DNA of 64,000 bases from Angustibacter luteus. GTDB taxonomy: Bacteria > Actinomycetota > Actinomycetes > Actinomycetales > Angustibacteraceae. The stretch's first letter is position 1. Each line of letters starts with the position of its first letter. The notes beneath the pieces were generated by a model. The model saw only the letters and a program-made list of their open reading frames with translations. It ran no database searches and was not told the origin of the DNA. This document shows positions 1 to 64,000 of the stretch, piece by piece. Where the stretch lies: contig NZ_BAABFP010000004.1 in NCBI RefSeq assembly GCF_039541115.1, positions 484,005-548,004 on the forward strand, written 5' to 3'. The translations under genes and the position numbers were made by a program.

Positions 1-25
1 GCGTCACCACCCGCCAACCTCCCCC

Positions 26-141
26 GTGATCATGCACGTTCGCCCCACCCCCCGCGGTGATCATGCACGTTCGCCCCGCCACCCTGGCGGTGATCATGCA
101 CGTTCGCCCCACCACCCCGCCGTGATCATGCACGTTCGCCC
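26..141 (+). repeat. Tandem array of four copies of short repeat family A
   Basis: Four near-identical copies of GTGATCATGCACGTTCGCC begin at 26, 57, 90 and 122, a period of 31-33 bases with short C-rich spacers. All four have the same orientation. The last copy ends 4 bases before the stop codon of the endonuclease-like gene that follows. Eight more copies occur elsewhere in the window. The spacers are only about 11 bases, so this is not a CRISPR array. It looks like a family of intergenic palindromic repeats; function unknown. Confidence 0.9.
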
Positions 142-145
142 GCGC

Positions 146-1060
146 TCACCAGCGCCGACGTCCGATCTGCGGCTCGAGGCCCAGCAACTGGCCCACGGCG
201 TGCTCCAGCGCGAGCGACGGACCCCACACGTGGCCCCGGTGGAAGCCGACGACCTCCCAGCCGAACCCGGCCCGCAGGTGGTCGCGGCGGCGAGCGTCGG
301 CCAGCTGCTCTGCCGGTGACCCGTGGTGCTCGTCCCCGTCGTACTCGACGCCCCGCCTGGCGTCCTCGAAGCCGAGGTCCAAGCGATAGAGCACGTGGTT
401 CCGGGCGTTCCGGATGGGGATCTGCGCCGTCGGTCGCGGGAAGCCGGCGTCGTGCAGTCGCAGTCGCAGCCACGACTCCCCGAAGGACTCCGTGAGCGGT
501 TCGACCAGGCCGAGCAGCTCACGACCCTGGGCGACGCCGCGGTGGCCGGCGAACCGTTCGATCTCGCTCAGCGCTCGTGGCGCGTCGACGAGCCCGCGGC
601 TCGCCAGTCCGTCGAGAGCCGCCAGCGCCATGGGCCGCGGGAGCAGCCGGGCCAGGTCCAGGGTGGTTCGCAAGGTCGACGTCCGAAGTAGTCCGTGCGA
701 CTCGACGACGTCGCCAGAACCCATCGGAGCGGTGTAGCACCGGATGCCCGGCCGCCGGACCGGCGTGCGCCCGGCCGGCAGGACGCACTCGATGGTCGGC
801 AGGCTGCGTTCTGAGCCGGGAAGGCGCAGGTCGCCGATGCCGCCGAGCCAGGCGACGGTGCCGCGGCAGAGCACAGCGTCGGCGGGCAGGAGGAGCGCGG
901 CCGCCTGGGCTCGCAGCGCCAGGGTGTCGGCGGCAGCGACGTCGACGTAGACCCCCCGAAGCATCTCGCGGGCGCGACCGGCCGCGACCAGTCGGTACGC
1001 CCGCCGTCCGGTGAGGTCCCGGGCAGCGCGTGCGGTGAAGGGTCGGCCGTCATTGAGCAT
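146..1060 (-). CDS. AbiEi/DUF559-like protein with a Vsr-type endonuclease fold
   Basis: A 304-residue protein. The N-terminal 60 residues look like a winged-helix region of the type found in AbiEi-like proteins, and the C-terminal third resembles DUF559/Vsr-type nucleases. Candidate catalytic residues are D228 (RLDLGF), E239 and D241 (VEYDGDEHH), followed by a conserved-looking GW..VGFHRGHVW stretch. Such proteins are common and often multicopy in Actinomycetota; a role in DNA cleavage or phage defence is a family-level guess only. No partner antitoxin or toxin gene is adjacent. The gene is closely bracketed by repeat family A, four copies in one orientation on one side and three in the opposite orientation on the other. 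No strong ribosome binding site was seen before the ATG. Confidence 0.7.
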   Translation of the reverse strand: MLNDGRPFTARAARDLTGRRAYRLVAAGRAREMLRGVYVDVAAADTLALRAQAAALLLPADAVLCRGTVAWLGGIGDLRLPGSERSLPTIECVLPAGRTPVRRPGIRCYTAPMGSGDVVESHGLLRTSTLRTTLDLARLLPRPMALAALDGLASRGLVDAPRALSEIERFAGHRGVAQGRELLGLVEPLTESFGESWLRLRLHDAGFPRPTAQIPIRNARNHVLYRLDLGFEDARRGVEYDGDEHHGSPAEQLADARRRDHLRAGFGWEVVGFHRGHVWGPSLALEHAVGQLLGLEPQIGRRRW

Positions 1061-1111
1061 CCGGACAGGATGGGACGTCGGAGCGTCCAGGCGCTGTGGT
1101 CATCCACAGGC

Positions 1112-1200
1112 GGGGCGAACGTGCATGATCACGGCGGGGGGGGCGGGGCGAACGTGCATGATCACGGCGGGGGGGGGGTGGGGCGAACGTGCATGATCAC
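1112..1200 (-). repeat. Three inverted copies of short repeat family A
   Basis: Copies at 1112-1132, 1145-1165 and 1180-1200 lie in the opposite orientation to those at 26-141. They are separated by G-rich spacers with runs of about eight and ten consecutive G. The last copy overlaps the final codon and stop of the VanA-like gene. With the first array they flank the endonuclease-like gene like inverted ends. Confidence 0.9.
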
Positions 1201-2210
1201 CGGGGGGTTTCGTCGGCGACCATCTGGCGCACGATCTTGCGCACCTGCAGCGCGGCAGCGTCGGCGCTGACGCTCACCGTGGGTCGCGGTCCGTCCCTGT
1301 CGAGCACGGCCTGCATGGTCTCCAGGATCGCCTGCACGCGCCGGTAGTACTGCTCGAACATCGGCCGCAGGGTCTGCTCCGCGTCCGGTTGGAGCGCGAA
1401 GTCCCGGCTGACCCGCCACAGGTGGCGCGTGTGGGTGGCGTCGATCGGCGTGAGGGCGTGGGTGAACCGGAAGGTGCAGGCGGGACCACCGCCGTCCTCG
1501 CCGGCCTCCCACCCGTCCACCCAGAGACCCGGAGTGACGAACTGCCCGAGCTCCCGCTGCCGGAACAGCGTGCCCGCCGGACGTCCCACCAGCTCGCTGT
1601 GCCAGGCGGTGAGCTCGGCCGGCGGGTAGTCGCGGGAGAACGACACACTCGTCTCGCTGACCTCGACGTCGAGCCGGGGCGGCGCTGAACGCAGGACCGG
1701 CGGGGCGAAGTCGGGGTCGACCACCGTGATGTGGCTGATGTCGGCGAAGTTCTCCTGCAGCAGGTCGATGGCCGCGTGGGTCTCCCACTGCGAGCCGAAG
1801 CTCGCCCAGGCCGGGTCGGCAAGCCACGGCACGGACGGCGCGGTGCGCAGTGAGGCTCGCGCCGGGTCGCCGAGCCACGCCCAGACGAAGGTGCCGTCGT
1901 CGTGCACCGGGAACGCCCGTACCCGCGCGCCGACCGGGATGCGGTCCTGGGTGGGCACTCGCACGCACGCCCCGGACGCGTCGTACGCGAAGCCCGTGTA
2001 GCCGGACACGATGGTGTCGCCGTCGACCCGGCCCAGGCTCAGCGGGTAGGGCCGGTGCGCGCAGCGGTCCTCCAGGGCGACGGCGCGCCCGTCGGAGACC
2101 CGGAAGAGGACGACGGCCTGGTCGACCGCGCGCCGACCGAGCGGAGTGCCGGTGACCTCGTCGGACGTCGCCGCGACGTACCAGCAGTTGCGGGGGTAGC
2201 TGCGGGACAT
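1197..2210 (-). CDS. VanA-like Rieske oxygenase family protein with altered metal ligands
   Basis: A 337-residue protein with the layout of vanillate O-demethylase oxygenase subunits: N-terminal Rieske-type domain (about 1-110), then a catalytic-type domain. The first Rieske pair is present (C50, H52 in EDRCAHRP). The second pair, normally C-x2-H in a CGYHG motif, reads S-G-Y-T-G (S69, T72). The mononuclear-iron motif D-x2-H-x4-H reads D157-x2-H160-x4-D165, so the second histidine is aspartate. I checked both substitutions against the nucleotides and the frame is intact. The protein may not bind a normal [2Fe-2S] cluster. It lies 27 bases downstream of a VanB-like reductase, probably in one transcript. 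Either a neofunctionalised or degenerate paralogue, or an under-described subfamily. Confidence 0.75.
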   Translation of the reverse strand: MSRSYPRNCWYVAATSDEVTGTPLGRRAVDQAVVLFRVSDGRAVALEDRCAHRPYPLSLGRVDGDTIVSGYTGFAYDASGACVRVPTQDRIPVGARVRAFPVHDDGTFVWAWLGDPARASLRTAPSVPWLADPAWASFGSQWETHAAIDLLQENFADISHITVVDPDFAPPVLRSAPPRLDVEVSETSVSFSRDYPPAELTAWHSELVGRPAGTLFRQRELGQFVTPGLWVDGWEAGEDGGGPACTFRFTHALTPIDATHTRHLWRVSRDFALQPDAEQTLRPMFEQYYRRVQAILETMQAVLDRDGPRPTVSVSADAAALQVRKIVRQMVADETPR

Positions 2211-2237
2211 GGCGCTCCTGGGTCAGCGGACGGCAGA

Positions 2238-3212
2238 TCAGAGGTCGAGGGTCAGTCGGGCGGAATGGCACCGCGAGACACAGATCATCATGAACTCGTT
2301 CGAGGCCTTCTCGTCGTCGTTGAGCACCGAGTCGCGGTGGTCGACGTCGCCGTCCACGACCTCGGTCTCGCAGGTGCCGCAGACGCCCTCCAGGCACGAC
2401 CCGAGCACGTTGGCGCCGGCCTCCTTGGCGACCTGGAAGACCGACTTGTCCGGCGGCACCTGCAGGGTCAGCCCGGACCGCTGGAGAACCAGCTCGAACG
2501 AGGAGTCCTCACCGGTCGCGCCTGGGTCGGATGCCTTGGGCGAGAAGCGTTCCAGGTGCAGGGAGCCCGGCGGCCACACCGTGCACCGCTCCTCGACGGC
2601 GGCCAGCAGTCCCTCCGGCCCGCAGCAGTAGACGACGGTGTCCGGGCGCGGCGTACCCAGCCACTCGTCCAGGTCGAGGAAGCCGGTCTCGTCCTGCGGG
2701 GCCAGGGTGACGTGGTCGCCGTACGCCTCCAGCTCGCTCAGGAACGCCATCGACGCGCGCTCGCGACCGCCGTACAGCAGGGACCACTGGGCACCGGCGG
2801 CGTGCACCTCGGCGATCATCGGCAACAGCGGCGTGATGCCGATCCCGCCGGCCACGAACAGGTACGCCGGGGAGGCCACCAGCGGGAAGTGGTTGCGCGG
2901 CCCGCGCACCCGGACCGTCCGTCCGGGCGCCAGCTGCTCGTGCACGTACGTCGACCCGCCGCGGCTGGCCGGTGCCCGCAGGACGCCGACCCGCCAGCTC
3001 GCTGCGTCGATCGGGTTGCCGCACAAGGAGTACTGCCGGGTGAGGTCGTCGTCGAGCAGCAGGTCGATGTGCGCCCCCGGCGTCCAGGCTGGCAGCGCCT
3101 CGCCACGCGTCGCCGTCAGCGTCAGCGACACCACGTCGGCGGCCACCACCTCGGCATCGCGCACGATCAGGTCGGCCTCGAACTCCTTGAGGGTCGTCCT
3201 GGTCTCGGTCAT
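2238..3212 (-). CDS. VanB-like PDR-type ferredoxin reductase
   Basis: A 324-residue single-chain reductase of the phthalate dioxygenase reductase family. A flavin-binding barrel carries RQYSL (59-63), an NAD-binding domain carries GGIGITPLLPM (122-132) and a CGPEG motif near 198, and a C-terminal plant-type [2Fe-2S] domain has C273, C278, C281 and C311. Such proteins pass electrons from NAD(P)H to a terminal oxygenase; here the expected partner is the VanA-like protein just downstream, or possibly another oxygenase since that partner has lost ligands. The P450 fusion further along has a very similar reductase-ferredoxin half. A perfect 18-base palindrome lies about 30 bases upstream of the ATG. 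Confidence 0.92.
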   Translation of the reverse strand: MTETRTTLKEFEADLIVRDAEVVAADVVSLTLTATRGEALPAWTPGAHIDLLLDDDLTRQYSLCGNPIDAASWRVGVLRAPASRGGSTYVHEQLAPGRTVRVRGPRNHFPLVASPAYLFVAGGIGITPLLPMIAEVHAAGAQWSLLYGGRERASMAFLSELEAYGDHVTLAPQDETGFLDLDEWLGTPRPDTVVYCCGPEGLLAAVEERCTVWPPGSLHLERFSPKASDPGATGEDSSFELVLQRSGLTLQVPPDKSVFQVAKEAGANVLGSCLEGVCGTCETEVVDGDVDHRDSVLNDDEKASNEFMMICVSRCHSARLTLDL

Positions 3213-3240
3213 CGAGGCACTCCGTCCGGCCAGCCAATTC

Positions 3241-3258
3241 TCGTTCGGATCCGAACGA
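3241..3258. promoter_or_regulatory. Putative operator palindrome upstream of the VanB-like gene
   Basis: TCGTTCGGATCCGAACGA is a perfect 18-base palindrome located 29-46 bases before the start of the reductase gene. Its 7-4-7 layout (TCGTTCG-N4-CGAACGA) recurs before the LLM-flavin gene (7351) and, with one variant base per arm, before the aldehyde dehydrogenase (597 bases into the 14 kb block). The adjacent MarR-family regulator is the most likely binder; this is inference. Confidence 0.65.
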
Positions 3259-3308
3259 TATCGAGCAGACGGCCTGCACGCAAGGCCCGGCAGGCGGTTC
3301 CGGCGGGG

Positions 3309-3872
3309 TCAGCCGGCGTCGGCGCTGCCGCCGACGGAGGTCGCGGCGACCGGCACGGGCGGAGCACCGGCCGGGTCGATCTCCTCCAGCCGCAGCACGA
3401 CCTTGCGCAACGCGCGGGCCATGACCTTGAGCTCGTTGGCGGACAGGCCCGACGTCACGAACGCCTCCTGCTCGTTGAAGGCGGGGAACAGCTCCTCCAT
3501 CAGCCGCCGCCCCCGCGGGGTCAGCGAGAGCAGGACCCGCCGGGCGTCGTCCGGGTGCACCCGGCGCTTGAGCAGCCCGCGCTTCTCGAGCGTGGTCGAG
3601 ACGCCGGTCAGGGTGCCCTTGGAGATGCCGGCCTCGGCGGCCACGTGCCGGGTCTCGACGTCCTTCCAGACCCACACGACCCACAGCACGACCCAGCCCG
3701 TCCAGGTCAGGTCGTGCGGGGCCAGGACCGTGCGCTCCAGGTGGTTGCGCACGGCCCCGGCCGCTCGGTAGATGTTCCCGACCCCGGCCATCGCGGCCAT
3801 GTCGATCGGCAGACTTCCCAGCTGCTCCTCGATCGCGCGCTCGGTCTCATGGAGGGTGTGCTGTCCGGCCAT
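3309..3872 (-). CDS. MarR-family transcriptional regulator
   Basis: A 187-residue winged-helix regulator. The HTH region holds AAEAGISKGTLTGVSTTLEK and is followed by the wing RRVHPDDARRVLLSLTPRG, both typical of MarR proteins. I chose the ATG at 3872 because a GGGGAGG sits 8 bases upstream; the longer open frame would overlap the upstream permease gene. The stop of the permease is 50 bases away, so the two are probably cotranscribed. MarR proteins usually repress catabolic or efflux genes and respond to small aromatic or similar ligands. Likely binder of the TCGTTCG-N4-CGAACGA palindromes in this island. Confidence 0.88.
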   Translation of the reverse strand: MAGQHTLHETERAIEEQLGSLPIDMAAMAGVGNIYRAAGAVRNHLERTVLAPHDLTWTGWVVLWVVWVWKDVETRHVAAEAGISKGTLTGVSTTLEKRGLLKRRVHPDDARRVLLSLTPRGRRLMEELFPAFNEQEAFVTSGLSANELKVMARALRKVVLRLEEIDPAGAPPVPVAATSVGGSADAG

Positions 3873-3922
3873 GGCCACATCCTCCCCGAACCGCGGGTCC
3901 GGCGCTGGGGCGGGCATCCCCG

Positions 3923-5410
3923 CTACAGCCGGACCGGGCCCTGCTCGGACTCGGTCAGCTCCCCGAACTGGGTGCTGGCCGGGGCTCGTCCGGGCATCAC
4001 CCACGTCAGCGCGAGGCCGACGACGAACACGCCGAGTGCGGCATAGGGCGCGTAGATCGTCGGTGCCGTGACCTTGTAGACCGAGCCGAACATCGCGGCC
4101 AGGGTGATCACGATGCCCACGACCGCCGCGAGGTACAGCAGCGCCCGCTTGGGCGTGTCGGACAGGCCGCGCAGGGCGCCGATCGACATCAGGAAGTAGA
4201 TCGTGGCCAGCGCGAACCCACCGAAGGTGGAGGCCCAGTAGAAGATCGACGCGTAGTGCGGGGTCTCGGGGAGGGCGAACAGGGCGGTCCAGAACTTCGT
4301 CACCAGGATGACCAGCAGGCCGAAGGCCAGGACGAAGGTGCTGGCCACCAACGGCGTGCCGCGGCCAGACACCTTGCCCAGCACGCTCGGCAGCCGGCGG
4401 TCGCGACCCATGGCGAAGAAGCCGCGCGAGGCGGCGACGGCCGTCCCGATGAGCACGGCGAGCATGTCGAGGACGACGACGAGCTCCATCAGGCGGCGCA
4501 GGGCCACCGAGCCGTAGCCGCCCTCCGCGGCCGGGCCGGCGAGCCCGAACAGCGGCGCGCCCGCGTTCTTGCCCAGTGCCTCGAGGTCGAAGTGGTAGCC
4601 GGCCACCGTGGCGTACGAGCCGATCACGTAGAACCCGGCGACCGCCATCACGGAGAACAGCACGGCCCGCGGGATGTCGCGCTTCGGGTGCTCGGTCTCC
4701 TCGGCGAGGTTCGCGGACGTCTCGAACCCGGTGAACAGCAGCACGCCGTAGAGCACGCCGAACAGGATGCCGTTCCAGCCCTGCGGGGACGAGCTGGGCT
4801 TGAAGGCGGTGGCCACGCTGTTGTCGCTACCGACCTTGATGATCACGTAGATGAAGAAGATCAGGACGACGGTGATCGACACCAGCGCCAGGGTGAGCTG
4901 GGCGCGGGTCGACAGGGCCACGCCGAGGTAGAGCACCCCGGCCAGGATGGCGAGCAGCAGCAGGTCCCAGACCGTCTCCGGCAGGTAGGAGTGCCCGAAC
5001 TCGGCGAGCAGCGTGTCGTGGATCGTGCCGCCGATGAGCACCAGGAGGCCGGTGCTCAGCACGAGGATGCCGCAGTAGTAGAGCAGTCCGGACGCGACGC
5101 CGAGGCGTCCCCCGAGACCGTCGGTCACGTAGTCGTAGAGCGATCCGGCCGCCTGGATCTTGCGGGTGTACTGCGCCACGATCCAGCCGAGCGCGAGCAC
5201 GCCCACGGCGGCGATCAGCACGGAGAGCGGGGCGGCGTTGCCGCCGCCCTTGCCGGTCGCCGAGATGATGCCCACCAACAGGGGCACCAGGAACGCGATC
5301 GAGAAGACCGGTCCCATGAACCCGATCGACTGGGCGACCGCGTCGATGATGGTCAGCTTGCGGCCGCTGCCCCCCAACCGCTGGTAGTCGCCGTGATCCT
5401 CTTGCGCCAT
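3923..5410 (-). CDS. APC-family amino acid/amine permease
   Basis: A 495-residue membrane protein with about 12 hydrophobic segments and the N-terminal IDAVAQSIGFMGPVFS and GWIVAQYTRKIQAAGSLYDYV regions of APC-superfamily permeases. Start chosen at the ATG preceded by GAGGAG; an upstream extension would run through the operator-like region. Likely imports the amine or amino-acid substrate of the surrounding catabolic genes by proton symport or exchange. Followed after 50 bases by the MarR regulator. A second, distinct APC permease lies at 10921-12450, also paired with a regulator. Confidence 0.88.
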   Translation of the reverse strand: MAQEDHGDYQRLGGSGRKLTIIDAVAQSIGFMGPVFSIAFLVPLLVGIISATGKGGGNAAPLSVLIAAVGVLALGWIVAQYTRKIQAAGSLYDYVTDGLGGRLGVASGLLYYCGILVLSTGLLVLIGGTIHDTLLAEFGHSYLPETVWDLLLLAILAGVLYLGVALSTRAQLTLALVSITVVLIFFIYVIIKVGSDNSVATAFKPSSSPQGWNGILFGVLYGVLLFTGFETSANLAEETEHPKRDIPRAVLFSVMAVAGFYVIGSYATVAGYHFDLEALGKNAGAPLFGLAGPAAEGGYGSVALRRLMELVVVLDMLAVLIGTAVAASRGFFAMGRDRRLPSVLGKVSGRGTPLVASTFVLAFGLLVILVTKFWTALFALPETPHYASIFYWASTFGGFALATIYFLMSIGALRGLSDTPKRALLYLAAVVGIVITLAAMFGSVYKVTAPTIYAPYAALGVFVVGLALTWVMPGRAPASTQFGELTESEQGPVRL

Positions 5411-5451
5411 CGTCTGCTCCTCGCAGGTCGTGAGGTCGTGACCGAGCTGTC

Positions 5452-5502
5452 CGTTCGGTCGCGTTCGCGCACGTTCGGGTCTAAACGTTTGAGGCCGAAC
5501 GA
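5452..5502. promoter_or_regulatory. Operator-like region upstream of the permease/MarR genes
   Basis: Contains CGTTCGG at 5452-5458, ACGTTCGG at 5471-5478 and CCGAACGA at 5495-5502, with a central AAACGTTT palindrome. The half-sites match the arms of the 18-base palindromes elsewhere in the island but with wider spacing. Likely site of autoregulation of the permease-MarR transcript; inference. Confidence 0.45.
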
Positions 5503-5555
5503 CATGCAGGCTAGCGGCCGGGCGGCCGTTCGTCACGGGGTTGACGGAGGATTTC

Positions 5556-6404
5556 TCAGCCGTCGCGAGCGGACAGCCGGAAGTCGAAGGCCACCGTGCC
5601 GGCGTCCACCAGCGTGGTGCCGCCGTCCACGGTGAGCACCGCGCCGTTCACGTAGGACGCCTGCGGGCCCAGCAGCCACAGCACGGCCGCGGCCACCTCC
5701 GCGGGGAGGGCCGGACGTCGTTGCGGCACGAGCGTCGTCACCTGCTCGTACGCCGCCGCCCGATCCAGGCCGGCGCCCTCGCCGAACTCCCGCATCTCCT
5801 CGTCCGCCATCTCGGTGCGCACCCAGCCGGGGCAGACCACGTTGGCCCGCACGCCCACCGGCCCGAAGTCGACGGCGATGCTCTGCACCAGCATGGTGAG
5901 GGCGGCCTTCGAGGTGGCATAGGCCGCGGCGCCGGCGGAGGCCCGTAGCGCCGCGATCGACGAGACGCCGACCAGTGAACCGCCGACGTCCCGCAGGTGC
6001 GGCAGGGCGGCCCGTGCGAGCAGGTACGCCGAGGTGAGGTTGCCGCGGATCACCTCGTCCCACTCGGCCGGCCCGGTGTCCAGGATCGTGCCGGACCGCA
6101 TGACGCCGGCGTTCAGCACCACGTGGTCGAGCCGGCCGTACCGGACGACGACGTCCGCGACCAGCCGCTCGACGTCCCCGGGAACGCTCACGTCCGCCAC
6201 GACGGGGACCACCTCGCCGGGCAGACCCGCCGTCCGTGCCTGGGCCGCAACGACGTCCAGCGGCTGGGCGCGACGTCCGCAGACGACCACCCGGTGCCCG
6301 AGCGCAGCGGCGGCGGTGGCGACGGCGGCGCCGATCCCCGTCCCGGCACCGCTGACGAGCGTCACGGGAGCTGCCGTGCCACCGTTCCCGCTGGGCGCGC
6401 TCAC
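5556..6404 (-). CDS. Short-chain dehydrogenase/reductase
   Basis: A 282-residue classical SDR. Cofactor motif SGAGTGIG (18-25), LNAG (97-100), catalytic N122, S148/S149, Y162 and K166 in YATSK are all visible. The GTG start overlaps the stop of the LLM-flavin gene in a GTGA, indicating translational coupling. SDRs oxidise an alcohol or reduce a carbonyl using NAD(P)(H); the substrate is unknown but is presumably a hydroxylated intermediate of the island pathway. Confidence 0.92.
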   Translation of the reverse strand: MSAPSGNGGTAAPVTLVSGAGTGIGAAVATAAAALGHRVVVCGRRAQPLDVVAAQARTAGLPGEVVPVVADVSVPGDVERLVADVVVRYGRLDHVVLNAGVMRSGTILDTGPAEWDEVIRGNLTSAYLLARAALPHLRDVGGSLVGVSSIAALRASAGAAAYATSKAALTMLVQSIAVDFGPVGVRANVVCPGWVRTEMADEEMREFGEGAGLDRAAAYEQVTTLVPQRRPALPAEVAAAVLWLLGPQASYVNGAVLTVDGGTTLVDAGTVAFDFRLSARDG

Positions 6405-7336
6405 GACGAGATCACCTCCACCTTGCGGACGAGCTCACGGCAGAACGGACCCAGCTCGTCAGGGTCGTCGATGAACATCGACGGCTTGAAGCAGATGGTC
6501 GTGTAGCCCTGGGCCAGCTGGGCCGGCAGCGACTCGAGCGCCTGGTCGAGGTCGGCCGTGCCGTCGGGGGAGTCGAACCGGCCACGGATGCCGCCGACGA
6601 GCTCCAGCTCGCCCGGGTCACGCCCGGCCGCCGTCATGGCGAGCCCGACCTTCTCGAGGTCGTCCTGCGTCAGCGGACCGAACGGGTTCACCCCGTGGCC
6701 GTACCGCACGATCCGGCGCAGCAGCGCCGGGTGCATGCCCTGGCCTCCGAACCACATCGTCGGGCCCTGTGGCCGCCACGGCCGCGGCTCGAGCCACACG
6801 TCGTCGAAGTCGAAGTACTCGCCGTGGTGGGTGGCCGGCCCTGGCGACCACGCGGCCCGCAGGGCTGCGAGCTGCTCGTCCAGGATCCGGCCCCGCTGGT
6901 CGAACGGGACGCCGAGAGCGGCGTACTCGTCCCGGTGCCAGCTGACGGTCGGCAGGACGACGAGCCGACCCTCGGACAGCACGTCGAGCGTCGCCAGCTC
7001 GTTGGCCAGCAGCAGCGGGTGGCGCAGCGGAGCGATGACGGCACCGGCGACCAACCGCAGTGCGGTCGTCGCCTGGGCGATGGCGCCGAGCAGCACCAGC
7101 GAGCTCGGCCAGGGGGTCGCCGGGTCCTGGTTGCCGGGCGCGGCGTACTCGCGGGGGTTGCCCATCACGCCGTTCTCGCCGGCCGAGCGGCCGAGCACGA
7201 CGTGCTCGCTGAGCATGACGCCGTCGATCCCGGCCTGCTCGGCGTCAGCCGCCATCTGCACGAGTCGCCGCAGGTCGCGTGGGCCGACCATCGTCCAGTT
7301 CTCGGACAGGACGAGCAACAGCCTGGGGGTCGGCAC
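6401..7336 (-). CDS. LLM-class (luciferase-like) flavin-dependent oxidoreductase
   Basis: A 311-residue TIM-barrel enzyme of the luciferase-like family, with a family-like N-terminus (LLLVLSENWTMVGPRDLRR), LRLVAGAVIAPLRHPLLLA and a C-terminal GYTTICFKPSMFIDD. Family members use FMN or F420 as cofactor and include monooxygenases and dehydrogenases; which applies here cannot be told from sequence alone. The start is GTG with GAGG about 8 bases upstream. An 18-base palindrome sits just before the gene, which probably begins a transcript with the SDR gene. Confidence 0.85.
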   Translation of the reverse strand: MPTPRLLLVLSENWTMVGPRDLRRLVQMAADAEQAGIDGVMLSEHVVLGRSAGENGVMGNPREYAAPGNQDPATPWPSSLVLLGAIAQATTALRLVAGAVIAPLRHPLLLANELATLDVLSEGRLVVLPTVSWHRDEYAALGVPFDQRGRILDEQLAALRAAWSPGPATHHGEYFDFDDVWLEPRPWRPQGPTMWFGGQGMHPALLRRIVRYGHGVNPFGPLTQDDLEKVGLAMTAAGRDPGELELVGGIRGRFDSPDGTADLDQALESLPAQLAQGYTTICFKPSMFIDDPDELGPFCRELVRKVEVISS

Positions 7337-7350
7337 CGGCGCACCTCACT

Positions 7351-7368
7351 TCGTTCGGGAGCGAACGA
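7351..7368. promoter_or_regulatory. Putative operator palindrome upstream of the LLM-flavin gene
   Basis: TCGTTCGGGAGCGAACGA has perfect 7-base arms around a 4-base centre, the same design as the site at 3241-3258. It lies 15-32 bases before the GTG start, where a repressor would block transcription or translation. Confidence 0.65.
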
Positions 7369-7416
7369 TAGTGTGGCACGAAGACCGGCTCGGGGGGAGG
7401 GGGCGACGCGAGGTCG

Positions 7417-7998
7417 CTAGGCGGTCGGTGCCACGGCCTGGACCTCCAGCTCGATGGTCACCTTGTCGCTGACCAGCACGCCACCGGTCTCGATCGCCTC
7501 GTTCCAGGTCAGACCCCACTGCTTGCGGCTGATCTGGGCCTTGGCGCTGAAGCCCGCGCGGACGCCGTCCCACAGGTCCGGCCCCGCACCGTTGAACTCC
7601 AGCACGAACGTCACCGGGCGGGTCACGCCGACCAGGGCCAGCTCGCCGTCCAGCAGGAAGTCGCCGTCGTCCTCGCGCACGCCGGTCGACCGGAAGGTCA
7701 TCTCCGGGTGCCGCTCGACATCGAAGAAGTCGGGCGAGCGCAGGTGCTCGTCGCGGGCCGGGTCCCGGGTCTCGACGCTCGCCGTCCGGACGCTGGCCTC
7801 GACCGAGCACTCGGCCAGCGTCGCGCCGATCGTGATCTGGCCGGTGAAGTCCGAGAACCGCCCGCGGACCTTGCTCACCATGAGGTGGCGAGCGACGAAC
7901 TCCACCTCGGAGTGCACCGGGTCGACGGTCCACACGCCGGGGAAGAGGCCGTCGATCGTGCGTCCGGACGCGGTGGTGACGTGGTCGGTGGAAGGCAT
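7417..7998 (-). CDS. YceI-family protein
   Basis: A 193-residue lipocalin-like protein. GLFPGVWTVDPVHSEVEFVARHLMVSKVRG at the N-terminus, EHLRSPDFFDVERHPEMTF in the middle and the VTRPVTFVLEF strand are characteristic of YceI. Family members bind polyisoprenoid or other amphiphilic molecules. No signal peptide is visible, so it is probably cytoplasmic. Its presence between the P450 and the LLM gene suggests a substrate- or intermediate-binding role; not proven. The ATG at 7998 is preferred over a TTG 18 bases upstream. Confidence 0.88.
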   Translation of the reverse strand: MPSTDHVTTASGRTIDGLFPGVWTVDPVHSEVEFVARHLMVSKVRGRFSDFTGQITIGATLAECSVEASVRTASVETRDPARDEHLRSPDFFDVERHPEMTFRSTGVREDDGDFLLDGELALVGVTRPVTFVLEFNGAGPDLWDGVRAGFSAKAQISRKQWGLTWNEAIETGGVLVSDKVTIELEVQAVAPTA

Positions 7999-8058
7999 CT
8001 CAGCAGCTCGTCTCAAGGTCGGGGTCAGGGTGACGGAGGTGTGGTCCCAGGCGGTTGT

Positions 8059-10248
8059 TCACAGGTCCAGGACGAGTGGTTCCGACGACGCCGCGCGCGA
8101 GACGCAGATCATCATCCGCTCGTTGGCACGTCGTTGACGGGGGGTCAGGAGGACGTCGCGGTGGTCCACGGCGCCGCCCAGCACGCGGGTCTCGCAGGTG
8201 CCGCAGTTGCCCTCGCGGCACACGTTGGGGATCGGCAGCCCCTTCTCCTCCAGGACGTCGAGGATGGTCCGGTCGGCGGGCACGTCCAGGGTCAGGCCCG
8301 TGCGCGACAGGGTGACCTGGAACGGCCCGTCGTCCTCACGGTGCGCCTCGCCCGCCGCGAACCGCTCGACCACCAGGGGGAGCCCGGTGCTCTCGGCGTG
8401 CTGCTCGAGGGCGCTCACCATGCGTTCCGGGCCGCAGGCGTGCATGGTGGCGCCGGCCCCCAGGGCCTGCGTGGCGAGCTGCTCCAGGTCGGCTCGCGAC
8501 CCCTCGTCACCCACGTGCACGTGCACCCGGTCGCCGTACGTCGCGAGCTCCTCGAGGAACGCCATCCCGGTTCGGCGACGGCCGCAGTAGTCCAGCCGGA
8601 ACGGCGTTCCCTGCCGGTGCAGCTGACGCATCATCGGCAGCAGCGGAGTGATGCCGATCCCGCCGGCCACGAACCGGTGCTCGGCGGCTGCCGCGAGGGG
8701 GAAGGTGTTGCGCGGGCCACCCACCTGGACGTGCATGCCCGGGCGCAGCTGCTCGTGGACGAACGTCGAGACGCCGCGGCTGTCCGGCTCGCGCAGGACG
8801 GCGATCCGCCAGCTGGTGCGGTCCGCGGGGTCGGAGCACAGCGAGTAGTGGCCGGCGTGGTCGGCGACCACCCACAGGTCGAGGTGGGCGCCCGGCTCCC
8901 ACGGCGGCAGCTCCGCTCCGTCCGGGTCGACGAGCTCCACCGAGACCACGTCCTCGGCCTCGAGGCGCAGGGCCCGGACCTGCATCAGCCGGGTGTCGGA
9001 GTGGCCGGCCTCGACCACCGGCGTGCGCAGGGACACGACGGGCCGCTCGCCCGGCGGATCCCACTGCACGGGAAGGGACTTGGGGGCTCGGAAGACCCAA
9101 CCGGTGACCCGTTCCGGCTGCCGGGGGTCGGCCCGCAGCCCCGGCAGGGCCGCCAGCAGCTCCTCGAACATGATGCGCTGCACCTGCCGGGCGAAGAAGT
9201 GGCCGGCGCAGAAGTGCTCGCCGTTCCCGAAGGCCTGGTGGGTGCGGCTGCTGCGGTCCAGGTCGAAGACGTCGGGGTCGTCGAAGCGGGTCTCGTCCCG
9301 GTTCGCCGAGCCCAGGATGGTCATCACGATGTCGCCCGCGGGGATCTGGACCCCGGCGATCGTGACGTCGGCGCTCGCCTGCCGCTCGACCGCCCCGATC
9401 GGGGCGATCCAGCGCAGGCCCTCGTGCACCGCCAACGGGATGTAGGCCTCGGGGTCCGCGTAGGTGAGGGCGAGCTGGTCCGGCCGGGAGAACAGGCCGT
9501 GCAGGGTGCTGCCCGCAGCGTGGCCGGGCTCCTGCATCCCGCCGAGCAGGATCACCTTGAGCGAGGGCAGGATCAGCTCGAGGGAGCGCGGCTCACCGTC
9601 CTCGCGCCCGGTCCAGATCATGTGCGAGAGCATCGAGTGGTCGGGGTGCCGGCGCAGGTGCTCCAGGTGCGGTCGGACGACGGACTCGATCTCGGCGCTG
9701 GCCCGGTCGGCGACGGCGAAGCTCTCGGGGTCCAGGCCGAAGTTGGAGACCCCGAGGTTGAGGTCGGCGAACCAGCGGCGGAGCGTCGCGGCGTCCACCA
9801 GCCCCTCCAGGCCCATCACCTGCCGCAGCGCCTCGACGCTGACCGGCTCGAAGTACGCGGACATCAGCTCCGCCTCGGTGCGGCCGGCCAGCTCGGCCAG
9901 GTAGTGCTTGGCGACGGGTCGCACCAGGGCGTCGATCATCTGGTGCACGGGCCCGGGCTGCAGGGGCGGGTCGACGCCGCGGCGCAGGTCCGCGTGCTCC
10001 TCGCCGCCCGAGGTGAGGACGTTGGGGGCGCCGAACACCCGCTGCAGGGTGGGGTGGCTGGTGGCCCCGGCGAAGCCGTGCTTTCCGGTGCCGATCTCGG
10101 CGCACTCCTCGAACCGGGTGGCGAACCAGACGCCGGCGGCCGGGATCCACGCGACGGGCGCCTCCCGGCGCAGCCGGGCGTACGTCGGATAGGGGTCGTC
10201 CTCGAGCTGCTCGAGGGTGATCTCCGTCAGGAAAGCCGTGTCCGCCAT
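8059..10248 (-). CDS. Self-sufficient cytochrome P450 fused to PDR-type reductase and ferredoxin
   Basis: A 729-residue fusion with the domain order P450 (1-395), flavin/NAD reductase (about 420-635), plant-type [2Fe-2S] ferredoxin (about 643-729), as in CYP116B/P450RhF enzymes. The heme-binding motif is FGNGEHFCAG with C347; ExxR is E276-R279. The I-helix reads GGMQEPG (236-242), with proline where the usual threonine is expected. The reductase has GGIGITPLLPM and a CGPE motif; ferredoxin cysteines are C677, C682, C685 and C715. Expected to hydroxylate or dealkylate a small substrate with NAD(P)H and O2 without separate redox partners. In the island it is the best candidate for oxidising a free or gamma-glutamylated amine. 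Confidence 0.93.
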   Translation of the reverse strand: MADTAFLTEITLEQLEDDPYPTYARLRREAPVAWIPAAGVWFATRFEECAEIGTGKHGFAGATSHPTLQRVFGAPNVLTSGGEEHADLRRGVDPPLQPGPVHQMIDALVRPVAKHYLAELAGRTEAELMSAYFEPVSVEALRQVMGLEGLVDAATLRRWFADLNLGVSNFGLDPESFAVADRASAEIESVVRPHLEHLRRHPDHSMLSHMIWTGREDGEPRSLELILPSLKVILLGGMQEPGHAAGSTLHGLFSRPDQLALTYADPEAYIPLAVHEGLRWIAPIGAVERQASADVTIAGVQIPAGDIVMTILGSANRDETRFDDPDVFDLDRSSRTHQAFGNGEHFCAGHFFARQVQRIMFEELLAALPGLRADPRQPERVTGWVFRAPKSLPVQWDPPGERPVVSLRTPVVEAGHSDTRLMQVRALRLEAEDVVSVELVDPDGAELPPWEPGAHLDLWVVADHAGHYSLCSDPADRTSWRIAVLREPDSRGVSTFVHEQLRPGMHVQVGGPRNTFPLAAAAEHRFVAGGIGITPLLPMMRQLHRQGTPFRLDYCGRRRTGMAFLEELATYGDRVHVHVGDEGSRADLEQLATQALGAGATMHACGPERMVSALEQHAESTGLPLVVERFAAGEAHREDDGPFQVTLSRTGLTLDVPADRTILDVLEEKGLPIPNVCREGNCGTCETRVLGGAVDHRDVLLTPRQRRANERMMICVSRAASSEPLVLDL

Positions 10249-10286
10249 CGTTGGTCCCTTCGCCGACGGCCACTATAACAGGGCGG

Positions 10287-10310
10287 TCGTTCGATTTATC
10301 GGAACACTCG
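10287..10310. promoter_or_regulatory. Partial operator half-site upstream of the P450 gene
   Basis: TCGTTCG at 10287-10293 exactly matches one arm of the 18-base island palindrome. The opposite arm is poor (CGGAACA after a 6-base AT-rich centre). It lies about 40 bases upstream of the P450 start. May be a weak binding site for the same regulator. Confidence 0.35.
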
Positions 10311-10319
10311 ACGGCGACC

Positions 10320-10886
10320 TCAGGCGTCCCGGTCGGGGTAGAGGGCGACGACCCAGACGGCGGCCGGCTTGCCCTTGACCGCCTGCCAGACATGCGGTCC
10401 GTCGGCGGGGTAGGTGGCGTAGTCGCCGGCCGAGACCACGGCGCTGGACTCCTCCGGCCCGAGCCGGGCGCTGCCGCTCACCACCAGGACGTGCTCGCGG
10501 GCCCCCGGTCCGTGGCCGGCCGACACCTCCGAGTGCCCGCGCTTCAAGGTCAGCGAGTGGAACTCCAGGAGCGAGGCCTGGACGGTCGTCGACTGCACCA
10601 GGAACCCGGCGATCGCGTCGTCGGAGATGTCGGTGCCGGAACCGCGTGGCACGACGAGCACTTCCCGGCTGGCTGCCGCGGCGGTGATCAGCTCCGGCAC
10701 GGACGACGACAGCGCCCCGCCCAGTGCGGTCAACGTCCCCAGCGTCGGGTTGGCCGAGCCGGCCTCGATCTGCGACAGCGTCGACTTGGCGACCCCGGAG
10801 CGGGCGGACAGCTGCGCCAGGCTCAGACCTCGAGCCTGGCGCAGCCGCTTGATGTTGTCGGCGACGTTCGCCGTCAAGTCGTCCAT
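10320..10886 (-). CDS. XRE-family regulator with cupin domain (PuuR-like), copy 1
   Basis: A 188-residue protein: N-terminal XRE helix-turn-helix (about 5-65; GLSLAQLSARSGVAKSTLSQ) and C-terminal cupin (about 100-185) with GAREHVLVVSG and GDYATYPADGPHVW. This is the architecture of PuuR, the repressor of gamma-glutamyl-putrescine degradation, where the cupin senses the ligand. The gene follows an APC permease by 34 bases on the same strand. A paralogue with the same cupin signatures lies at 13990. Together they suggest two related regulators for one catabolic island. Confidence 0.9.
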   Translation of the reverse strand: MDDLTANVADNIKRLRQARGLSLAQLSARSGVAKSTLSQIEAGSANPTLGTLTALGGALSSSVPELITAAAASREVLVVPRGSGTDISDDAIAGFLVQSTTVQASLLEFHSLTLKRGHSEVSAGHGPGAREHVLVVSGSARLGPEESSAVVSAGDYATYPADGPHVWQAVKGKPAAVWVVALYPDRDA

Positions 10887-10920
10887 GGGCCGTGAGTATG
10901 GCCCAGGTGGGGGCGAGTCC

Positions 10921-12450
10921 CTAGCCCACGGCCTCCGTCGGGCGCTCGCCGACGGCCGTGCCGTCGTCCGAGCGGTTGCGGCCCATCTGGGCGTACATCT
11001 GCGGCGCGACGGACTTCAACCGCAGGGCGGCGCCGAGCCCGACGACCGCCGCGACGACGATCAGGGCGGGCAGGATCCACCGCAGGGAGCTCTCCGGGTT
11101 GCCGAGCAGCAGGCCGAACTTGGCCGCCGCGTAGACCGCGACCAGCCCCATGCCGATCCCGCCGATCGCCGGTGCGATCACGGTGCGCCACAGGTTCGAG
11201 TCGAGGCCACGGTTGGCCGCGAAGAAGGCGATCACCGCGAAGGACGACAGCGACATCAGCACGAGGATGGCCAGCGTGCCGAGGTTCGTCAGCCAGGTGA
11301 ACAGCTCCAGCACCGGGTCCTTGTCGGCCAGGACGAACACCAGCACCACGACGAACGCCAGCGTGGTCTGCGCCAGGGACCCCACGTGCGGGCTCTGGTG
11401 CTTGGGGTGGGTGCGGCCCAGCACGCTGGGGACCAGGCCCTCGCGCCCCAGGGCGAACAGGTAGCGGGCCACGGCGTTGTGGAACGCGAGCAGCGCGGCG
11501 AACACGCTGGAGACGAAGAGCAGGGACATGAGGGTGGTCAGGCTCGAGCCCATGTAGGTGTCGCCGAGGACGAACAGGAACGCGGTGGGGTCGGGCTTGA
11601 GCCCGCCCAGGAAGTCCTGCAGCCCCACGGCACCCTGGCCGTTGACCATCAGCCACGTGGTCACGGTGTAGAAGAGGCCGATCGTCAGCACGGCGACGTA
11701 CGTGGCGCGCGGCACCGTGCGCTTGGGGTCCTTGGCCTCCTCGCTGTACAGCGTGGTGGCCTCGAACCCGATGAAGGCGGCGAAGTTGAACAGCAGCGCG
11801 ATGGTGATCGAGCCGGAGGTGAAGCTGTCCCAGCTGAAGGGGCTCAACGAGATGCCGGACTTGCCGCCTTCGCCACCCTTGACCAGGATCATCAGGTCGA
11901 GGATCAGCACGATCAGGAACTCGAGCGTCACCAGGACGACGAGCACCTTGACCGACAGGTCGACCTGCCGGTAGCCGCAGAGCCCGACGATCGCCATGGC
12001 GATGAAGACGTAGACGTACCAGGCCATGTCGATGCCGAGGTGGTCGCTGGCGAAGCCCGCTGCCGCGGCGCCGAACAGGCCGTAGAGACCGATCGACATG
12101 CAGTTGTAGCCGAGCACCGCGATGATCGCGGACGCGCCGCCCGTCGGCTGCTTGAGGCCGCGGGTGATGTAGCTGTAGAACGCGCCGGTGCTGGTGTGGT
12201 GACGAGCCATCGTGGTGTAGCCGACGGAGAAGATCAGGAGCAGGACGCTGACCACGACGTAGGCCGCGGGGATGCCGGCGCCGTTGCCGTAGAGCATCGC
12301 GACGGGCGCCCCGCCGGCCATGGCGGTGAGCGGGGCGGCGGCGGAGACGACGAAGAACGCGATGCCCAGGACGCCGAGCGTCCCTCGTCGCAGCTTCTGC
12401 GAGTCCCTCTTCTCGATCTCACCCTGGGCCGAACTGGACTGGTGACTCAT
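10921..12450 (-). CDS. APC-family amino acid/amine permease, second copy
   Basis: A 509-residue membrane protein with about 12 predicted hydrophobic spans. RRGTLGVLGIAFFVVSAAAP, ARHHTSTGAFYSYITRGL and GFEATTLYSEEAKDPKRTVPRA fit APC-family permeases. It is clearly different from the permease at 3923. AAGGAG precedes the ATG by 6 bases. Probably cotranscribed with the cupin-XRE regulator, matching the puuP-puuR logic of amine uptake and control. Substrate unknown; an amine or amino acid is likely. Confidence 0.9.
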   Translation of the reverse strand: MSHQSSSAQGEIEKRDSQKLRRGTLGVLGIAFFVVSAAAPLTAMAGGAPVAMLYGNGAGIPAAYVVVSVLLLIFSVGYTTMARHHTSTGAFYSYITRGLKQPTGGASAIIAVLGYNCMSIGLYGLFGAAAAGFASDHLGIDMAWYVYVFIAMAIVGLCGYRQVDLSVKVLVVLVTLEFLIVLILDLMILVKGGEGGKSGISLSPFSWDSFTSGSITIALLFNFAAFIGFEATTLYSEEAKDPKRTVPRATYVAVLTIGLFYTVTTWLMVNGQGAVGLQDFLGGLKPDPTAFLFVLGDTYMGSSLTTLMSLLFVSSVFAALLAFHNAVARYLFALGREGLVPSVLGRTHPKHQSPHVGSLAQTTLAFVVVLVFVLADKDPVLELFTWLTNLGTLAILVLMSLSSFAVIAFFAANRGLDSNLWRTVIAPAIGGIGMGLVAVYAAAKFGLLLGNPESSLRWILPALIVVAAVVGLGAALRLKSVAPQMYAQMGRNRSDDGTAVGERPTEAVG

Positions 12451-12524
12451 GTGGGCTCCTTGGAGGCTCCGCCAGAGGGTCCGGCGGCCGACACTGCTGG
12501 ATCTTTCACGACGACGACTGTATA

Positions 12525-12534
12525 TTTCGCGAAA
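12525..12534. promoter_or_regulatory. Palindrome in the divergent permease/VOC promoter region
   Basis: TTTCGCGAAA, preceded by an AT-rich TGTATA, lies between the divergent starts at 12450 and 12610. It is one of the few AT-rich spots nearby. A possible operator for one of the cupin-XRE regulators; inference from position only. Confidence 0.4.
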
Positions 12535-12609
12535 CGCAGCGATCGGTCAAGAGGTTCGGCCCAAGTGGTTCTTGCGGCGGCCCCGATCGACCACAGACGA
12601 GGAGCGGGC

Positions 12610-13218
12610 ATGATCGACGAGGACGTCCTGCCGGGCAGGAAGCTTGCAGTGAGCCACTTCGGGCTGAGTTGTCTGGACTTCCCCCTGATGCTCGACTTCT
12701 ACACCCGGGTGCTCGGACTGACCCAGAGCGACGGTGGCGAGATCGAGTCCGGCGGGGGCACCGACCTGGCGTTCCTCACGACGGACCCGCGCGAGCACCA
12801 CCAGCTCGTGCTGGCGTCCGGCCGCCGCGACCAGGTGGTCGAGACCAGCTCGGTGGTCGGCGGCAGCATCGGGTCGAACGTCTTCCAGGTGTCGTTCCGG
12901 GTCCGCGACCTCGACACGCTGCGCGGCATCACCCGCCGCCTCGCCGAGGCGGGTCGTACCGACCAGAACGCGATCAGCCACGGCAACGCGTGGTCGCTGT
13001 ACGTGCGTGACCCCGAGGGCAACGCGCTCGAGTTCTTCGTCGACGCGCCGTGGTACGTCGCCCAGCCCTGCGCTGAGCCGCTGGACCTGTCCAAGTCGGA
13101 CGAGGACATCCTCGCCGAGACCTCCGCCTACTGCCTGGCCCAGCCCGAGGTGCTGCCCTACGAGGAGTGGGTGCGCCAGACCGGCGAGAAGATCGTCGCC
13201 GACCAGGCGAAGCTGTAA
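12610..13218 (+). CDS. VOC-superfamily protein, extradiol-dioxygenase-like
   Basis: A 202-residue protein with two VOC half-modules. SHFGLSCLDFPLMLDFYTRVLGL opens the first, HHQLVL supplies a second candidate metal histidine and EGNALEFFVD a candidate glutamate, the H-H-E set of type I extradiol dioxygenases and other VOC enzymes. The length is shorter than classical two-domain BphC enzymes. A GGAG precedes the ATG. The aldolase starts 4 bases after its stop. It may cleave a ring or act on a non-aromatic intermediate; the neighbouring HpaI-type aldolase and FAH-family enzyme favour a ring-cleavage route. Confidence 0.85.
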   Translation: MIDEDVLPGRKLAVSHFGLSCLDFPLMLDFYTRVLGLTQSDGGEIESGGGTDLAFLTTDPREHHQLVLASGRRDQVVETSSVVGGSIGSNVFQVSFRVRDLDTLRGITRRLAEAGRTDQNAISHGNAWSLYVRDPEGNALEFFVDAPWYVAQPCAEPLDLSKSDEDILAETSAYCLAQPEVLPYEEWVRQTGEKIVADQAKL

Positions 13219-13222
13219 CCGG

Positions 13223-13993
13223 GTGTCAGCGCAGGCGCGAGACGTCCGACCGGGTGCCCTGGCGCGCCGGCTCGGTGAGGAGCCGCCGCTCATCGGGACG
13301 TTCTCCATCCTGGACGACTCGGTCGCGGCGCAGTCGTTGGCCCGCAGCGGTTTCGACTTCGTGCTCGTCGACCTCCAGCACGGCCTGTCCGACCTGAGCC
13401 GGATGGTCCCGCTGCTGCAGGGCATCGAGGCTGGCGGAGCGATCCCGCTGGTGCGCGTGCCGTCGCTGTCGCCGACCGAGATCGGCACGGCGCTGGATCG
13501 CGGCGCGCACGGGGTCGTCGTCCCCATGATCGAGTCGTCGGCCCAGGCGGCGGCCAGTGTCGCCGCGTGCCGGTACCCACCCGCGGGCGAGCGCAGCTAC
13601 GGCCCGTACCTGGTGCGCACCGACGGCTTCTCGGACGCCGCCCCGCCGCCGTGCTTCGTGATGGTCGAGTCGGCCGCGGCGCTGGCCGCGATCGACGAGA
13701 TCGTCGCGGTGCCAGGGCTGTTCGGCGTCTACGTGGGCCCCTCCGACCTGGCGATCAGCCTCGGTCTGGGCGCCGACTACGACGTCGCCGATCCTCGGCA
13801 CGACGACGCGGTCGCCGCGATCGGGACGGCGTGCCGGAGCGCCGGGGTGGTCAGTGCCATCCACACGTCGAGCGCGGCGGAGGCGCAGCACCGGATCGCG
13901 CAGGGGTTCACGATGGTCAGCGTTCGCAGCGACCTGGCCCTGCTCGGTTCCGCGGGCACGGTCCTCCTCGCCAGCACTACGCTGCATCCGTGA
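13223..13993 (+). CDS. HpaI/HpcH-family class II aldolase
   Basis: A 256-residue protein with the metal and catalytic residues of HpaI/GarL-type aldolases: H53 in VDLQHG, E149 in FVMVES and D175 in GPSDLAIS, plus AGERSYGP. These enzymes split 4-hydroxy-2-oxo acids to pyruvate (or a related oxoacid) and an aldehyde. The GTG start lies just after the VOC stop and the end overlaps the next GTG in GTGA, so VOC, aldolase and regulator form a tight operon. The likely role is the last carbon-carbon cleavage of the island pathway, feeding an aldehyde to the downstream dehydrogenase. Confidence 0.9.
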   Translation: MSAQARDVRPGALARRLGEEPPLIGTFSILDDSVAAQSLARSGFDFVLVDLQHGLSDLSRMVPLLQGIEAGGAIPLVRVPSLSPTEIGTALDRGAHGVVVPMIESSAQAAASVAACRYPPAGERSYGPYLVRTDGFSDAAPPPCFVMVESAAALAAIDEIVAVPGLFGVYVGPSDLAISLGLGADYDVADPRHDDAVAAIGTACRSAGVVSAIHTSSAAEAQHRIAQGFTMVSVRSDLALLGSAGTVLLASTTLHP

Positions 13994-14565
13994 CGGACCT
14001 CGGGGCGACGCTGGCGGCGAACGTGCGAGCGCTGCGGGAGTCCGCAGGCATCTCGCTGAGCCAGCTCGCCGAGCGCTCGGGGGTCGCCAAGGCGACGTTG
14101 TTCAAGGTCGAGCGCCAGCACACCAACCCGACCCTGGACACGATGGTCGCGATCGCGGACGCCCTGGGGGTCACCACGACCGCCCTGCTCGAGCAGCCGG
14201 CGGACAACGAGCTCGAGATCGTCCGGGCCGGTGAGGGCGTCGACATCTCCGACTTCGCGTCGAAGGGCCAGATCCTGAAGTCGATGGTCGTCGGCTCGGT
14301 GCTCGTGGAGATCCATCACCAGGTGTTCAGCCCGGGCATGGCCGAGACGTCCGCCTCGCACGGACCGCTGGCCCGCGAGCACGTCTTCGTCCGGTCGGGC
14401 TCCATCGAGGTCGGCCCCATCGGCTCGGCCGGGGTGCTGAAGCCGGGCGACTACGCGACCTATCCGGCCGACCGCACCCACCGGTGGACCGTCGTGGGGC
14501 AGCGCAAGGCGGAGGTCTGGATCGTGCACACGTTCGCCCGGGGGCAGCGCGACGTCCCGCAGTGA
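13990..14565 (+). CDS. XRE-family regulator with cupin domain (PuuR-like), copy 2
   Basis: A 191-residue paralogue of the regulator at 10320. The HTH contains ISLSQLAERSGVAKATLFKV and the cupin contains HGPLAREHVFVRSG and GDYATYPADRTHRW, nearly the same signatures as copy 1. The GTG start overlaps the aldolase stop by four bases. Probably controls this plus-strand operon or shares targets with copy 1; the two may bind different ligands, since the regions between the shared motifs differ. Confidence 0.9.
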   Translation: MTDLGATLAANVRALRESAGISLSQLAERSGVAKATLFKVERQHTNPTLDTMVAIADALGVTTTALLEQPADNELEIVRAGEGVDISDFASKGQILKSMVVGSVLVEIHHQVFSPGMAETSASHGPLAREHVFVRSGSIEVGPIGSAGVLKPGDYATYPADRTHRWTVVGQRKAEVWIVHTFARGQRDVPQ

Positions 14566-14592
14566 CCTCCCGAGGGCATTGCGCTACCATCC

Positions 14593-14618
14593 AAAATCAT
14601 TCGGGACCGAATGGATTT
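14593..14618. promoter_or_regulatory. Putative operator palindrome upstream of the aldehyde dehydrogenase
   Basis: An extended imperfect palindrome centred on ATTCGGGACCGAAT, flanked by AAATC on the left and GGATTT on the right. Read as TCATTCG-N4-CGAATGG it keeps the 7-4-7 design of the sites at 3241 and 7351. It lies about 30-55 bases upstream of the ATG, in the gap between the second XRE regulator and the dehydrogenase. Confidence 0.6.
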
Positions 14619-14647
14619 GTCGCGTCCCCCAGCGTGAGGAGCAGGAC

Positions 14648-16159
14648 ATGCCTGGCGTCCAGACCGACGTGGTCGCGACCACCGACTGGCCCGAGCGCGC
14701 GGCGTCCCTCGAGTTTCCCGCCGGCCTCTTCGTGGGCGGCGAGGTGCGGACCGCGGTGGACGGCCGGGTTCGCACGATCACGTCGGCCCGCGACGGCCGA
14801 CCGCTCGGCGACCTCGCCTGGGCGGCCGCGGCGGACGCCGACGCGGCGGTCGCGGCCGCTCGCGCCGCGTTCGACCACGGACCGTGGCCGCGGATGCACC
14901 CCCGCGACCGCGGGCTGGTCCTGAACCGCTGGGCGGACCTGGTGGAGGAGCACCGCGCAGACATCGCCCTGCTGGTCACGCTCGAGATGGGCAAGCCGAT
15001 CCGGCACTCGCACGACATCGAGCTGCGGGCGCTCATCTCCTGCCTGCGCTACTACGGCGGCCTGGCGGACAAGGGCTCCGGCGAGGTCACCCCCACCACC
15101 GCGGGCGAGCTGGCGCTGGTCACCCGCGAGCCGGCCGGCGTGGTCGCCGCGGTCGTCCCGTGGAACTTCCCGCTGACCCTCGGCGGCTGGAAGCTCGCGC
15201 CGGCCCTGGCCGCCGGCTGCACCGTGGTGCTCAAGACGGCCGAGCAGTCGCCGCTGTCGATGCAGCGCGTCGCCGAGCTCGGGGCGCAGGCCGGACTCCC
15301 CGCCGGCGCGTTCAACGTGGTCAGTGGCGACGGTGCGGTCGTCGGACGGCGCCTGGGCGAGCACCCGGACGTCGACGTGCTGACCTTCACCGGCTCGACC
15401 GCCGTCGGCCGGCACTTCCTGCGCTACGCGGCGGACAGCAACCTCAAGCGCGTGCACCTCGAGCTGGGCGGCAAGTCACCCAACATCATCCTGCCGGACG
15501 CGCCCGACCTGGACGCGGCGGCCGACACCGCCGCCTGGGCGATCTTCTTCAACAGCGGCGAGATGTGCACGGCCGGCTCGCGCCTCGTCGTGCACGCCGA
15601 CGTCGCCGACCAGGTCGTCGAGCGCATCGTGCAGACGGCGAAGGGCTGGTCCCCGGCGGACCCGCTGCTGGCCGACACCCGGATGGGACCGCTGGTCGAC
15701 CACCCCAGCCTCGAACGGGTGCTGGGCCACCTCGAACGAGGGGTGGCGCAGGGCGCGCAGGTCCGCTCCGGCGGCCGGCAGGCGCTCGCGGACTCCGGCG
15801 GCGCCTACCTGGAGCCGACCGTCGTCACCGGTGCCGGGCCGGAGAACACCCTGGTCCGGGACGAGGTCTTCGGCCCCGTGCTCGCCGTGCAGGTCGTGCG
15901 GGACGAGGCCGAGGCCGTGCAGGTGGCGGGCGACACCGCCTACGGGCTGGCGGCGGCCGTCTGGACGGCGGATCTCGGTGCGGCGCACCGGATCTCGCGC
16001 GCCCTGCGGGCCGGCACGGTCTGGGTGAACTGCTACGAGGAGGGGGACATGTCCGTCCCCTTCGGCGGCGTCAAGCTGTCCGGCTCCGGCCGGGACAAGT
16101 CCCGCCACGCGATGGACGAGTACACCGACCTGAAGACGACGTGGATCCGCTATGACTGA
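14648..16159 (+). CDS. Aldehyde dehydrogenase (PuuC-like role)
   Basis: A 503-residue NAD(P)-dependent aldehyde dehydrogenase. PWNFPL (171-176), FTGSTAVG (247-254), general base E272 in LELGGKSP and nucleophile C307 in NSGEMC are all present. GAGGAG precedes the chosen ATG; upstream codons would run into the operator. The next gene starts inside its last codons (8-base overlap). In Puu-type pathways the equivalent enzyme oxidises the gamma-glutamyl-amino-aldehyde; here the aldehyde could come from the P450 step or the aldolase. Confidence 0.94.
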   Translation: MPGVQTDVVATTDWPERAASLEFPAGLFVGGEVRTAVDGRVRTITSARDGRPLGDLAWAAAADADAAVAAARAAFDHGPWPRMHPRDRGLVLNRWADLVEEHRADIALLVTLEMGKPIRHSHDIELRALISCLRYYGGLADKGSGEVTPTTAGELALVTREPAGVVAAVVPWNFPLTLGGWKLAPALAAGCTVVLKTAEQSPLSMQRVAELGAQAGLPAGAFNVVSGDGAVVGRRLGEHPDVDVLTFTGSTAVGRHFLRYAADSNLKRVHLELGGKSPNIILPDAPDLDAAADTAAWAIFFNSGEMCTAGSRLVVHADVADQVVERIVQTAKGWSPADPLLADTRMGPLVDHPSLERVLGHLERGVAQGAQVRSGGRQALADSGGAYLEPTVVTGAGPENTLVRDEVFGPVLAVQVVRDEAEAVQVAGDTAYGLAAAVWTADLGAAHRISRALRAGTVWVNCYEEGDMSVPFGGVKLSGSGRDKSRHAMDEYTDLKTTWIRYD

Positions 16160-16913
16160 GCGGACCGGCGGCCGGCCCCTGGTCGTCATCCCGGCCCGCT
16201 ACTCCCAGAGCGCCTCTGCGCTGCGCTACCGGGCGGAGGTGGTCGCCCGGACGTTGGCCGAGGCCGTGTTCGAGGCCGGCGGCGAGCCGTTGGTCACCCA
16301 CCCGCACGCCCCCGGTGCCACGGTCGACGTGGACGCGGCCCGCGAGCGGCTGCGCTTCGCCGACGCGCTGCTGCTCCCCGGTGGCGGCGACGTCTCGGCG
16401 CGCTGGACCGCCACCGACGATCACCCGAGCCTGTACGACGTCGACGAGGGGCAGGACGCCTGGGACATCGCCCTGGCCCAGGCCGCCATGGCCGATGGGC
16501 TGCCGCTGCTGTCGATCTGCCGCGGGACGCAGATCGTCAACGTGGCCCTCGGGGGGACGCTCGTCGCCGACATGGCCGAGACCGTCGGCGACCACCGGCA
16601 CCGCACCCACCAGATCAAGGTCGCGGTGGACTCGCCGCTGGCCGCCGTCGTCGGCGAGCAGCCGACGATCTCGTGCTACCACCACCAGTGCCTGGACCAG
16701 CTGGCACCGGGGCTGCGCGCCGTGGCCTGGGCCGGCGACGGGGTCATCGAGGCGGTCGCGTCCGACGTCCTGACCGGCTGGTACGTCGGGGTGCAGTGGC
16801 ATCCGGAGGACTCTGCCGCAACGGATCCGGCCCAGGCGGCGATCTTCGCCGGACTCGTCCGCGCCGCGGCCGGCCGGCGGGACGCCGCGCCCCACGGCAG
16901 GGGTGAGCGATGA
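16152..16913 (+). CDS. Class I glutamine amidotransferase-like hydrolase (PuuD-like)
   Basis: A 253-residue protein of the gamma-glutamyl-GABA hydrolase family. LLLPGGGDVS, nucleophile C123 in SICRGTQ, and H217/E219 in GVQWHPED form the class I amidotransferase triad. In the Puu pathway PuuD removes the glutamyl group from the oxidised product. Overlaps the aldehyde dehydrogenase by 8 bases and the next amidotransferase by 4, so all three are translationally coupled. Confidence 0.9.
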   Translation: MTERTGGRPLVVIPARYSQSASALRYRAEVVARTLAEAVFEAGGEPLVTHPHAPGATVDVDAARERLRFADALLLPGGGDVSARWTATDDHPSLYDVDEGQDAWDIALAQAAMADGLPLLSICRGTQIVNVALGGTLVADMAETVGDHRHRTHQIKVAVDSPLAAVVGEQPTISCYHHQCLDQLAPGLRAVAWAGDGVIEAVASDVLTGWYVGVQWHPEDSAATDPAQAAIFAGLVRAAAGRRDAAPHGRGER

Positions 16914-17614
16914 AGGTCCTGTTCATCAAGCACGACCACCTCTCACCCGAGGGTGAGGTCGGCGCCCGGTTCGCCGAGCGCGGGTACACCGTGGTGGACC
17001 ACCTCGTGGTCCCGCCCGAGCACTTCGACACCCCGGACGTCGAGCCGCACTTCCCGGACCCGGCGGACTTCGACGTGATCGTGCCGCTCGGCGCCCCCTG
17101 GGCCGCGTACGACGACGCGCTCGTCGGCCGCTGGGTGCAGCCCGAGCTCGAGCTGCTCCGCTCGGCCCACGAGATCGGCGTCCCGGTCCTCGGAATCTGC
17201 TTCGGCGGGCAGCTGCTGGCGCTCGCCCACGGGGGAACCGTGGCCCGTGCGCCCGGGCCCGAGATCGGCTGGCACGACGTGCAGTCGGACGACGAGCAGG
17301 TCGTGCCGTCGGGGCCGTGGTTCCAGTGGCACTTCGACCGCTGGCGGCTCCCGGCGCAGGCGACGGAGGTCGCCCGCAACCCGGCGGCGTCCCAGGCCTT
17401 CGTGCTCGGCCGCAACCTCGCCGTGCAGTTCCACCCCGAGCTCGACTCCCGCACGCTCGGTGGCTGGCTGGGAAACGGCGGCGAGCGCCAGCTCGTCGAG
17501 CACGGGATCGACGCGGAAGCGTTGCTGCACACCACGCGTGGCCACGACGAGCGCAGCCGGCGCCGCGCGCACCAGGTCGTGGACGGCTTCCTGGACCAGG
17601 TGGCCACCCGCTGA
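16910..17614 (+). CDS. Second class I glutamine amidotransferase (GuaA-N/AtdA2-like)
   Basis: A 234-residue stand-alone class I amidotransferase with nucleophile C97 in GICFGGQ and H175/E177 in QFHPE. No synthetase domain is attached. Stand-alone proteins of this type accompany GS-like ligases in aromatic-amine clusters (AtdA2/TdnT next to AtdA1/TdnQ in aniline degraders), where hydrolysis of gamma-glutamyl amides has been proposed. Two different amidotransferases side by side may act on two gamma-glutamyl species, substrate and product. Confidence 0.85.
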   Translation: MKVLFIKHDHLSPEGEVGARFAERGYTVVDHLVVPPEHFDTPDVEPHFPDPADFDVIVPLGAPWAAYDDALVGRWVQPELELLRSAHEIGVPVLGICFGGQLLALAHGGTVARAPGPEIGWHDVQSDDEQVVPSGPWFQWHFDRWRLPAQATEVARNPAASQAFVLGRNLAVQFHPELDSRTLGGWLGNGGERQLVEHGIDAEALLHTTRGHDERSRRRAHQVVDGFLDQVATR

Positions 17615-17636
17615 CGGCCGGGCGCCGTTGACCGTC

Positions 17637-17697
17637 CCGCTCGGGCTATGTACTCTTAGATGAACCGCTCGGTGTCGTAAAGTGACCCGAGCGTCAG
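17637..17697 (+). promoter_or_regulatory. Palindrome-rich leader before the GS-like gene
   Basis: The 124-base gap before the GS-like gene holds the short palindrome CCCGCTCGGG and an inverted repeat CGCTCGG...CCGAGCG around an AT-rich centre, with TGTACTCTTAGAT between them. It probably contains a promoter or operator distinct from the 7-4-7 sites. Exact elements cannot be assigned by eye. Confidence 0.35.
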
Positions 17698-17738
17698 TCG
17701 ACGAGATGCGTCGCGCGCGTTCCGGCCCGGGGTGATGG

Positions 17739-19031
17739 ATGAAGGACGACGACGGCGCGAAGGCGAGCGTGCGCCTGCTCTTCTCCGACCTGCTCGGGCT
17801 GGCCCACGGCCGGCTGCTCCCGCTCGACAAGGCCCAGGACGCGGTGCACCTGTGCATGACCTTGATGGCGCAGGCCTTCGACGGGCGCGACGACCTCGTG
17901 CCCGGCTACGGACTCGAGGTGGGTAGTCCGGATATGGAGGCGCGGCTCGACCAGAGCAGTGCCCTCGCCGGCTGGGACCCCACCTCGAGCGTCGCGATGG
18001 CCTCCCTCTGGCGGATGGACGGCGACAGGGACGCCTTCGAGCTGGATCCGCGCGGCGCGGCCCAACGGGCCGTCGCCGGCTGGCAGCAGCTGGGCTACGC
18101 GCCGGTGACCGGCTTCGAGATGGAGTTCTACCTGCTGCGGTCCCGCCCCAAGCGGCGGGTCAAGGCGGTCGACGTCCCCGCGCACCGTCCCTACGGGACC
18201 GGCCTCGGCGGCGACCCGACCGGCCTGGCCGAGCGGATCTTCGACCGGGCCCGGGCGGCCGGCCTGGACGTCGCCCACCTCAGCACGGAGTTCCACCCGG
18301 GCCAGGTCGAGGTGGTGCTGCAGCACACCGAGGCGATCCGGTCCGCCGACTCGGCGTTCCTGTTCCGCGAGCTCGCCCGCGAGGTCGCCTCCGCCGAGGG
18401 TGCCTGGTGCACGTTCCTGGGCAAGCCGATGACGCAGCGGGCGGGCAGCGGTCAGCACCTGAACCTCAGCGCCCTGGACGCGAACGGTCGCAACGCCTTT
18501 GCCGACCCGGACGGCCTGCACGGACTGTCGGACGTCGCCCGGCACGCCATCGCCGGCGTCATCGCGCACTACCCGGCCCTGTGCGCCATCGCGGCGCCCA
18601 CGGTCAACGCGTACAAGCGGCTGCGCCCCGAGGCGATCGGCTACGTGGCCGACTGGGGGCTGGACAACCGTGCCGCGGCGGTGCGGGTCCCGGCCGAGCG
18701 CGGCCCGGCGACCCGCCTGGAGTACCGGGTCGCGGACGGCGCGGCCAGCCCGCACCTGATGACCGCGGCCCTCCTGTTCGCCGCCCTGCTCGGTGTGCAG
18801 CACGAGCTGGAGCTGCCGCCGGCCCGCCTGGGGCTGGCCCCCGGATCCGCCATCACCGCCCCGCAGAACCTCGACGAGGCGCTGGACGAGCTGGAGAAGG
18901 ACGACGAGCTGACCGCCCTGCTCGGACCCGACCTGGTGCGGACCTTCGTCGGCCTCAAGCGCTGGGAGTGGACCCGCTGGTCCGAGGCGGTCACCGACTG
19001 GGAGATCCAGGCCTACGGCCGCCACTTCTGA
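17739..19031 (+). CDS. Glutamine-synthetase-like gamma-glutamyl-amine ligase
   Basis: A 430-residue member of the glutamine synthetase family. The N-terminal beta-grasp region is short. Metal and catalytic elements include E127/E129 in GFEMEFYL, E184 and E191 in the STEFHPGQVEV region, AGSGQHLNLS (236-244), NAYKRL and RLEYR. The usual second histidine in GSGxHxH is asparagine here, a deviation also expected in non-ammonia ligases. Context (PuuD-like hydrolase, PuuR-like regulators, permease, aldehyde dehydrogenase) points to ATP-dependent glutamylation of an amine, as by PuuA, IpuC or the AtdA1/TdnQ proteins, rather than ammonia assimilation. The amine is unknown. Confidence 0.88.
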   Translation: MKDDDGAKASVRLLFSDLLGLAHGRLLPLDKAQDAVHLCMTLMAQAFDGRDDLVPGYGLEVGSPDMEARLDQSSALAGWDPTSSVAMASLWRMDGDRDAFELDPRGAAQRAVAGWQQLGYAPVTGFEMEFYLLRSRPKRRVKAVDVPAHRPYGTGLGGDPTGLAERIFDRARAAGLDVAHLSTEFHPGQVEVVLQHTEAIRSADSAFLFRELAREVASAEGAWCTFLGKPMTQRAGSGQHLNLSALDANGRNAFADPDGLHGLSDVARHAIAGVIAHYPALCAIAAPTVNAYKRLRPEAIGYVADWGLDNRAAAVRVPAERGPATRLEYRVADGAASPHLMTAALLFAALLGVQHELELPPARLGLAPGSAITAPQNLDEALDELEKDDELTALLGPDLVRTFVGLKRWEWTRWSEAVTDWEIQAYGRHF

Positions 19032-19096
19032 CCTCGCGCTCCTGCTGGCCTGAGCTCCGCACCACCACCCCGATCGACACCAAGGAGAGACACCCC

Positions 19097-19948
19097 ATGC
19101 GACTCGCGAACGTTTCCGGCCGGGCGGCCGTTCTGGTGGGGGACAAGGTCCTCGACATCGAGACGGCCTCCGCCGGTGCGCTGTCGAGCGACCTCGTGGT
19201 GCTGTGCGACCTGGCCGTGCGCCCCGAGCTGCAGGCCCTGGTCGACGCCGCTGACCCCTCGGCCCTGCCGACGCTCGACCCGGCCACCCTCGGCGCACCC
19301 GTGACCCGGCCGTCGAAGGTCGTCGCGTTGGCGATCAACTACGCCAAGCACGCCCAGGAGTCGAACCGCGACCTGCCGTCCGAGCCGCACGTGATGGTGA
19401 AGTTCCCCAGCTCGATCGTCGGACCGTACGACGAGATCGTGGTGCCGGCGGGTCGCGACCAGGTCGACTACGAGACGGAGATCGTGATCGCGATCGGTCG
19501 CCGGTTCACCGCGATCAGCGAGGAAGACGCCTGGGACGTCGTGGCCGGGGTCACCGGCGGGCAGGACGTCTCCGACCGCGGTGAGCAGTTCCGGCCGCCG
19601 GTCAAGCAGTTCTCGATGGCCAAGTCCTACGACACCTTCTCGCCGATCGGTCCGGTCCTGGTCACCACCGACGAGCTCACCGACCGCGACGACCTCGAGC
19701 TGACGGGGTGGTTGAACGGGGAGCAGATGCAGTCCGCGCGCACCAGCGACTTCATCTTCTCCATCCCCCGCATGCTGGCCTGGCTCTCGCGGTTCGTGAC
19801 GTTCGAGGTCGGTGACCTGATCTACACGGGCACCCCTGGCGGCGTCGGCGAGGCCCAGCAGCCTCCGCGCTACCTACGGGCCGGGGACGTGGTGGAGACC
19901 GAGATCAGCCAGGTCGGCCGGATGCGCAACCCGGTCGTCGAGCGCTGA
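19097..19948 (+). CDS. Fumarylacetoacetate-hydrolase-family enzyme
   Basis: A 283-residue FAH-family protein with metal ligands E126 and E128 in VDYETE, D157 in GGQDVSD, and the KSYDTF motif (176-181) followed by IGPV. The N-terminal small domain is typical of isomerase/hydratase/decarboxylase members acting on oxo-dioic acids. AAGGAG precedes the ATG. It could hydrolyse, decarboxylate or isomerise a ring-cleavage product made by the VOC enzyme before the HpaI-type aldolase. Exact chemistry undetermined. Confidence 0.9.
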   Translation: MRLANVSGRAAVLVGDKVLDIETASAGALSSDLVVLCDLAVRPELQALVDAADPSALPTLDPATLGAPVTRPSKVVALAINYAKHAQESNRDLPSEPHVMVKFPSSIVGPYDEIVVPAGRDQVDYETEIVIAIGRRFTAISEEDAWDVVAGVTGGQDVSDRGEQFRPPVKQFSMAKSYDTFSPIGPVLVTTDELTDRDDLELTGWLNGEQMQSARTSDFIFSIPRMLAWLSRFVTFEVGDLIYTGTPGGVGEAQQPPRYLRAGDVVETEISQVGRMRNPVVER

Positions 19949-19972
19949 GCGCGGTCAGGGAGAGGAGACCCC

Positions 19973-20341
19973 ATGCGCATCGTGACCTCGGTCCAGCCGA
20001 CCAGCGTCTACGGCGGGAACTTCACCGGCGACGTCCGGCTCAGCATGCTCAGTGCGGCCGCGGAGGCGGACCGGCCCGACGTCGCCATGGTCAGCTTCGA
20101 CCAGGGCGCCGTGACCTGCTGGCACGAGCACCCGGGCGGACAGCTGATCTGGGTCGTCAGCGGGCTCGCCGTCGTCGGCACCGATGAGCACAGCGAGGTC
20201 CTGCAGCCGGGCAGCCTCGTCGAGGCGCCGGCGGGCGAGCGGCACTGGCACGGTGCGGCAGCCGGCGAGGACGCCGTCCTCCTGTGCTTCACCTGGGGCA
20301 CGACCTCCTGGACCGACGCCGTGCCCGAGCGCTCGATCTAG
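19973..20341 (+). CDS. Small cupin-domain protein
   Basis: A 122-residue single-domain cupin. HEHPGGQLIWV and the second motif GSLVEAPAGERHWHG supply the histidine/glutamate metal site of RmlC-like cupins. GAGGAG precedes the ATG. It is the last gene of the plus-strand island operon, 24 bases after the FAH gene. Small cupins in catabolic operons may be isomerases, dioxygenases or tautomerases; no specific activity can be assigned. Confidence 0.88.
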   Translation: MRIVTSVQPTSVYGGNFTGDVRLSMLSAAAEADRPDVAMVSFDQGAVTCWHEHPGGQLIWVVSGLAVVGTDEHSEVLQPGSLVEAPAGERHWHGAAAGEDAVLLCFTWGTTSWTDAVPERSI

Positions 20342-20370
20342 CCGCAGCCCGGCCGCTCAGCCAGCTGCGG
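20342..20370 (+). terminator. Weak hairpin after the island operon
   Basis: CCGCAGC (20342-20348) and GCTGCGG (20364-20370) can form a 7-base stem directly after the cupin stop codon. There is no T tract. It may mark the end of the catabolic operon; low confidence. Confidence 0.3.
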
Positions 20371-20404
20371 AGCGCACGGGCTGCGTCACGACGATGATGG
20401 GGCG

Positions 20405-20779
20405 ATGAACGAATCGACCAGTGCAGCACTGCGGACCGCGCTCGCGTACTACGAGGCCTGGACCGGCCACGACTTCGACCGGGCCATGACCTTCATCGCC
20501 GACGACATCGTCTGCGACGCGCCAGCCGGTCAGATCGTTGGCGCAGAGGCGTTCCGGGCCTTCATGGGCCCGTTCTCGCAGCTGGTGACGGCGTCCTCGA
20601 TCATCGCGGCGCTCGGGGACGACGAGACTGCCCTGCTCATGTACGACACCGCCACGAGACCGGTGCCGAACGCCCCCGGCGCCGAGCACCTCACGGTGGT
20701 GGACGGCGCGATCACGCACATCACCATCATCTTTGACCGGCAGCCGTTCACCGAGGCGCGGCAGCGCGCAGGGTCCTGA
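20405..20779 (+). CDS. SnoaL/NTF2-like protein
   Basis: A 124-residue protein with the NTF2-like fold pattern: YYEAWTGHDFDRAMTFIADDIVCDAP at the N-terminus, then AFRAFMGPFSQLV and a C-terminal VVDGAITHITIIFDRQPF strand. These are small single-domain isomerases, hydratases or binding proteins. The 3' end overlaps the convergent hydrolase gene by 32 bases. Function unknown. Confidence 0.8.
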   Translation: MNESTSAALRTALAYYEAWTGHDFDRAMTFIADDIVCDAPAGQIVGAEAFRAFMGPFSQLVTASSIIAALGDDETALLMYDTATRPVPNAPGAEHLTVVDGAITHITIIFDRQPFTEARQRAGS

Positions 20780-21695
20780 GGATCTCGTCCCAGCGCGTGA
20801 CCAGCGTGGCCAGGTGCGTCGTCCGCGCGTGGACGACGAGCGTCGATCCCGCGATGTGCTCGGCCAGCCAACGGCCGTTGCGCGGCGGCGCATTGTCGTC
20901 GAGGTCGCCGTACCAGAGCCACGTCGGGCACTGCACCAGCTCGGGCCGGAGCTCCCACGCGCGGAACGCGATCGCGCCGTCGTGCAGGTAGCCCGCGGTC
21001 TGGGCCAGCGCCTCGCGGGCCGACGCGGCGACCTCCGCGGCCGGGCGGGCGGCGACCAGGACGGCGTCCGCCGGTGGCAGGGGTGCCGTCCACCTGGCGG
21101 CCAGCGCAGCATCGTCCGGGTCGCGCGGGTCGACCGTCGCGACGTACGCCTCGAACTCCGGGCGCATCAGCTCGATCGCGTCGTCCACCGGCACCTGCGC
21201 CAGCCGGCGGACGAACGCCTGCTGCTCCGGCGCCAGGTCGTCCCGGTGCCAGGGCGGATCGAGCTCCGGGACGACGGCTGGCGTGGCGATCGCGCCGGCC
21301 GCGAGCACCCGCTCGGGATGGCGAGCCGCGCACGCCAACGCGTACTGTCCGCCGATCGACATGCCCAGGACGGCGAAGCCTGCGATCCCGAGCAGGTCGG
21401 CCACGGCGACCGTGTCGTCTGCGACCGACGCGTGCCCGGACGGGTGGCCGGGCGCGGTCGCCGTCGAGAGCCCGTAGCCGGGACGGTTCACGGCGACGAG
21501 CCGGACGCCGGCCCGTTGCGCCGCTTCGGCGCCGGACCAGGCCGCGCGACGGGTGTCCGGGCAGCCGTGGAAGAACAGCACCGGCAGGCCGTCCGGGTCG
21601 CCGCCCTGCCAGAGCTGCGCCGTCCGGCCGTCGGGGAGCAGCACCGTCTCGCCGTCCGGTGCACTGGCCACCTGACCGTCCACCTGACTGTCCAC
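20748..21695 (-). CDS. Alpha/beta hydrolase
   Basis: A 315-residue alpha/beta-fold hydrolase. FFHGCPDTR forms the oxyanion region, nucleophile serine lies in GMSIGGQ, an acid is likely in YGDLDDN and the histidine in ARTTHLA. The start is 13 bases downstream of the LysR stop on the same strand, so it is probably cotranscribed with the regulator. Substrate unknown. Confidence 0.87.
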   Translation of the reverse strand: MDSQVDGQVASAPDGETVLLPDGRTAQLWQGGDPDGLPVLFFHGCPDTRRAAWSGAEAAQRAGVRLVAVNRPGYGLSTATAPGHPSGHASVADDTVAVADLLGIAGFAVLGMSIGGQYALACAARHPERVLAAGAIATPAVVPELDPPWHRDDLAPEQQAFVRRLAQVPVDDAIELMRPEFEAYVATVDPRDPDDAALAARWTAPLPPADAVLVAARPAAEVAASAREALAQTAGYLHDGAIAFRAWELRPELVQCPTWLWYGDLDDNAPPRNGRWLAEHIAGSTLVVHARTTHLATLVTRWDEILRTLRAAAPR

Positions 21696-21707
21696 CGCGG
21701 CATCCTC

Positions 21708-22601
21708 CTACGCGGGAGCGTCCGGGTCGCGGGCGAGGTGATCGAGCAGGACGCGCACGGGCGGCCACTGCTCGCGCCCGCGCCGGGTCACCGCGTACAC
21801 GCGCATCGTCACGGCCGGGTCGGTCAGCGGGAGGACGCGTACGCCGCGGCGGGTGGCGCGCCCGCGGGGCAGCAACCCGATGCCGTGGCCCGCCACGATG
21901 AGGTCCTCGACCATCTCCAGGCTGTCGATGCGGTGCGCGACCCGGGGGGTGAAGCCGGCCATCGACGCCAGGGTGCGGAGCACCTCCTCGTCCGCGGTGT
22001 TGCGGGAGTTCACGATCCAGTCGTGGTCGGCGTAGGTCGAGAACGGTTGCCGCCGGGCGGGCGACGGCACGGCCAGGCCCCACTGGAGGGTCCACAGCGG
22101 GCGAGCGGTCAGGTCGTTCCGTAGCGCCACCGGTGCGAGGTTGTAGTCGTAGACGAGCGCGACGTCGACGTCGTCGCGGCCCAGCAGCTCGAGCGCCTCC
22201 AGCGGCTCGTACTCGCTCATCCGGACGTCGACCCCGGGGTGGGTCGTGGCCAGCTCGACGATCGCCGGCAGCAGGGACCGCCTGATCGCGGTCGCGAAGC
22301 CGGCGACCCGGACGGCGCCCTCGGGCTCACTGGCCGGGTCGAGGTCGCGGCGCGCCGCCTCGACGGCCGCGAGGATCGTCACCGCGTGGTCGGCGAGCCG
22401 CCGCCCGGCCGGTGTGAGGCGCACGCGCCGGCCGTCCGGCTCGACCAGCGCCGTGCCGACCTCCGTCGCCAGTGCCGCGATCTGCTGGGAGACGCTGGAC
22501 GTGGTCAGGTCGAGCTCGTCCGCGACCTCGCGCATCGAGTCCAGCCGCGAGAGCTCGAGCAGCACCCGCAGGCGCCGGAGGTTCAGGTCGAGAACGTTCA
22601 T
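21708..22601 (-). CDS. LysR-family transcriptional regulator
   Basis: A 297-residue LysR protein. The N-terminal winged helix holds [30 protein letters not shown] in the usual register, and the C-terminal periplasmic-binding-like effector domain follows. The ATG at 22601 gives the normal LysR length; the longer frame would cross the divergent promoter. Divergent from an EamA exporter with palindromic GTTCA/TGAAC elements between them, so it likely controls that exporter and itself. Confidence 0.9.
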
Positions 22602-22661
22602 GATTCGTGAACGGTACATCCAGGAAACTCGCGTGGACGTGAACGGTGGCGTCGCGTTCAC
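22596..22661. promoter_or_regulatory. Divergent LysR/EamA control region with palindromes
   Basis: Two palindromes occur: GTTCA-N7-TGAAC at 22596-22612, overlapping the LysR start, and GTGAAC-N11-GTTCAC at 22639-22661, just before the EamA start. The shared GTTCAC half-site suggests one regulator binds both. The N11 spacing is that of classic LysR T-N11-A boxes. Confidence 0.6.
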
Positions 22662-22668
22662 TGGGTCC

Positions 22669-23559
22669 ATGACCGCGCTCGAGACCAGCACCAGCAGACC
22701 GGCGACGACGACCGCCCGCTCGTCGGCCCGGACCGGCGCCGGGATGGCGGTCACCTCGATGCTCTGCGTCCAGCTCGGGCTCGCCGCGTCGGTGCCGCTG
22801 ATCGACGTGGTCGGCACGCAGGGGGCGGCGTGGCTGCGGCTGTCGTGGGCCGGCGTGCTGTTCCTGGTCATCGTGCGTCCGCGGTTCACGAGCTTCTCCC
22901 GCTCGGCCCTGCGCGCCGGCATCGCCCTCGGCGTGGTCACCGCCGGTCTCACGATGCTCTTCATGGCCGCGATCGCGCGGCTGCCGCTGGGCACCGCCAG
23001 CGCCCTGGAGTTCCTCGGACCGCTCGGCGTCGCGGCGTGGCGCAGCCGCGGAGCCGGCCGCGCGTGGGCCCTGCTGGCCGGCGTCGGCGTCGTCCTGCTG
23101 ACCCAGCCCTGGACGGGCGAGGCCGACCTGGTGGGCGTCGCCTTCGCGCTCGGCGCGGCGGCCTGTTGGGCGGCCTACATCCTGCTCACCCAGCGGGTGG
23201 GCGACGAGGTCACCGGCATCGCGGGACTGTCGATCTCGATGCCCGTCGCGGCGCTGGTGGCGACCGTGGTCGCCGGCCCCGGCGTCCTGCCCCACCTGAC
23301 GCCGCAGGTGCTCGCGCTCGGCCTCGGCCTGGCGGTCCTGCTGCCCGTGGTGCCGTTCACCCTCGAGCTGTTGGCGTTGCGGCGCCTCACCACCGCCGCG
23401 TTCGGGACCCTGATGAGCCTCGAACCCGCGATCGCCGCGGTCATCGGCTTCCTCGTGCTGCGGCAGGCCCTGGACCTCCTGGCCGTCGCCGGCATCGCCC
23501 TCGTCGTCGCCGCCGGTATCGGGGCCGAACGCGGCGGCGCCCGGGCGGGACACGTCTGA
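22669..23559 (+). CDS. EamA/RhtA-like metabolite exporter
   Basis: A 296-residue membrane protein with about ten hydrophobic segments arranged as two EamA repeats. [21 protein letters not shown] and [20 protein letters not shown] are typical of the RhtA-like amino acid/metabolite exporters. ATG chosen to follow the divergent LysR promoter. Probably exports an amino acid or similar compound sensed by the LysR regulator. Confidence 0.88.
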
Positions 23560-23674
23560 CGGTTCGCCCGGCCAGGGTTCACCGACCCGACGAGTTCCGT
23601 GCACGCCCCGTCCACGTTGTGCGGCCAGCATCGGGCCGGAGCGTGCCAGCGGGGCGCGCAGGTCGGAGGACTCG

Positions 23675-25312
23675 ATGTCGTTGCGCGCCCGTCACCTCGC
23701 GCTGGTGCTGGTCCCCGTCACTGCGGCGGCGCTCGGGGCCGTGCCGGCCGCGGCGGTCTCACCGAAGGCACCGACCGGCCCCACCGCCCGAGCTGACGGG
23801 TACGTCGCGTTCGGCGGTCGCACCCTGACCCTGCCCGCGGCCCTCGGGGTGACGGCCAACGACCGGGTCGGCGCCGGCGGTGCGCGAACCGTCGTCCAGC
23901 ACACCGACCCCGCGCACGGCAGCCTCGCGCTCGCCGCCGACGGCTCCCTGCGCTACCGCCCGGCGGCCGGGTTCCACGGCCGAGACACGTTCTCGTACAC
24001 CATGACCGACGCGGTCAGCCTCTACCCCACCCACCTGCCGGCGCTCGCCACCATCGACGGGACGACGCTCAGCGGCGGCGCGTACGGGTCCGGCCTCACC
24101 CCGGTACCCGGCGTCCGGAACGAGTTCTACGGTCTCACCGACCGCGGCCCGAACGTGGACGGCCCCGGCGGGGTGAAGGTCGAGCCGCTGCCGTCGTTCA
24201 CCCCGGCCATCGGCCGGTTCCGGCTGGTCTCCGACGCGCTCGGCACCCGTGCCCAGCTCGTCCGCAGCATCACGCTCAAGGCGGCGGACGGCAGCCCGTA
24301 CAACGGCCAGGTGAACGCGCTGGCCAACACCGGCGAGACGATCCTGGACCGGGACGGGGCGGTCCTTCCCGCGTCGGCCAACGGCTACGACCCCGAGGGC
24401 CTGGTCGCGCTGCGGGACGGCACGTTCTGGGTCTCGGACGAGTACGGGCCGTTCATCACCCACGTCGACGCGAACGGCCGGGCGATCGAACGCCTCTCGC
24501 CGTACGACGGGTCGCTGCCCCGCGAGCTCGCGAACCGGGTGCCCAACAAGGGCATGGAGGGTCTGACGATCACCCCGGACGGGCGCACGCTCGTCGGCAT
24601 TATGCAGAACGCCCTGCAGGCGCCGGACGTGACGGGCAAGACCGGCTCCTACCCGGTCATCCGGATCGTCACCGTCGACCTGCGCACCCGCGCCCAGCAC
24701 GAGTACGTCTACCTGCTGGATGACCCGCAGACCACCAACTCCGGGGTCAGCGAGATCACGGCGCTCAGTGCCACGACGTTCCTGGTCGACGAGCGCGACG
24801 GACTGCTGGAGCCCGGCGCCTACAAGAAGCTGTGGAAGATCGACCTCGCCGGTGCGACGGACGTCGGGCCGGCCACGACCGCGGGGACGTACGACGTCGC
24901 CGAGGGCGGTCTGGTTGCGGGCGGCGGCTCGCTGGAGAAGCTCGTCGGCAAGGCCACCACCGCTGCGGCCCAGGAGACCCTGGCCGGCGTCGGGGTCACG
25001 CCGGTCCGCAAGACCCCCGGGCTGGACCTCGGCGCCCTGGTGAGCGGGCTCGACCCGTCCGGCGGCTTCTTCGGCCACGACAAGGTCGAGGGCGTCACCA
25101 CCGTCGACGGCGGCCGCACGCTGGTGATCAGCAACGACAGCGACTTCGGCATCGACGCCGTCACCACGGACGCGCCGCCGTTCGGGCTGCACGCCAAGGT
25201 GTTGCCGAACGGCACCCAGGACGACGGGGAGTACCTCGCGGTCGACACGACGCGGCTGGTCGGTGGCGCCGCGCGCACGAGCACCGCGACCGTGACGATC
25301 TACGTCCCGTAG
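23675..25312 (+). CDS. Secreted esterase-like/phytase-like protein with N-terminal cadherin-like module
   Basis: A 545-residue exported protein. Residues 1-27 form a Sec-type signal peptide ending AVPAAA. About 40-110 resemble a tandem cadherin-like/VCBS-type module (VTANDRV...HGSLALAADGSLRYRP...FSYTMTD). The remainder matches the esterase-like-of-phytase domain: NEFYGLTDRGPNVDG, PEGLVALRDGTFWVSDEYGPF, NKGMEGLTITPDG and HDKVEGVTTVDGG. GGAGG precedes the ATG. Likely acts outside the cell on phosphate esters or related compounds; specificity is unknown. It ends 6 bases before the convergent kinase gene. Confidence 0.88.
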   Translation: MSLRARHLALVLVPVTAAALGAVPAAAVSPKAPTGPTARADGYVAFGGRTLTLPAALGVTANDRVGAGGARTVVQHTDPAHGSLALAADGSLRYRPAAGFHGRDTFSYTMTDAVSLYPTHLPALATIDGTTLSGGAYGSGLTPVPGVRNEFYGLTDRGPNVDGPGGVKVEPLPSFTPAIGRFRLVSDALGTRAQLVRSITLKAADGSPYNGQVNALANTGETILDRDGAVLPASANGYDPEGLVALRDGTFWVSDEYGPFITHVDANGRAIERLSPYDGSLPRELANRVPNKGMEGLTITPDGRTLVGIMQNALQAPDVTGKTGSYPVIRIVTVDLRTRAQHEYVYLLDDPQTTNSGVSEITALSATTFLVDERDGLLEPGAYKKLWKIDLAGATDVGPATTAGTYDVAEGGLVAGGGSLEKLVGKATTAAAQETLAGVGVTPVRKTPGLDLGALVSGLDPSGGFFGHDKVEGVTTVDGGRTLVISNDSDFGIDAVTTDAPPFGLHAKVLPNGTQDDGEYLAVDTTRLVGGAARTSTATVTIYVP

Positions 25313-25318
25313 CGGCGG

Positions 25319-26509
25319 TCAGGGCTTCTTGGCGGGGTGCTTCGGCGGCTTCGGCGCTTTGGCCTTGTGGGGCTTGGCCGCGGGCTTGGGTGCGGGCTTG
25401 ACCTTGGTCGTGGTCGACGCGTTGGTGGCGCGGGTCCGCGTCGCCGTCGGGGAGGGGCTGTGCGTCGTCCGCGTGGAGGTGGCCGCTGCCGGACGCGGGC
25501 TGGCGGAGACGGTCGGTCGGTCGACGCTGGCGGCGGGGTCGTTGCCGCCGAGCCCGACCGCCACGGCGACGACACCGGCGACGGCGACCGTCGCGGCACC
25601 GACCAGCGCCGCCGGCCGTCGCGACCGCCCACCCGCGGGCGCGGGCTCCGTGACGATCGGCGGAAGGACGGCAGTAGGCGGTGGCAGGACCGGCGCCTGG
25701 TCCGTGGACGACGTCCACGCCGCGATCTCGGCCGCCGATGGCCGCATGGCGGGGTCCTTGGCGAGGAGCCGGAGGGTCAGCGCCTCGACCGGGGAGCCCA
25801 TCAGCTCGGGGAGGACCTGGCCAGGACGCACCGGTACGGCCTGCACGTGCTGGTAGGCCACCCCGGCCGGGCTGTCGGCCCGGAACGGCGTCACCCCGGT
25901 CACGAGCTGGTAGAGCACGCACCCCAGCGAGTAGACGTCGGACGCCGACGTCGCCGGGCCACCCTGCGCCCGCTCGGGTGCGAGGTAGTGGCTGGTGCCG
26001 AGGATCTCCCCGGTGGACGTCAACGCGAGGGCCGGGTCGTCGACGAGTCGCGCGATCCCGAAGTCGGCGACCTTGACGGTGCCGTCGGCCGCCAGCAGGA
26101 GGTTCCCCGGCTTGACGTCCCGATGGATCACGCCCTGCGCGTGCGCGGCCGCCAGCCCAGCGGCAGCCTGCGCCACCACGGTCATCGCCCGCTCCGGCGC
26201 CATGGCGCCGTTGAGGGCCGTCTCACGGGCCAGGTCGTGCCCGGCGACCAGCTCCATCACCAGGAACCCGTGGTCACCGGACGTGCCGAAGTCGTGCACC
26301 GTCACGACGTTCGGGTGGCTCAGTCGCGCGGCCGCCTGCGCCTCGACGCGGAACCGACCTGCTGCCTGCTCGCCATCACCCGTGCGCAGCATCAGCTTGA
26401 CCGCGACGGTTCGTCCCAGCACGGCGTCCGTCGCCGACCAGACCTCGCCCATGGCGCCTCGGCCCAGGCGTTCTACCAGCAGGTAGCGGTCGGCCAGCAG
26501 TTCCGTCAC
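25319..26509 (-). CDS. Ser/Thr protein kinase (PknB-type), membrane anchored
   Basis: A 396-residue eukaryotic-type kinase. GRGAMGEVW glycine loop, VAVKLM lysine, GVIHRDVKPGNLLL catalytic loop and DFGIAR are intact (residues about 10-265). A single membrane span (PAALVGAATVAVAGVVAVAVG region) is followed by a short extracellular tail rich in Thr, Pro, Lys and Ala; there are no PASTA repeats. The GTG start at 26509 puts the kinase domain a few residues from the N-terminus; upstream codons would run through a repeat. Confidence 0.9.
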   Translation of the reverse strand: MTELLADRYLLVERLGRGAMGEVWSATDAVLGRTVAVKLMLRTGDGEQAAGRFRVEAQAAARLSHPNVVTVHDFGTSGDHGFLVMELVAGHDLARETALNGAMAPERAMTVVAQAAAGLAAAHAQGVIHRDVKPGNLLLAADGTVKVADFGIARLVDDPALALTSTGEILGTSHYLAPERAQGGPATSASDVYSLGCVLYQLVTGVTPFRADSPAGVAYQHVQAVPVRPGQVLPELMGSPVEALTLRLLAKDPAMRPSAAEIAAWTSSTDQAPVLPPPTAVLPPIVTEPAPAGGRSRRPAALVGAATVAVAGVVAVAVGLGGNDPAASVDRPTVSASPRPAAATSTRTTHSPSPTATRTRATNASTTTKVKPAPKPAAKPHKAKAPKPPKHPAKKP

Positions 26510-26585
26510 CCGGTCATGGTGCTGGGGACCGTCCGGGATCGCCAGTTGGATCAAGCAAGCCCGCTCGCGGGCCACGCGCTCACCA

Positions 26586-26645
26586 GATAGCGGGATATCG
26601 GGGCTCAAAGAGGCCGTTTGACGCCGGATAGCGGGACATCTGGGG
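26586..26645 (+). repeat. Two direct copies of short repeat family B
   Basis: GATAGCGGGATATCGGGG at 26586-26603 and GATAGCGGGACATCTGGGG at 26627-26645 are diverged direct copies about 41 bases apart, between the kinase and the methyltransferase-like gene. The same core occurs as an inverted pair between hutH and hutU at 53215-53271. Function unknown. Confidence 0.75.
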
Positions 26646-26657
26646 TGCGCGGCGGGC

Positions 26658-27368
26658 CTACGAGGCGAGGTAGACGGTGCTGGCGGAGGGCTCGCGGGTG
26701 TAGAAGTTCGGGAACTCAACGACGTCCGCGCGCGCCTGACCGAACACCTTGCGCAGGGTGGCGAGGAAGTCCACGTCCGGCGCGCCGTCCGCCCACAGGC
26801 CGAAGATGCCGCCCGGGCGCAGCAGCTCCACCAGCCGGCCGAGGCCGTCGCGGGTGTAGAACGCCGCGTGGCTGGGGTGCAGGACGTGCCGGGGCGAGTG
26901 GTCGACGTCGAGCAGGACGACGTCCCACTGGCGACCCGGAACGGCTGGGTCGAAGCCGGTGCCCGACGCGACCAGGGCGAAGAAGTCGGCGTGCAGCAAC
27001 GTGGTCCGCGGGTCGGCGTCCAGCTCGGCGCCGCCGGGTACCAGGTCGCGCACGTGCCAGTCGATGACGTCGGGCAGTGCCTCGACGACCGTCAGCGCGC
27101 TCACGCGGGGGTCTTCGAGCGCCGCCCGCGCGGTGTAGCCCAGTCCGAGCCCACCGACCACGACGTCCAGGCTCCGGTCGGACGCCTCGCCGAGCCCACG
27201 ACGCGCCAGCTCGACCTCGGCCACGGTGAACAGGCTCGACATGAGGAACTCGTCCCCGAGCTTGACCTCGTACACGTCCACGCCCAGCGACGGCTCGACC
27301 CGTCGGCGCAGGCTGATCGCGCCCATCGCGGTCTCCCGCCAGGCCAGCTCCTCGAACCGCGCGCTCAC
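26658..27368 (-). CDS. Spermidine-synthase-like methyltransferase-fold protein
   Basis: A 236-residue Rossmann-fold protein. VVVGGLGLGYTARA is the S-adenosyl nucleotide-binding loop, VVEALPDVIDWH the following acidic region and VVLLDVDHSP the spermidine-synthase-type D-x-D/DHSP motif. A GTG at 27368 with GGGAG upstream gives a VSARFEELAWRETAMG start. Members of this actinobacterial group are usually annotated spermidine synthase-like; true polyamine synthesis is uncertain. Confidence 0.75.
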   Translation of the reverse strand: MSARFEELAWRETAMGAISLRRRVEPSLGVDVYEVKLGDEFLMSSLFTVAEVELARRGLGEASDRSLDVVVGGLGLGYTARAALEDPRVSALTVVEALPDVIDWHVRDLVPGGAELDADPRTTLLHADFFALVASGTGFDPAVPGRQWDVVLLDVDHSPRHVLHPSHAAFYTRDGLGRLVELLRPGGIFGLWADGAPDVDFLATLRKVFGQARADVVEFPNFYTREPSASTVYLAS

Positions 27369-27485
27369 CCTCAGGCTCCCGTCTGCCACCCCCAGTAGGC
27401 CACGCCGCTCCCGCCCACGCACGACAGTCGCCGCACTAGGGTCGTGGCGAGCACACCTCCCCTCCCCAACGACGAGGAGCGCGCC

Positions 27486-27914
27486 ATGGACTGGACCCTC
27501 GAAGTCGTCCTCCTGCCGGTGAGCGACATCGACCGCGCGGTGGCCTTCTACCGCGACCAGGTCGGGTTCCACCTCGACCACGACACCACGAACGAGCACA
27601 TGCACGTCGTCCAGCTCACCCCGCCCGGCTCAGGTTGCTCGATCGTGATCGGCGACCTGCCCAGCCAGACCGAGATGGCACCCGGGTCGATGCGCGGGCT
27701 GCAGCTCGTGGTGTCCGATGCGCAGGCTGCCCGCCAGCACCTGGTGGACCACGGCGTCGAGGCCAGCGAGATCACGGTGTTCGACGAGCGGGACGGTGGC
27801 ACGTTCTTCGGCTTCGCCGACCCGGACGGCAACACGTGGGCCGTGCAGCAGCTCAAGGTGCGCGCGGACAAGCCGCTGATCCCGCTGGACGCACGCGGTC
27901 GCTTCGGGGAGTAG
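27486..27914 (+). CDS. VOC-family glyoxalase-like protein
   Basis: A 142-residue VOC protein: LLPVSDIDRAVAFYRDQVGFHLDHD at the N-terminus and FFGFADPDGNTWAVQQ in the second module. GAGGAG precedes the ATG. Single-gene VOC proteins include glyoxalases and resistance proteins; the ligand is unknown. Divergent from the spermidine-synthase-like gene. Confidence 0.85.
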   Translation: MDWTLEVVLLPVSDIDRAVAFYRDQVGFHLDHDTTNEHMHVVQLTPPGSGCSIVIGDLPSQTEMAPGSMRGLQLVVSDAQAARQHLVDHGVEASEITVFDERDGGTFFGFADPDGNTWAVQQLKVRADKPLIPLDARGRFGE

Positions 27915-27971
27915 AGCCGGACAAATCGGCGGGGCTCGAACACGTGTTCGATTGTCTGCCATGCTGGGTCG

Positions 27972-28256
27972 ATGGCCGCGACGCCCCTCCCCCGTCGAGG
28001 ACCCTCCCTCGACGAGCGGTCCCGGGCGACCGGCATCGGCACCGGTCAGCCGGCTCCGGCGAGGTGGTCCCCGCGACACTGCTGGGTCGAGGGTCACCAC
28101 GGCTGGCCCGGTCGCTGGCCGGGCGTGATCCTGGAGTGGCGCCAGCTGGACGAGGGCTGGCAGGGCCGGGTGGCCTTCGTCCTCGTACTGGGGCGTGAGG
28201 TGTGCCTGGTCGAGTCCTGGTTGGACGCCGACGTGCTGAGACCCACGGCAGGATGA
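27972..28256 (+). CDS. Small hypothetical protein
   Basis: A 94-residue protein not recognised by me. Its second half ([29 protein letters not shown] and [10 protein letters not shown]) has a strand-rich, tryptophan-rich pattern. It sits 4 bases before the GTG of the CoA-transferase-family gene, suggesting cotranscription. No clear ribosome binding site was seen. Confidence 0.6.
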
Positions 28257-28260
28257 GCCC

Positions 28261-29412
28261 GTGAACCTTCCCCTCGGGAGCGGCCCGCTGGCCGGCGTCC
28301 GCGTCGTCGAGCTCGGCGGCATCGGACCCGGCCCCTTCTGCGGCATGCTGCTCGCCGACCTCGGGGCCGACGTGATCCGGCTCGAACGACCGGCGGACGT
28401 CGGAAGGGCGAGCGAGCACCCGGTGGTGCACCGCGGGCGGCGATCAGTGGCGCTCGACCTCAAGTCGGAGGACGGGATCGCCGCTGCGCTCCGGGTCGTG
28501 GACACTGCCGACGCGCTGATCGAAGGCTTCAGACCCGGTGTGGCGGAACGAATCGGGCTCGGACCCGACGTGTGCCTGGCCCGCAACCCGCGGCTCGTGT
28601 ACGGCCGGATGACCGGCTGGGGCCAGGACGGACCGCTCGCCCAGCAGCCGGGCCACGACATCAACTACATCGCCCTCGCTGGCCTGCTCGGCGCCCTCGG
28701 CCACCCCGACCGGGAGCCGCTCCCTCCGCTGAACCTGGTGGGAGACATGGGCGGTGGCGGGCTCCTGCTCGCGCTCGGCCTGGTCGCCGGCGTTCTCAGC
28801 GCCCGGACGACGGGGGTCGGGCAGGTCGTGGACGCCGCCATGACGGACGGCACGGCGATCCAGCTCGCGCTGGTGCACGGGCTGCTCGCTCGCGGGCTGT
28901 GGGCGGACCAGCGCGGCGGCAACCTGTTCGACGGGTCCGCGCCGTTCTACCGGACCTACCGCTGCGCCGACGGCGGCTTCGTCGCGGTCGGTGCCATCGA
29001 GGCGCCGTTCTACGCGGCGCTGCTGGCCGGGTTGGGCCTGCAGGACGACCCGCTGTTCGCCACCCAGTTCGACACCTCGGCCTGGCCCGAGATGTCGGCG
29101 CGTCTCGCCGATGGGTTCAGCACCCGAGCCCGCGACGACTGGGCCGCCCACTTCGGCGACCTCCCGGCCTGCGTCACGCCGGTGCTGTCGTTCGCCGAGG
29201 CCGCCGACCACCCGCACCACCTGGCCCGTGGCACCTTCACGGAGCAGCACGGCTACCTCGAGGCCGCCCCGGCCCCGCGCTTCTCGGTCACACCCGCCGG
29301 CCCGGTCGCCGCGCCACCGGCGATCGGCGAGCACACCGTCGAGGTGCTGCGCGAGGCCGGGCTCGACGACGATTCGATCGCGCGTGCCACCCGTGCCTAC
29401 CCTCGTCGGTGA
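28261..29412 (+). CDS. CaiB/BaiF-family enzyme, alpha-methylacyl-CoA-racemase-like
   Basis: A 383-residue family III CoA-transferase-fold protein. [20 protein letters not shown] and [15 protein letters not shown] are family signatures; [17 protein letters not shown] contains the aspartate expected in alpha-methylacyl-CoA racemases. The GTG start lies 4 bases after the small gene. Likely interconverts stereoisomers of 2-methyl-branched acyl-CoA; a CoA-transferase role is the alternative. The stop and the next ATG share one base. Confidence 0.88.
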
Positions 29413-30455
29413 TGAAGCCCTCCCGCACCACGTCCTGCGCCGCCGTCCTCGCCGTCCTGCTGGGCACCGTCGCGTGCTCGCACCGAGCGCCCACCCCGGC
29501 CGCACCGTCCCCGTCGGTGACGACGTCCGCGCCCAGCCCGCCGGCGAGTGCGCCCCCGCTCGTGGCACCGCTCACCGGCCGGCCCGTGCACGCGGTCGCC
29601 CAGCGGCCGGCGCTGACCGTGAAGATCGAGAACAGCACGGCGGCCCGCCCGCAGTCCGGCCTGGACCAGGCGGACCTCGTCGTCGAGGAGCTCGTCGAGG
29701 GCGGGATCACCCGGTTCGCCGCGATGTTCCAGACCGCCGACCCGGGCACGGTGGGCCCGGTGCGGTCCGTGCGCAACGTCGACACGTCGATCGCGTCGCC
29801 GACCCGCGGGCTGCTGGCCTTCTCGGGCGGCGCCGGCGTGGTGCTCAAGGTGGTCCGCAAGGCGCCGTTGCAGCTGCTCTCCGGCGGTGCCGGGTTCCGT
29901 CGCTCGGGCGCGCGGTCGGCCCCGCACAACCTGTACGCCAAGGCCGGCACCTTGTGGGGGCGGGCGAACGCCGCGCACCGAGCCCCGCCGAAGCCGTACC
30001 TCCCCTGGGCGCCCGATGCGACCCGCGCTGGCACGGCCACAGCCCCGGGCAACCAAGCCGCCAGCCAGGCGCAGCTGACCTTCTCGAGCGGCGAGCGGCC
30101 GCGCTGGACGTATCAGGCCTCCACCCGGACGTGGCTGCGCAGCGAGGGCAGCAAGCCGGCGAAGGTCGCCTCCGGCCGGCGGCTGGCCGCTGACAACGTC
30201 CTCGTGCTGCGGGTGCGCACCCGGGACGCCGGCTACCGCGACCCGGCCGGTAACGACGTGCCCGAGTCGGTGCTGACCGGGTCCGGCCGGCTCACGGTGC
30301 TCAGCGCGGGGCGACAGGTCTCCGGCACCTGGCACAAGGCCGGTCGGGACGCCCGTTTCACCTTCACCGACACGGCCGGCCGGCCCTTGCTCGTCGCGCC
30401 TGGGCGGACCTGGATCGAGCTCGTGCCGTCGACCGGCGCCGTCCGGATCTCCTGA
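29412..30455 (+). CDS. DUF3048 (YerB-like) lipoprotein
   Basis: A 347-residue exported lipoprotein. The signal peptide ends in the lipobox LLGTVAC with C22, followed by a Pro/Ser/Thr-rich linker. The DUF3048 core shows RPALTVKIENS, RPQSGLDQADLVVEELVEGG and RFAAMFQ, then the C-terminal domain (ADNVLVLRVR...LVAPGRTWIELVP). Start codon overlaps the previous stop (TGATG). Located at the outer face of the membrane; biochemical role of the family is unknown. Confidence 0.9.
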   Translation: MKPSRTTSCAAVLAVLLGTVACSHRAPTPAAPSPSVTTSAPSPPASAPPLVAPLTGRPVHAVAQRPALTVKIENSTAARPQSGLDQADLVVEELVEGGITRFAAMFQTADPGTVGPVRSVRNVDTSIASPTRGLLAFSGGAGVVLKVVRKAPLQLLSGGAGFRRSGARSAPHNLYAKAGTLWGRANAAHRAPPKPYLPWAPDATRAGTATAPGNQAASQAQLTFSSGERPRWTYQASTRTWLRSEGSKPAKVASGRRLAADNVLVLRVRTRDAGYRDPAGNDVPESVLTGSGRLTVLSAGRQVSGTWHKAGRDARFTFTDTAGRPLLVAPGRTWIELVPSTGAVRIS

Positions 30456-30561
30456 GCCTGCGGATCGGGTACGCCCCGTCTGGTGCGGCAGGGGGTCTGG
30501 ACGCCGCCGCTCGACTCCAGTTGAGTAGGCGCATCCGCGCCGCGCACCCGGGGAGCCCACC

Positions 30562-31158
30562 ATGTCCACGATCACGCCGGGCTTCTTCGGGCGCCGACGC
30601 CGCTCGGACGACGACCTGCCGCCCGGCCAGTACCTGACCGAAGACTTCCCGGTGCTCACCGCCGGGCCGACGCAGCACGTGCCGACACCGGAGTGGCAGT
30701 TCACCGTCACCACCGAGACCGGCCAGCGGCAGACCTGGGACTGGGCGCAGCTGATGGCGTTGCCGCAGGAGGACGTCACGGTCGACCTGCACTGCGTGAC
30801 GCGGTGGTCGAAGCTGGCGACCCGCTGGCGCGGGGTGTCCGTGGACACGCTGCTCGCGGACGTCGACACCGACGCGAGCTTCGCGCTCGTCGGCTCGTAC
30901 GGCGGCTACACGACGAACCTGCCGCTGGACGACCTGCTCGAGGGGCAGGCCTGGGTGGCCCACCGGTTCGACGACGACGACCTCGACGCCGAGCACGGCG
31001 GCCCTGCCCGGCTGCTCGTGCCGCACCTGTACCTCTGGAAGAGCGCCAAGTGGGTCACCAGCATCACGCTCTCGGACGCCGAGGAGCTGGGGTTCTGGGA
31101 GAGCGCTGGCTACCACAACTACGGTGACCCCTGGCGCGAACAGCGGTACTGGGAGTGA
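30562..31158 (+). CDS. Sulfite-oxidase-like molybdopterin oxidoreductase
   Basis: A 198-residue protein with the small sulfite-oxidase-like molybdopterin fold. LHCVTRWSK supplies the cysteine that ligates molybdenum, and GGYTTNLPLDDLL and VPHLYLWKSAKWV are family-like. No twin-arginine signal peptide, so it is cytoplasmic. The FNR-like gene overlaps its stop in GTGA, suggesting the two proteins form an NAD(P)H-driven reductase pair. Confidence 0.88.
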   Translation: MSTITPGFFGRRRRSDDDLPPGQYLTEDFPVLTAGPTQHVPTPEWQFTVTTETGQRQTWDWAQLMALPQEDVTVDLHCVTRWSKLATRWRGVSVDTLLADVDTDASFALVGSYGGYTTNLPLDDLLEGQAWVAHRFDDDDLDAEHGGPARLLVPHLYLWKSAKWVTSITLSDAEELGFWESAGYHNYGDPWREQRYWE

Positions 31159-31895
31159 GCGGCTGGCAGCGCGCGACGGTCGTCGGGGCGCGGGCCGAGA
31201 CCGCGTCCGCGCGCACCTTGCGGCTGCAGGTCGAGGGATGGCCGGGACACCTTCCCGGCCAGCACGTCGACGTCCGGCTCACCGCCCCGGACGGTTACAC
31301 CGCAACGCGTTCGTACTCGATCGCGTCGGCCTTCGACGGCGCCGCAGGCGGCGACGAGATCGAGATCTCGGTCGAGGAGGTGGCGGACGGCGAGGTGTCG
31401 CCGTACCTCGTGCAGGTCGCCGCGGTCGGGGACGCCGTCGAGGTGCGCGGGCCGCTCGGCGGCTGGTTCGTCTGGCGGGCCGCGCAGCCGGAACCGTTGC
31501 AGCTCATCGGTGGTGGCTCCGGCGTCGTCCCCCTGATGTCGATGGTGCGCGGGCACGAGCTGGCCGGCGCCCGCGCCCCGGTGCGGCTGCTCTACTCGGT
31601 GCGCGACCCGGCCTCCGTCTACTACCGCGACGAGCTGACCCGGCGCGCCGCCGAGCAGCCCGGCCTGCAGGTGGACTTCGCGTACACCCGGACCGCCCCG
31701 CCGTCCTGGGACGGGGTGGTCGGCCGGCTGGACGGCGCCCGGCTGTCCCGCTGGACCTGGCCGGTGGACGCCGAGCCGACCACGTACGTCTGCGGCCCCA
31801 CGGGTTTCGTCGAGGCGGTAGCGGACGAGCTCGTGCGGGCCGGCTACGACCCGCGGCGGATCCGCACGGAACGGTTCGGCCCCAGCGGCTCCTAG
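31155..31895 (+). CDS. FNR-type ferredoxin reductase domain protein
   Basis: A 246-residue flavin/NAD reductase with RSYSIAS (flavin), GGGSGVVPLMSM (nucleotide) and CGPTGFV near the C-terminus. No [2Fe-2S] domain is attached. Coupled to the molybdopterin enzyme by a 4-base overlap, so it probably supplies electrons to it. Its stop lies in a duplicated 18-base segment shared with the end of the convergent gene. Confidence 0.9.
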   Translation: MSGWQRATVVGARAETASARTLRLQVEGWPGHLPGQHVDVRLTAPDGYTATRSYSIASAFDGAAGGDEIEISVEEVADGEVSPYLVQVAAVGDAVEVRGPLGGWFVWRAAQPEPLQLIGGGSGVVPLMSMVRGHELAGARAPVRLLYSVRDPASVYYRDELTRRAAEQPGLQVDFAYTRTAPPSWDGVVGRLDGARLSRWTWPVDAEPTTYVCGPTGFVEAVADELVRAGYDPRRIRTERFGPSGS

Positions 31896-31927
31896 GCCAG
31901 CGCCGGGTCCTAGGCCAGCGCCGGGTC
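31892..31927. repeat. Perfect 18-base tandem duplication at a convergent gene boundary
   Basis: CTAGGCCAGCGCCGGGTC occurs twice in a row (31892-31909 and 31910-31927). The first CTAG holds the stop of the reductase gene; the second holds the stop of the convergent zinc-ribbon gene. Three other convergent pairs in the window share a single CTAG for both stops, so this looks like a recent duplication of that arrangement. Confidence 0.9.
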
Positions 31928-32191
31928 CGTGCGGAAGGTGAGGCGGCTCAGGCCGCTCAGGTCCAGCCAGCGCGCGTGCGGCGCGGTGACCAGCTTGAGG
32001 ACCGCCTCGCCGCAGCCGCGGCAGCGCATCACCGTGCCCGGCGCCTGGGTGTAGACCCGGGTCTCCGCCATCGGGGCCTCGTGACCGCAGTGCGCGCACT
32101 CGCCCATCGCGGCGGTGACGTCGACGGCGAACAGCTCGAGCAGGTCGCCCGCCACCGCGTTGCCGTCCACGTAGTGGTCCTCCACCTGCAT
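31910..32191 (-). CDS. Zinc-ribbon protein (DUF6510-like)
   Basis: A 93-residue protein with two cysteine pairs, CAHCGH and CRGCG, 27 residues apart, which should bind one zinc. The N-terminal VDGNAVAGDLLELFAVDVTAA precedes it. Proteins of this kind are often found beside the sulfite-oxidase-like/FNR pair, as here. May be a regulator or an assembly factor; unknown. Confidence 0.8.
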   Translation of the reverse strand: MQVEDHYVDGNAVAGDLLELFAVDVTAAMGECAHCGHEAPMAETRVYTQAPGTVMRCRGCGEAVLKLVTAPHARWLDLSGLSRLTFRTDPALA

Positions 32192-32284
32192 GGCGTCCTC
32201 CGATGCGCGTAGGTTCGCAGCCCAGGGTGCCGTGCCGCGCGCTGCACCGCTAGACCCGATCTGTCCGCAGTGCGGGAGGTGCCC

Positions 32285-32707
32285 GTGTCCCAGCAGCGTC
32301 CGGCCGTCGTCGCGCAGCTGTCCGTCCGGCGCGGCCGGGAGGCCGTCGACTTCTACCGGGCGGCGTTCGGGGCCGTCGAGGTCTACCGGGTCGGCGGCAC
32401 GGACGACGACCCCGAGCTGGTCTCTCAGCTGCAGATCGCCGGCACGACGTTCTGGGTGGCGGACGAGTCACCGGCGCACGGCAACCCCAGCCCCGAGACC
32501 GTCGGTGGCTGCACCACGCGGCTGCTGCTCGTCGTCGACGACCCGGACGCGGTGGTGACGCAGGCGGTCGGGGCCGGTGCCCGCGAGGTCCAGCCCGTCA
32601 CCGAGGACTACGGCTGGCGGCTGGGTCGCATCGAGGACCCGTTCGGCCACCACTGGGAGGTCGGGCACCCACTCGGAGCCTGGCCGCCGACGTCCGGGCC
32701 GCACTAG
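32285..32707 (+). CDS. VOC-family protein (PhnB-like)
   Basis: A 140-residue protein with QLSVRRGREAVDFYRAAFGAVEVYR, WVADESPAHGN and the C-terminal DYGWRLGRIEDPFGHHWEVG of PhnB/YdfG-like glyoxalase-fold proteins. GGGAGG lies 6 bases before the GTG. Stop overlaps that of the convergent DUF2252 gene in a CTAG. Function unknown. Confidence 0.85.
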   Translation: MSQQRPAVVAQLSVRRGREAVDFYRAAFGAVEVYRVGGTDDDPELVSQLQIAGTTFWVADESPAHGNPSPETVGGCTTRLLLVVDDPDAVVTQAVGAGAREVQPVTEDYGWRLGRIEDPFGHHWEVGHPLGAWPPTSGPH

Positions 32708-34116
32708 AGGTCGGTCTTGGCCTCCACCCGGCCGGACGCGACGGCCTGCGCCAGCGCGGCGTGGTCGAGGGCGTTCTGCTCCGCGTAGGTCACGGAGAAG
32801 TCGGCGACCGCCTCCTCGAAGTGTGACTTCGAGCCCAGGTAGGCGGCGATCGCCACCCGGTCGCCGGAGCGGGCGTGGGCGCGGGCCAGCGTCTGCGCGC
32901 ACAGCCTCCCGTAGTAGGTCATCGTGCGCGGCTCCATGATCTCGACGACGGCCGAGCCCTTGCCGTCGCGGAGCTGGCGCACGTAGAAGTCACGCTCGGT
33001 GCCCTCCGGCCCGGTACCGCTCTGCCAGCCCAGGAAGATGTCGCTGGCCGCCTGCATCAGGTGCTGGCCGCGCACCACGCGCTCCCCGTGGTTGTGCACG
33101 GACGGGATGTCGACGAAGTCCGCGAGGACCGACGGCTGGGCCTCCTTCGCCTGCAGGAACAGTGGGTCGCCGCTGTCGACTCCCTCGAACAGCAGGATCC
33201 AGGCGCGGGTGCCGACGCTGCCCACGCCGACGACCTTGCGGGCCACCTGGACCAGCCGGAACTGCTCCAGCAGGTGCTGGCGGTCGGACTGCAACGTCGT
33301 CCGGTAGGAGCGCACGAGGTCGCGCAGGGTCGCGTAGATGTAGTCCGACTCCTCGTGCGGCCACAGCTCCTCGACCGGGACCAGCAGCGGGGGTTGGCTG
33401 AGGATGCGGACCTGGCCGTCGACCGTCGTGGTCAGCTTGCCCAAGGCCTGCAGGCTGTTCTTGTTGCGGGCCTTCTTCAGGGCCGCCTCGGCCCGCGCGG
33501 TGACCTTGTCACCCAGGTGCTCGCCCAGCGTCCTGATGGCCTCCTCCATGTCGAGGTGGGTGTACCAGACGTCGAGGTTTCCCTGCCGCGCGAACGAGCG
33601 CATGGTCTCGCGGTAGGTGGCCGCCGCGGCCGCCGCGACCTTGCGCTGCTGCTTCGCCGAGAAGTCGTTGTTCTGGGCCGCCACGGTCAGGCTGGCGCAC
33701 AGCCGCTTGATGTCCCACTCGAACGGGCCCGGGTGCGTCTCGTCGAAGTCGTTCAGGTCGAACACCAACCGCCGCTCCGGGGTGGCGAAGGCACCGAAGT
33801 TGCTCAGGTGGGCATCGCCGCAGAGCTGGACCGAGAGCCCCGAGCTCGGTGACCGGGACAGGTCACCCGCCATCAGCAGCGCCCCGCCGCGGTAGAAGGT
33901 GAACGGCGTGGCCAGCATCCGCCCGTACCGGATCGGCACCAGCTCAGGCACCCGCGTGGTGGCCTGCCCCTCGAGCACGTCGACCGGATCGGGCCGGCCC
34001 TGCGGGACGTAGTCCGCGTGCGAGTCCAGCGGGAGCCGCTCGCGGGCCGCCTTTCCGGCTGCGACCCGCTCATCACGGGTCAGGTGCGGGATGGAGTGAG
34101 CGTCCGTGGCTGTCAT
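32704..34116 (-). CDS. DUF2252 protein
   Basis: A 470-residue DUF2252 protein. RMLATPFTFYRGGALLMAGDL, VQLCGDAHLSNFG and FDLNDFDETHPGPFEWDIKRL are signature stretches; the GDAH and D-x-DFDE residues resemble a kinase-like (aminoglycoside phosphotransferase-type) catalytic site. ATG chosen with GGAGG 6 bases upstream. Divergent from the BTAD regulator. Biochemical function of the family is not established to my knowledge. Confidence 0.9.
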   Translation of the reverse strand: MTATDAHSIPHLTRDERVAAGKAARERLPLDSHADYVPQGRPDPVDVLEGQATTRVPELVPIRYGRMLATPFTFYRGGALLMAGDLSRSPSSGLSVQLCGDAHLSNFGAFATPERRLVFDLNDFDETHPGPFEWDIKRLCASLTVAAQNNDFSAKQQRKVAAAAAATYRETMRSFARQGNLDVWYTHLDMEEAIRTLGEHLGDKVTARAEAALKKARNKNSLQALGKLTTTVDGQVRILSQPPLLVPVEELWPHEESDYIYATLRDLVRSYRTTLQSDRQHLLEQFRLVQVARKVVGVGSVGTRAWILLFEGVDSGDPLFLQAKEAQPSVLADFVDIPSVHNHGERVVRGQHLMQAASDIFLGWQSGTGPEGTERDFYVRQLRDGKGSAVVEIMEPRTMTYYGRLCAQTLARAHARSGDRVAIAAYLGSKSHFEEAVADFSVTYAEQNALDHAALAQAVASGRVEAKTDL

Positions 34117-34234
34117 GGTGGCCTCCGCCTGTTGCTGGGCATTGCATCCCTGCGGAGGCGATCTTGGCAAGTGACCAGCCGCCGCTCGGCCCACGGGTTC
34201 GGTATCAGGAGCGACCATCGGGGGTCTTGTCAGG

Positions 34235-37200
34235 GTGACAGCGAAACGCACCAGGCCACCCAGCCGCACCGTGGTCGTCGCGACCGCCGGCTACGGCAAG
34301 ACGACCGCGCTGGAGTCGGAGGCCCCCGCCGCCGGGCTGCGCCGGCAGGCGGTCGACCTGGTTGCCGGACCGCTGCCGGACGCGCCGTGGCTCGGGATCG
34401 ACGACCTCGATGTGCTGTCCGCCGGCGACCGGCTGCTCCTGCTGGAGCGGCTGGCGGCCCTGCCCGACGACGTCGGGTTCACGTTGACTGCCCGGTGCCC
34501 GCTGGACGACGCGCTGCTGGCGACGTTGCCCGGCCCGGTGCTCGAACGCGGGCCGCAGGACCTCCGGCTGAGCACGTACCAGGTCGCCGGCCTGCTCGCT
34601 CAGGAGTACGGCGTCCAGGACCCGGCCGCGGCCGGACGCGTGCACGCCGCGACGGCGGGCTGGCCCATGCTGGTGCACTTCGCCGCGGACCTGGTCGCCC
34701 GGGAGCCGGACGCGGACGTCGTCACGGCGCTCGCCGCTCCGGGCACGGCCTCGGCTCGCTGGGTCACGGCCCAGGTGCTGGCCTACCTGGAGCCCGCCGT
34801 CCGCGACGCCCTGCGGGTCGCCGCCGCCCTCGGCCCGTTCACCGCCCGGCTGCTCGAGAACCTCTCGCCGCTGGGTTCGGCCGCCGCAGCGGCGGCCGTC
34901 GACCGGCTCTGCCGCAGCGGCGTTCTCGTCGCTCGGCAGCGGCCCGGCGGCCTGGGCCTGACGGTGGTGGTGCCGGTGGTGGCGCAGGTGCTGGCCGCTG
35001 CCACCCGCTCCGCGGTCGGCGCCGACAAGCTGGTGACCGCGGCGCGCAGCTACCAGGACGACGACCTGCCCTTCCCCGCAGCGCGCGCCTGGCAGCTCGC
35101 CGGCGATCTCGAGGCCGCTCGCCGGATGGTCGAGCAGCAGGGTGCGCAGATGCTCGCCGCCGGGCACGCGGCCGGGGTGGTCGCGCTCCTGGACGAGCTC
35201 GGTGCCACCGAGTCCACCCTGCTGCAGCGCACCCGGGCGGACGCGCTGCGGATGGTCGGCGACACCGCGGGCGCGCTGCGCGCGTACGCGCCGCTGGTGG
35301 AGCGCGCCGACCGCGACGGGTGGGACGCCGCACTGTCCGGCCAGGTCGCCGCCGTGCACTACGCCTGCGGGGAGCCCAGAGCGGCGCTGGTCGCGCTCGA
35401 CCGGATCAGCGCCGACGCGGCGTCCGGTGACCGCGACGGCATCCTGTGGAGGGCCTGCCGGGCCCAGGTGCTCGCCACGCTCGGCCGGGACGACGAGGCC
35501 GTCACCGTTGCGGCACAAGCGGTTTCGGATGCCGAGGCGGGTGACGACAAGCACGCCGCCGCCGAGGCGCACTCGGCGATGGCCCGGGTCTGCCGCGGGT
35601 CCCAGAAGGAGGCGCATCTCGAACGAGCCCTGGACGCGGCGACCAGCGCCGGCGATGCCCTCGCCGCCATGCGGGTCCGCGTCAACCAGTCGTGCCTCGC
35701 CCTCGCCGCGGCCCGCTACGGGCAGGCCTGCACGGCCGCCCGGGAGGCGGTCCGGCTGGGTGAGCTCGGCAGCCCACCAGGGCGGTACGCGGTCGCGCTG
35801 CACAACCTCGGCGAGGCCCTGCTGCGGGTCGGCGAGTACGGCGAGGCGACGTGGCAGCTGCAGCGGTCGGTTGCCATGTTCCGCGGCCTCGGGCCGGGGC
35901 GCTGCGGCATGGGCCTCGTGGGCCTCGGCGAGGTCCACCGCGAGCTCGGGCACGACGAGCAGGCGCGGGCCGCGTACCTGGAGGCCGTCGACCTGGGCCG
36001 GGACAGCGGCGAGCTGCAGGTCCTGGTCCCTGCCCTCGCCGGCCTCGCCCGGCTGCGCGCGGCCGACGACCCCGACGAGGCGTACCGGCTCGCCGACGAG
36101 GCGGTCCGCGGCGCCTCGGCGAGCCAACGGCCGTTCGCGCACCTGGGGATGGGCTGGGTGCACCTCGTCCGCGGCGACCGTGCCGACGCCGCGATCTGGG
36201 CCGGCCGGGCGGTGGAGTCCGCCCGCGACGTCCACGCCCTCGACGTCCTGGCCGAGGCGCTCGAGCTCACCGCGGCTGCCACCGATGACCCCGCCCTCGC
36301 CCACCGTGCCCTGGGTGAGGCCCTGGCGATCTGGCGGGACGGCGGCGCCACCACCGCCGAGGCCCGCGTCGAGCTGCTGATCGGCTGGCAGCCGGCCGCC
36401 GACGGGGCGGACCGGTCCCGTGCCCGGGACGCCGCCCGCCGGCTGCAGCGGCTCGGCATCCTGCACGTGCACGGCCGGCCGGTCACCGACCAGGCGAGTG
36501 CGCACCAGGTGACGATCCAGGTGCTCGGCGGCTTCACCGTCGGCGTCGGCGGGGCGCCGGTGCCCTTCACCGCCTGGCGCTCGCGACAGGCCCGGACCCT
36601 GGTCAAGGTGCTAGCGGCGCGACGCGGGCGTCCGGTCAGCCGGGCGTCGCTGTGCGAGCTGCTCTGGCCCGACGACGACCCCGCGAAGACCGCGCACCGG
36701 CTCTCGGTGCTGCTGGCCACCGTGCGCGGGGTGCTCGACCCGGGACGGGACTGGCCGGCCGAGCACTACGTCGGCGCGGACCCGCAGGGGATCCGGCTCG
36801 ACCTGGCGCACGTCGCGCTGGACGCGGACGCCCTCGTGCACGACGCCGATGCCGCTGCCGCGCTGATGGACGCCGGGGAGCGCGAGCGGGCTCGCGAGAT
36901 CCTCACGGACGTGGACGGTCGGTACCGCGGCGGCGCCCTCGAGGACGAGCTGGGTGAGGAGTGGGCCGACGGCTTCCGCGAGGAGGTGCGCGCCGCGTGG
37001 CTGCGGTCGCTGCGCCGGCTGGCCTGGCTGCACGCCGGGCAGGGACGTCCGGCCGACGCGCAGGTGCTGCTCGTGCGCCTGCTGGACGCCGACCCGTACG
37101 ACACCAACGTGCACCGGCTGCTGGTCACGACGCTCGTGCGCGGCGGCCGGCACGGGGAGGCGCGGCGGGCGTTCGCGCGCTGGGCCGAGGCGATGGACGC

Positions 37201-37276
37201 CGTGGACGCCCCGCCGCCGGACGACGCCGTGCTGGGCTCGAGCGGGCTGGGCTCAGGCGTTCTGACGCCACGATGA
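34235..37276 (+). CDS. Large BTAD-domain transcriptional activator with P-loop and TPR region
   Basis: A 1013-residue regulator. A P-loop ATAGYGKTT (16-24) and LGIDDLD (about 52) mark an N-terminal STAND-like ATPase. A long helical TPR region spans about 260-740. The C-terminus has an OmpR-type DNA-binding domain (IQVLGGFTVGVGGAPVPFTAWRSRQARTLVKVLA, SRASLCELLWPDDDPAKTAHRLS) and then a bacterial transcriptional activation domain (about 850-1000). This reverses the SARP/AfsR order, with DNA-binding and BTAD at the end, as in some LuxR/MalT-related regulators. The start is GTG. No secondary metabolite genes are adjacent; targets unknown, possibly the divergent DUF2252 gene or the secreted-protein genes after it. 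Confidence 0.85.
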   Translation: MTAKRTRPPSRTVVVATAGYGKTTALESEAPAAGLRRQAVDLVAGPLPDAPWLGIDDLDVLSAGDRLLLLERLAALPDDVGFTLTARCPLDDALLATLPGPVLERGPQDLRLSTYQVAGLLAQEYGVQDPAAAGRVHAATAGWPMLVHFAADLVAREPDADVVTALAAPGTASARWVTAQVLAYLEPAVRDALRVAAALGPFTARLLENLSPLGSAAAAAAVDRLCRSGVLVARQRPGGLGLTVVVPVVAQVLAAATRSAVGADKLVTAARSYQDDDLPFPAARAWQLAGDLEAARRMVEQQGAQMLAAGHAAGVVALLDELGATESTLLQRTRADALRMVGDTAGALRAYAPLVERADRDGWDAALSGQVAAVHYACGEPRAALVALDRISADAASGDRDGILWRACRAQVLATLGRDDEAVTVAAQAVSDAEAGDDKHAAAEAHSAMARVCRGSQKEAHLERALDAATSAGDALAAMRVRVNQSCLALAAARYGQACTAAREAVRLGELGSPPGRYAVALHNLGEALLRVGEYGEATWQLQRSVAMFRGLGPGRCGMGLVGLGEVHRELGHDEQARAAYLEAVDLGRDSGELQVLVPALAGLARLRAADDPDEAYRLADEAVRGASASQRPFAHLGMGWVHLVRGDRADAAIWAGRAVESARDVHALDVLAEALELTAAATDDPALAHRALGEALAIWRDGGATTAEARVELLIGWQPAADGADRSRARDAARRLQRLGILHVHGRPVTDQASAHQVTIQVLGGFTVGVGGAPVPFTAWRSRQARTLVKVLAARRGRPVSRASLCELLWPDDDPAKTAHRLSVLLATVRGVLDPGRDWPAEHYVGADPQGIRLDLAHVALDADALVHDADAAAALMDAGERERAREILTDVDGRYRGGALEDELGEEWADGFREEVRAAWLRSLRRLAWLHAGQGRPADAQVLLVRLLDADPYDTNVHRLLVTTLVRGGRHGEARRAFARWAEAMDAVDAPPPDDAVLGSSGLGSGVLTPR

Positions 37277-37360
37277 CGGCGCGCTGACACCTTCGATCTC
37301 GCCGTACCGAAGCGGCTGGCCGTCCGAACCGGCGGCTCACGACCAGCAGGGGGAAACACC

Positions 37361-37855
37361 ATGTCTCACAAGATCATCCGCATCGCCACCGTCGTCACCG
37401 CCGCGGCCGCCGCCGGGTTGCTGGGCGTCGCATCGCCCAGCGCCGCGAGCGCCGCCCCGGCGTCCGAGGTCTGCGGCAAGGGGGGAGTCGTCCTGTACGG
37501 CGGTGCGGGGAACGACACGCTCACCGGCACCAACGGCAACGACATCATCTACGGCCTCGGTGGTGACGACCGCATCGACGGCAAGGGCGGGAACGACGTC
37601 CTGGTCGGCGGGCCCGGGTGGGACACCATCAGGGGTGGGGACGGCAACGACTGCATCAGCGGGGGCACGGGGAACGACACGGTCTCGGGCGAGCGGGGCG
37701 ACGACTGCGTCGCCGGCGACGAGGACAACGACTTCGTCAGCGGTGGCCCCGGCAAGGACGACCTGGACGGCGGTGACAACGCGGACGGCAGCTCGGGGTT
37801 CGACATGTGGTACCTCCCGGACGCACAGGACTCGGCCGCCCGCATGGAGTACTGA
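37361..37855 (+). CDS. Small secreted RTX-type calcium-binding repeat protein
   Basis: A 164-residue protein with an N-terminal Sec signal peptide (about 1-31, ending ASAAPA) and six to seven glycine-aspartate nonapeptide repeats of the RTX type (GGAGNDTLT, GTNGNDIIY, GLGGDDRID, GKGGNDVLV and so on, about 48-140). Four or so cysteines are interspersed (CGKGG, DCISGG, DDCVAG), which is unusual for RTX. No catalytic domain. Probably folds on binding Ca2+ outside the cell. Its start sequence AGGGGGAAACACC resembles that of the next secreted gene. Confidence 0.88.
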   Translation: MSHKIIRIATVVTAAAAAGLLGVASPSAASAAPASEVCGKGGVVLYGGAGNDTLTGTNGNDIIYGLGGDDRIDGKGGNDVLVGGPGWDTIRGGDGNDCISGGTGNDTVSGERGDDCVAGDEDNDFVSGGPGKDDLDGGDNADGSSGFDMWYLPDAQDSAARMEY

Positions 37856-37884
37856 GCGGGCGTCGTCCCTTCGTTCACACGTCA

Positions 37885-37922
37885 CAGATGGGGCACCGGA
37901 CCGACGTCCGGTGCCCCATCTG
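37885..37922. terminator. Strong bidirectional hairpin terminator
   Basis: A perfect 17-base stem (37885-37901 with 37906-37922) and a 4-base loop CGAC lie between two convergent genes ending at 37855 and 37940. GC content of the stem is high and there is no long T tract. It can terminate transcription from both sides. Confidence 0.85.
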
Positions 37923-37939
37923 CGTCAGGTCAGCGCGTC

Positions 37940-38440
37940 CTAGTTCTGGATCGACTGCGCCTGTGACAGGTTCCAGGCGGACCAGCCGCCCTGGATCTGG
38001 TTGGTCACCCGGAAGCGCACCTTCTGGTAGACCTCCTCGTCGCCGTCCGTGTCGTCGGTGACGGGCAGCGCCGCCCGCACCGTGATGTCCTTCGTCGCGC
38101 CGGCGGCCGGGAAGGACTTGTTCTGCGTCGAGGTCCCGGTGAACTCGTCCAGCGCATCCGGGTCGCCGGCGGCGCCGGCCAGGTCGGACTCCCAGCGCTC
38201 GTGGGTGATCTCGACGCTCACGCCGGCCAGGGACGGGTCGCACGTAAGGTGGTAGACGTAGTCGGCCTGCTTGAGTCCGCCTGCGGTCCAGTGGTTGGTG
38301 AACGCGGGCTTGTCGACGGTGAGGTGGCAGCCGTCCTTGGTGACGGTGCCGACGGCCTGCGCCGACGACGCCACCCCGAGCGGGGCACCGACTCCGGCGG
38401 CCAGCGCGAGGGTGATGGCGAGCTTCCTGCTTCGGTTCAT
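37940..38440 (-). CDS. Secreted hypothetical protein
   Basis: A 166-residue protein with a signal peptide (about 1-29, ending ASSAQA). The mature part has two cysteines (CHLTV and LTCDP) that could form a disulfide, and a strand-rich pattern (ADYVYHLTCDPSLAGVSVEITHERW, VYQKVRFRVTN). No family recognised. ATG chosen with a GGGGGAAAG leader like that of the RTX gene, which suggests similar translation control. Confidence 0.75.
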   Translation of the reverse strand: MNRSRKLAITLALAAGVGAPLGVASSAQAVGTVTKDGCHLTVDKPAFTNHWTAGGLKQADYVYHLTCDPSLAGVSVEITHERWESDLAGAAGDPDALDEFTGTSTQNKSFPAAGATKDITVRAALPVTDDTDGDEEVYQKVRFRVTNQIQGGWSAWNLSQAQSIQN

Positions 38441-38537
38441 GGTCTTTCCCCCATCTGAAGAGGCGGTCGGGGTGACCGCCGACATCAGAGTCGGTGGGGG
38501 TCGTCAGCGTGGCGTCACAACGGTCGGCCAGGCCGGC

Positions 38538-38906
38538 TCAGCAGCAGTGCGGGTCGAGCATCTGGGAGATGGCGTACAGGGACTCCGGCACCAGCCGGTA
38601 CCAGACGTTCATGCCGTCCCGCCGCTTCGTGCACAGGCCGGCCTCGAGCAGCTTGCGCAGGTGGTGGCTGACGGTGGCTTCGCTGAGGCCGACGACGGGG
38701 GCCAGGTCGCAGGTGCAGGCCTCCCAGTTCGGGGCGCCGAGCAGGAACGCCACCAGCTGGAGGCGGGTCGGGTCCGCGAGCGCCTTCAGCCGGACGGCGA
38801 GGGCGACCGCGTCGTCGGCGGTCAGGGTGGGCGTGGCGCCGAGTGGCTCGCAGCAGATCGGTGAGGTGTCCACGAGCAGCGGCAGCGTCTTCGGCATGAG
38901 GGACAT
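38538..38906 (-). CDS. arsR: ArsR-family arsenic-responsive repressor
   Basis: A 122-residue winged-helix metalloregulator. The HTH is VVGLSEATVSHHLRKLLEAGL. Candidate thiolate ligands are C18/C19 (SPICCEP), C64 and C66 (EACTCDLA, at the start of helix alpha 3 region) and C121/C122 at the extreme C-terminus (DPHCC). Divergent from the arsenic genes, with two inverted repeats between them. Expected to repress them until As(III) or Sb(III) binds. The vicinal and CxC cysteines make a soft-metal sensor very likely. Confidence 0.9.
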   Translation of the reverse strand: MSLMPKTLPLLVDTSPICCEPLGATPTLTADDAVALAVRLKALADPTRLQLVAFLLGAPNWEACTCDLAPVVGLSEATVSHHLRKLLEAGLCTKRRDGMNVWYRLVPESLYAISQMLDPHCC

Positions 38907-38917
38907 CCTGCCACCTT

Positions 38918-38977
38918 CTTGACGAATGTCGAAGAGGTTGGCATGGTTCGGACGACAGTTATTCGATATTCATCGAA
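38918..38977. promoter_or_regulatory. ArsR operator region
   Basis: TTCGAT-ATTC-ATCGAA at 38962-38977 is a perfect inverted repeat 10 bases before the CadI/ArsI-like start. An imperfect repeat, TCTTGACGAATGTCGAAGA, lies at about 38917-38935 near the arsR start. Both share the core GAATrTCGAAG or its complement, typical of an ArsR operator pair in a divergent promoter. Confidence 0.65.
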
Positions 38978-38986
38978 GGAGTCGCC

Positions 38987-39424
38987 ATGTCCCGCGTCCA
39001 GCTCGCCCTCAACGTCGAGAACATCGACGACGCCGTCACCTTCTACTCGACCCTGTTCGACACCCAGCCCGCCAAGCGTCGTCCGGGCTACGCCAACTTC
39101 GCCGTCGAGAACCCTGCCCTCAAGCTCGTGCTGTTCGAGAACCCCGGCCGGTCCGGCACTCTCAATCACCTCGGGGTCGAGCGCGAGTCGATGGCCGAGA
39201 TCGTCGAGCAGGCGGAGCGCCTGGAGGCCGCGGGTCTGCAGCTGGACGTCGAGGGCGACGTCGTCTGCTGCTACGCGCGCCAGGACAAGCACTGGGTCAC
39301 CGGTCCGGACGGACAGCGGTGGGAGAACTACGTCGTGCTCGCGGACGCCGGAGCCGACCTCGAGGGCAAGACGCTGGCGGACGTCGGCGCCGCGCCCGAG
39401 AGCTCGGGCTGCTGTGCCGGCTGA
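38987..39424 (+). CDS. CadI/ArsI-family VOC protein
   Basis: A 145-residue VOC protein with the MSRVQLALNV N-terminus, AKRRPGYANFAVENP stretch and vicinal cysteines C94-C95 in VVCCYARQDKHWV of CadI/ArsI proteins. H61 and E113 are candidate metal ligands. Position 5, a histidine iron ligand in ArsI C-As lyases, is glutamine here, as I recall for CadI. It may bind or detoxify As(III)/organoarsenicals or cadmium; lyase activity is doubtful. First gene of the arsenic operon. Confidence 0.87.
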   Translation: MSRVQLALNVENIDDAVTFYSTLFDTQPAKRRPGYANFAVENPALKLVLFENPGRSGTLNHLGVERESMAEIVEQAERLEAAGLQLDVEGDVVCCYARQDKHWVTGPDGQRWENYVVLADAGADLEGKTLADVGAAPESSGCCAG

Positions 39425-40109
39425 GCTGGGACGCCGACTGCTGGCCGAGCTGGTCGGGACGGCGGCGCTGGTCACGGTGGTCGTCGGGTCGGGGATCGCG
39501 GCTCAGCGGCTCTCGCCCCAGGACGTCGGTCTGCAGCTGCTGGAGAACTCGCTGGCGACCGCGCTCGGGCTCGGGGTGCTCGTCCTCGTGCTCGGTCCGG
39601 TGTCCGGAGCGCACCTCAACCCGGTGGTCTCGGCGGCGGACGCCGTCCTGGGCCGTCGGGGCCGCACGGGGCTACGCGCGCGGGACGTCGTCAGCTACAC
39701 CGGCGCCCAGGTGGTGGGCGCGGTGCTCGGTGCCGCCGTCGCCAACGTGATGTTCGACCTGGATGCTGTTCAGGTGTCCACCACCGACCGGACGACCAGA
39801 GGCCACCTGATCGGCGAGGCCGTGGCGACCGCCGGGCTGGTCCTCGTGGTCTTCGCGCTGGCCCGGACGGGCCGGGGGGCCTGGTCGGCGTCCGCCGTGG
39901 GCGCCTACATCGGAGCGGCGTACTGGTTCACCAGCTCGACGTCGTTCGCCAACCCCGCCGTGACCGTCGGCCGGACGTTCACCGACACCTTCGCGGGGAT
40001 CGCCCCGGCATCCGTGCCCGGCTTCGTGCTCGCCCAGGTCGTCGGTGGCGTGCTGGGCCTGGCACTCGTGCTCGTCCTGTACCCCTTCGAGTCCGCGAGG
40101 TCCGCATGA
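39414..40109 (+). CDS. MIP-family aquaporin in the arsenic operon (AqpS-like)
   Basis: A 231-residue membrane channel with about six spans and the two pore motifs: NPV in HLNPVVSA and NPA in FANPAVT. The first NPA has the NPV variant. GTG start overlaps the CadI/ArsI-like stop by 11 bases and the stop is overlapped by arsC, so all three are coupled. In rhizobial arsenic operons an AqpS channel lets arsenite leave the cell down its gradient and replaces a pump. No Acr3 or ArsB is present in this window. Confidence 0.88.
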   Translation: MPAELGRRLLAELVGTAALVTVVVGSGIAAQRLSPQDVGLQLLENSLATALGLGVLVLVLGPVSGAHLNPVVSAADAVLGRRGRTGLRARDVVSYTGAQVVGAVLGAAVANVMFDLDAVQVSTTDRTTRGHLIGEAVATAGLVLVVFALARTGRGAWSASAVGAYIGAAYWFTSSTSFANPAVTVGRTFTDTFAGIAPASVPGFVLAQVVGGVLGLALVLVLYPFESARSA

Positions 40110-40510
40110 CCCAGCCCAGGCCGTCCGTGATGTTCGTCTGCGTGCACAACGCCGGCCGGTCCCAGATGGCCGCCGGGTTCCTCACCCACCTGTCCGAGGG
40201 TGCGGTGGAGGTCCGGTCGGCGGGCTCGGTCCCGGCCGACCAGGTCAACCCCGTCGCGGTGGCCGCGATGGCCGAGGTGGGGATCGACATCGCGGAACAG
40301 CGGCCGAAGGTCCTGACCGCGGACGACGTCCAGGCCTCCGACGTCGTCATCACGATGGGCTGCGGTGACGCGTGCCCGTTCTTCCCCGGGGTGCGCTACC
40401 TCGACTGGGAGCTCGACGACCCCGCCGGGCAGGACCTGGACGCCGTCCGAGCGATCCGCGACGAGATCCGGGCCCGGGTGGAGACTGTCCTGGGCGAGCT
40501 GACGCCCTGA
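40106..40510 (+). CDS. arsC: Arsenate reductase, low-molecular-weight phosphatase type
   Basis: A 134-residue LMW-phosphatase-fold arsenate reductase. The P-loop is CVHNAGRSQ with nucleophile C12; C86 and C90 in MGCGDACPFFPG form the redox pair that passes the disulfide to thioredoxin. Reduces As(V) to As(III), which can then leave by the upstream channel. ATGA overlap with the aquaporin gene. Confidence 0.93.
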   Translation: MTQPRPSVMFVCVHNAGRSQMAAGFLTHLSEGAVEVRSAGSVPADQVNPVAVAAMAEVGIDIAEQRPKVLTADDVQASDVVITMGCGDACPFFPGVRYLDWELDDPAGQDLDAVRAIRDEIRARVETVLGELTP

Positions 40511-40610
40511 CCCCTGGCGAGACCAGAGAAGTGGGGCACCCAGGGGACGTCAGGTGCCCGCATTCGCTGTTCTCGACGTCCCGCCCACGCGAGCCACTCC
40601 AGGAGCTCTC

Positions 40611-40910
40611 ATGCCCTCCTTCATCTTCATCTACCGCGCCGGGCCTGACCCCGTACCCGCTGATCGCGTCGCAGAGAACCGCGCCGCGTGGCAGGAGTGG
40701 AACGCCTCACTCCAGGAGGACTACGGGATCCGCACCGCGGGGGGCAGGCTCGTGACGGCGACCGGTCAGACAGACGCGGATGGCGTAATCCGCGGCGCCT
40801 CGATGGTCGACTTCGACTCCCTCGAGCAGGCCGTCAGCGCCGCTCGAGGAGCACCGAACCTGGCCTTCGGCGGAAGTGTCGAGGTGCTCGAGGAGCTCTC
40901 GCAGCGCTGA
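40611..40910 (+). CDS. YCII-like small protein
   Basis: A 99-residue protein resembling the YCII/dabb-like fold: PSFIFIYRAG at the N-terminus, WQEWNASLQEDYGIRTAGGRLV and SMVDFDSLEQAVSAARGAPNLAFGGSVEVLE. AGGAG lies upstream of the ATG. It follows the arsenic operon by 100 bases. Function unknown. Confidence 0.75.
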   Translation: MPSFIFIYRAGPDPVPADRVAENRAAWQEWNASLQEDYGIRTAGGRLVTATGQTDADGVIRGASMVDFDSLEQAVSAARGAPNLAFGGSVEVLEELSQR

Positions 40911-40923
40911 CCGCCGGAGTGCG

Positions 40924-40997
40924 TGGAGCGGGTGACGGGAATCGAACCCGCACTGTCAGCTTGGGAAGCTGATGTTCTACCATTGAACTACACCCGC
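40924..40997 (-). tRNA. tRNA-Gly (anticodon CCC)
   Basis: On the minus strand a full cloverleaf can be folded. The acceptor stem GCGGGTG pairs with CACCCGC. The anticodon arm TCAGC-TTCCCAA-GCTGA has anticodon CCC. The T arm is CGGG TTCGATT CCCG, and CCA is encoded at the 3' end (40924-40926). The gene is 74 bases including CCA. Confidence 0.95.
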
Positions 40998-41074
40998 GAG
41001 CGCCCCGAAGTGCGCGCAGCAGAGCATAACCGATCGCTCGGCTGGCCCGTGAGCGGCGCCTTCGGGGCCCCCGG

Positions 41075-42469
41075 TCAGCGAGAGACCTTGTCGGCCGACG
41101 CGGTGTCGCGCAGGTCGATGACCCGTTCGTACGTCGCGTCGTCCTCGATGTCCATCCGCGATCGGTCGGGCAGCAGCACGACGGCCACGATGGTGATCAC
41201 AGCGGAGATCGCGATGTACCCGGCGACCGCGTAGCCGGTGCCGAACGTGTGGATCAGCCAGACCGCGATCAGGGCGGCCGGGCCACCGGCGATCACCGAG
41301 GACAGCTGGTAGCCGATGCCCGCGCCGCCGTAGCGCAGGTTGGTCGGGAAGCTCTCGGCGATCAGCGAGGCCTGCGGTCCGTACTGGATCGCGTGCGGGA
41401 TGAGGCCGAGGCAGACGGCGACGAACACCAGCCACTCGACGCCGGAGTCGAGCAGCGCGAAGTACGCGAAACCCCACACGCCCATGATGGCGGCGCCCGT
41501 GAGGTAGACCTTCTTGCGGCCGATGTTGTCCGACAGGTGCCCGAAGACGGGGACCAGCACGAGCTCGAAGCCCGCCGCGATCATGGTGCCGATGAGCACG
41601 AAGTTGCGGGTGTACCCGTGGTCGTCGTCGGTCAGGTAGGACAGCACGAACGCCGTCACCACGTAGAACGGCATCTGCTCGGACATCCGGGCGAGCGCCG
41701 ACAGGATGATCTCCTTCGGGTACCGCTTGACCACCTCGAGCACCGGCTGCTTGGCGATCGACTTCTCCTGCACCCGCTTGGCGAACATCGGCGTCTCGAG
41801 GATGGACAGCCGGATGTACAGGCCGATCGCGACCAGCACCAGGCTCAGCAGGAACGGGATGCGCCAACCCCAGGCCAGGAACTGCGCCTCCGTGGTGAGG
41901 TTGTTGAACAGCGTGAGCATCGCGGTGGCCAGGATCAGGCCGATGGCGACGCCGAGCTGCGGCCACGAGCCCATCAGGCCGCGGCGCTTCTGGTTGCCCC
42001 ACTCCATCGAGAGCAGCACGGAGCCGCTCCACTCACCGCCGACGGCGACGCCCTGCAGGACGCGCAGCCCGATCAGCAGGATCGGTGCGAGCGAACCCCA
42101 GGCCGCGGCGCCGGGCAGCGCCCCGATCAGGGTGGTGGCGGCGCCCATCATCAGCAGCGTGACGATCAGCGTGACCTTGCGGCCGATCCGGTCACCCCAG
42201 TGCCCGAAGATCGCGGCGCCGACGGGCCGGGCCGCGAAGCCCACGAAGTAGGTGGCGAACGACTCGAGGAGCCCGACGTAGTGCGAGGAGTCCGGGAAGA
42301 ACACCTTGGGGAAGACCAGCGCCGCCGCGGTTCCGTAGAGGAAGTAGTCGTACCACTCGATGGTGGTGCCGACCGTGCTGGCGATGGCCGCCTTGCGGAT
42401 CTGTCTGTCCTGCTCTGGGGTGCCTTGGGCCGCGGTGGCCGCGGCAGCGTTCTGGGGGTCCAGGGTCAT
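41075..42469 (-). CDS. MFS transporter of the metabolite:H+ symporter (MHS) family
   Basis: A 464-residue, 12-span transporter. [30 protein letters not shown] at the N-terminus, [10 protein letters not shown] between spans 2 and 3, and [18 protein letters not shown] are MHS signatures (as in ShiA, ProP, KgtP). ATG at 42469 fits the usual N-terminus. Imports an organic acid, betaine or similar compound. The substrate cannot be told from sequence. Confidence 0.92.
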
Positions 42470-42637
42470 CGTCGACCGCCTTCGTTCTCGCGCGTGGGTG
42501 AATTTGCCCTGACAATCACCATTGCACCGATCGTGATGACCGCAATTCGAGATCACCGGGTGCGCGAGACGGCCCGTGCGGGCGAGTCCGACGGAATGCC
42601 GTGCTCAGCACCGGGGCCGGCCGGTTACCCTCGGTCC

Positions 42638-43213
42638 GTGCTCCTCAGTGACCGAGACATCCGGACCGAGATCGAGACCGGGCGGGTCGTGCTCGACCCC
42701 TACGACGAGACGATGCTGCAGCCGTCGAGCGTCGACGTCCGGCTGGACCGGTACTTCCGGTTGTTCGACAACCACAAGTACCCGGTCATCGACCCGTCGG
42801 CCGACCAGCCCGACCTCACCCGGTTGGTGGAGGTCTCGGCGGACGACCCGTTCGTCCTGCACCCGGGCGAGTTCGTGCTCGGCTCGGTGTACGAGGCCGT
42901 GACGCTGCCGGACGACGTCGCCGCCCGGGTCGAGGGCAAGTCGAGCCTGGGCCGGCTGGGCCTGCTGACCCACGCGACGGCCGGCTTCATCGACCCCGGC
43001 TTCAGCGGGCACGTCACTCTCGAGCTGAGCAACGTCGCGACCCTGCCGATCCTGCTCTGGCCGGGCATGAAGGTCGGCCAGCTGTGCTTCTTCCGGCTGA
43101 CCAGCGCGGCCGAGCACCCCTACGGCAGCGAGCGCTACGGCTCCCGCTACCAGGGGCAGCGCGGACCGACGGCCAGCCGGTCGTTCCAGAGCTTCCACCG
43201 CACCCAGGTCTGA
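42638..43213 (+). CDS. dcd: dCTP deaminase (probably bifunctional with dUTPase activity)
   Basis: A 191-residue dUTPase-fold enzyme. [52 protein letters not shown] and [21 protein letters not shown] match dCTP deaminases of Actinobacteria. These form trimers and in the mycobacterial and archaeal type also remove pyrophosphate from dUTP, giving dUMP for thymidylate synthesis. The start is GTG. Confidence 0.93.
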
Positions 43214-43228
43214 GCCCGGGCAGGCGCG

Positions 43229-44278
43229 ATGGCATGGTTCGGACGACGACGAGGCTCCGACGAGCCCACGCTCGAACAGCTGCGCCGCTGGCACCTGCTG
43301 CTGCTCCCGACCACGGTGGACGTCGGCCAGGTCGACCGCCTCATCCGCAACCGCTACCCGGACGCCCGGATCGCGGACACCCGACGGGCCCGGCTCGGCC
43401 GGCACGCGGCGATCAGCGGTCCGCACGAGCTCGAGGACGACGAGCTGCGGGCGGTGCAGGTGCCCGCGGGGTGGCGCACGGCCTACGCCCTCGAGGTCGA
43501 GGCCGAACCCGACCCGGACGCGTTCGAGGACATCGGTGACCCGGTGCTGCGTGCCTGGTGGATGCGCGCGTTCCCACGCGGCAAGCCGTTCCGCGACGAG
43601 GGGGACGCCGTCGACCTGGCGCTCGCCCTGGCCCGTCGGCTGGGCGGCGCCGTGCGGGCGGCCGGCAGCGGCGTCCTGCTCGAACCGGACCACGACCGCC
43701 TGCTCGACCTGACCGTCTGGTCCGGCTACTGGCTCGGTCCCGACCGGCTCCTGGAGCTGCTCGGCCCGGTGCTGCCGGGCGCCGAGGTGAACCTGGCGGT
43801 GCACGGTCGGCACGAGGCGCCGCACCACGACACCCCGTGGTCAGTCGACCCGCTGGACCCGCTCGGCGCCGACCTCGAGCACGCCCTCGGCGAGCCGGAC
43901 CACGAGATCATCGACGAGGTCGCCCGCCAGCACGACGCCCGCGCCCTGGCCGGCGGGGTGGTGCTGGACGGGTACGCGCTGACCGCGCACGGCAGCCTCG
44001 TGGTCGAGGTGATCCAGGAGGACGCCGTGCCCATCTGGGTGCGCGAGCGGGTGTCCGGGCAGCTGCTCGACGCGACGAACCCGGTGGTGACCTACGCCGT
44101 GCGCTGGGTCACCCACGACCCGCACGTCCTGGAGTCCGAGGACCCGCCGTACGCCGTCCGGCTCGAGCGCGAACGCCTGCGGCCGCAGATGCGGGCTGCG
44201 GCGCTCAGCATCGCGGAGGCCAGCGCCGGGGTCGTCAGCGACAGCGCCGGTTTCGAGGTGGATCGCTACTCGCTCTGA
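43229..44278 (+). CDS. Hypothetical protein
   Basis: A 349-residue soluble protein not recognised by me. It starts with a basic stretch (MAWFGRRRGSD) and contains YWLGPDRLLELLGPVLPGAEVNLAV and APHHDTPWSVDPLDPLGADL. No membrane span or signal peptide. Starts 15 bases after dcd and is probably in the same transcript. Confidence 0.75.
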   Translation: MAWFGRRRGSDEPTLEQLRRWHLLLLPTTVDVGQVDRLIRNRYPDARIADTRRARLGRHAAISGPHELEDDELRAVQVPAGWRTAYALEVEAEPDPDAFEDIGDPVLRAWWMRAFPRGKPFRDEGDAVDLALALARRLGGAVRAAGSGVLLEPDHDRLLDLTVWSGYWLGPDRLLELLGPVLPGAEVNLAVHGRHEAPHHDTPWSVDPLDPLGADLEHALGEPDHEIIDEVARQHDARALAGGVVLDGYALTAHGSLVVEVIQEDAVPIWVRERVSGQLLDATNPVVTYAVRWVTHDPHVLESEDPPYAVRLERERLRPQMRAAALSIAEASAGVVSDSAGFEVDRYSL

Positions 44279-44339
44279 GGACCCTTGCTGGCTCGCCCGC
44301 GCACCGGTACACCTGTACTGGCGGCGGAAGGAGCTGGCC

Positions 44340-44996
44340 ATGGACACCTGGGCCTGGGATGCCCCGAAGTGGATCCTCCGCCTGCTCGTCGTCCTCACGC
44401 TGGTCGGCTGGGTGGTGCTCGCGGTCGTCTTCGGGTCGGTCAGCGTCTTCGGGTCGGCCAGCCCGAGGATCGGTTGGAAGCTCGTCGTGACGTCCGGGGC
44501 CAGCGTCGCCCTCGCCCTGGCCGTCGTGGCGGTGGCCGTGCAGTCGTTCGTCGGCAACGACCGCGGCCTGTCCGGCGCACAGCTGGCGTCCTTGGCGAAG
44601 CTGGCCGGCGCGAACGCATCCGACCGCGGCACCGACGCCGTCAAGACCGTCTACAGCTGGCGCGAGGACCAGTGGCGTCAGCTCGCGCGCGGGGCCGCCG
44701 GAGTGGTGGTCGCGCTGCTCGTGGCCATCGTCCCGCTGCTGCTGAAGGCCCCGACGGTCGAGAACGTCTACTCCGTCCCTCCCGCCGCCGGCCAGCTGGC
44801 CGGCGGAGTGGCGGTGCTGAACGGGCTGCCGCTCACCCAGACCACGGTCTCCAGCGGCAGCACCGCCTTCCCGCCCGCCCTCTGGGTGGCGCTCGCAGAT
44901 CTGCTGCTGCTCGCCGTCCTGGCCATGATGTTCGCGCGCGGAGCGCACCGCTCGTACATCCGTGACATCGCCACGCTCGCCGAGAAGGACACGTGA
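44340..44996 (+). CDS. Four-span hypothetical membrane protein
   Basis: A 218-residue protein with about four hydrophobic segments (around 12-35, 47-70, 115-135, 175-200). The C-terminal RSYIRDIATLAEKDT is cytoplasmic-like. GTGATG at its end overlaps the next gene, so the two products probably work together. No family recognised. Confidence 0.75.
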   Translation: MDTWAWDAPKWILRLLVVLTLVGWVVLAVVFGSVSVFGSASPRIGWKLVVTSGASVALALAVVAVAVQSFVGNDRGLSGAQLASLAKLAGANASDRGTDAVKTVYSWREDQWRQLARGAAGVVVALLVAIVPLLLKAPTVENVYSVPPAAGQLAGGVAVLNGLPLTQTTVSSGSTAFPPALWVALADLLLLAVLAMMFARGAHRSYIRDIATLAEKDT

Positions 44997-45628
44997 TGGG
45001 TTCGTACGCCGGGAGCCTGGCGACTGTCGTCGCCCTCCTGGTGACCGCCGCCGCGGCTGCCGCGCTGGCCGCCGCCGTCACCTTGATCGCGGCCAGTGTG
45101 CGCAGGCGTCGGACGCTGGAGTGGGCCAGCGCGACCGCGGCCCAGCTCGGTCGCGCGATGTCCGAGCCCCACGAGGGTGCCGCACCGACGGTGGACGAGG
45201 AACCCCACGCGGCTGGTCGGCCCGCGACGCTTCGAGATCGCCGGCCCCAGGAGTGGGCCGACCTGCGCGTGCTCCGGTCCGGCGGGTCCGCGATCCCTGC
45301 CCTCGACGAGCTGGATGGCATGCCCACGGAGCTGGTCACGTGGGCCGCTGCGCACGGGCCGGAGTCCGTTCGCAGGGACCTGCCGGTGGCGATGGACCTG
45401 CTTGCAGTGGACCGGGACGTGCGCTCGCACCCTGCGGCGGGGGACGAGCCCGACGAGTCACTCGCGCCGCCGCCTGATCCGCTGCCACCGCAGCCCGACG
45501 ACGGCGAAGTGGAGCCATCGACGGAGGAGCAGCGGTTGGCGAGACAGCGGCAGATCGCTGCCGACCGGATCGCGATGCTGAAGCGGATTGCCGCCAGGAC
45601 CGGCAGCAAGTCGTTGAAGCCGGAGTGA
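44996..45628 (+). CDS. Hypothetical single-span protein with charged cytoplasmic tail
   Basis: A 210-residue protein with one hydrophobic N-terminal segment (about 5-35, Ala/Val-rich) followed by RRRR and a long acidic, Pro-rich region ending QIAADRIAMLKRIAARTGSKSLKPE, which may be a coiled coil. It overlaps the four-span gene at GTGATG. An in-frame GTG 3 bases upstream is an alternative start. Function unknown. Confidence 0.72.
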   Translation: MGSYAGSLATVVALLVTAAAAAALAAAVTLIAASVRRRRTLEWASATAAQLGRAMSEPHEGAAPTVDEEPHAAGRPATLRDRRPQEWADLRVLRSGGSAIPALDELDGMPTELVTWAAAHGPESVRRDLPVAMDLLAVDRDVRSHPAAGDEPDESLAPPPDPLPPQPDDGEVEPSTEEQRLARQRQIAADRIAMLKRIAARTGSKSLKPE

Positions 45629-45665
45629 GCGGCCCGCATCGCGTTGCGGTCCGGCGGCCGGGCGG

Positions 45666-46562
45666 TCAGGCGATCAGGCGGGTCCGGCGCCACAGCCGCA
45701 TCGTCGGCCCGCCCATCAGGCCGAGGTCGTCGAGGAAGCCGGTGAGCTGGCTGGCGCTGCTGCGCAGCTGCTCGGCGTAGTGCTCGTTGCCCGCCGCAGC
45801 TTCCTTGGCGCGCAACGGGTCCAGGTCGACGGCCGCGTACACGCCGGGATGCACGAGGTTGCTCACGATGACGTCGGCGACGATCGCGATGACGGCCCGG
45901 TGCCGGCGGCGCTGCGCCGGCGACAGGTGCGGCGCCCGGCGGGCGAGCTCCTCGCGGGCGAAGCGCATGTGCCGCGCCTCCTCGAGGACGTGGATCCGGC
46001 TGACCTCGCGGGACAGCGGCTGCACCCGCTCGTCCCGGATGAGGTCGCGTTGCAGGATGTCCAGCACCTCCTCGGCCACCAGGATCGCGGCGTAGGCGGC
46101 CGGGCCGTAACCGATCGTCTTGAACAGCCGACCGAGACGTCGTCCGGCCTTCGACGGTCCGTACGCCGGGCACCCGTAGGCCGAAGCCATCCGCGCGAAC
46201 ATCACGGAGTGCCGGCACTCGTCGCCGATCTCGGTGAGCGCGAACTGCACGTGCGGCAGCGATGGGTCGTCGTCGTAGACGTCCCGCAGCACCAGCTGCA
46301 TCAGGATCATCTCGAACCAGATCCCGACGCCGCTGATGGACGCGAACTCGTGCTGGGTGAGGCGGACCTGCTGCTGCGGGCTCAGCTCGTCCCACAGCGG
46401 GGTCCCGTAGAGCGAGGACCACTCGGGGCTCATCCCGTGCAGGTCGGGCGCGAGCGGCGCCTGCCAGTCGAGGGCCACGTTCGGGTCGAAGGACGCCTTG
46501 GCGGAGGACGCCAGCAGGCGGGTGGGGACGACCTCTCGGTCGGTGCGGGCAGTGACCGGCAC
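45666..46562 (-). CDS. AurF-like non-heme diiron oxygenase
   Basis: A 298-residue protein with the diiron ligands of AurF/p-aminobenzoate N-oxygenase-like proteins: E in LTQHEFASISGVGIWFEM, ExxH in GDECRHSVMFARM, E in LVAEEVLDIL and ExxH in LEEARHMRFAREEL. The GTG start has GGAGG 5 bases upstream; longer reading frames run into the divergent TetR gene. AurF relatives oxidise aryl amines or act as fatty-acid-type oxygenases. The TetR gene next door probably regulates it. Confidence 0.83.
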   Translation of the reverse strand: MPVTARTDREVVPTRLLASSAKASFDPNVALDWQAPLAPDLHGMSPEWSSLYGTPLWDELSPQQQVRLTQHEFASISGVGIWFEMILMQLVLRDVYDDDPSLPHVQFALTEIGDECRHSVMFARMASAYGCPAYGPSKAGRRLGRLFKTIGYGPAAYAAILVAEEVLDILQRDLIRDERVQPLSREVSRIHVLEEARHMRFAREELARRAPHLSPAQRRRHRAVIAIVADVIVSNLVHPGVYAAVDLDPLRAKEAAAGNEHYAEQLRSSASQLTGFLDDLGLMGGPTMRLWRRTRLIA

Positions 46563-46574
46563 GGTTCCTCCATC

Positions 46575-46610
46575 CGGGTAGGAAAGTAACTGTGAACTAT
46601 GTTTACTGCT
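46575..46610. promoter_or_regulatory. Divergent AurF-like/TetR operator region
   Basis: AGTAAC...GTTTACT, an imperfect inverted repeat with an 11-base AT-rich centre (TGTGAACTAT), lies at about 46586-46607 between the two starts. It is the most AT-rich spot in the region and a natural TetR operator. It overlaps the ATG at 46599, favouring the ATG at 46623 for TetR. Confidence 0.5.
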
Positions 46611-46622
46611 AATCTGGTTCGC

Positions 46623-47282
46623 ATGCAAGAGGGAGCGCGGACGTCGAGTCCGGACGGCCGCCGTCAGCGCTGGGTCGAGCACCGCCGGGAACGTCGGCAG
46701 GAGTTCGTCCAGGGGGCGCTCGCCGCGGTCCGACAGCACGGCGCCGACACCGGGCTCGACGAGGTCGCGGCGTCGGTCGGCGTCTCCAAGTCCGTGGTGT
46801 ACCGGCACTTCGCGGACCGCGAGGACCTCTTCGGCGCCGTCCTGGACGCCATTGCCGACGACGTCCTGATGCCCCGCATCCTCGGCGCCCTCGGCGAGGC
46901 CGCGCAGGCGACGTCCGAGCAGCTGAGCCTGGACGCCGACACCGTGCGGCGCGTCGTCCGGGCCTTCATCGCCGTGGTCGACGAGGAGCCGCAGCTGTAC
47001 CGGTTCGCCCTGGCGCGCGCGTCGTCCGGCCTCGACGGCGACTTCGTCGCCTCGACCGAGCGGCAGATCGCCCAGGCGCTGTCCGCGCTGCTCGGCGACC
47101 GGCTGCGCGAGCTCGGCCGCGACTCCGGCGGCGCCGAGGTGTGGGCGTTCGGCGTGGTCGGCATGGTGCAGCTGGCCACCCAGCGCTGGTTCGACCAGCG
47201 CAGCATGACCGCCGACGCGCTCGCGGACTACCTGACGGTCCTGGCGACCGGGGGCCTGTCCGGCGTCCTCAGCCCACCCTGA
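46623..47282 (+). CDS. TetR-family transcriptional regulator
   Basis: A 219-residue TetR protein with the HTH DTGLDEVAASVGVSKSVVYRHFADREDLF at about 36-64. The C-terminal helical ligand domain is typical in length. Start placed at 46623; an ATG at 46599 would put the operator inside the gene. Divergent from the AurF-like oxygenase and probably its repressor. Confidence 0.88.
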   Translation: MQEGARTSSPDGRRQRWVEHRRERRQEFVQGALAAVRQHGADTGLDEVAASVGVSKSVVYRHFADREDLFGAVLDAIADDVLMPRILGALGEAAQATSEQLSLDADTVRRVVRAFIAVVDEEPQLYRFALARASSGLDGDFVASTERQIAQALSALLGDRLRELGRDSGGAEVWAFGVVGMVQLATQRWFDQRSMTADALADYLTVLATGGLSGVLSPP

Positions 47283-47298
47283 CCGCCGCCCCGCCCAC

Positions 47299-47390
47299 GT
47301 TGTTGATCACGTTAAGTGGGCGCAGACCCGCTTCCCGAGGCGAACAACCCTCGAGAAGCGGTCGCCGACCCACCTCACGTGATCAACAAC
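47299..47390. repeat. Large imperfect inverted repeat (about 92 bases)
   Basis: The arms 47299-47340 and 47349-47390 are each 42 bases, match at about 32 positions and enclose an 8-base loop. Outer ends are GTTGTTGATCACGT/ACGTGATCAACAAC; inner ends are CCGCTTC-CGAGG and its complement. It lies just after the TetR stop and before the EtfD-like stop. It may be a terminator for both or the remnant of a small mobile element. Confidence 0.75.
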
Positions 47391-47448
47391 GGATGGCCGG
47401 ACGGCGGGGCCCGGCGGGGCGCGGCGGGGCGCGGTGCGGCGGCGGCCG

Positions 47449-49797
47449 TCAGACCGGGGAGGGCTCGGGCTCGGCGGCCGGCTGCGGGTCCTGTCCACGG
47501 CGGACGGCGGCGAGCAGCATCTGCGCGACGTCGACCACCTCGACCTCCTCGCGGGCGGAGCCGTCGGCCTGCTGGGCGGCGAGCCCGTCGCTCATCATGA
47601 CGCGGCAGAACGGGCAGCCGATCGCGATCTTGTCGGCCCCGGTGGCGACGGCCTCGGCGGTCCGGTTGGTGTTGATCCGGGTGCCGAGCGTCTCCTCCAT
47701 CCACATCCGTGCACCGCCTGCCCCGCAGCAGAACGAGCGCTCCTTGCTGCGCTCCATCTCGCGGTACTCCACGCCGGGCAGCGCGCCGATCAGCTCGCGC
47801 GGCGCCTCGTAGACGTTGTTGTGCCGACCCAGGTAGCACGGGTCGTGGTAGGTGATCGGCGTGCCCGCGGCGGTCACGCCGTCCTTCGCGGCGGGCTGGT
47901 CGGCGGGCGGCGCGACCGGCACGAGGCGCTTGTCGCGGACAAGCCGGTTGAGCAGCTGCGTGTGGTGCACGACCTCGTAGTTCCCGCCCAGCTGCGGGTA
48001 CTCGTTGGACAGCGTGTTGAAGCAGTGCGCGCAGGTCACCACGATCTTCTGCGCGCCGAGCTCGTTGAGCACCTCGACGTTCGGCTGGGCGAGCATCTGG
48101 AACAGGAACTCGTTGCCGGCGCGGCGGGCCGGGTCACCGGTGCAGGACTCGCCGTCGCCGAGCACCGCGAAGTCGACCCCGGCGGTGTGCAGCAGCTCGG
48201 CCACGGCCCGCGTGGTCTTCTTCGCGCGGTCCTCGAAGGCACCGGCGCAGCCCACCCAGAACAGGTACTCGACGTCGGCCAGGCTCTCGACGTCCTGACC
48301 GACCTGCTTGACCTCGAACGGCAGGTCCTTGGCCCAGTCCAGCCGCGCGCGGGGGTTCATGCCCCACGGGTTCTGGTTGTTCTCCAGGTTCTTGAACAGC
48401 CCGCCGAGCTCGCTCGGGAACGCCGACTCGATCAGCACCTGGTAGCGGCGCATGTCGACGATGTGGTCGACGTGCTCGATGTCCACCGGGCACTGCTCGA
48501 CGCAGGCGCCGCAGGTGGTGCAGCTCCACAGCACGTCCGGGTCGATGACGCCCAGCTCGGCCGCGCCCCGCCCGTCCGGGTTGTACGCGCCCAGCATGTC
48601 CGGCGCGTCGCCGGCGCCGTAGCCGGTGGCGCCGATCAGCGGGCGCTCGTGGGCGGCCCGGACCTTGGCGTCGAACTCGGACAGCTCGGGGGCGACGCCC
48701 TCGAGCGGCTGGCCGGTCTTCGCCGCCAGGTACGTCGGGTTGGCCAGCGCCTGCAGGTACGGCGCCTTCTCGTGCGCGTGGTCCCGCAGCGCCATCATCA
48801 ACAGCTTGGGGGACAACGGCTTGTCGGTGTTCCAGGCCGGGCACTGGCTCTGGCAGCGGCCGCACTCGGTGCAGGTGCTGAAGTCGAGCAGGCCCTTCCA
48901 GGTGAAGTCCTCGACCTTGCCCACGCCCAGGGCGGCGTCCTCGTCCAGCTCGTCGATGTTCTCGAAGTCGACTGGCTCGCCGTTGACCGCGATCGGCTGC
49001 AGCGCACCGAGGCTGGTGCGGCCATCGGCGTTGCGCTTGAACCAGATGTTGAAGAACGCCAGGAACCGGTGCCACGCCACCCCCATCGCCGGCTGCAGCG
49101 CCACCGTGATGAACCAGGCCATCGAGATCAGGATCTTCAGCGTGGCGACCACGATGATCGCGTTCTCGAGCCCGTCCTGGGTCAAGGCGTCACCCGTGCC
49201 GAGCCAGGACGTCGTCGGGAAGTGCAGGTGGGTGGCCCAGTCGCTCCCCTCGGTCTGGCCCAGCCAGTACTCCAGGAAGCGCAGGCTCAGCACGCACAGG
49301 ACGACGCCGAGGATGGTCGCCTCGACGTAGTAGGCCTGCCACCACGTGGAACCGAAGAACCGCGAGCGCCGCCCGTCGGCCTTCGCGAACCGCGGGTGGT
49401 TCTTCTGCCGGATCGCGATCAGCACCAGGATGCCCGCGAGCGACAGCCAGGCGATCGCCTCGACGGCCCACTCGTAGAGGAAGAAGTGGCCGATCAGCGG
49501 CAGGGCGAAGTGCGGGTCGAACACCTGCCCGTAGGCGGTGAGCAGCGAGAAGAACAGGACGCCGAACGACACCATCACGAACCAGTGGGCGGCGGCGACG
49601 ACGGGCAGCCGGGCCATCCGGGTGTGGCCGAGGAACTCGCGCAGCAGGGTCACCGTGCGGGTGGCCGGCGCGTTGGTGCGGCGTGGGTCGGGCTGGCCGA
49701 CCCGGATGCGGCTGGCGATCGTGCCCACGGTGCGCGCGAACAGGGCGACGCCGATCACCGTGACGACGATGACCAGGATGGCGGCGGCGACCTGCAT
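47449..49797 (-). CDS. etfD: Membrane-bound heterodisulfide-reductase-like Fe-S protein (EtfD/Rv0338c-like)
   Basis: A 782-residue membrane protein. The N-terminal third holds about six spans with a NarI-like heme-b-type domain. Next are two [4Fe-4S] sites, CTECGRCQSQC and CTTCGACVEQC, then two CCG-type cysteine-rich modules (CAHCFNTLSNEYP, DPCYLGRHNN, FCCGAGGARMW). This layout matches mycobacterial Rv0338c, reported as EtfD, which transfers electrons from electron-transfer flavoprotein to menaquinone during fatty-acid oxidation. ATG chosen with GGAGG 5 bases upstream. Confidence 0.87.
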   Translation of the reverse strand: MQVAAAILVIVVTVIGVALFARTVGTIASRIRVGQPDPRRTNAPATRTVTLLREFLGHTRMARLPVVAAAHWFVMVSFGVLFFSLLTAYGQVFDPHFALPLIGHFFLYEWAVEAIAWLSLAGILVLIAIRQKNHPRFAKADGRRSRFFGSTWWQAYYVEATILGVVLCVLSLRFLEYWLGQTEGSDWATHLHFPTTSWLGTGDALTQDGLENAIIVVATLKILISMAWFITVALQPAMGVAWHRFLAFFNIWFKRNADGRTSLGALQPIAVNGEPVDFENIDELDEDAALGVGKVEDFTWKGLLDFSTCTECGRCQSQCPAWNTDKPLSPKLLMMALRDHAHEKAPYLQALANPTYLAAKTGQPLEGVAPELSEFDAKVRAAHERPLIGATGYGAGDAPDMLGAYNPDGRGAAELGVIDPDVLWSCTTCGACVEQCPVDIEHVDHIVDMRRYQVLIESAFPSELGGLFKNLENNQNPWGMNPRARLDWAKDLPFEVKQVGQDVESLADVEYLFWVGCAGAFEDRAKKTTRAVAELLHTAGVDFAVLGDGESCTGDPARRAGNEFLFQMLAQPNVEVLNELGAQKIVVTCAHCFNTLSNEYPQLGGNYEVVHHTQLLNRLVRDKRLVPVAPPADQPAAKDGVTAAGTPITYHDPCYLGRHNNVYEAPRELIGALPGVEYREMERSKERSFCCGAGGARMWMEETLGTRINTNRTAEAVATGADKIAIGCPFCRVMMSDGLAAQQADGSAREEVEVVDVAQMLLAAVRRGQDPQPAAEPEPSPV

Positions 49798-50025
49798 GGG
49801 TCCTCCTGTCGGCGGGGCTGTGGCTCTGCTGCGGGGTCCTGCGTCTGCGGTGCCGAGGCTAGTGCGAAGCGCCTGCCAGCGGCGGTCCGGGCAGTCTACT
49901 GGCGGGTAACTTACGCGGCCAGGCGATGTGACGAGTGCCACCGACAGGACTCGGGACGCGGGCCGACGGGGGCTGAGCGGGCCGGGCCCGGCGCCGCCCC
50001 GCGAGTCCTGCTGGTCCGGCGGGCA

Positions 50026-50799
50026 TCAGTGCGCCGGCCGACCGCCGATGCGCCGGCTGAGCGAGTCGGCCACCTCACGCAGCCGGTCGGCGAGCGCCCC
50101 GGGGTCCGCGTCGGCGTCCTGCGCGGCGTAGGTGATCGCCAGCCCCGCGGTGGGGTGGCCGGCGTGGTCGAGCACCGCGCTCGCCACGCTGGCGAACCCG
50201 GGGGTGACCTCGCCGTCCTCGAGCGCGTACCCGCGGGCCCGCACGTCGACCAGCAACCCGCGCAAGGCTGAGAGCGAGGTCGGCCCGAGCCCGTGCCGCT
50301 GGACGAACGCGCCCCGGTCCGGGAACAGCGCCCGCACCTGGGCGGGCGGCAGCGCGGCCAGCATCGCCCGCCCGGACGCGGCCAGCTGGGCCGGCAACCG
50401 CACCCCGACGTCGGTCACCAGCGTCGGTCGGCCCCTCGCGCGCTCCTCCACGACGTACAGCACCTCGCGTCCGTGCAGCACGGCCAGGTGGGCGCTCTGC
50501 CCGACGGAGTCCACCAGCCGCGCCAGCAGCGGCCGGGCCAGCCGGGCCAGCGCGTCCTGGTGGGTGTACGCCGACCCGACCTCGAACGCCGTCACGCCCA
50601 GCCCGTAGCGCCGCTCCTCGGGCAGGTGGACGACGAATCCGGCCTCGGTCAGCACGCCGAGCAGGTGGTACGTCGTCGACCGGGGCAGGCCCAGATCGCT
50701 CGCGATCCGGCCGGCCGGCTGAGGGCCGGCCCGCCGAGCCAGGTGGGTCAGGATCGCTAGGGTCTGCTCGGCGGCGGGCACCCGCGACGCGCCGCTCAC
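50026..50799 (-). CDS. IclR-family transcriptional regulator (probable hut regulator)
   Basis: A 257-residue IclR protein: winged helix with GRIASDLGLPRSTTYHLLGVLTEAGF and the C-terminal effector domain (VVEERARGRPTLVTDVGVRLPAQLAASGRAMLA, AITYAAQDADADPGALADRLREVA). Start is uncertain: GTG at 50799 is preferred because the divergent TTG-start gene needs the space, with another GTG at 50823. Placed divergently beside the hut genes; an 18-base palindrome upstream of hutH is its likely site. Confidence 0.85.
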   Translation of the reverse strand: MSGASRVPAAEQTLAILTHLARRAGPQPAGRIASDLGLPRSTTYHLLGVLTEAGFVVHLPEERRYGLGVTAFEVGSAYTHQDALARLARPLLARLVDSVGQSAHLAVLHGREVLYVVEERARGRPTLVTDVGVRLPAQLAASGRAMLAALPPAQVRALFPDRGAFVQRHGLGPTSLSALRGLLVDVRARGYALEDGEVTPGFASVASAVLDHAGHPTAGLAITYAAQDADADPGALADRLREVADSLSRRIGGRPAH

Positions 50800-50810
50800 G
50801 GGAGGCGACC

Positions 50811-51530
50811 TTGTACGGAGCACTGACCGACGAGCAGTACCTGACGAGCACGGCCCGCGACGCCGGCGTGATGACCGCGGTGCTCACGCGACACCCGCTG
50901 ACCACGCCCGTGCCGTCCTGCCCGGGCTGGGACCTCGCCGAGCTCGGCGGCCACCTCGGCGTCATCCACCGCTGGGCCCGCGACTCGCTGGCCTCTGATT
51001 CCCCGCCCGACGAGGGACAGCCGCCCAGCCGCGAGGAGCTGGCCGGCTGGTACCGGGACAGCGCCGACGCACTGCTCTCGGCGCTGCGGGCGGCCAGGTC
51101 GGACGACCCGTGCTGGGGCTTCGGGCCGCACCCACGCACCGTCCGGTTCTGGCTCCGGCGGCAGGCCCACGAGACCTGCATCCACGCCTGGGACGCCGCG
51201 AACGCGGTCGGCGCCCCGCCGGCGATCGCCGCGGACCTCGCTGCGGACGGGCTCGACGAGGTCGCCGGGATGTTCTACCCGCGCCAGATCCGCCTCGGAC
51301 GGCGCGAGCCCCTGGGTGTCGCCCTCGCCTTCGCCGCGACCGACGTGGGCCGCGTCAGCGTGCTCGGCGAAGGGGAGCCGGTCGCAACGGTGAGCGGCTC
51401 GGCCGAGCAGCTCCTGCTCGGCCTGTGGCGACGCCGCGACCTGGCTGCCCTGCTGGCCGACGGCGATGTCCGGATGGACGGTGACACCGCGGTGGCGCAC
51501 GCGGTGCTCGCCGAGCAGCTGACGCCGTAG
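50811..51530 (+). CDS. Mycothiol-dependent maleylpyruvate-isomerase-family protein
   Basis: A 239-residue protein of the DinB/MDMPI fold: TPVPSCPGWDLAELGGHLGVIHRWA at the N-terminus and LRRQAHETCIHAWDAANAVG in the middle give the three-histidine metal pattern (H53-like, H and H). The start is a TTG with GGAGG exactly 5 bases upstream, an uncommon start codon that this ribosome binding site supports. Often annotated by family only; its place upstream of hutH may be incidental or give a role in histidine/urocanate metabolism. Confidence 0.82.
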   Translation: MYGALTDEQYLTSTARDAGVMTAVLTRHPLTTPVPSCPGWDLAELGGHLGVIHRWARDSLASDSPPDEGQPPSREELAGWYRDSADALLSALRAARSDDPCWGFGPHPRTVRFWLRRQAHETCIHAWDAANAVGAPPAIAADLAADGLDEVAGMFYPRQIRLGRREPLGVALAFAATDVGRVSVLGEGEPVATVSGSAEQLLLGLWRRRDLAALLADGDVRMDGDTAVAHAVLAEQLTP

Positions 51531-51558
51531 CCCTCGCATCGCCCCATCCTAGGCGCGG

Positions 51559-51576
51559 CGTCTGGGATCCCAGACG
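51559..51576. promoter_or_regulatory. Putative hut operator palindrome
   Basis: CGTCTGGGATCCCAGACG is a perfect 18-base palindrome in the 91-base gap upstream of hutH. Its size and symmetry suit an IclR-type dimer. It lies 46-63 bases before the hutH start. Confidence 0.6.
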
Positions 51577-51621
51577 GTTCCGGCGTTCGCGGGATGGTCC
51601 GGCACTGCCCGCGCGAGTCCA

Positions 51622-53202
51622 ATGGATCCCATGACCGACACGCTGCACCGTCCCGCCGCCACCACCCAGGTCACCGTGGGAATCGGCCCGCTCACGCCGT
51701 CCGACGTCGTCGCCGTGGCCCGGCACGGGGCGGGGGTGCGGCTGGGTGACGACTCGCTCGCCGAGATCGCCCGCACCCGGGCCGTCATCGAGGCGCTCGC
51801 GGACGACGTCGAGCCGCACTACGGCGTCTCCACGGGCTTCGGGGCGCTGGCCACCAAGCACATCCCCACCGAGCGTCGGGCCCAGCTGCAGCGCAGCCTG
51901 GTCCGCTCGCACGCGGCGGGCTCCGGCGCCGAGGTCGAGCGCGAGGTGGTGCGCGCGCTGATGCTGCTGCGCCTGTCGACGCTGGCCACCGGGCGCACCG
52001 GCGTCCGACCCGTCGTCGCGACCACCTACGCCGCGATCCTGGACGCCGGGATCACCCCGGTCGTGCGCGAGTACGGCTCGCTGGGGTGCTCGGGCGACCT
52101 GGCGCCGCTCGCGCACTGTGCGCTGGCGCTGATGGGTGAGGGTGAGGTGCGCACGGCCGACGGTGAGCTCAAGGACGCTGCGCAGGCGTTGCGCGAGAAC
52201 GGAATCGAGCCGGTCGAGCTGGCCGAGAAGGAGGGCCTGGCGCTGATCAACGGCACCGACGGCATGCTCGGCATGCTGGTGCTCGCGCTGCACGACCTGG
52301 GCGAGCTGCTGGCGGCGGCCGACATCGCGGCGGCACTCAGCGTCGAGTCGCTGCTCGGCACCGACGCGGTGTTCGCCGACGACCTGCAGGCCCTGCGCCC
52401 GCACCCGGGCCAGGCCGCGGCGGCCGCCAACCTGCGCGCCGTCCTGGCCGAGAGCCCGATCATGGCCAGCCATCGCGGCCCCGAGTGCACGCGCGTGCAG
52501 GACGCGTACTCGCTGCGCTGCGCGCCCCAGGTGCACGGCGCCGCGCGGGACACCGCCGCGCACGCGCTGCGGGTGGCCGAGTGCGAGCTGGCCGCGGCGG
52601 TCGACAACCCCGTGGTCACGCTGGACGGCCGGGTCGAGAGCAACGGCAACTTCCACGGTGCCCCGGTGGCGTACGTGCTGGACTTCCTAGCGATCGCGGT
52701 GGCGGACGTCGCGTCGATGAGCGAGCGCCGGACGGACCGCTTCCTCGACGTCTCCCGCAGCAACGGCCTACCGCCGTTCCTGGCCGATGACCCGGGCGTG
52801 GACAGCGGCCACATGATCGCGCAGTACACGGCTGCCGGGATCGTCAGCGAGCTCAAGCGCCTCGCCGTGCCGGCCAGCGTGGACTCGATCCCCAGCAGCG
52901 CGATGCAGGAGGACCACGTGTCCATGGGCTGGGCGGCCGCCCGCAAGCTTCGCCGCTCGATCGACGGCCTCGGCCGGGTCATCGCCATCGAGGTGCTGAC
53001 CGCCTGCCGCGCGATGGAGCTGCGCGCCCCGCTCGAGCCGGCGCCGGCGACCGGGGCCGTCCGCGACGTCCTGCGGGCGGGCGGCGCGCCCGGACCCGGT
53101 GGCGACCGCTACCTGGCCCCCGAGATCGAGGTCGCGGTGCAGGCGGTGGTCCGGGGCGACGTCCGGCGGGCCGCCGAGCAGCACACCGGCCCCCTGCACT
53201 GA
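51622..53202 (+). CDS. hutH: Histidine ammonia-lyase
   Basis: A 526-residue enzyme that converts histidine to urocanate. Core motifs [26 protein letters not shown] (151-165), [16 protein letters not shown] and MQEDHVSMG are present. The MIO prosthetic group normally forms from Ala-Ser-Gly; here the triad is C156-S157-G158, a variant I recall from some actinobacterial enzymes. A second in-frame ATG lies at 51631. Separated from hutU by a stem-loop. Confidence 0.95.
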
Positions 53203-53214
53203 CCGCGCCCCCCC

Positions 53215-53271
53215 GGATGTCCCGCTATCCGGGGTCATGAGGGGCTCAGAACCCCGGATAGCGGGACATCT
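53215..53271. repeat. Inverted pair of repeat family B between hutH and hutU
   Basis: GGATGTCCCGCTATCCGGGG (from 53215) and its complement (to 53271) form a stem of about 20 base pairs with a 15-base loop, just after the hutH stop. The same core occurs as direct copies at 26586-26645. It could stabilise or partly terminate the mRNA. Confidence 0.8.
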
Positions 53272-53305
53272 GCGGAACCGAGAGCGAACGAGGAGACGAG
53301 ACGAC

Positions 53306-54970
53306 ATGGCGATGGACGGCGCACGACCGGTCCGGGCGGCCCGCGGGACGACGCTGACGGCGCGCAGCTGGCAGACCGAGGCCCCGCTGCGGATGCTGCA
53401 GAACAACCTCGACCCCGAGGTGGCCGAGCGGCCGGACGACCTGGTCGTCTACGGCGGCACCGGCCGCGCGGCGCGGGACTGGCGCAGCTACGACGCCATC
53501 GTCCGCACGCTCACCACGCTCGCGGACGACGAGACGCTGCTCGTGCAGTCCGGTCGGCCCGTCGGTGTGATGCGCACCCACGAGTGGGCGCCGCGCGTGT
53601 TGATCGCCAACTCGAACCTCGTCGGTGACTGGGCGACCTGGCCGAAGTTCCGTGAGCTCGAGCGCCAGGGCCTGACGATGTACGGGCAGATGACAGCCGG
53701 CTCCTGGATCTACATCGGCACCCAGGGGATCCTGCAGGGCACCTACGAGACCTTCGCCGCGGTCGCCGCCAAGCGCTTCAACGGAACCCTCGCGGGCACC
53801 CTCACCGTGACCGGCGGCTGCGGTGGCATGGGTGGCGCGCAGCCGCTCGCCGTCACCCTCAACGGTGGTGTCTGCCTGGTCGTGGACGTCGACGAGACCC
53901 GCCTGCGCCGCCGCGTCGACCACCGGTACCTGGACGAGGTCGCCACCGACCTGGACGACGCGATCGCCCGCTGCGAGAAGGCGAAGGCCGACCGGCGTGC
54001 GCTGTCCGTCGGCCTGGTCGGGAACTGCGCGACCGTGCTGCCGGAGCTGCTGCGCCGCGGTGTCGCGGTGGACGTCGTCACCGACCAGACCAGCGCGCAC
54101 GACCCGCTCAGCTACCTGCCCGAGGGTGTCGACCTCGCCGACTGGCAGGACTACGCCGAGGCCAAGCCTGAGGAGTTCACCGACCGGGCGCGGGTCTCGA
54201 TGGCCAAGCACGTCGAGGCCATGGTCGGCTTCATGGACGCCGGCGCCGAGGTGTTCGACTACGGCAACTCGATCCGGGACGAGGCCCGCCAGGGGGGCTT
54301 CGATCGGGCGTTCGCGTTCCCCGGCTTCGTGCCGGCGTACATCCGCCCGCTGTTCTGCGAGGGCAAGGGCCCCTTCCGCTGGGCGGCGCTGAGCGGCGAC
54401 CCGAAGGACATCGCGGCCACCGACAAGGCCGTGCTGGACCTGTTCCCGGACAACGACCACCTGCACCGCTGGATCCGCGCGGCCCAGGACCGGGTCGCGT
54501 TCCAGGGCATGCCGGCCCGGATCTGCTGGCTCGGCTACGGCGAGCGCGACAAGGCCGGCCTGAAGTTCAACGAGATGGTCGCCAGCGGCGAGGTCAAGGC
54601 CCCGATCGTGATCGGCCGCGACCACCTGGACTGCGGCAGCGTCGCCTCGCCGTACCGCGAGACCGAGGCGATGGCCGACGGCTCCGACGCGATCGCCGAC
54701 TGGCCGCTGCTGAACGCGCTGGTCAACACGGCGTCCGGCGCGAGCTGGGTCTCGATCCACCACGGTGGCGGTGTCGGCATCGGCCGCTCCATCCACGCCG
54801 GTCAGGTCAGCGTCGCGGACGGCACGGAGCTGGCCGCGGCCAAGCTCGAGCGGGTGCTGACCAACGACCCGGGCATGGGCGTGATCCGGCACGTGGACGC
54901 CGGGTACGACCTCGCCGACCACGTGGCCCAGGAGCGGGGCGTGCGCGTCCCGATGCGCGAGGGGGTCTAG
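53306..54970 (+). CDS. hutU: Urocanate hydratase
   Basis: A 554-residue NAD-dependent urocanase: [24 protein letters not shown] at the N-terminus, [40 protein letters not shown] and the active-site region [20 protein letters not shown]. Forms imidazolonepropionate from urocanate. The longer reading frame through the upstream stem-loop has no ribosome binding site; GAGGAG lies before this ATG. Its stop overlaps that of the convergent deacylase gene in a CTAG. Confidence 0.95.
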
Positions 54971-55458
54971 TTCGTGGCGGTCTGGTCGTGGGTGGCGGGC
55001 TCGTCGGAGATGTCCGCGACCCGCGCGTCCAGCGCCCGGATCGCGTCGTCGGCCTGGACGACGACCCCGACCCCGTGCGCGCCGGCACCGAGCGAGATCT
55101 CCTGTCCGACAACGGCTTCGTCGACGACCACGGGCCAGGCCCGGGTCGAGCCGAACGGCGTGATCGTGCCGCGCTCGTACCCGGTGACGGCGAGTGCGGT
55201 GTCGGCGTCCGGCATGGAGATGCGGTTGACGCCGAGCAGGGCGCGCAGCTTCGGCCAGGAGATCTCGCGGTCACCGGGGACCAGGACGAACAGGAAGTCG
55301 TCGTCCGCCCGGCGCACCACGATGGACTTCAGCAGGGCGCGTGGCGCGATGCCGCGGGCGGCGGCGGCCTCGGCCAGCGAGCGGACCCGCCCGTGCCGCA
55401 CGACCCGGTACTCGATGCCGGCGGCGTCCAGCGCGGCCAGCGCCCGTTCCTCACTCAT
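54967..55458 (-). CDS. YbaK/EbsC-type aminoacyl-tRNA deacylase
   Basis: A 163-residue protein of the prolyl-tRNA-deacylase superfamily: [30 protein letters not shown] (the lysine of the family), [16 protein letters not shown] and [12 protein letters not shown]. Related proteins remove mischarged amino acids (Ala, Cys) from tRNAPro. It lies on the minus strand inside the hut region. ATG at 55458 fits family length. Confidence 0.88.
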
Positions 55459-55495
55459 GCCTGTGCACCCTACGACCGCCGCCCCCCTCCCCGCG

Positions 55496-55585
55496 GTGAT
55501 CATGCACGTTCGCCCCGGCGGGGTGGGCGAACGTGCATGATCACCGCGGAGGGATGCGGGGGTTGGGGCGAACGTGCATGATCAC
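55496..55585. repeat. Three copies of repeat family A
   Basis: One forward copy (55496-55516) faces a reverse copy (55525-55544), making a hairpin with an 8-base loop; a second reverse copy follows at 55565-55585. The gap lies between the divergent starts of the deacylase and the M20 amidohydrolase, so the hairpin may sit near both promoters. Confidence 0.88.
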
Positions 55586-55609
55586 CGCGGAGTGCGGGAG
55601 GGTGGGTCG

Positions 55610-56821
55610 GTGAGCAGCCACGACGCGAGCAGCCAGCAGAGCTTCAGCCGGTGGTGGGCCGAGCTCGACCCGATCGGTCGTTCGCCGTCGGGCGGGTACC
55701 GGCGCTTCGCCTGGACGCGGCAGGACGCGACGCTGCGGGAGTGGTTCCGCGGCGCCGCGGGCGGCCTCGGTCTCGATGTCGTCACCGACCGCACGGGCAA
55801 CGTGTGGGCGTGGTGGGGCGACCCGGACGCCGATGGCCCGGGCGTGGTGATCGGCAGCCACCTGGACTCGGTGCCGGAGGGTGGCGCGTTCGACGGTCCG
55901 CTGGGCGTGGTCTCGTCGCTCGCCGCCGTGGAAGCGTTGCAGCAGAGCGGCTTCACCCCGCGACACCCGATCGCGGTGGCCTGCTTCGGCGACGAGGAGG
56001 GCGCACGGTTCGGCATCGCGTGCGCCGGTTCCCGGCTGCTCACCGGCGCGCTGGACGCCGACCGGGCGCGCGCGCTGCGCGACGGTGACGGCACCACCAT
56101 GGCCGAGGCGATGGCCGCGGCCGGGCACGACCCGCAGCACGTGGGTCGCGACGACGAGACCCTGCGCCGGGTCGGCATGTTCGTCGAGCTGCACGTCGAG
56201 CAGGGGCGTGGCCTGGTGGACGTCGACTCCGCCGTCGGCGTGGGCAGCGCGATCTGGCCGCACGGCCGGTGGCGCTTCGACCTCGCCGGACGCGCCGACC
56301 ACGCGGGCACCACGCGCCTGGCCGACCGCACCGACCCGATGCTCGACCTCGCCGCGCTGATCCAGGCCGCGCGGGCCGCAGCCGAGCGCTACGACGCCGT
56401 GGCCACCGTCGGCAAGGTGAGCGTGAACCCCAACGGGGTCAACGCGATCCCGTCGTCGGTCTCCGCCTGGCTGGACGCCCGCGGCCCCGACGAGTCCGAC
56501 GTCCGCTCCCTGGTTGCCGACCTGTCCGACGCGTACGGGCGTCCGGACGAGGAGTCGTGGACGCCGCGCACGCCGTTCCACCCGACCCTGTCCGCGAACG
56601 TGGTGCACGCCCTGGAGGAGCTCGGCGAGCCAGTCCCGGTGCTGGAGACGGGGGCGGGTCACGACGCCGGCGTGCTCAGCCAGACGGGCATCCCGACGTC
56701 CATGCTCTACGTCCGCAACCCCACGGGCGTCTCGCACTCCCCGCTCGAGCACGCCGAGGTCGACGACTGCCTGGCCGGGGTCGACGCGCTGACCCACGTG
56801 GTGCGAAGGCTGGCGCAGTGA
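55610..56821 (+). CDS. M20-family amidohydrolase in the hut cluster (candidate N-formylglutamate deformylase)
   Basis: A 403-residue Zn-dependent amidohydrolase of the allantoate/N-carbamoyl-amino-acid type. Metal ligands: H in GSHLDSV, D in GGAFDGPLG, E in FGDEEGARFG, H in ELHVEQG and H in GVSHSPLE. GTG start with GGGAGG upstream; it ends in GTGA with hutF. In this operon HutF would produce N-formylglutamate, and no HutG is present, so this enzyme is the best candidate for removing the formyl group. Allantoate activity is the alternative. Confidence 0.85.
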   Translation: MSSHDASSQQSFSRWWAELDPIGRSPSGGYRRFAWTRQDATLREWFRGAAGGLGLDVVTDRTGNVWAWWGDPDADGPGVVIGSHLDSVPEGGAFDGPLGVVSSLAAVEALQQSGFTPRHPIAVACFGDEEGARFGIACAGSRLLTGALDADRARALRDGDGTTMAEAMAAAGHDPQHVGRDDETLRRVGMFVELHVEQGRGLVDVDSAVGVGSAIWPHGRWRFDLAGRADHAGTTRLADRTDPMLDLAALIQAARAAAERYDAVATVGKVSVNPNGVNAIPSSVSAWLDARGPDESDVRSLVADLSDAYGRPDEESWTPRTPFHPTLSANVVHALEELGEPVPVLETGAGHDAGVLSQTGIPTSMLYVRNPTGVSHSPLEHAEVDDCLAGVDALTHVVRRLAQ

Positions 56822-58143
56822 CGGACTGGTGGTGCGAGCAGGCCTGGCTGGACGACGCGCCCGTCGCGGGCGTCCGGGTGCGCGAGCAGGCGGGCGTCAT
56901 CACCGCGGTCGAGCGCGGGGTCACCGCGGAGCCGGGTGACGAGCGGCTGACCGGACTGGTGCTCCCCGGCTTCGCGAACGCGCACTCGCACGCCTTCCAC
57001 CGGGCCATGCGCGGCCGTACGCACGACGAGGGCGGCACGTTCTGGACCTGGCGGGAGCGGATGTACGCCGTCGCCGGGCAGCTCGACCCGGACTCCTACC
57101 TACGGCTGGCCCGGGCCACCTACGCCGAGATGGCCCTGGCCGGGGTGACCTGCGTCGGCGAGTTCCACTACCTGCACCACGGCCCCGGCGGCACGCCGTA
57201 CGACGACCCCAACGCGATGGCCGAGGCGCTGCGCGAGGCCGCCCGGGACGCCGGCCTCCGGATCACCCTGCTCGACACCTGCTACCTCGCTGGTGGGCTG
57301 ACGCCGGAGGGCCACACCCGTCCGGACCCGGTGCAGCAACGCTTCTCGGACGGGACGTCGTCGCGCTGGGCGGCGCGGGTCGCGGACCTGCGCGCGGACG
57401 ACGTCCTGCGGGTCGGCACGGCGATCCACTCCGTGCGGGCGGTGCCGAAGATCGAGCTGGGCGAGGTCGCCGCGGCGTTCCCGGACGCACCGCTGCACGC
57501 GCACCTGTCCGAGCAGGTCGGCGAGAACCTGGCGGCGTTCGCGTTCTACGGGCTCGGCCCGACCGAGCTGATGGCATCGGCCGACGCGCTGGGGCCGCGC
57601 AGCACGATGGTGCACGCCACCGTGGCGCCGCACATGGAGCTGCTCGGCAGCACCGGGACCAACGTGTGCATCTGCCCGACGACCGAGCGAGACCTGGCGG
57701 ACGGGATCGGTCCGGCCCGGCTGATGGCCGACCACGGCAGCCCCCTGTGCCTGGGCAGCGACCAGAACGCGGTCGTCGACCTGCTCGAGGAGGCGCGCGC
57801 GCTGGAGATGCACGAGCGGCTGTTCACGTTGGAGCGCGGGGTGTTCAGCCCCGCCGAACTGGTCGCGGCGCTGACCCACCAGGGGCATGCCGCGCTGGGC
57901 TGGCCGGAGGCCGGGCGGATCCAGGTCGGCGCCCCGGCGGACCTCGTCGCCGTCCGGCTCGACACCGTGCGGACGGCTGGAACCGCTGCGGCGCAAGCGG
58001 TCTACGCCGCGACCGCCAGTGACGTGCACGCGGTGGTGCAGGGCGGCCGGGTCGTCGTCCGCGACGGCGAGCACGTGCTCGGTGACGTCGGACGCCTGCT
58101 CGCCGAGGCCATCGAACCGCTGTGGGCGGGCGAACGTGCATGA
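56818..58143 (+). CDS. hutF: Formimidoylglutamate deiminase
   Basis: A 441-residue amidohydrolase: [13 protein letters not shown] supplies the first metal histidines, [20 protein letters not shown] and GSDQNAVVD the later ones. Converts N-formimidoyl-glutamate to N-formylglutamate and ammonia. The GTG start overlaps the previous stop. Its last codons and stop (GERA then TGA) lie within a copy of repeat family A, so a mobile repeat has become the gene end. Confidence 0.92.
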
Positions 58144-58184
58144 TCACCACAACCAACTCCGCGGTGATCATGCACGTTCGCCCC
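58128..58184. repeat. Inverted pair of repeat family A between hutF and hutI
   Basis: A reverse copy (58128-58147) and a forward copy (58164-58184) form a stem of about 20 base pairs with a 16-base loop. It includes the hutF stop codon and lies 21 bases upstream of hutI. In the transcript this would be a strong hairpin just before a ribosome binding site. Confidence 0.88.
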
Positions 58185-58204
58185 GACGCGAAGAGGGAGG
58201 GCGC

Positions 58205-59383
58205 ATGAGCAGCGTGCTGGTCACCGGCATCGCCGAGCTGGTCACCAACGACCCGAGCGTGGGCGACGGCAGCCCGCTCGGCCTGGTCGAGCGCGCGGCA
58301 CTCGTGCTGGACGCCGGACGGGTGGCCTGGGCCGGCCCGGCCGCGCAGGCACCGATCACCGACACCCACGTCGACCTCGGCGGCCGCGCGGTCGTGCCGG
58401 GTTTCGTGGACTCGCACAGCCACCTGGTGTTCGCCGGTGACCGGGCTCGCGAGTTCGAGGCTCGGATGACCGGCGCCCGCTACGACGGTGGCGGCATCGT
58501 CACCACCGTCGCCGCGACCCGGGCGGCCCCGGACGAGCTGCTGCTGGCTCGCACCCGCGCGCTGGTCGCCGAGATGCGCGCGCAGGGCACCACGACGGTC
58601 GAGGTCAAGAGCGGCTACGGCCTCACCGTCGCCGACGAGGCGCGCAGCCTGCGCATCGCCCGCGAGGTGACCGCCGAGACCACCTTCCTCGGCGCGCACG
58701 TGGTGCCCGCTGGCGCCGACCGCGACGAGTACGTCGCGCTGGTCACCGGCCGGATGCTCGAGGCCTGCGCGCCGCACGCCCGCTGGGTCGACGTGTTCTG
58801 CGAACCGGCCAGCGCGCACGCGTTCGACGGTGACGAGGCGCGCGCCGTGCTGCAGGCGGGGATCGCGGCCGGGCTGCTGCCCCGGGTGCACGGCAACCAG
58901 CTCTCGGCCGGGCCGGGCGTCCAGCTCGCCGTCGAGGTCGGCGCGGCCAGTGTCGACCACTGCACCTACCTGACCAGCGCGGACGTCGACGCGCTGGCCG
59001 CCGCCGCCCCGACGTCGGGCCGCGACGGCACCGTCGCGACCCTGCTGCCCGGCGTCGAGTTCTCCACGCGCTCGCCCTACCCGGACGCCCGAGCGCTGGT
59101 CGACGCCGGCGTCACGGTCGCGCTGGCCACGGACTGCAACCCCGGCACCTGCTACACGTCGTCCATCCCGCTGGTTGTGGCGCTCGCCGTCCGCGAGATG
59201 GGGATGTCGCCGGCCGAGGCGCTCTGGTCGGTGACCGCAGGGGGCGCGCAGGCTCTGCGGCGCGGCGACATCGGGCACCTCGGGGTCGGCGCGAAGGCCG
59301 ATCTCACCGTGCTCGAGGCGCCGACGTACCGGCACCTGGCATACCGGCCGGGAGTTCCGATCGCCAAGGTTCTCGACGTCTGA
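58205..59383 (+). CDS. hutI: Imidazolonepropionase
   Basis: A 392-residue amidohydrolase with [56 protein letters not shown] and [14 protein letters not shown]. It hydrolyses imidazolonepropionate to formimidoylglutamate, the step before hutF. ATG preceded by GAGGGAGGG. The order H-U-(M20)-F-I in the cluster is complete for the HutF branch except for a classical HutG. Confidence 0.95.
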
Positions 59384-59408
59384 GGGCGACGCGCCGATAC
59401 TGACCGTC

Positions 59409-60308
59409 GTGCGAATCCATCCCACCACCCCGGGGGAGTACGACGACGTCATCGACCTGTCGCTGCGCTGCTGCCCGCAGTACACCCGCCCGCTCGTGGA
59501 GGGCCCGGTCAGGGATCCCTCGCTCAGCGAGGACCGGACCATGCTCACGGCATCAGCCGACGGGCGAGCGGTCGGCTTCGCGATCCAGCTCCACCTGGTG
59601 GGTACCCCAGCCGGCCAGTACGTGACTGTCGTCGTGGTGGATCCGGATCATCGCGGCCAGGGCCTGGGAGCCCGGCTGCATGCCGCGCTGGCGGACCAGC
59701 TGCCAGCGCAGGTCACGGCGGCGATGGCGCAGGTGGACGACGCGGACGAGCAGGCGCTGGCCGTGGCCCAGCACTGGGGCTACCAGGTGATGCAGCGTTC
59801 GATCACCTCACAGCTGGACCTCGTCGACCTGCCGGCCGTGGAGCTGCCGGAGGGCGTCACGGTGCAACCCAGCCCGAGACTGTCCTTCGACGACGAGGCG
59901 GCGGTCGAGGCCATGTACGACGCCAGCCAGACGAATCCTGAACGTGAGCACGCCGGGGTGTCCACGCTCGCGACCTTGCGGGCGTACGCCTCGGCCGAGG
60001 GCGCGGAACGGCCGGTGGCCGTGGTCGTGCGCGATCACGGGCGACCGGTGGCGCTGTCGTACGGGATCGTCCACGGCGACGTCGCGCAGGTGGTGTACAC
60101 CGGCGTCGATCCCGCCCACCGAGGCCGGGCGCTGGGTGCCCTGGCGAAGGCCTGCCTGCACGCGCAGGCCGCCGCGGTGGGGGCGACGGTCGCGATCACG
60201 AACAACGAGGAGCACAACGTCGGGATCCGGCACGTCAACGACACCCTGGGCTACCGCCGGACCAGCGGTGTGTACTGGCTGCGCAAGGACTTCCCCGTCA
60301 GCTCGTGA
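59409..60308 (+). CDS. Tandem GNAT acetyltransferase
   Basis: A 299-residue protein with two GNAT folds. The first carries VVVDPDHRGQGLGARLHAAL (acetyl-CoA loop); the second carries YTGVDPAHRGRALGALAKACLHAQAA and TNNEEHNVGIRHVNDTLGY. The second half resembles the mycothiol synthase/GNAT type with a substrate-binding N-terminal half. GTG start 25 bases after hutI. Target unknown. Confidence 0.85.
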   Translation: MRIHPTTPGEYDDVIDLSLRCCPQYTRPLVEGPVRDPSLSEDRTMLTASADGRAVGFAIQLHLVGTPAGQYVTVVVVDPDHRGQGLGARLHAALADQLPAQVTAAMAQVDDADEQALAVAQHWGYQVMQRSITSQLDLVDLPAVELPEGVTVQPSPRLSFDDEAAVEAMYDASQTNPEREHAGVSTLATLRAYASAEGAERPVAVVVRDHGRPVALSYGIVHGDVAQVVYTGVDPAHRGRALGALAKACLHAQAAAVGATVAITNNEEHNVGIRHVNDTLGYRRTSGVYWLRKDFPVSS

Positions 60309-60434
60309 CGGGAGCGCGACAGCGACTGGATCACCTGTGTGACAGTCCGAGCGCGGCGTCCCCCTGATGCGCTCATCGAGTGCGTCGCCGACCACACTGC
60401 CGACCTCCCGCCCGGCCGGCGTGGGGATGAGAGC

Positions 60435-61028
60435 TCAGAGCGGCCCAAGCTCCAGCTGGACCGTCCGGCCCGAGTACTCCCACACCGCTGCGCGCAGTGC
60501 GGACTCACTGATGAGCAAAGGCTGCGAAGGGCGTGACCACCCGGTGGCGACCCAGCTCGCTACCGGCAGTACCGGCAGTGCCTCAACAAGGAGCTCGGTC
60601 GGCGCATCTGCGCGGGGTTGCAGAACGAGCAGCCGAACGGGATTGCTCGGAGCGTTCACCAGGGCGATGCGTGACACTGCTGGCCAGGGCAGTCGCAGGA
60701 CCTCCAGACCGTCGTCCACGGTGATACCAGATTGGTCCAGGTGGAGAGCGCAGTACGGCCTGCGCGCACGCCAAATGCGACGGGACACCGACGTGATCGG
60801 GGCGCCTGCCTTCCACAGCACGTACACCCCAACGCCGGCGACCCCGGCACCGAGCAGCCCCACCGCGGTGATCCCTTCCTCGCGCGGGGCGCCAAAGGCA
60901 ACCCAGAGCCCCAGCACGGCCGCGGCAGCACCGAAGAGCGGCAGGGTGAGACCTTGGGCCAACAACGTGCGGAGTGCACGACGCTCGGTCACGGGGGCGA
61001 TGGCGACGCTGAGCGCCTGATCAATCAC
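60435..61028 (-). CDS. Membrane protein with PH-like domain
   Basis: A 197-residue protein with two hydrophobic segments (about 20-42 and 50-72) followed by a soluble domain (LHLDQSGITVDDGLEVLRLPWPAVSRIALVNA, VRLLVLQPRADAP) that resembles bacterial PH-like domains. A GTG at 61028 gives this length; no strong ribosome binding site was seen. Function unknown. Confidence 0.68.
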   Translation of the reverse strand: MIDQALSVAIAPVTERRALRTLLAQGLTLPLFGAAAAVLGLWVAFGAPREEGITAVGLLGAGVAGVGVYVLWKAGAPITSVSRRIWRARRPYCALHLDQSGITVDDGLEVLRLPWPAVSRIALVNAPSNPVRLLVLQPRADAPTELLVEALPVLPVASWVATGWSRPSQPLLISESALRAAVWEYSGRTVQLELGPL

Positions 61029-61097
61029 GGCGCAAGCGTAGGGGCTGGGGCGGCCCTCTCGGCGACGGTCGGGCAGGTTCTGCGGGACAGTGTCTGC

Positions 61098-61556
61098 ATG
61101 AGCGAGCAGCCGCACTACCGCCGTCCGGGATGGTTCACCCGCAACGTCGCGAACAGGCTCGTCGCGGGGCTGACCAGCCTCGGGATCAGCGTGATGGGCA
61201 GCCGCGTCCTCGAGGTCCGCGGGCGCAAGAGCGGCCTCCCGCGCCAGGTCCCGGTCAACCTGCTGAGCCTGGACGGCAGCGAGTACCTGGTGTCCGCCCG
61301 GGGCAACGGCGAGTGGGTGCGCAACGTGCGCGCCGCGGACGGCGCGCTCGTCCTGCTGCTCGGCAAGCGGCGACAGCCGCGGGTCGCCACCGAGGTACCG
61401 GACGTCGACAAGGTGCCGATCCTGCGCGCCTACCTGAAGCGGTGGAAGGCGGAGGTGGGCGCGTTCTTCGACGGCGTCAGCGCGGACTCCACGGACGAGC
61501 AGATCGCCGCGATCGCCGCCAAGCACCCGGTCTTCCTGCTGGCGCCGGCGGCCTAG
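61098..61556 (+). CDS. Deazaflavin (F420)-dependent nitroreductase-family protein
   Basis: A 152-residue protein of the Ddn/split-barrel family: VMGSRVLEVRGRKSGLPRQVPVNLLSLDGSEYLVSARGNGEWVRNVRA with the RKSG F420-binding motif. Probably an F420H2-dependent reductase. Its stop shares CTAG with the convergent DUF4235 gene. Confidence 0.88.
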   Translation: MSEQPHYRRPGWFTRNVANRLVAGLTSLGISVMGSRVLEVRGRKSGLPRQVPVNLLSLDGSEYLVSARGNGEWVRNVRAADGALVLLLGKRRQPRVATEVPDVDKVPILRAYLKRWKAEVGAFFDGVSADSTDEQIAAIAAKHPVFLLAPAA

Positions 61557-61831
61557 CCGACCTCTTCGAGCTTCGGCGGCAGGTGTCCGGTGGAGTGCCG
61601 GTAGTAGGCGGCGGCCTGGCGCGCCGCGAGCATCCGCGCCACCCCGATCAGGGCCCCGCTCGCCGCGGCCCAGCCGACGGCCTCGGCCCAGCTGGTGTCG
61701 GGGTGCTCAGGGTTCGCCGGCGGCTCGCCGCCGGTGGCCGCCTTCCACCCGGCGTTGAGGATCTTCTTCGCCGCGATGCCGGAGACGATCGCCGCCGCAC
61801 TGCCCATGATCTTCCAGCTCGCTGCGCCCAT
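61553..61831 (-). CDS. DUF4235 membrane protein
   Basis: A 92-residue protein with two hydrophobic segments (about 7-22 and 53-70): KIMGSAAAIVSGIAAKKILNAGWKAATG and EAVGWAAASGALIGVARMLAARQAAAYYR. The second ends with the YYRHSTG tail typical of DUF4235. Common in Actinomycetota; function unknown. Confidence 0.85.
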   Translation of the reverse strand: MGAASWKIMGSAAAIVSGIAAKKILNAGWKAATGGEPPANPEHPDTSWAEAVGWAAASGALIGVARMLAARQAAAYYRHSTGHLPPKLEEVG

Positions 61832-61846
61832 GCCCCCCAGCCTGCC

Positions 61847-62005
61847 TCAGAGGAGGCCCGCGAGCCACCCAACGGTTGCGATGACCGGTGGCCCGACCAG
61901 CGGCGCGGTGATCGCGACGAGGCCGGCGACCACCAGCAGCGCCAGCGCGCGAGCGATCACGGAGGGCCGGCCGGTGCGTGGCCCGCGCATCATCCGCAGC
62001 AGCAT
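61847..62005 (-). CDS. Small single-span membrane protein
   Basis: A 52-residue reading frame with a basic start (MLLRMMRGPRTGRP) and one or two hydrophobic stretches (ALALLVVAGLVAITAPLVGPPVIATVGWLAGLL). It starts 50 bases from the TPP riboswitch on the other strand. No clear ribosome binding site. Possibly a real small gene upstream of DUF4235 on the same strand; moderate doubt. Confidence 0.45.
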   Translation of the reverse strand: MLLRMMRGPRTGRPSVIARALALLVVAGLVAITAPLVGPPVIATVGWLAGLL

Positions 62006-62053
62006 GCGCCGAGTGTGCCACCCGGACCGCCCCGGGTGTACGTTGAACGGACA

Positions 62054-62140
62054 CGACAGGGGAGCGCCGTAAGGCGCTGAGAGTGCGGTCAGCCCGCAGA
62101 CCCTCGAACCTGCTCCGGTTAGCACCGGCGAAGGGAGTCG
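62054..62140 (+). promoter_or_regulatory. TPP riboswitch (THI element)
   Basis: Contains the THI-box core: a GCGC hairpin (GGAGCGCCGTAAGGCGCTGAGAG with CTGAGAG), GCGGTCAGCCCGC stem, ACCCTCGAACCTG and the distal AGCACCGGCGAAGGGAG. The terminal helix CGAC/GTCG closes it (62054-62057 with 62137-62140). It precedes the ECF-transporter genes, which should therefore be off when thiamine pyrophosphate is plentiful. Confidence 0.95.
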
Positions 62141-62226
62141 AGCTTCTCGCCGGTCGTCGTCGACCCGTGGCAGCCGCCACGACGCCGGCGGCGCCCGGTC
62201 CCCCTCCAACCAGGAGGGATCCACGC

Positions 62227-63033
62227 ATGACCGCACCATCGAAGGTGGTCCAGCTCCCGACGTCCGACCGGACGCCGCGCACGCCACCGCGCATCGCCTG
62301 GGCCGTCGCCGCGGTCGGGGTCGTCCTCGGCCTGGCCATCTGGCTGATCGGGTTGCCGGACGACGTCACCTGGTTCGGCAGCACAATGTCCGACCTCTCG
62401 CTGCCGGCCGGGCTCATCGTCGCCCTGCTGTTCGGGTGGATCGGCTTCTCGCTGGCCAGCGCCCGCGCGTCCTGGCGGGTCGTCGACCTCGTCGTCGCGG
62501 GCGTTCTCGGCGTGGCGGGTGGCCTGCTGTTCGCCGTCTGGAACGCCAACTACGCCGTCATCTCCGGCCCGCTCGGCGCCACCCCGGCGATCGCGCTGCT
62601 CGGCGGCGCCTGGCTGCTGCCCGGGGTGCTCGGCGCCCTGGTCATCCGTCGACCCGGCGCGGCGGTCCTGGTCGAGGTCGTCGCGGCCGTCGTCGAGGGG
62701 CTGATCGGCAGCCAGTGGGGCTTCACGGTCGTCTGGTACGGCCTGCTCGAGGGCCTCGGTGCGGAGATCGTCTTCGCGCTGCTGCTCTACCGGCGTTTCG
62801 GGCTGCCGACCGCGATGCTGTCGGGTGCCGTCGCCGGGCTGATCATCGCGCCGGTCGACCTGGTGCTCTCGTACGCCGCGCAGACGGCCGGCTGGAAGCT
62901 CGGCTACGTCGTCTGCCTGGTCATCTCGGGTGCCGTGCTGGCCGGCGTCGGGGCGTGGGCGATCACCCGCGGGCTGGCCCGCACCGGTGCGCTCGCCCCG
63001 CTGGCGTCCGGGCGCTCGGCCAGGCGTGTCTGA
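62227..63033 (+). CDS. ECF transporter S component, thiamine-precursor type (YkoE-like)
   Basis: A 268-residue membrane protein with about six hydrophobic segments after a soluble N-terminus. SQWGFTVVWYGLLEGLGAEIVFALLLYRRFG and ISGPLGATPAIALLGGAWLLPG fit the YkoE-like substrate-binding component. The riboswitch upstream indicates thiamine or hydroxymethylpyrimidine as substrate. The stop is followed closely by the ATPase start. Confidence 0.88.
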   Translation: MTAPSKVVQLPTSDRTPRTPPRIAWAVAAVGVVLGLAIWLIGLPDDVTWFGSTMSDLSLPAGLIVALLFGWIGFSLASARASWRVVDLVVAGVLGVAGGLLFAVWNANYAVISGPLGATPAIALLGGAWLLPGVLGALVIRRPGAAVLVEVVAAVVEGLIGSQWGFTVVWYGLLEGLGAEIVFALLLYRRFGLPTAMLSGAVAGLIIAPVDLVLSYAAQTAGWKLGYVVCLVISGAVLAGVGAWAITRGLARTGALAPLASGRSARRV

Positions 63034-63037
63034 GTCG

Positions 63038-64000
63038 ATGACCGCGCGACAGCTGCCGGCCGTGGGCCTTCGGGCCCGCGGCTGGGGCTGGCGGCACGCC
63101 GGGCGGTTGGCCTGGGCGGTCCGCGACCTCGACCTGGACGTCGCCCCCGGCGAGGCCGTGCTGCTGCTCGGGGCGAGCGGGGCCGGCAAGTCGACGTTCC
63201 TGGCCGGCTGTGCCGGGTTGCTCGGTGAGCCCGGCGCGCGCTCGGCCGACGGGGTCGCGGTGCACGAGAACGGCGGCGAGTCCACCGGTTCGCTGACACT
63301 CGACGGCGTCCCGGCGGCGACCTCGCGGCTGTCCGGTGCGGTGCGGGCCGGCCTGCTGCTGCAGGACCCGGACGCGCAGACGGTGCTGGCCCGGTGCGGT
63401 GACGACGTCGCGTTCGGGTTGGAGAACCTCGGCGTGCCGCGCGAGCAGATCTGGCCGCGGGTCGACGAGGCCCTGCGCTCCGTCGGCTTCCGCTACGGCC
63501 GCGCGCACCCGACGTCCGACCTGTCCGGCGGCGAGCGGCAGCGGCTCGCGCTCGCCGGGGTGCTCGCGATGCGCCCGGGACTGCTGCTGCTCGACGAGCC
63601 GACGGCGATGCTCGACCCGGACGGCTCGCGCCTGCTCCGCGACACCGTGCGCGACGTGCTGGCCGTCTCGGGCGCGACCTGCCTGATCGTCGAGCACCGG
63701 GTGCAGCAGTGGGTGGACGTCGTCGACCGGGTCGTCGTCCTCGGCGCGGACGGTGGGCTCGCGGCTGACGGTCCCCCGGACGAGGTGCTCGGTCGGCACG
63801 GCGCAGCCCTTGCGGCACAGGGCGTCTGGGTGCCGGAGCGGTACCTGCCCGCGGCCGGTGTCGGACGTCGCACCCGGTCACCGCGCGACGATCGGCTGGA
63901 CGGCGCGGCGCTGCTGGCCGCGCAAGGGCTGGCTGGCGCGCCGCCCGGCGCGGACGCCGTGGTGCGCGACGTCGACCTGACCCTGCACGCCGGTCGGGCG
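63038..64000 (+). CDS. ECF transporter dual ATPase (YkoD-like), 3' end outside the window
   Basis: 321 codons with no stop before the window end. The first ABC domain has GASGAGKST (Walker A), LLQDPDAQTVL (Q loop), DLSGGERQRLALAG (signature), LLLDEPTAMLDP (Walker B) and EHR (switch histidine). A second domain begins near residue 305 (DVDLTLHAGRA). This is the fused ATPase of YkoD/CbiO type that powers the ECF transporter. ATG at 63038; an in-frame GTG at 63026 overlapping the previous stop is an alternative. Incomplete. Confidence 0.9.
   Translation, partial: MTARQLPAVGLRARGWGWRHAGRLAWAVRDLDLDVAPGEAVLLLGASGAGKSTFLAGCAGLLGEPGARSADGVAVHENGGESTGSLTLDGVPAATSRLSGAVRAGLLLQDPDAQTVLARCGDDVAFGLENLGVPREQIWPRVDEALRSVGFRYGRAHPTSDLSGGERQRLALAGVLAMRPGLLLLDEPTAMLDPDGSRLLRDTVRDVLAVSGATCLIVEHRVQQWVDVVDRVVVLGADGGLAADGPPDEVLGRHGAALAAQGVWVPERYLPAAGVGRRTRSPRDDRLDGAALLAAQGLAGAPPGADAVVRDVDLTLHAGRA

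Follow-up and report, generated by a model that had tools for sequence, protein, structure and literature searches.

Background

Two metal centres are the hallmark of Rieske oxygenases. A 64,000-nt stretch of Angustibacter luteus DNA (NZ_BAABFP010000004.1; the window in what follows) carries at 1197-2210, on the minus strand, the gene of a VanA-family protein, here called VANA*, in which ligands of both centres are replaced. A preliminary description of the window proposed that such a protein could be a non-redox paralogue or a regulatory subunit, or could use a different metal. The locus thus raises the question of what a Rieske oxygenase homologue can do when the sites that define its family have been altered. 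Here we approach this question by comparing VANA* with its relatives, the genes around them and the structure of its closest solved homologue.

Results and discussion

Metal sites of VANA*

The reading frame of VANA* is uninterrupted from ATG to TGA and encodes 337 aa, in line with the fully open frame first described. Matches above the Pfam cut-off to Rieske (1e-16) and VanA_C (1e-24) give the protein the fold and domains of a VanA-type Rieske oxygenase, and its cognate reductase lies alongside. We compared its ligands with those of dicamba monooxygenase DdmC, the closest solved relative by sequence, and of 13 canonical VanA relatives, at positions established in the family as the metal ligands of DdmC. 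All sites below are on the minus strand.

The first Rieske ligand pair, C50-x-H52 (2055-2063), is kept. S69-G-Y-T72 (1995-2006) stands in place of the second pair, Cys-x2-His, with S69 encoded by TCC (2004-2006) and T72 by ACG (1995-1997), and the Cys-x-His...Cys-x2-His signature of the family accordingly reads C50, H52, S69, T72. At the iron site, the motif D157-x2-H160-x4-D165 (1716-1742) retains the bridging Asp, invariant in all groups compared, together with the first His, and has Asp (GAC, 1716-1718) for the second. The third ligand, Asp294 of the ED motif in DdmC, is V292 (GTG, 1335-1337), leaving H160, D165 and V292 instead of a 2-His-1-carboxylate triad. The three substitutions originally reported are therefore real, since S69, T72 and D165 occupy Cys, His and His positions of DdmC and canonical VanA, but V292 had been overlooked; four of the seven metal ligands are gone. 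Judged by these residues, VANA* can form neither a normal Rieske [2Fe-2S] cluster nor a catalytic iron site. Since neither centre can assemble normally, neither oxygenase activity nor electron transfer through a Rieske cluster is to be expected of it.

A P450-linked clade with drifting ligands

The preliminary description had suggested aligning homologues in search of a clade with altered ligands. A maximum-likelihood tree of 66 rows (VANA* and 65 relatives drawn from whole genomes and one genome-contig collection) places 52 of them in a single P450-linked clade (support 100/100) apart from canonical VanA. This clade consists of two sisters, the window clade of 19 rows (100/98) and another of 33 rows (99/92).

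Throughout the window clade, whose members come from several actinobacterial families and have open reading frames, H165 and the Asp ligand are lost. Among its 18 aligned members column 165 holds D in nine, A in eight and R in one, and column 292 holds V in 17 and M in one; column 160 is H or Q (Gln in seven). The Rieske columns drift as well: column 69 is C7/S6/A4/D1, column 72 is C7/T5/S5/H1, and C50 has become Asp in 5/18. Their entropies (1.77 bits at column 69 and 1.79 at column 72, against a mean of 1.25) are above average for the clade. By Rieske-site type, seven of the 19 rows are Cys3-His1, one is C/H/D/H, five are C/H/S-or-A/T and six are D/H/S/S; VANA* of A. luteus and the proteins closest to it have S/T, A/T or S/S as their second pair. 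Because relatives from several families are changed at the same sites, sequencing error, already thought unlikely at the outset, is ruled out as the cause of the VANA* substitutions.

The seven Cys3-His1 proteins (L003, L018-L021, L043 and L051), with the motifs CAH ... CGLC and no iron site, are candidates, by their residues, for an unusual [2Fe-2S] cluster. In the 33-row sister clade the Rieske ligands are kept in 32/33 and the iron site is altered, N154 having become His and H160 mostly Asn, Tyr or Asp. L025, which branches off first in this clade, has H154, H160, H165 and the Asp all present, as if intermediate. The sister clade possibly has a re-ligated iron site or relays electrons to a P450. 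Its members are L009, L010, L022-L026, L032, L042, L044-L050 and L052-L068, and their genes often directly follow P450-reductase fusions.

Putative partners of VANA* and the surrounding cluster

The adjoining reductase gene, RED (2238-3212, minus strand, 324 aa), lies 27 bp upstream of VANA* on the same strand, confirming the neighbourhood first reported; by Pfam its product is of the VanB/phthalate-dioxygenase-reductase type, with NAD-binding and plant-type Fer2 domains. We called genes around 39 clade members and control loci with our own codon-based script and assigned P450s and reductases from these calls and from Pfam on representatives. In 38 of the 39 clade loci we assigned a VanB-type reductase, usually the gene immediately upstream of VANA*. 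A P450 lies at most four genes away in 34/39 clade loci versus 1/14 canonical VanA loci (Fisher p 1e-7). Within the window clade, two genomes (G438 and G1085) have no P450 near VANA*; loss of the P450 is ruled out for both, as it was found elsewhere in the genome, and all 19 genomes have one. Three layouts occur: a run of P450, RED and VANA*; a fused P450-RED gene (product about 805 aa) with VANA* after it; and RED-VANA* facing a convergent P450. The putative partnership of VANA* with P450 and RED is seen as genomic linkage.

The partner P450 in A. luteus lies almost wholly outside the stretch available to the preliminary description, with only its last 29 bases (1-29, plus strand) inside the window and the remainder to the left (L108:12757-14034). 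Gene calling and comparison with the PDB describe a 425-aa, CYP125/CYP124-like protein, 75% identical to the P450s of relatives and with CYP125/CYP124 as its nearest PDB entries. The P450s of the clade have the heme Cys motif. Left of the P450 gene are a glutamine-synthetase (GS)-like gene and ADC-, HpaE-, HpaD(LigB)- and HpaG-like genes. On the other side, on the minus strand, a cluster-conserved MarR-type regulator (3309-3917) and an APC-type permease conserved in several relatives (3923-5410), both assigned to families from sequence and clustering, are followed by a luciferase-like (F420-type) oxidoreductase (6401-7336) that the comparison of loci found conserved in several relatives. The same comparison identified, at 16152-19948 on the plus strand, two class-I amidotransferase/gamma-glutamyl hydrolase-like genes, a GS-like ligase and an FAA hydrolase, a set of the gamma-glutamyl-amine catabolic type. 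With a GS-like ligase, a GAT-like gene, an oxygenase, a reductase and ring-cleavage genes all together, as in aniline-type gamma-glutamyl-amine clusters, the cluster is probably a gamma-glutamyl-amine catabolic one.

A second catabolic block (8059-20341) sits beside the VANA* cluster. It comprises XRE-cupin regulators, a permease, a glyoxalase-family protein, an HpcH/HpaI aldolase and an aldehyde dehydrogenase, along with gamma-glutamyl hydrolase-like genes, a GS-like ligase and an FAA hydrolase. At its edge (8059-10248, minus strand) is a 729-aa P450-reductase fusion whose I-helix reads GMQEPGH in place of the usual acid-alcohol pair and whose reductase half is 47% identical to RED; a related stand-alone P450 occurs in L079. 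This fusion was rejected as the usual partner of the clade, being a different type of P450, with the clade's own just left of the window.

The repeat unit GATCATGCACGTTCGCC is present in 12 copies in the window, where none is expected by chance, at 28-140, 1114-1198, 55498-55583 and 58129-58182, and is absent from every other genome's locus examined. Oppositely oriented arrays of GATCATGCACGTTCGCC flank a 304-aa REase_MTES_1575-like ORF (146-1060), which separates VANA* from the P450; the TGATCA within the repeat provides the stop codons of these two genes.

Fold and former substrate pocket

An AF2 model of the window protein alone, built from nine sequences, has a pLDDT of 85.9, and its best structural match is DdmC (3gke; Z 37.3, 332 residues, 2.2 A). 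The positions that form the substrate pocket of DdmC were taken from PMC10511449. We transferred them to VANA* by sequence alignment rather than from model coordinates. For two of the published contacts, His257 and Gly255, we used His251 and Gly249 of the DdmC chain sequence.

At these positions (1344-1604, minus strand) VANA* carries the clade-specific residues W203, W230, D232, W234, F249 and Y289, with D232 aligned to Asn230 of DdmC. W234 is found in 17 of 18 window-clade members and the other five are fixed in 18/18. The sister clade has another nearly fixed set (W203, H230, Q232, Y/W234 and R249), and canonical VanA proteins are variable here. The mean entropy of the eight DdmC pocket columns is 0.57 versus 1.30 for the catalytic domain (p 0.007 by random position sampling), a test whose positions came from published contacts, yet whose invariant residues had been noticed beforehand.

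Selection and gene loss

Omega values, estimated by the Nei-Gojobori method on GC-rich genes, are 0.13 for VANA*, 0.14 for RED, 0.15 for the P450 and 0.13 for GlnA in the close pair L070/L071, whose VANA* proteins have lost three of four Rieske ligands. In the subclade whose Rieske site is most eroded, omega for VANA* is 0.13-0.29, close to that of neighbouring genes. Over larger distances VANA* evolves faster than its neighbours, with 59% identity between the window and L071 compared with 71-82% for them. Within the window clade VANA* and P450 distances correlate at 0.95, a value that simple co-inheritance would also give. The combination of clade-wide loss of catalytic residues, a kept fold and purifying selection is that of a pseudoenzyme.

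The gene itself is missing from some genomes. Among 246 genomes of one family, 15 have the P450, and of these 11 have VANA* and four do not. In the latter (L128-L131) the P450 is beside GlnA-, ADC- or LigB-type genes, with RED nearby in 3/4. A hidden VANA* was sought in these four and rejected: two hold a canonical VanA (>70% identical to L027) away from the P450 cluster, and two gave only weak partial matches. On the P450 tree the absence amounts to two changes, nested among P450s that go with a VANA* lacking the normal Rieske site. P450 clusters lacking VANA* in four genomes indicate that it is not always needed. These genomes, with their P450/GS-like/ring-cleavage cluster, are natural controls for VANA* function.

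What VANA* may do

With most of its metal ligands lost, its fold and pocket kept and the same P450 present in all close relatives, usually next to the gene, VANA* has probably been retired as an enzyme and kept on to help the P450. More fully, we read it as a redox-dead pseudo-oxygenase of the VanA/DdmC type that persists as a non-redox accessory to a P450 and VanB-type reductase pair, with a probability of about 0.6. A kept frame and fold, selection and new pocket residues point to a function without metals. Of the readings first proposed, a non-redox or regulatory protein fits best because across the clade the ligands vary, yet fold, frame and pocket have been preserved. The word paralogue does not hold if it implies a working VanA beside it, as no second full-length VanA relative was found in the window genome.

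The strongest competing explanation makes VANA* a decaying relict: replaced in its role by the P450, it would be losing its ligands through neutral drift, with loss of the gene to follow. Rieske ligand columns among the more variable, a divergence faster than that of neighbour genes and a gene missing from four P450-cluster genomes, by two changes in the Rieske-less part of the P450 tree, are what such decay would leave behind. However, the clade's frames are open, omega in the most degraded subclade resembles that of the neighbours, the new residues at the old pocket are conserved and the gene has been kept across several actinobacterial families, so that we consider decay unlikely.

Readings that keep the protein redox-active fare worse. 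A modified Fe-S cluster or another metal might, for instance, pass electrons on from RED to the P450, and the Cys3-His1 set (C50, H52, C69, C72) in 7/7 members of the related subclade, with normal Rieske ligands in 32/33 sister-clade members, makes such a role plausible in those groups. That set is the sole conserved alternative, and it is confined to the related subclade; for the window protein, with its S/T pair and relatives in which even C50 gives way to Asp, no alternative ligand set is conserved. The different metal of the preliminary description is therefore unsupported there, and we hold it to be quite improbable. Less probable still, to the point of being hardly credible, is an oxygenase working with an unusual iron site of H160 and D165 and another electron donor: the window protein does retain H160, D165 and the bridging D157, but 9/18 clade members have Ala or Arg for D165, seven have Gln for H160 and every one has Val or Met as third ligand, and the ligands needed for the Rieske cluster, the would-be electron donor, are gone.

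As a helper of the P450, VANA* would probably act by binding a ligand. Electrons would pass from NADH through the flavin and the [2Fe-2S] cluster of RED directly to the P450 heme, and VANA* may bind a pathway compound in its old pocket, dock RED, or both. The remade pocket would present an aromatic set (W203, W230, W234, F249, Y289) and one acid, D232, and VANA* could be an effector, sensor or scaffold in the degradation of gamma-glutamyl amines, probably aromatic amines. An aromatic pocket with a single acid, in a cluster with a GS-like ligase, amidotransferases and a permease, suggests an amine or its gamma-glutamyl amide as ligand, which is a guess. In its most specific form, a Rieske oxygenase would have turned into a metal-free ligand-binding subunit whose aromatic cage and acid sense an amine (or gamma-glutamyl amine) or deliver it to a P450 using VANA*'s old reductase; this version we offer tentatively, as possible rather than probable. 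An ancestral P450-RED-VanA module may have lost the iron site first, the Rieske site next and, in some lineages, the gene itself.

Relation to known systems

VANA* shares with DdmC and VanA the full-length fold, the domain order, a VanB-type reductase next door, the first Rieske pair and the bridging Asp. Unlike them, it has lost 4/7 ligands, is linked to a P450 and has conserved aromatics with Asp232 in the pocket. P450s with a phthalate-dioxygenase-type reductase are known as fused (CYP116B-like) or two-component systems, and share with the present locus an NAD/flavin and plant-type [2Fe-2S] reductase, separate or fused. The literature searched holds no VanA-like third component for such systems, and the open-access part searched no description of a P450/VanA-like module or a pseudo-Rieske oxygenase.

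Oxygenase components without their own Rieske cluster have a precedent in NdmC of the caffeine N7-demethylase NdmCDE, a non-heme iron monooxygenase that works in a complex and is thought to be fed by an extra Rieske cluster on NdmD (PMC4408171). VANA* resembles it in lacking that cluster but has lost both sites, and RED shows only NAD-binding and Fer2 domains. In the aniline dioxygenases AtdA1-A5 and NpaA1-A5, a Rieske oxygenase and a reductase cooperate with a GS-like and a GAT-like enzyme (PMC11335346). The VANA* cluster likewise has a GS-like gamma-glutamyl ligase, a GAT-like enzyme, a Rieske-type component and a reductase; here, in contrast, oxygenation seems to fall to a P450, and the cluster's Rieske-type member is a metal-less protein of VanA type.

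Conclusions

The annotation 'vanillate demethylase' is likely wrong for the VANA* clade. Across several actinobacterial families, these proteins form a natural series in which both metal centres are dismantled, yet the fold, the link to the reductase and a remodelled pocket have been kept next to a P450. If VANA* is indeed a metal-free subunit, living relatives would preserve each step of the transition: an altered iron site, a Cys3-His1 Rieske site, no metal, and loss of the gene. The series lets us ask directly what use the scaffold of a redox enzyme has once its metals are gone, and whether a Rieske-type reductase can pass to a P450 that keeps the old oxygenase as a helper.
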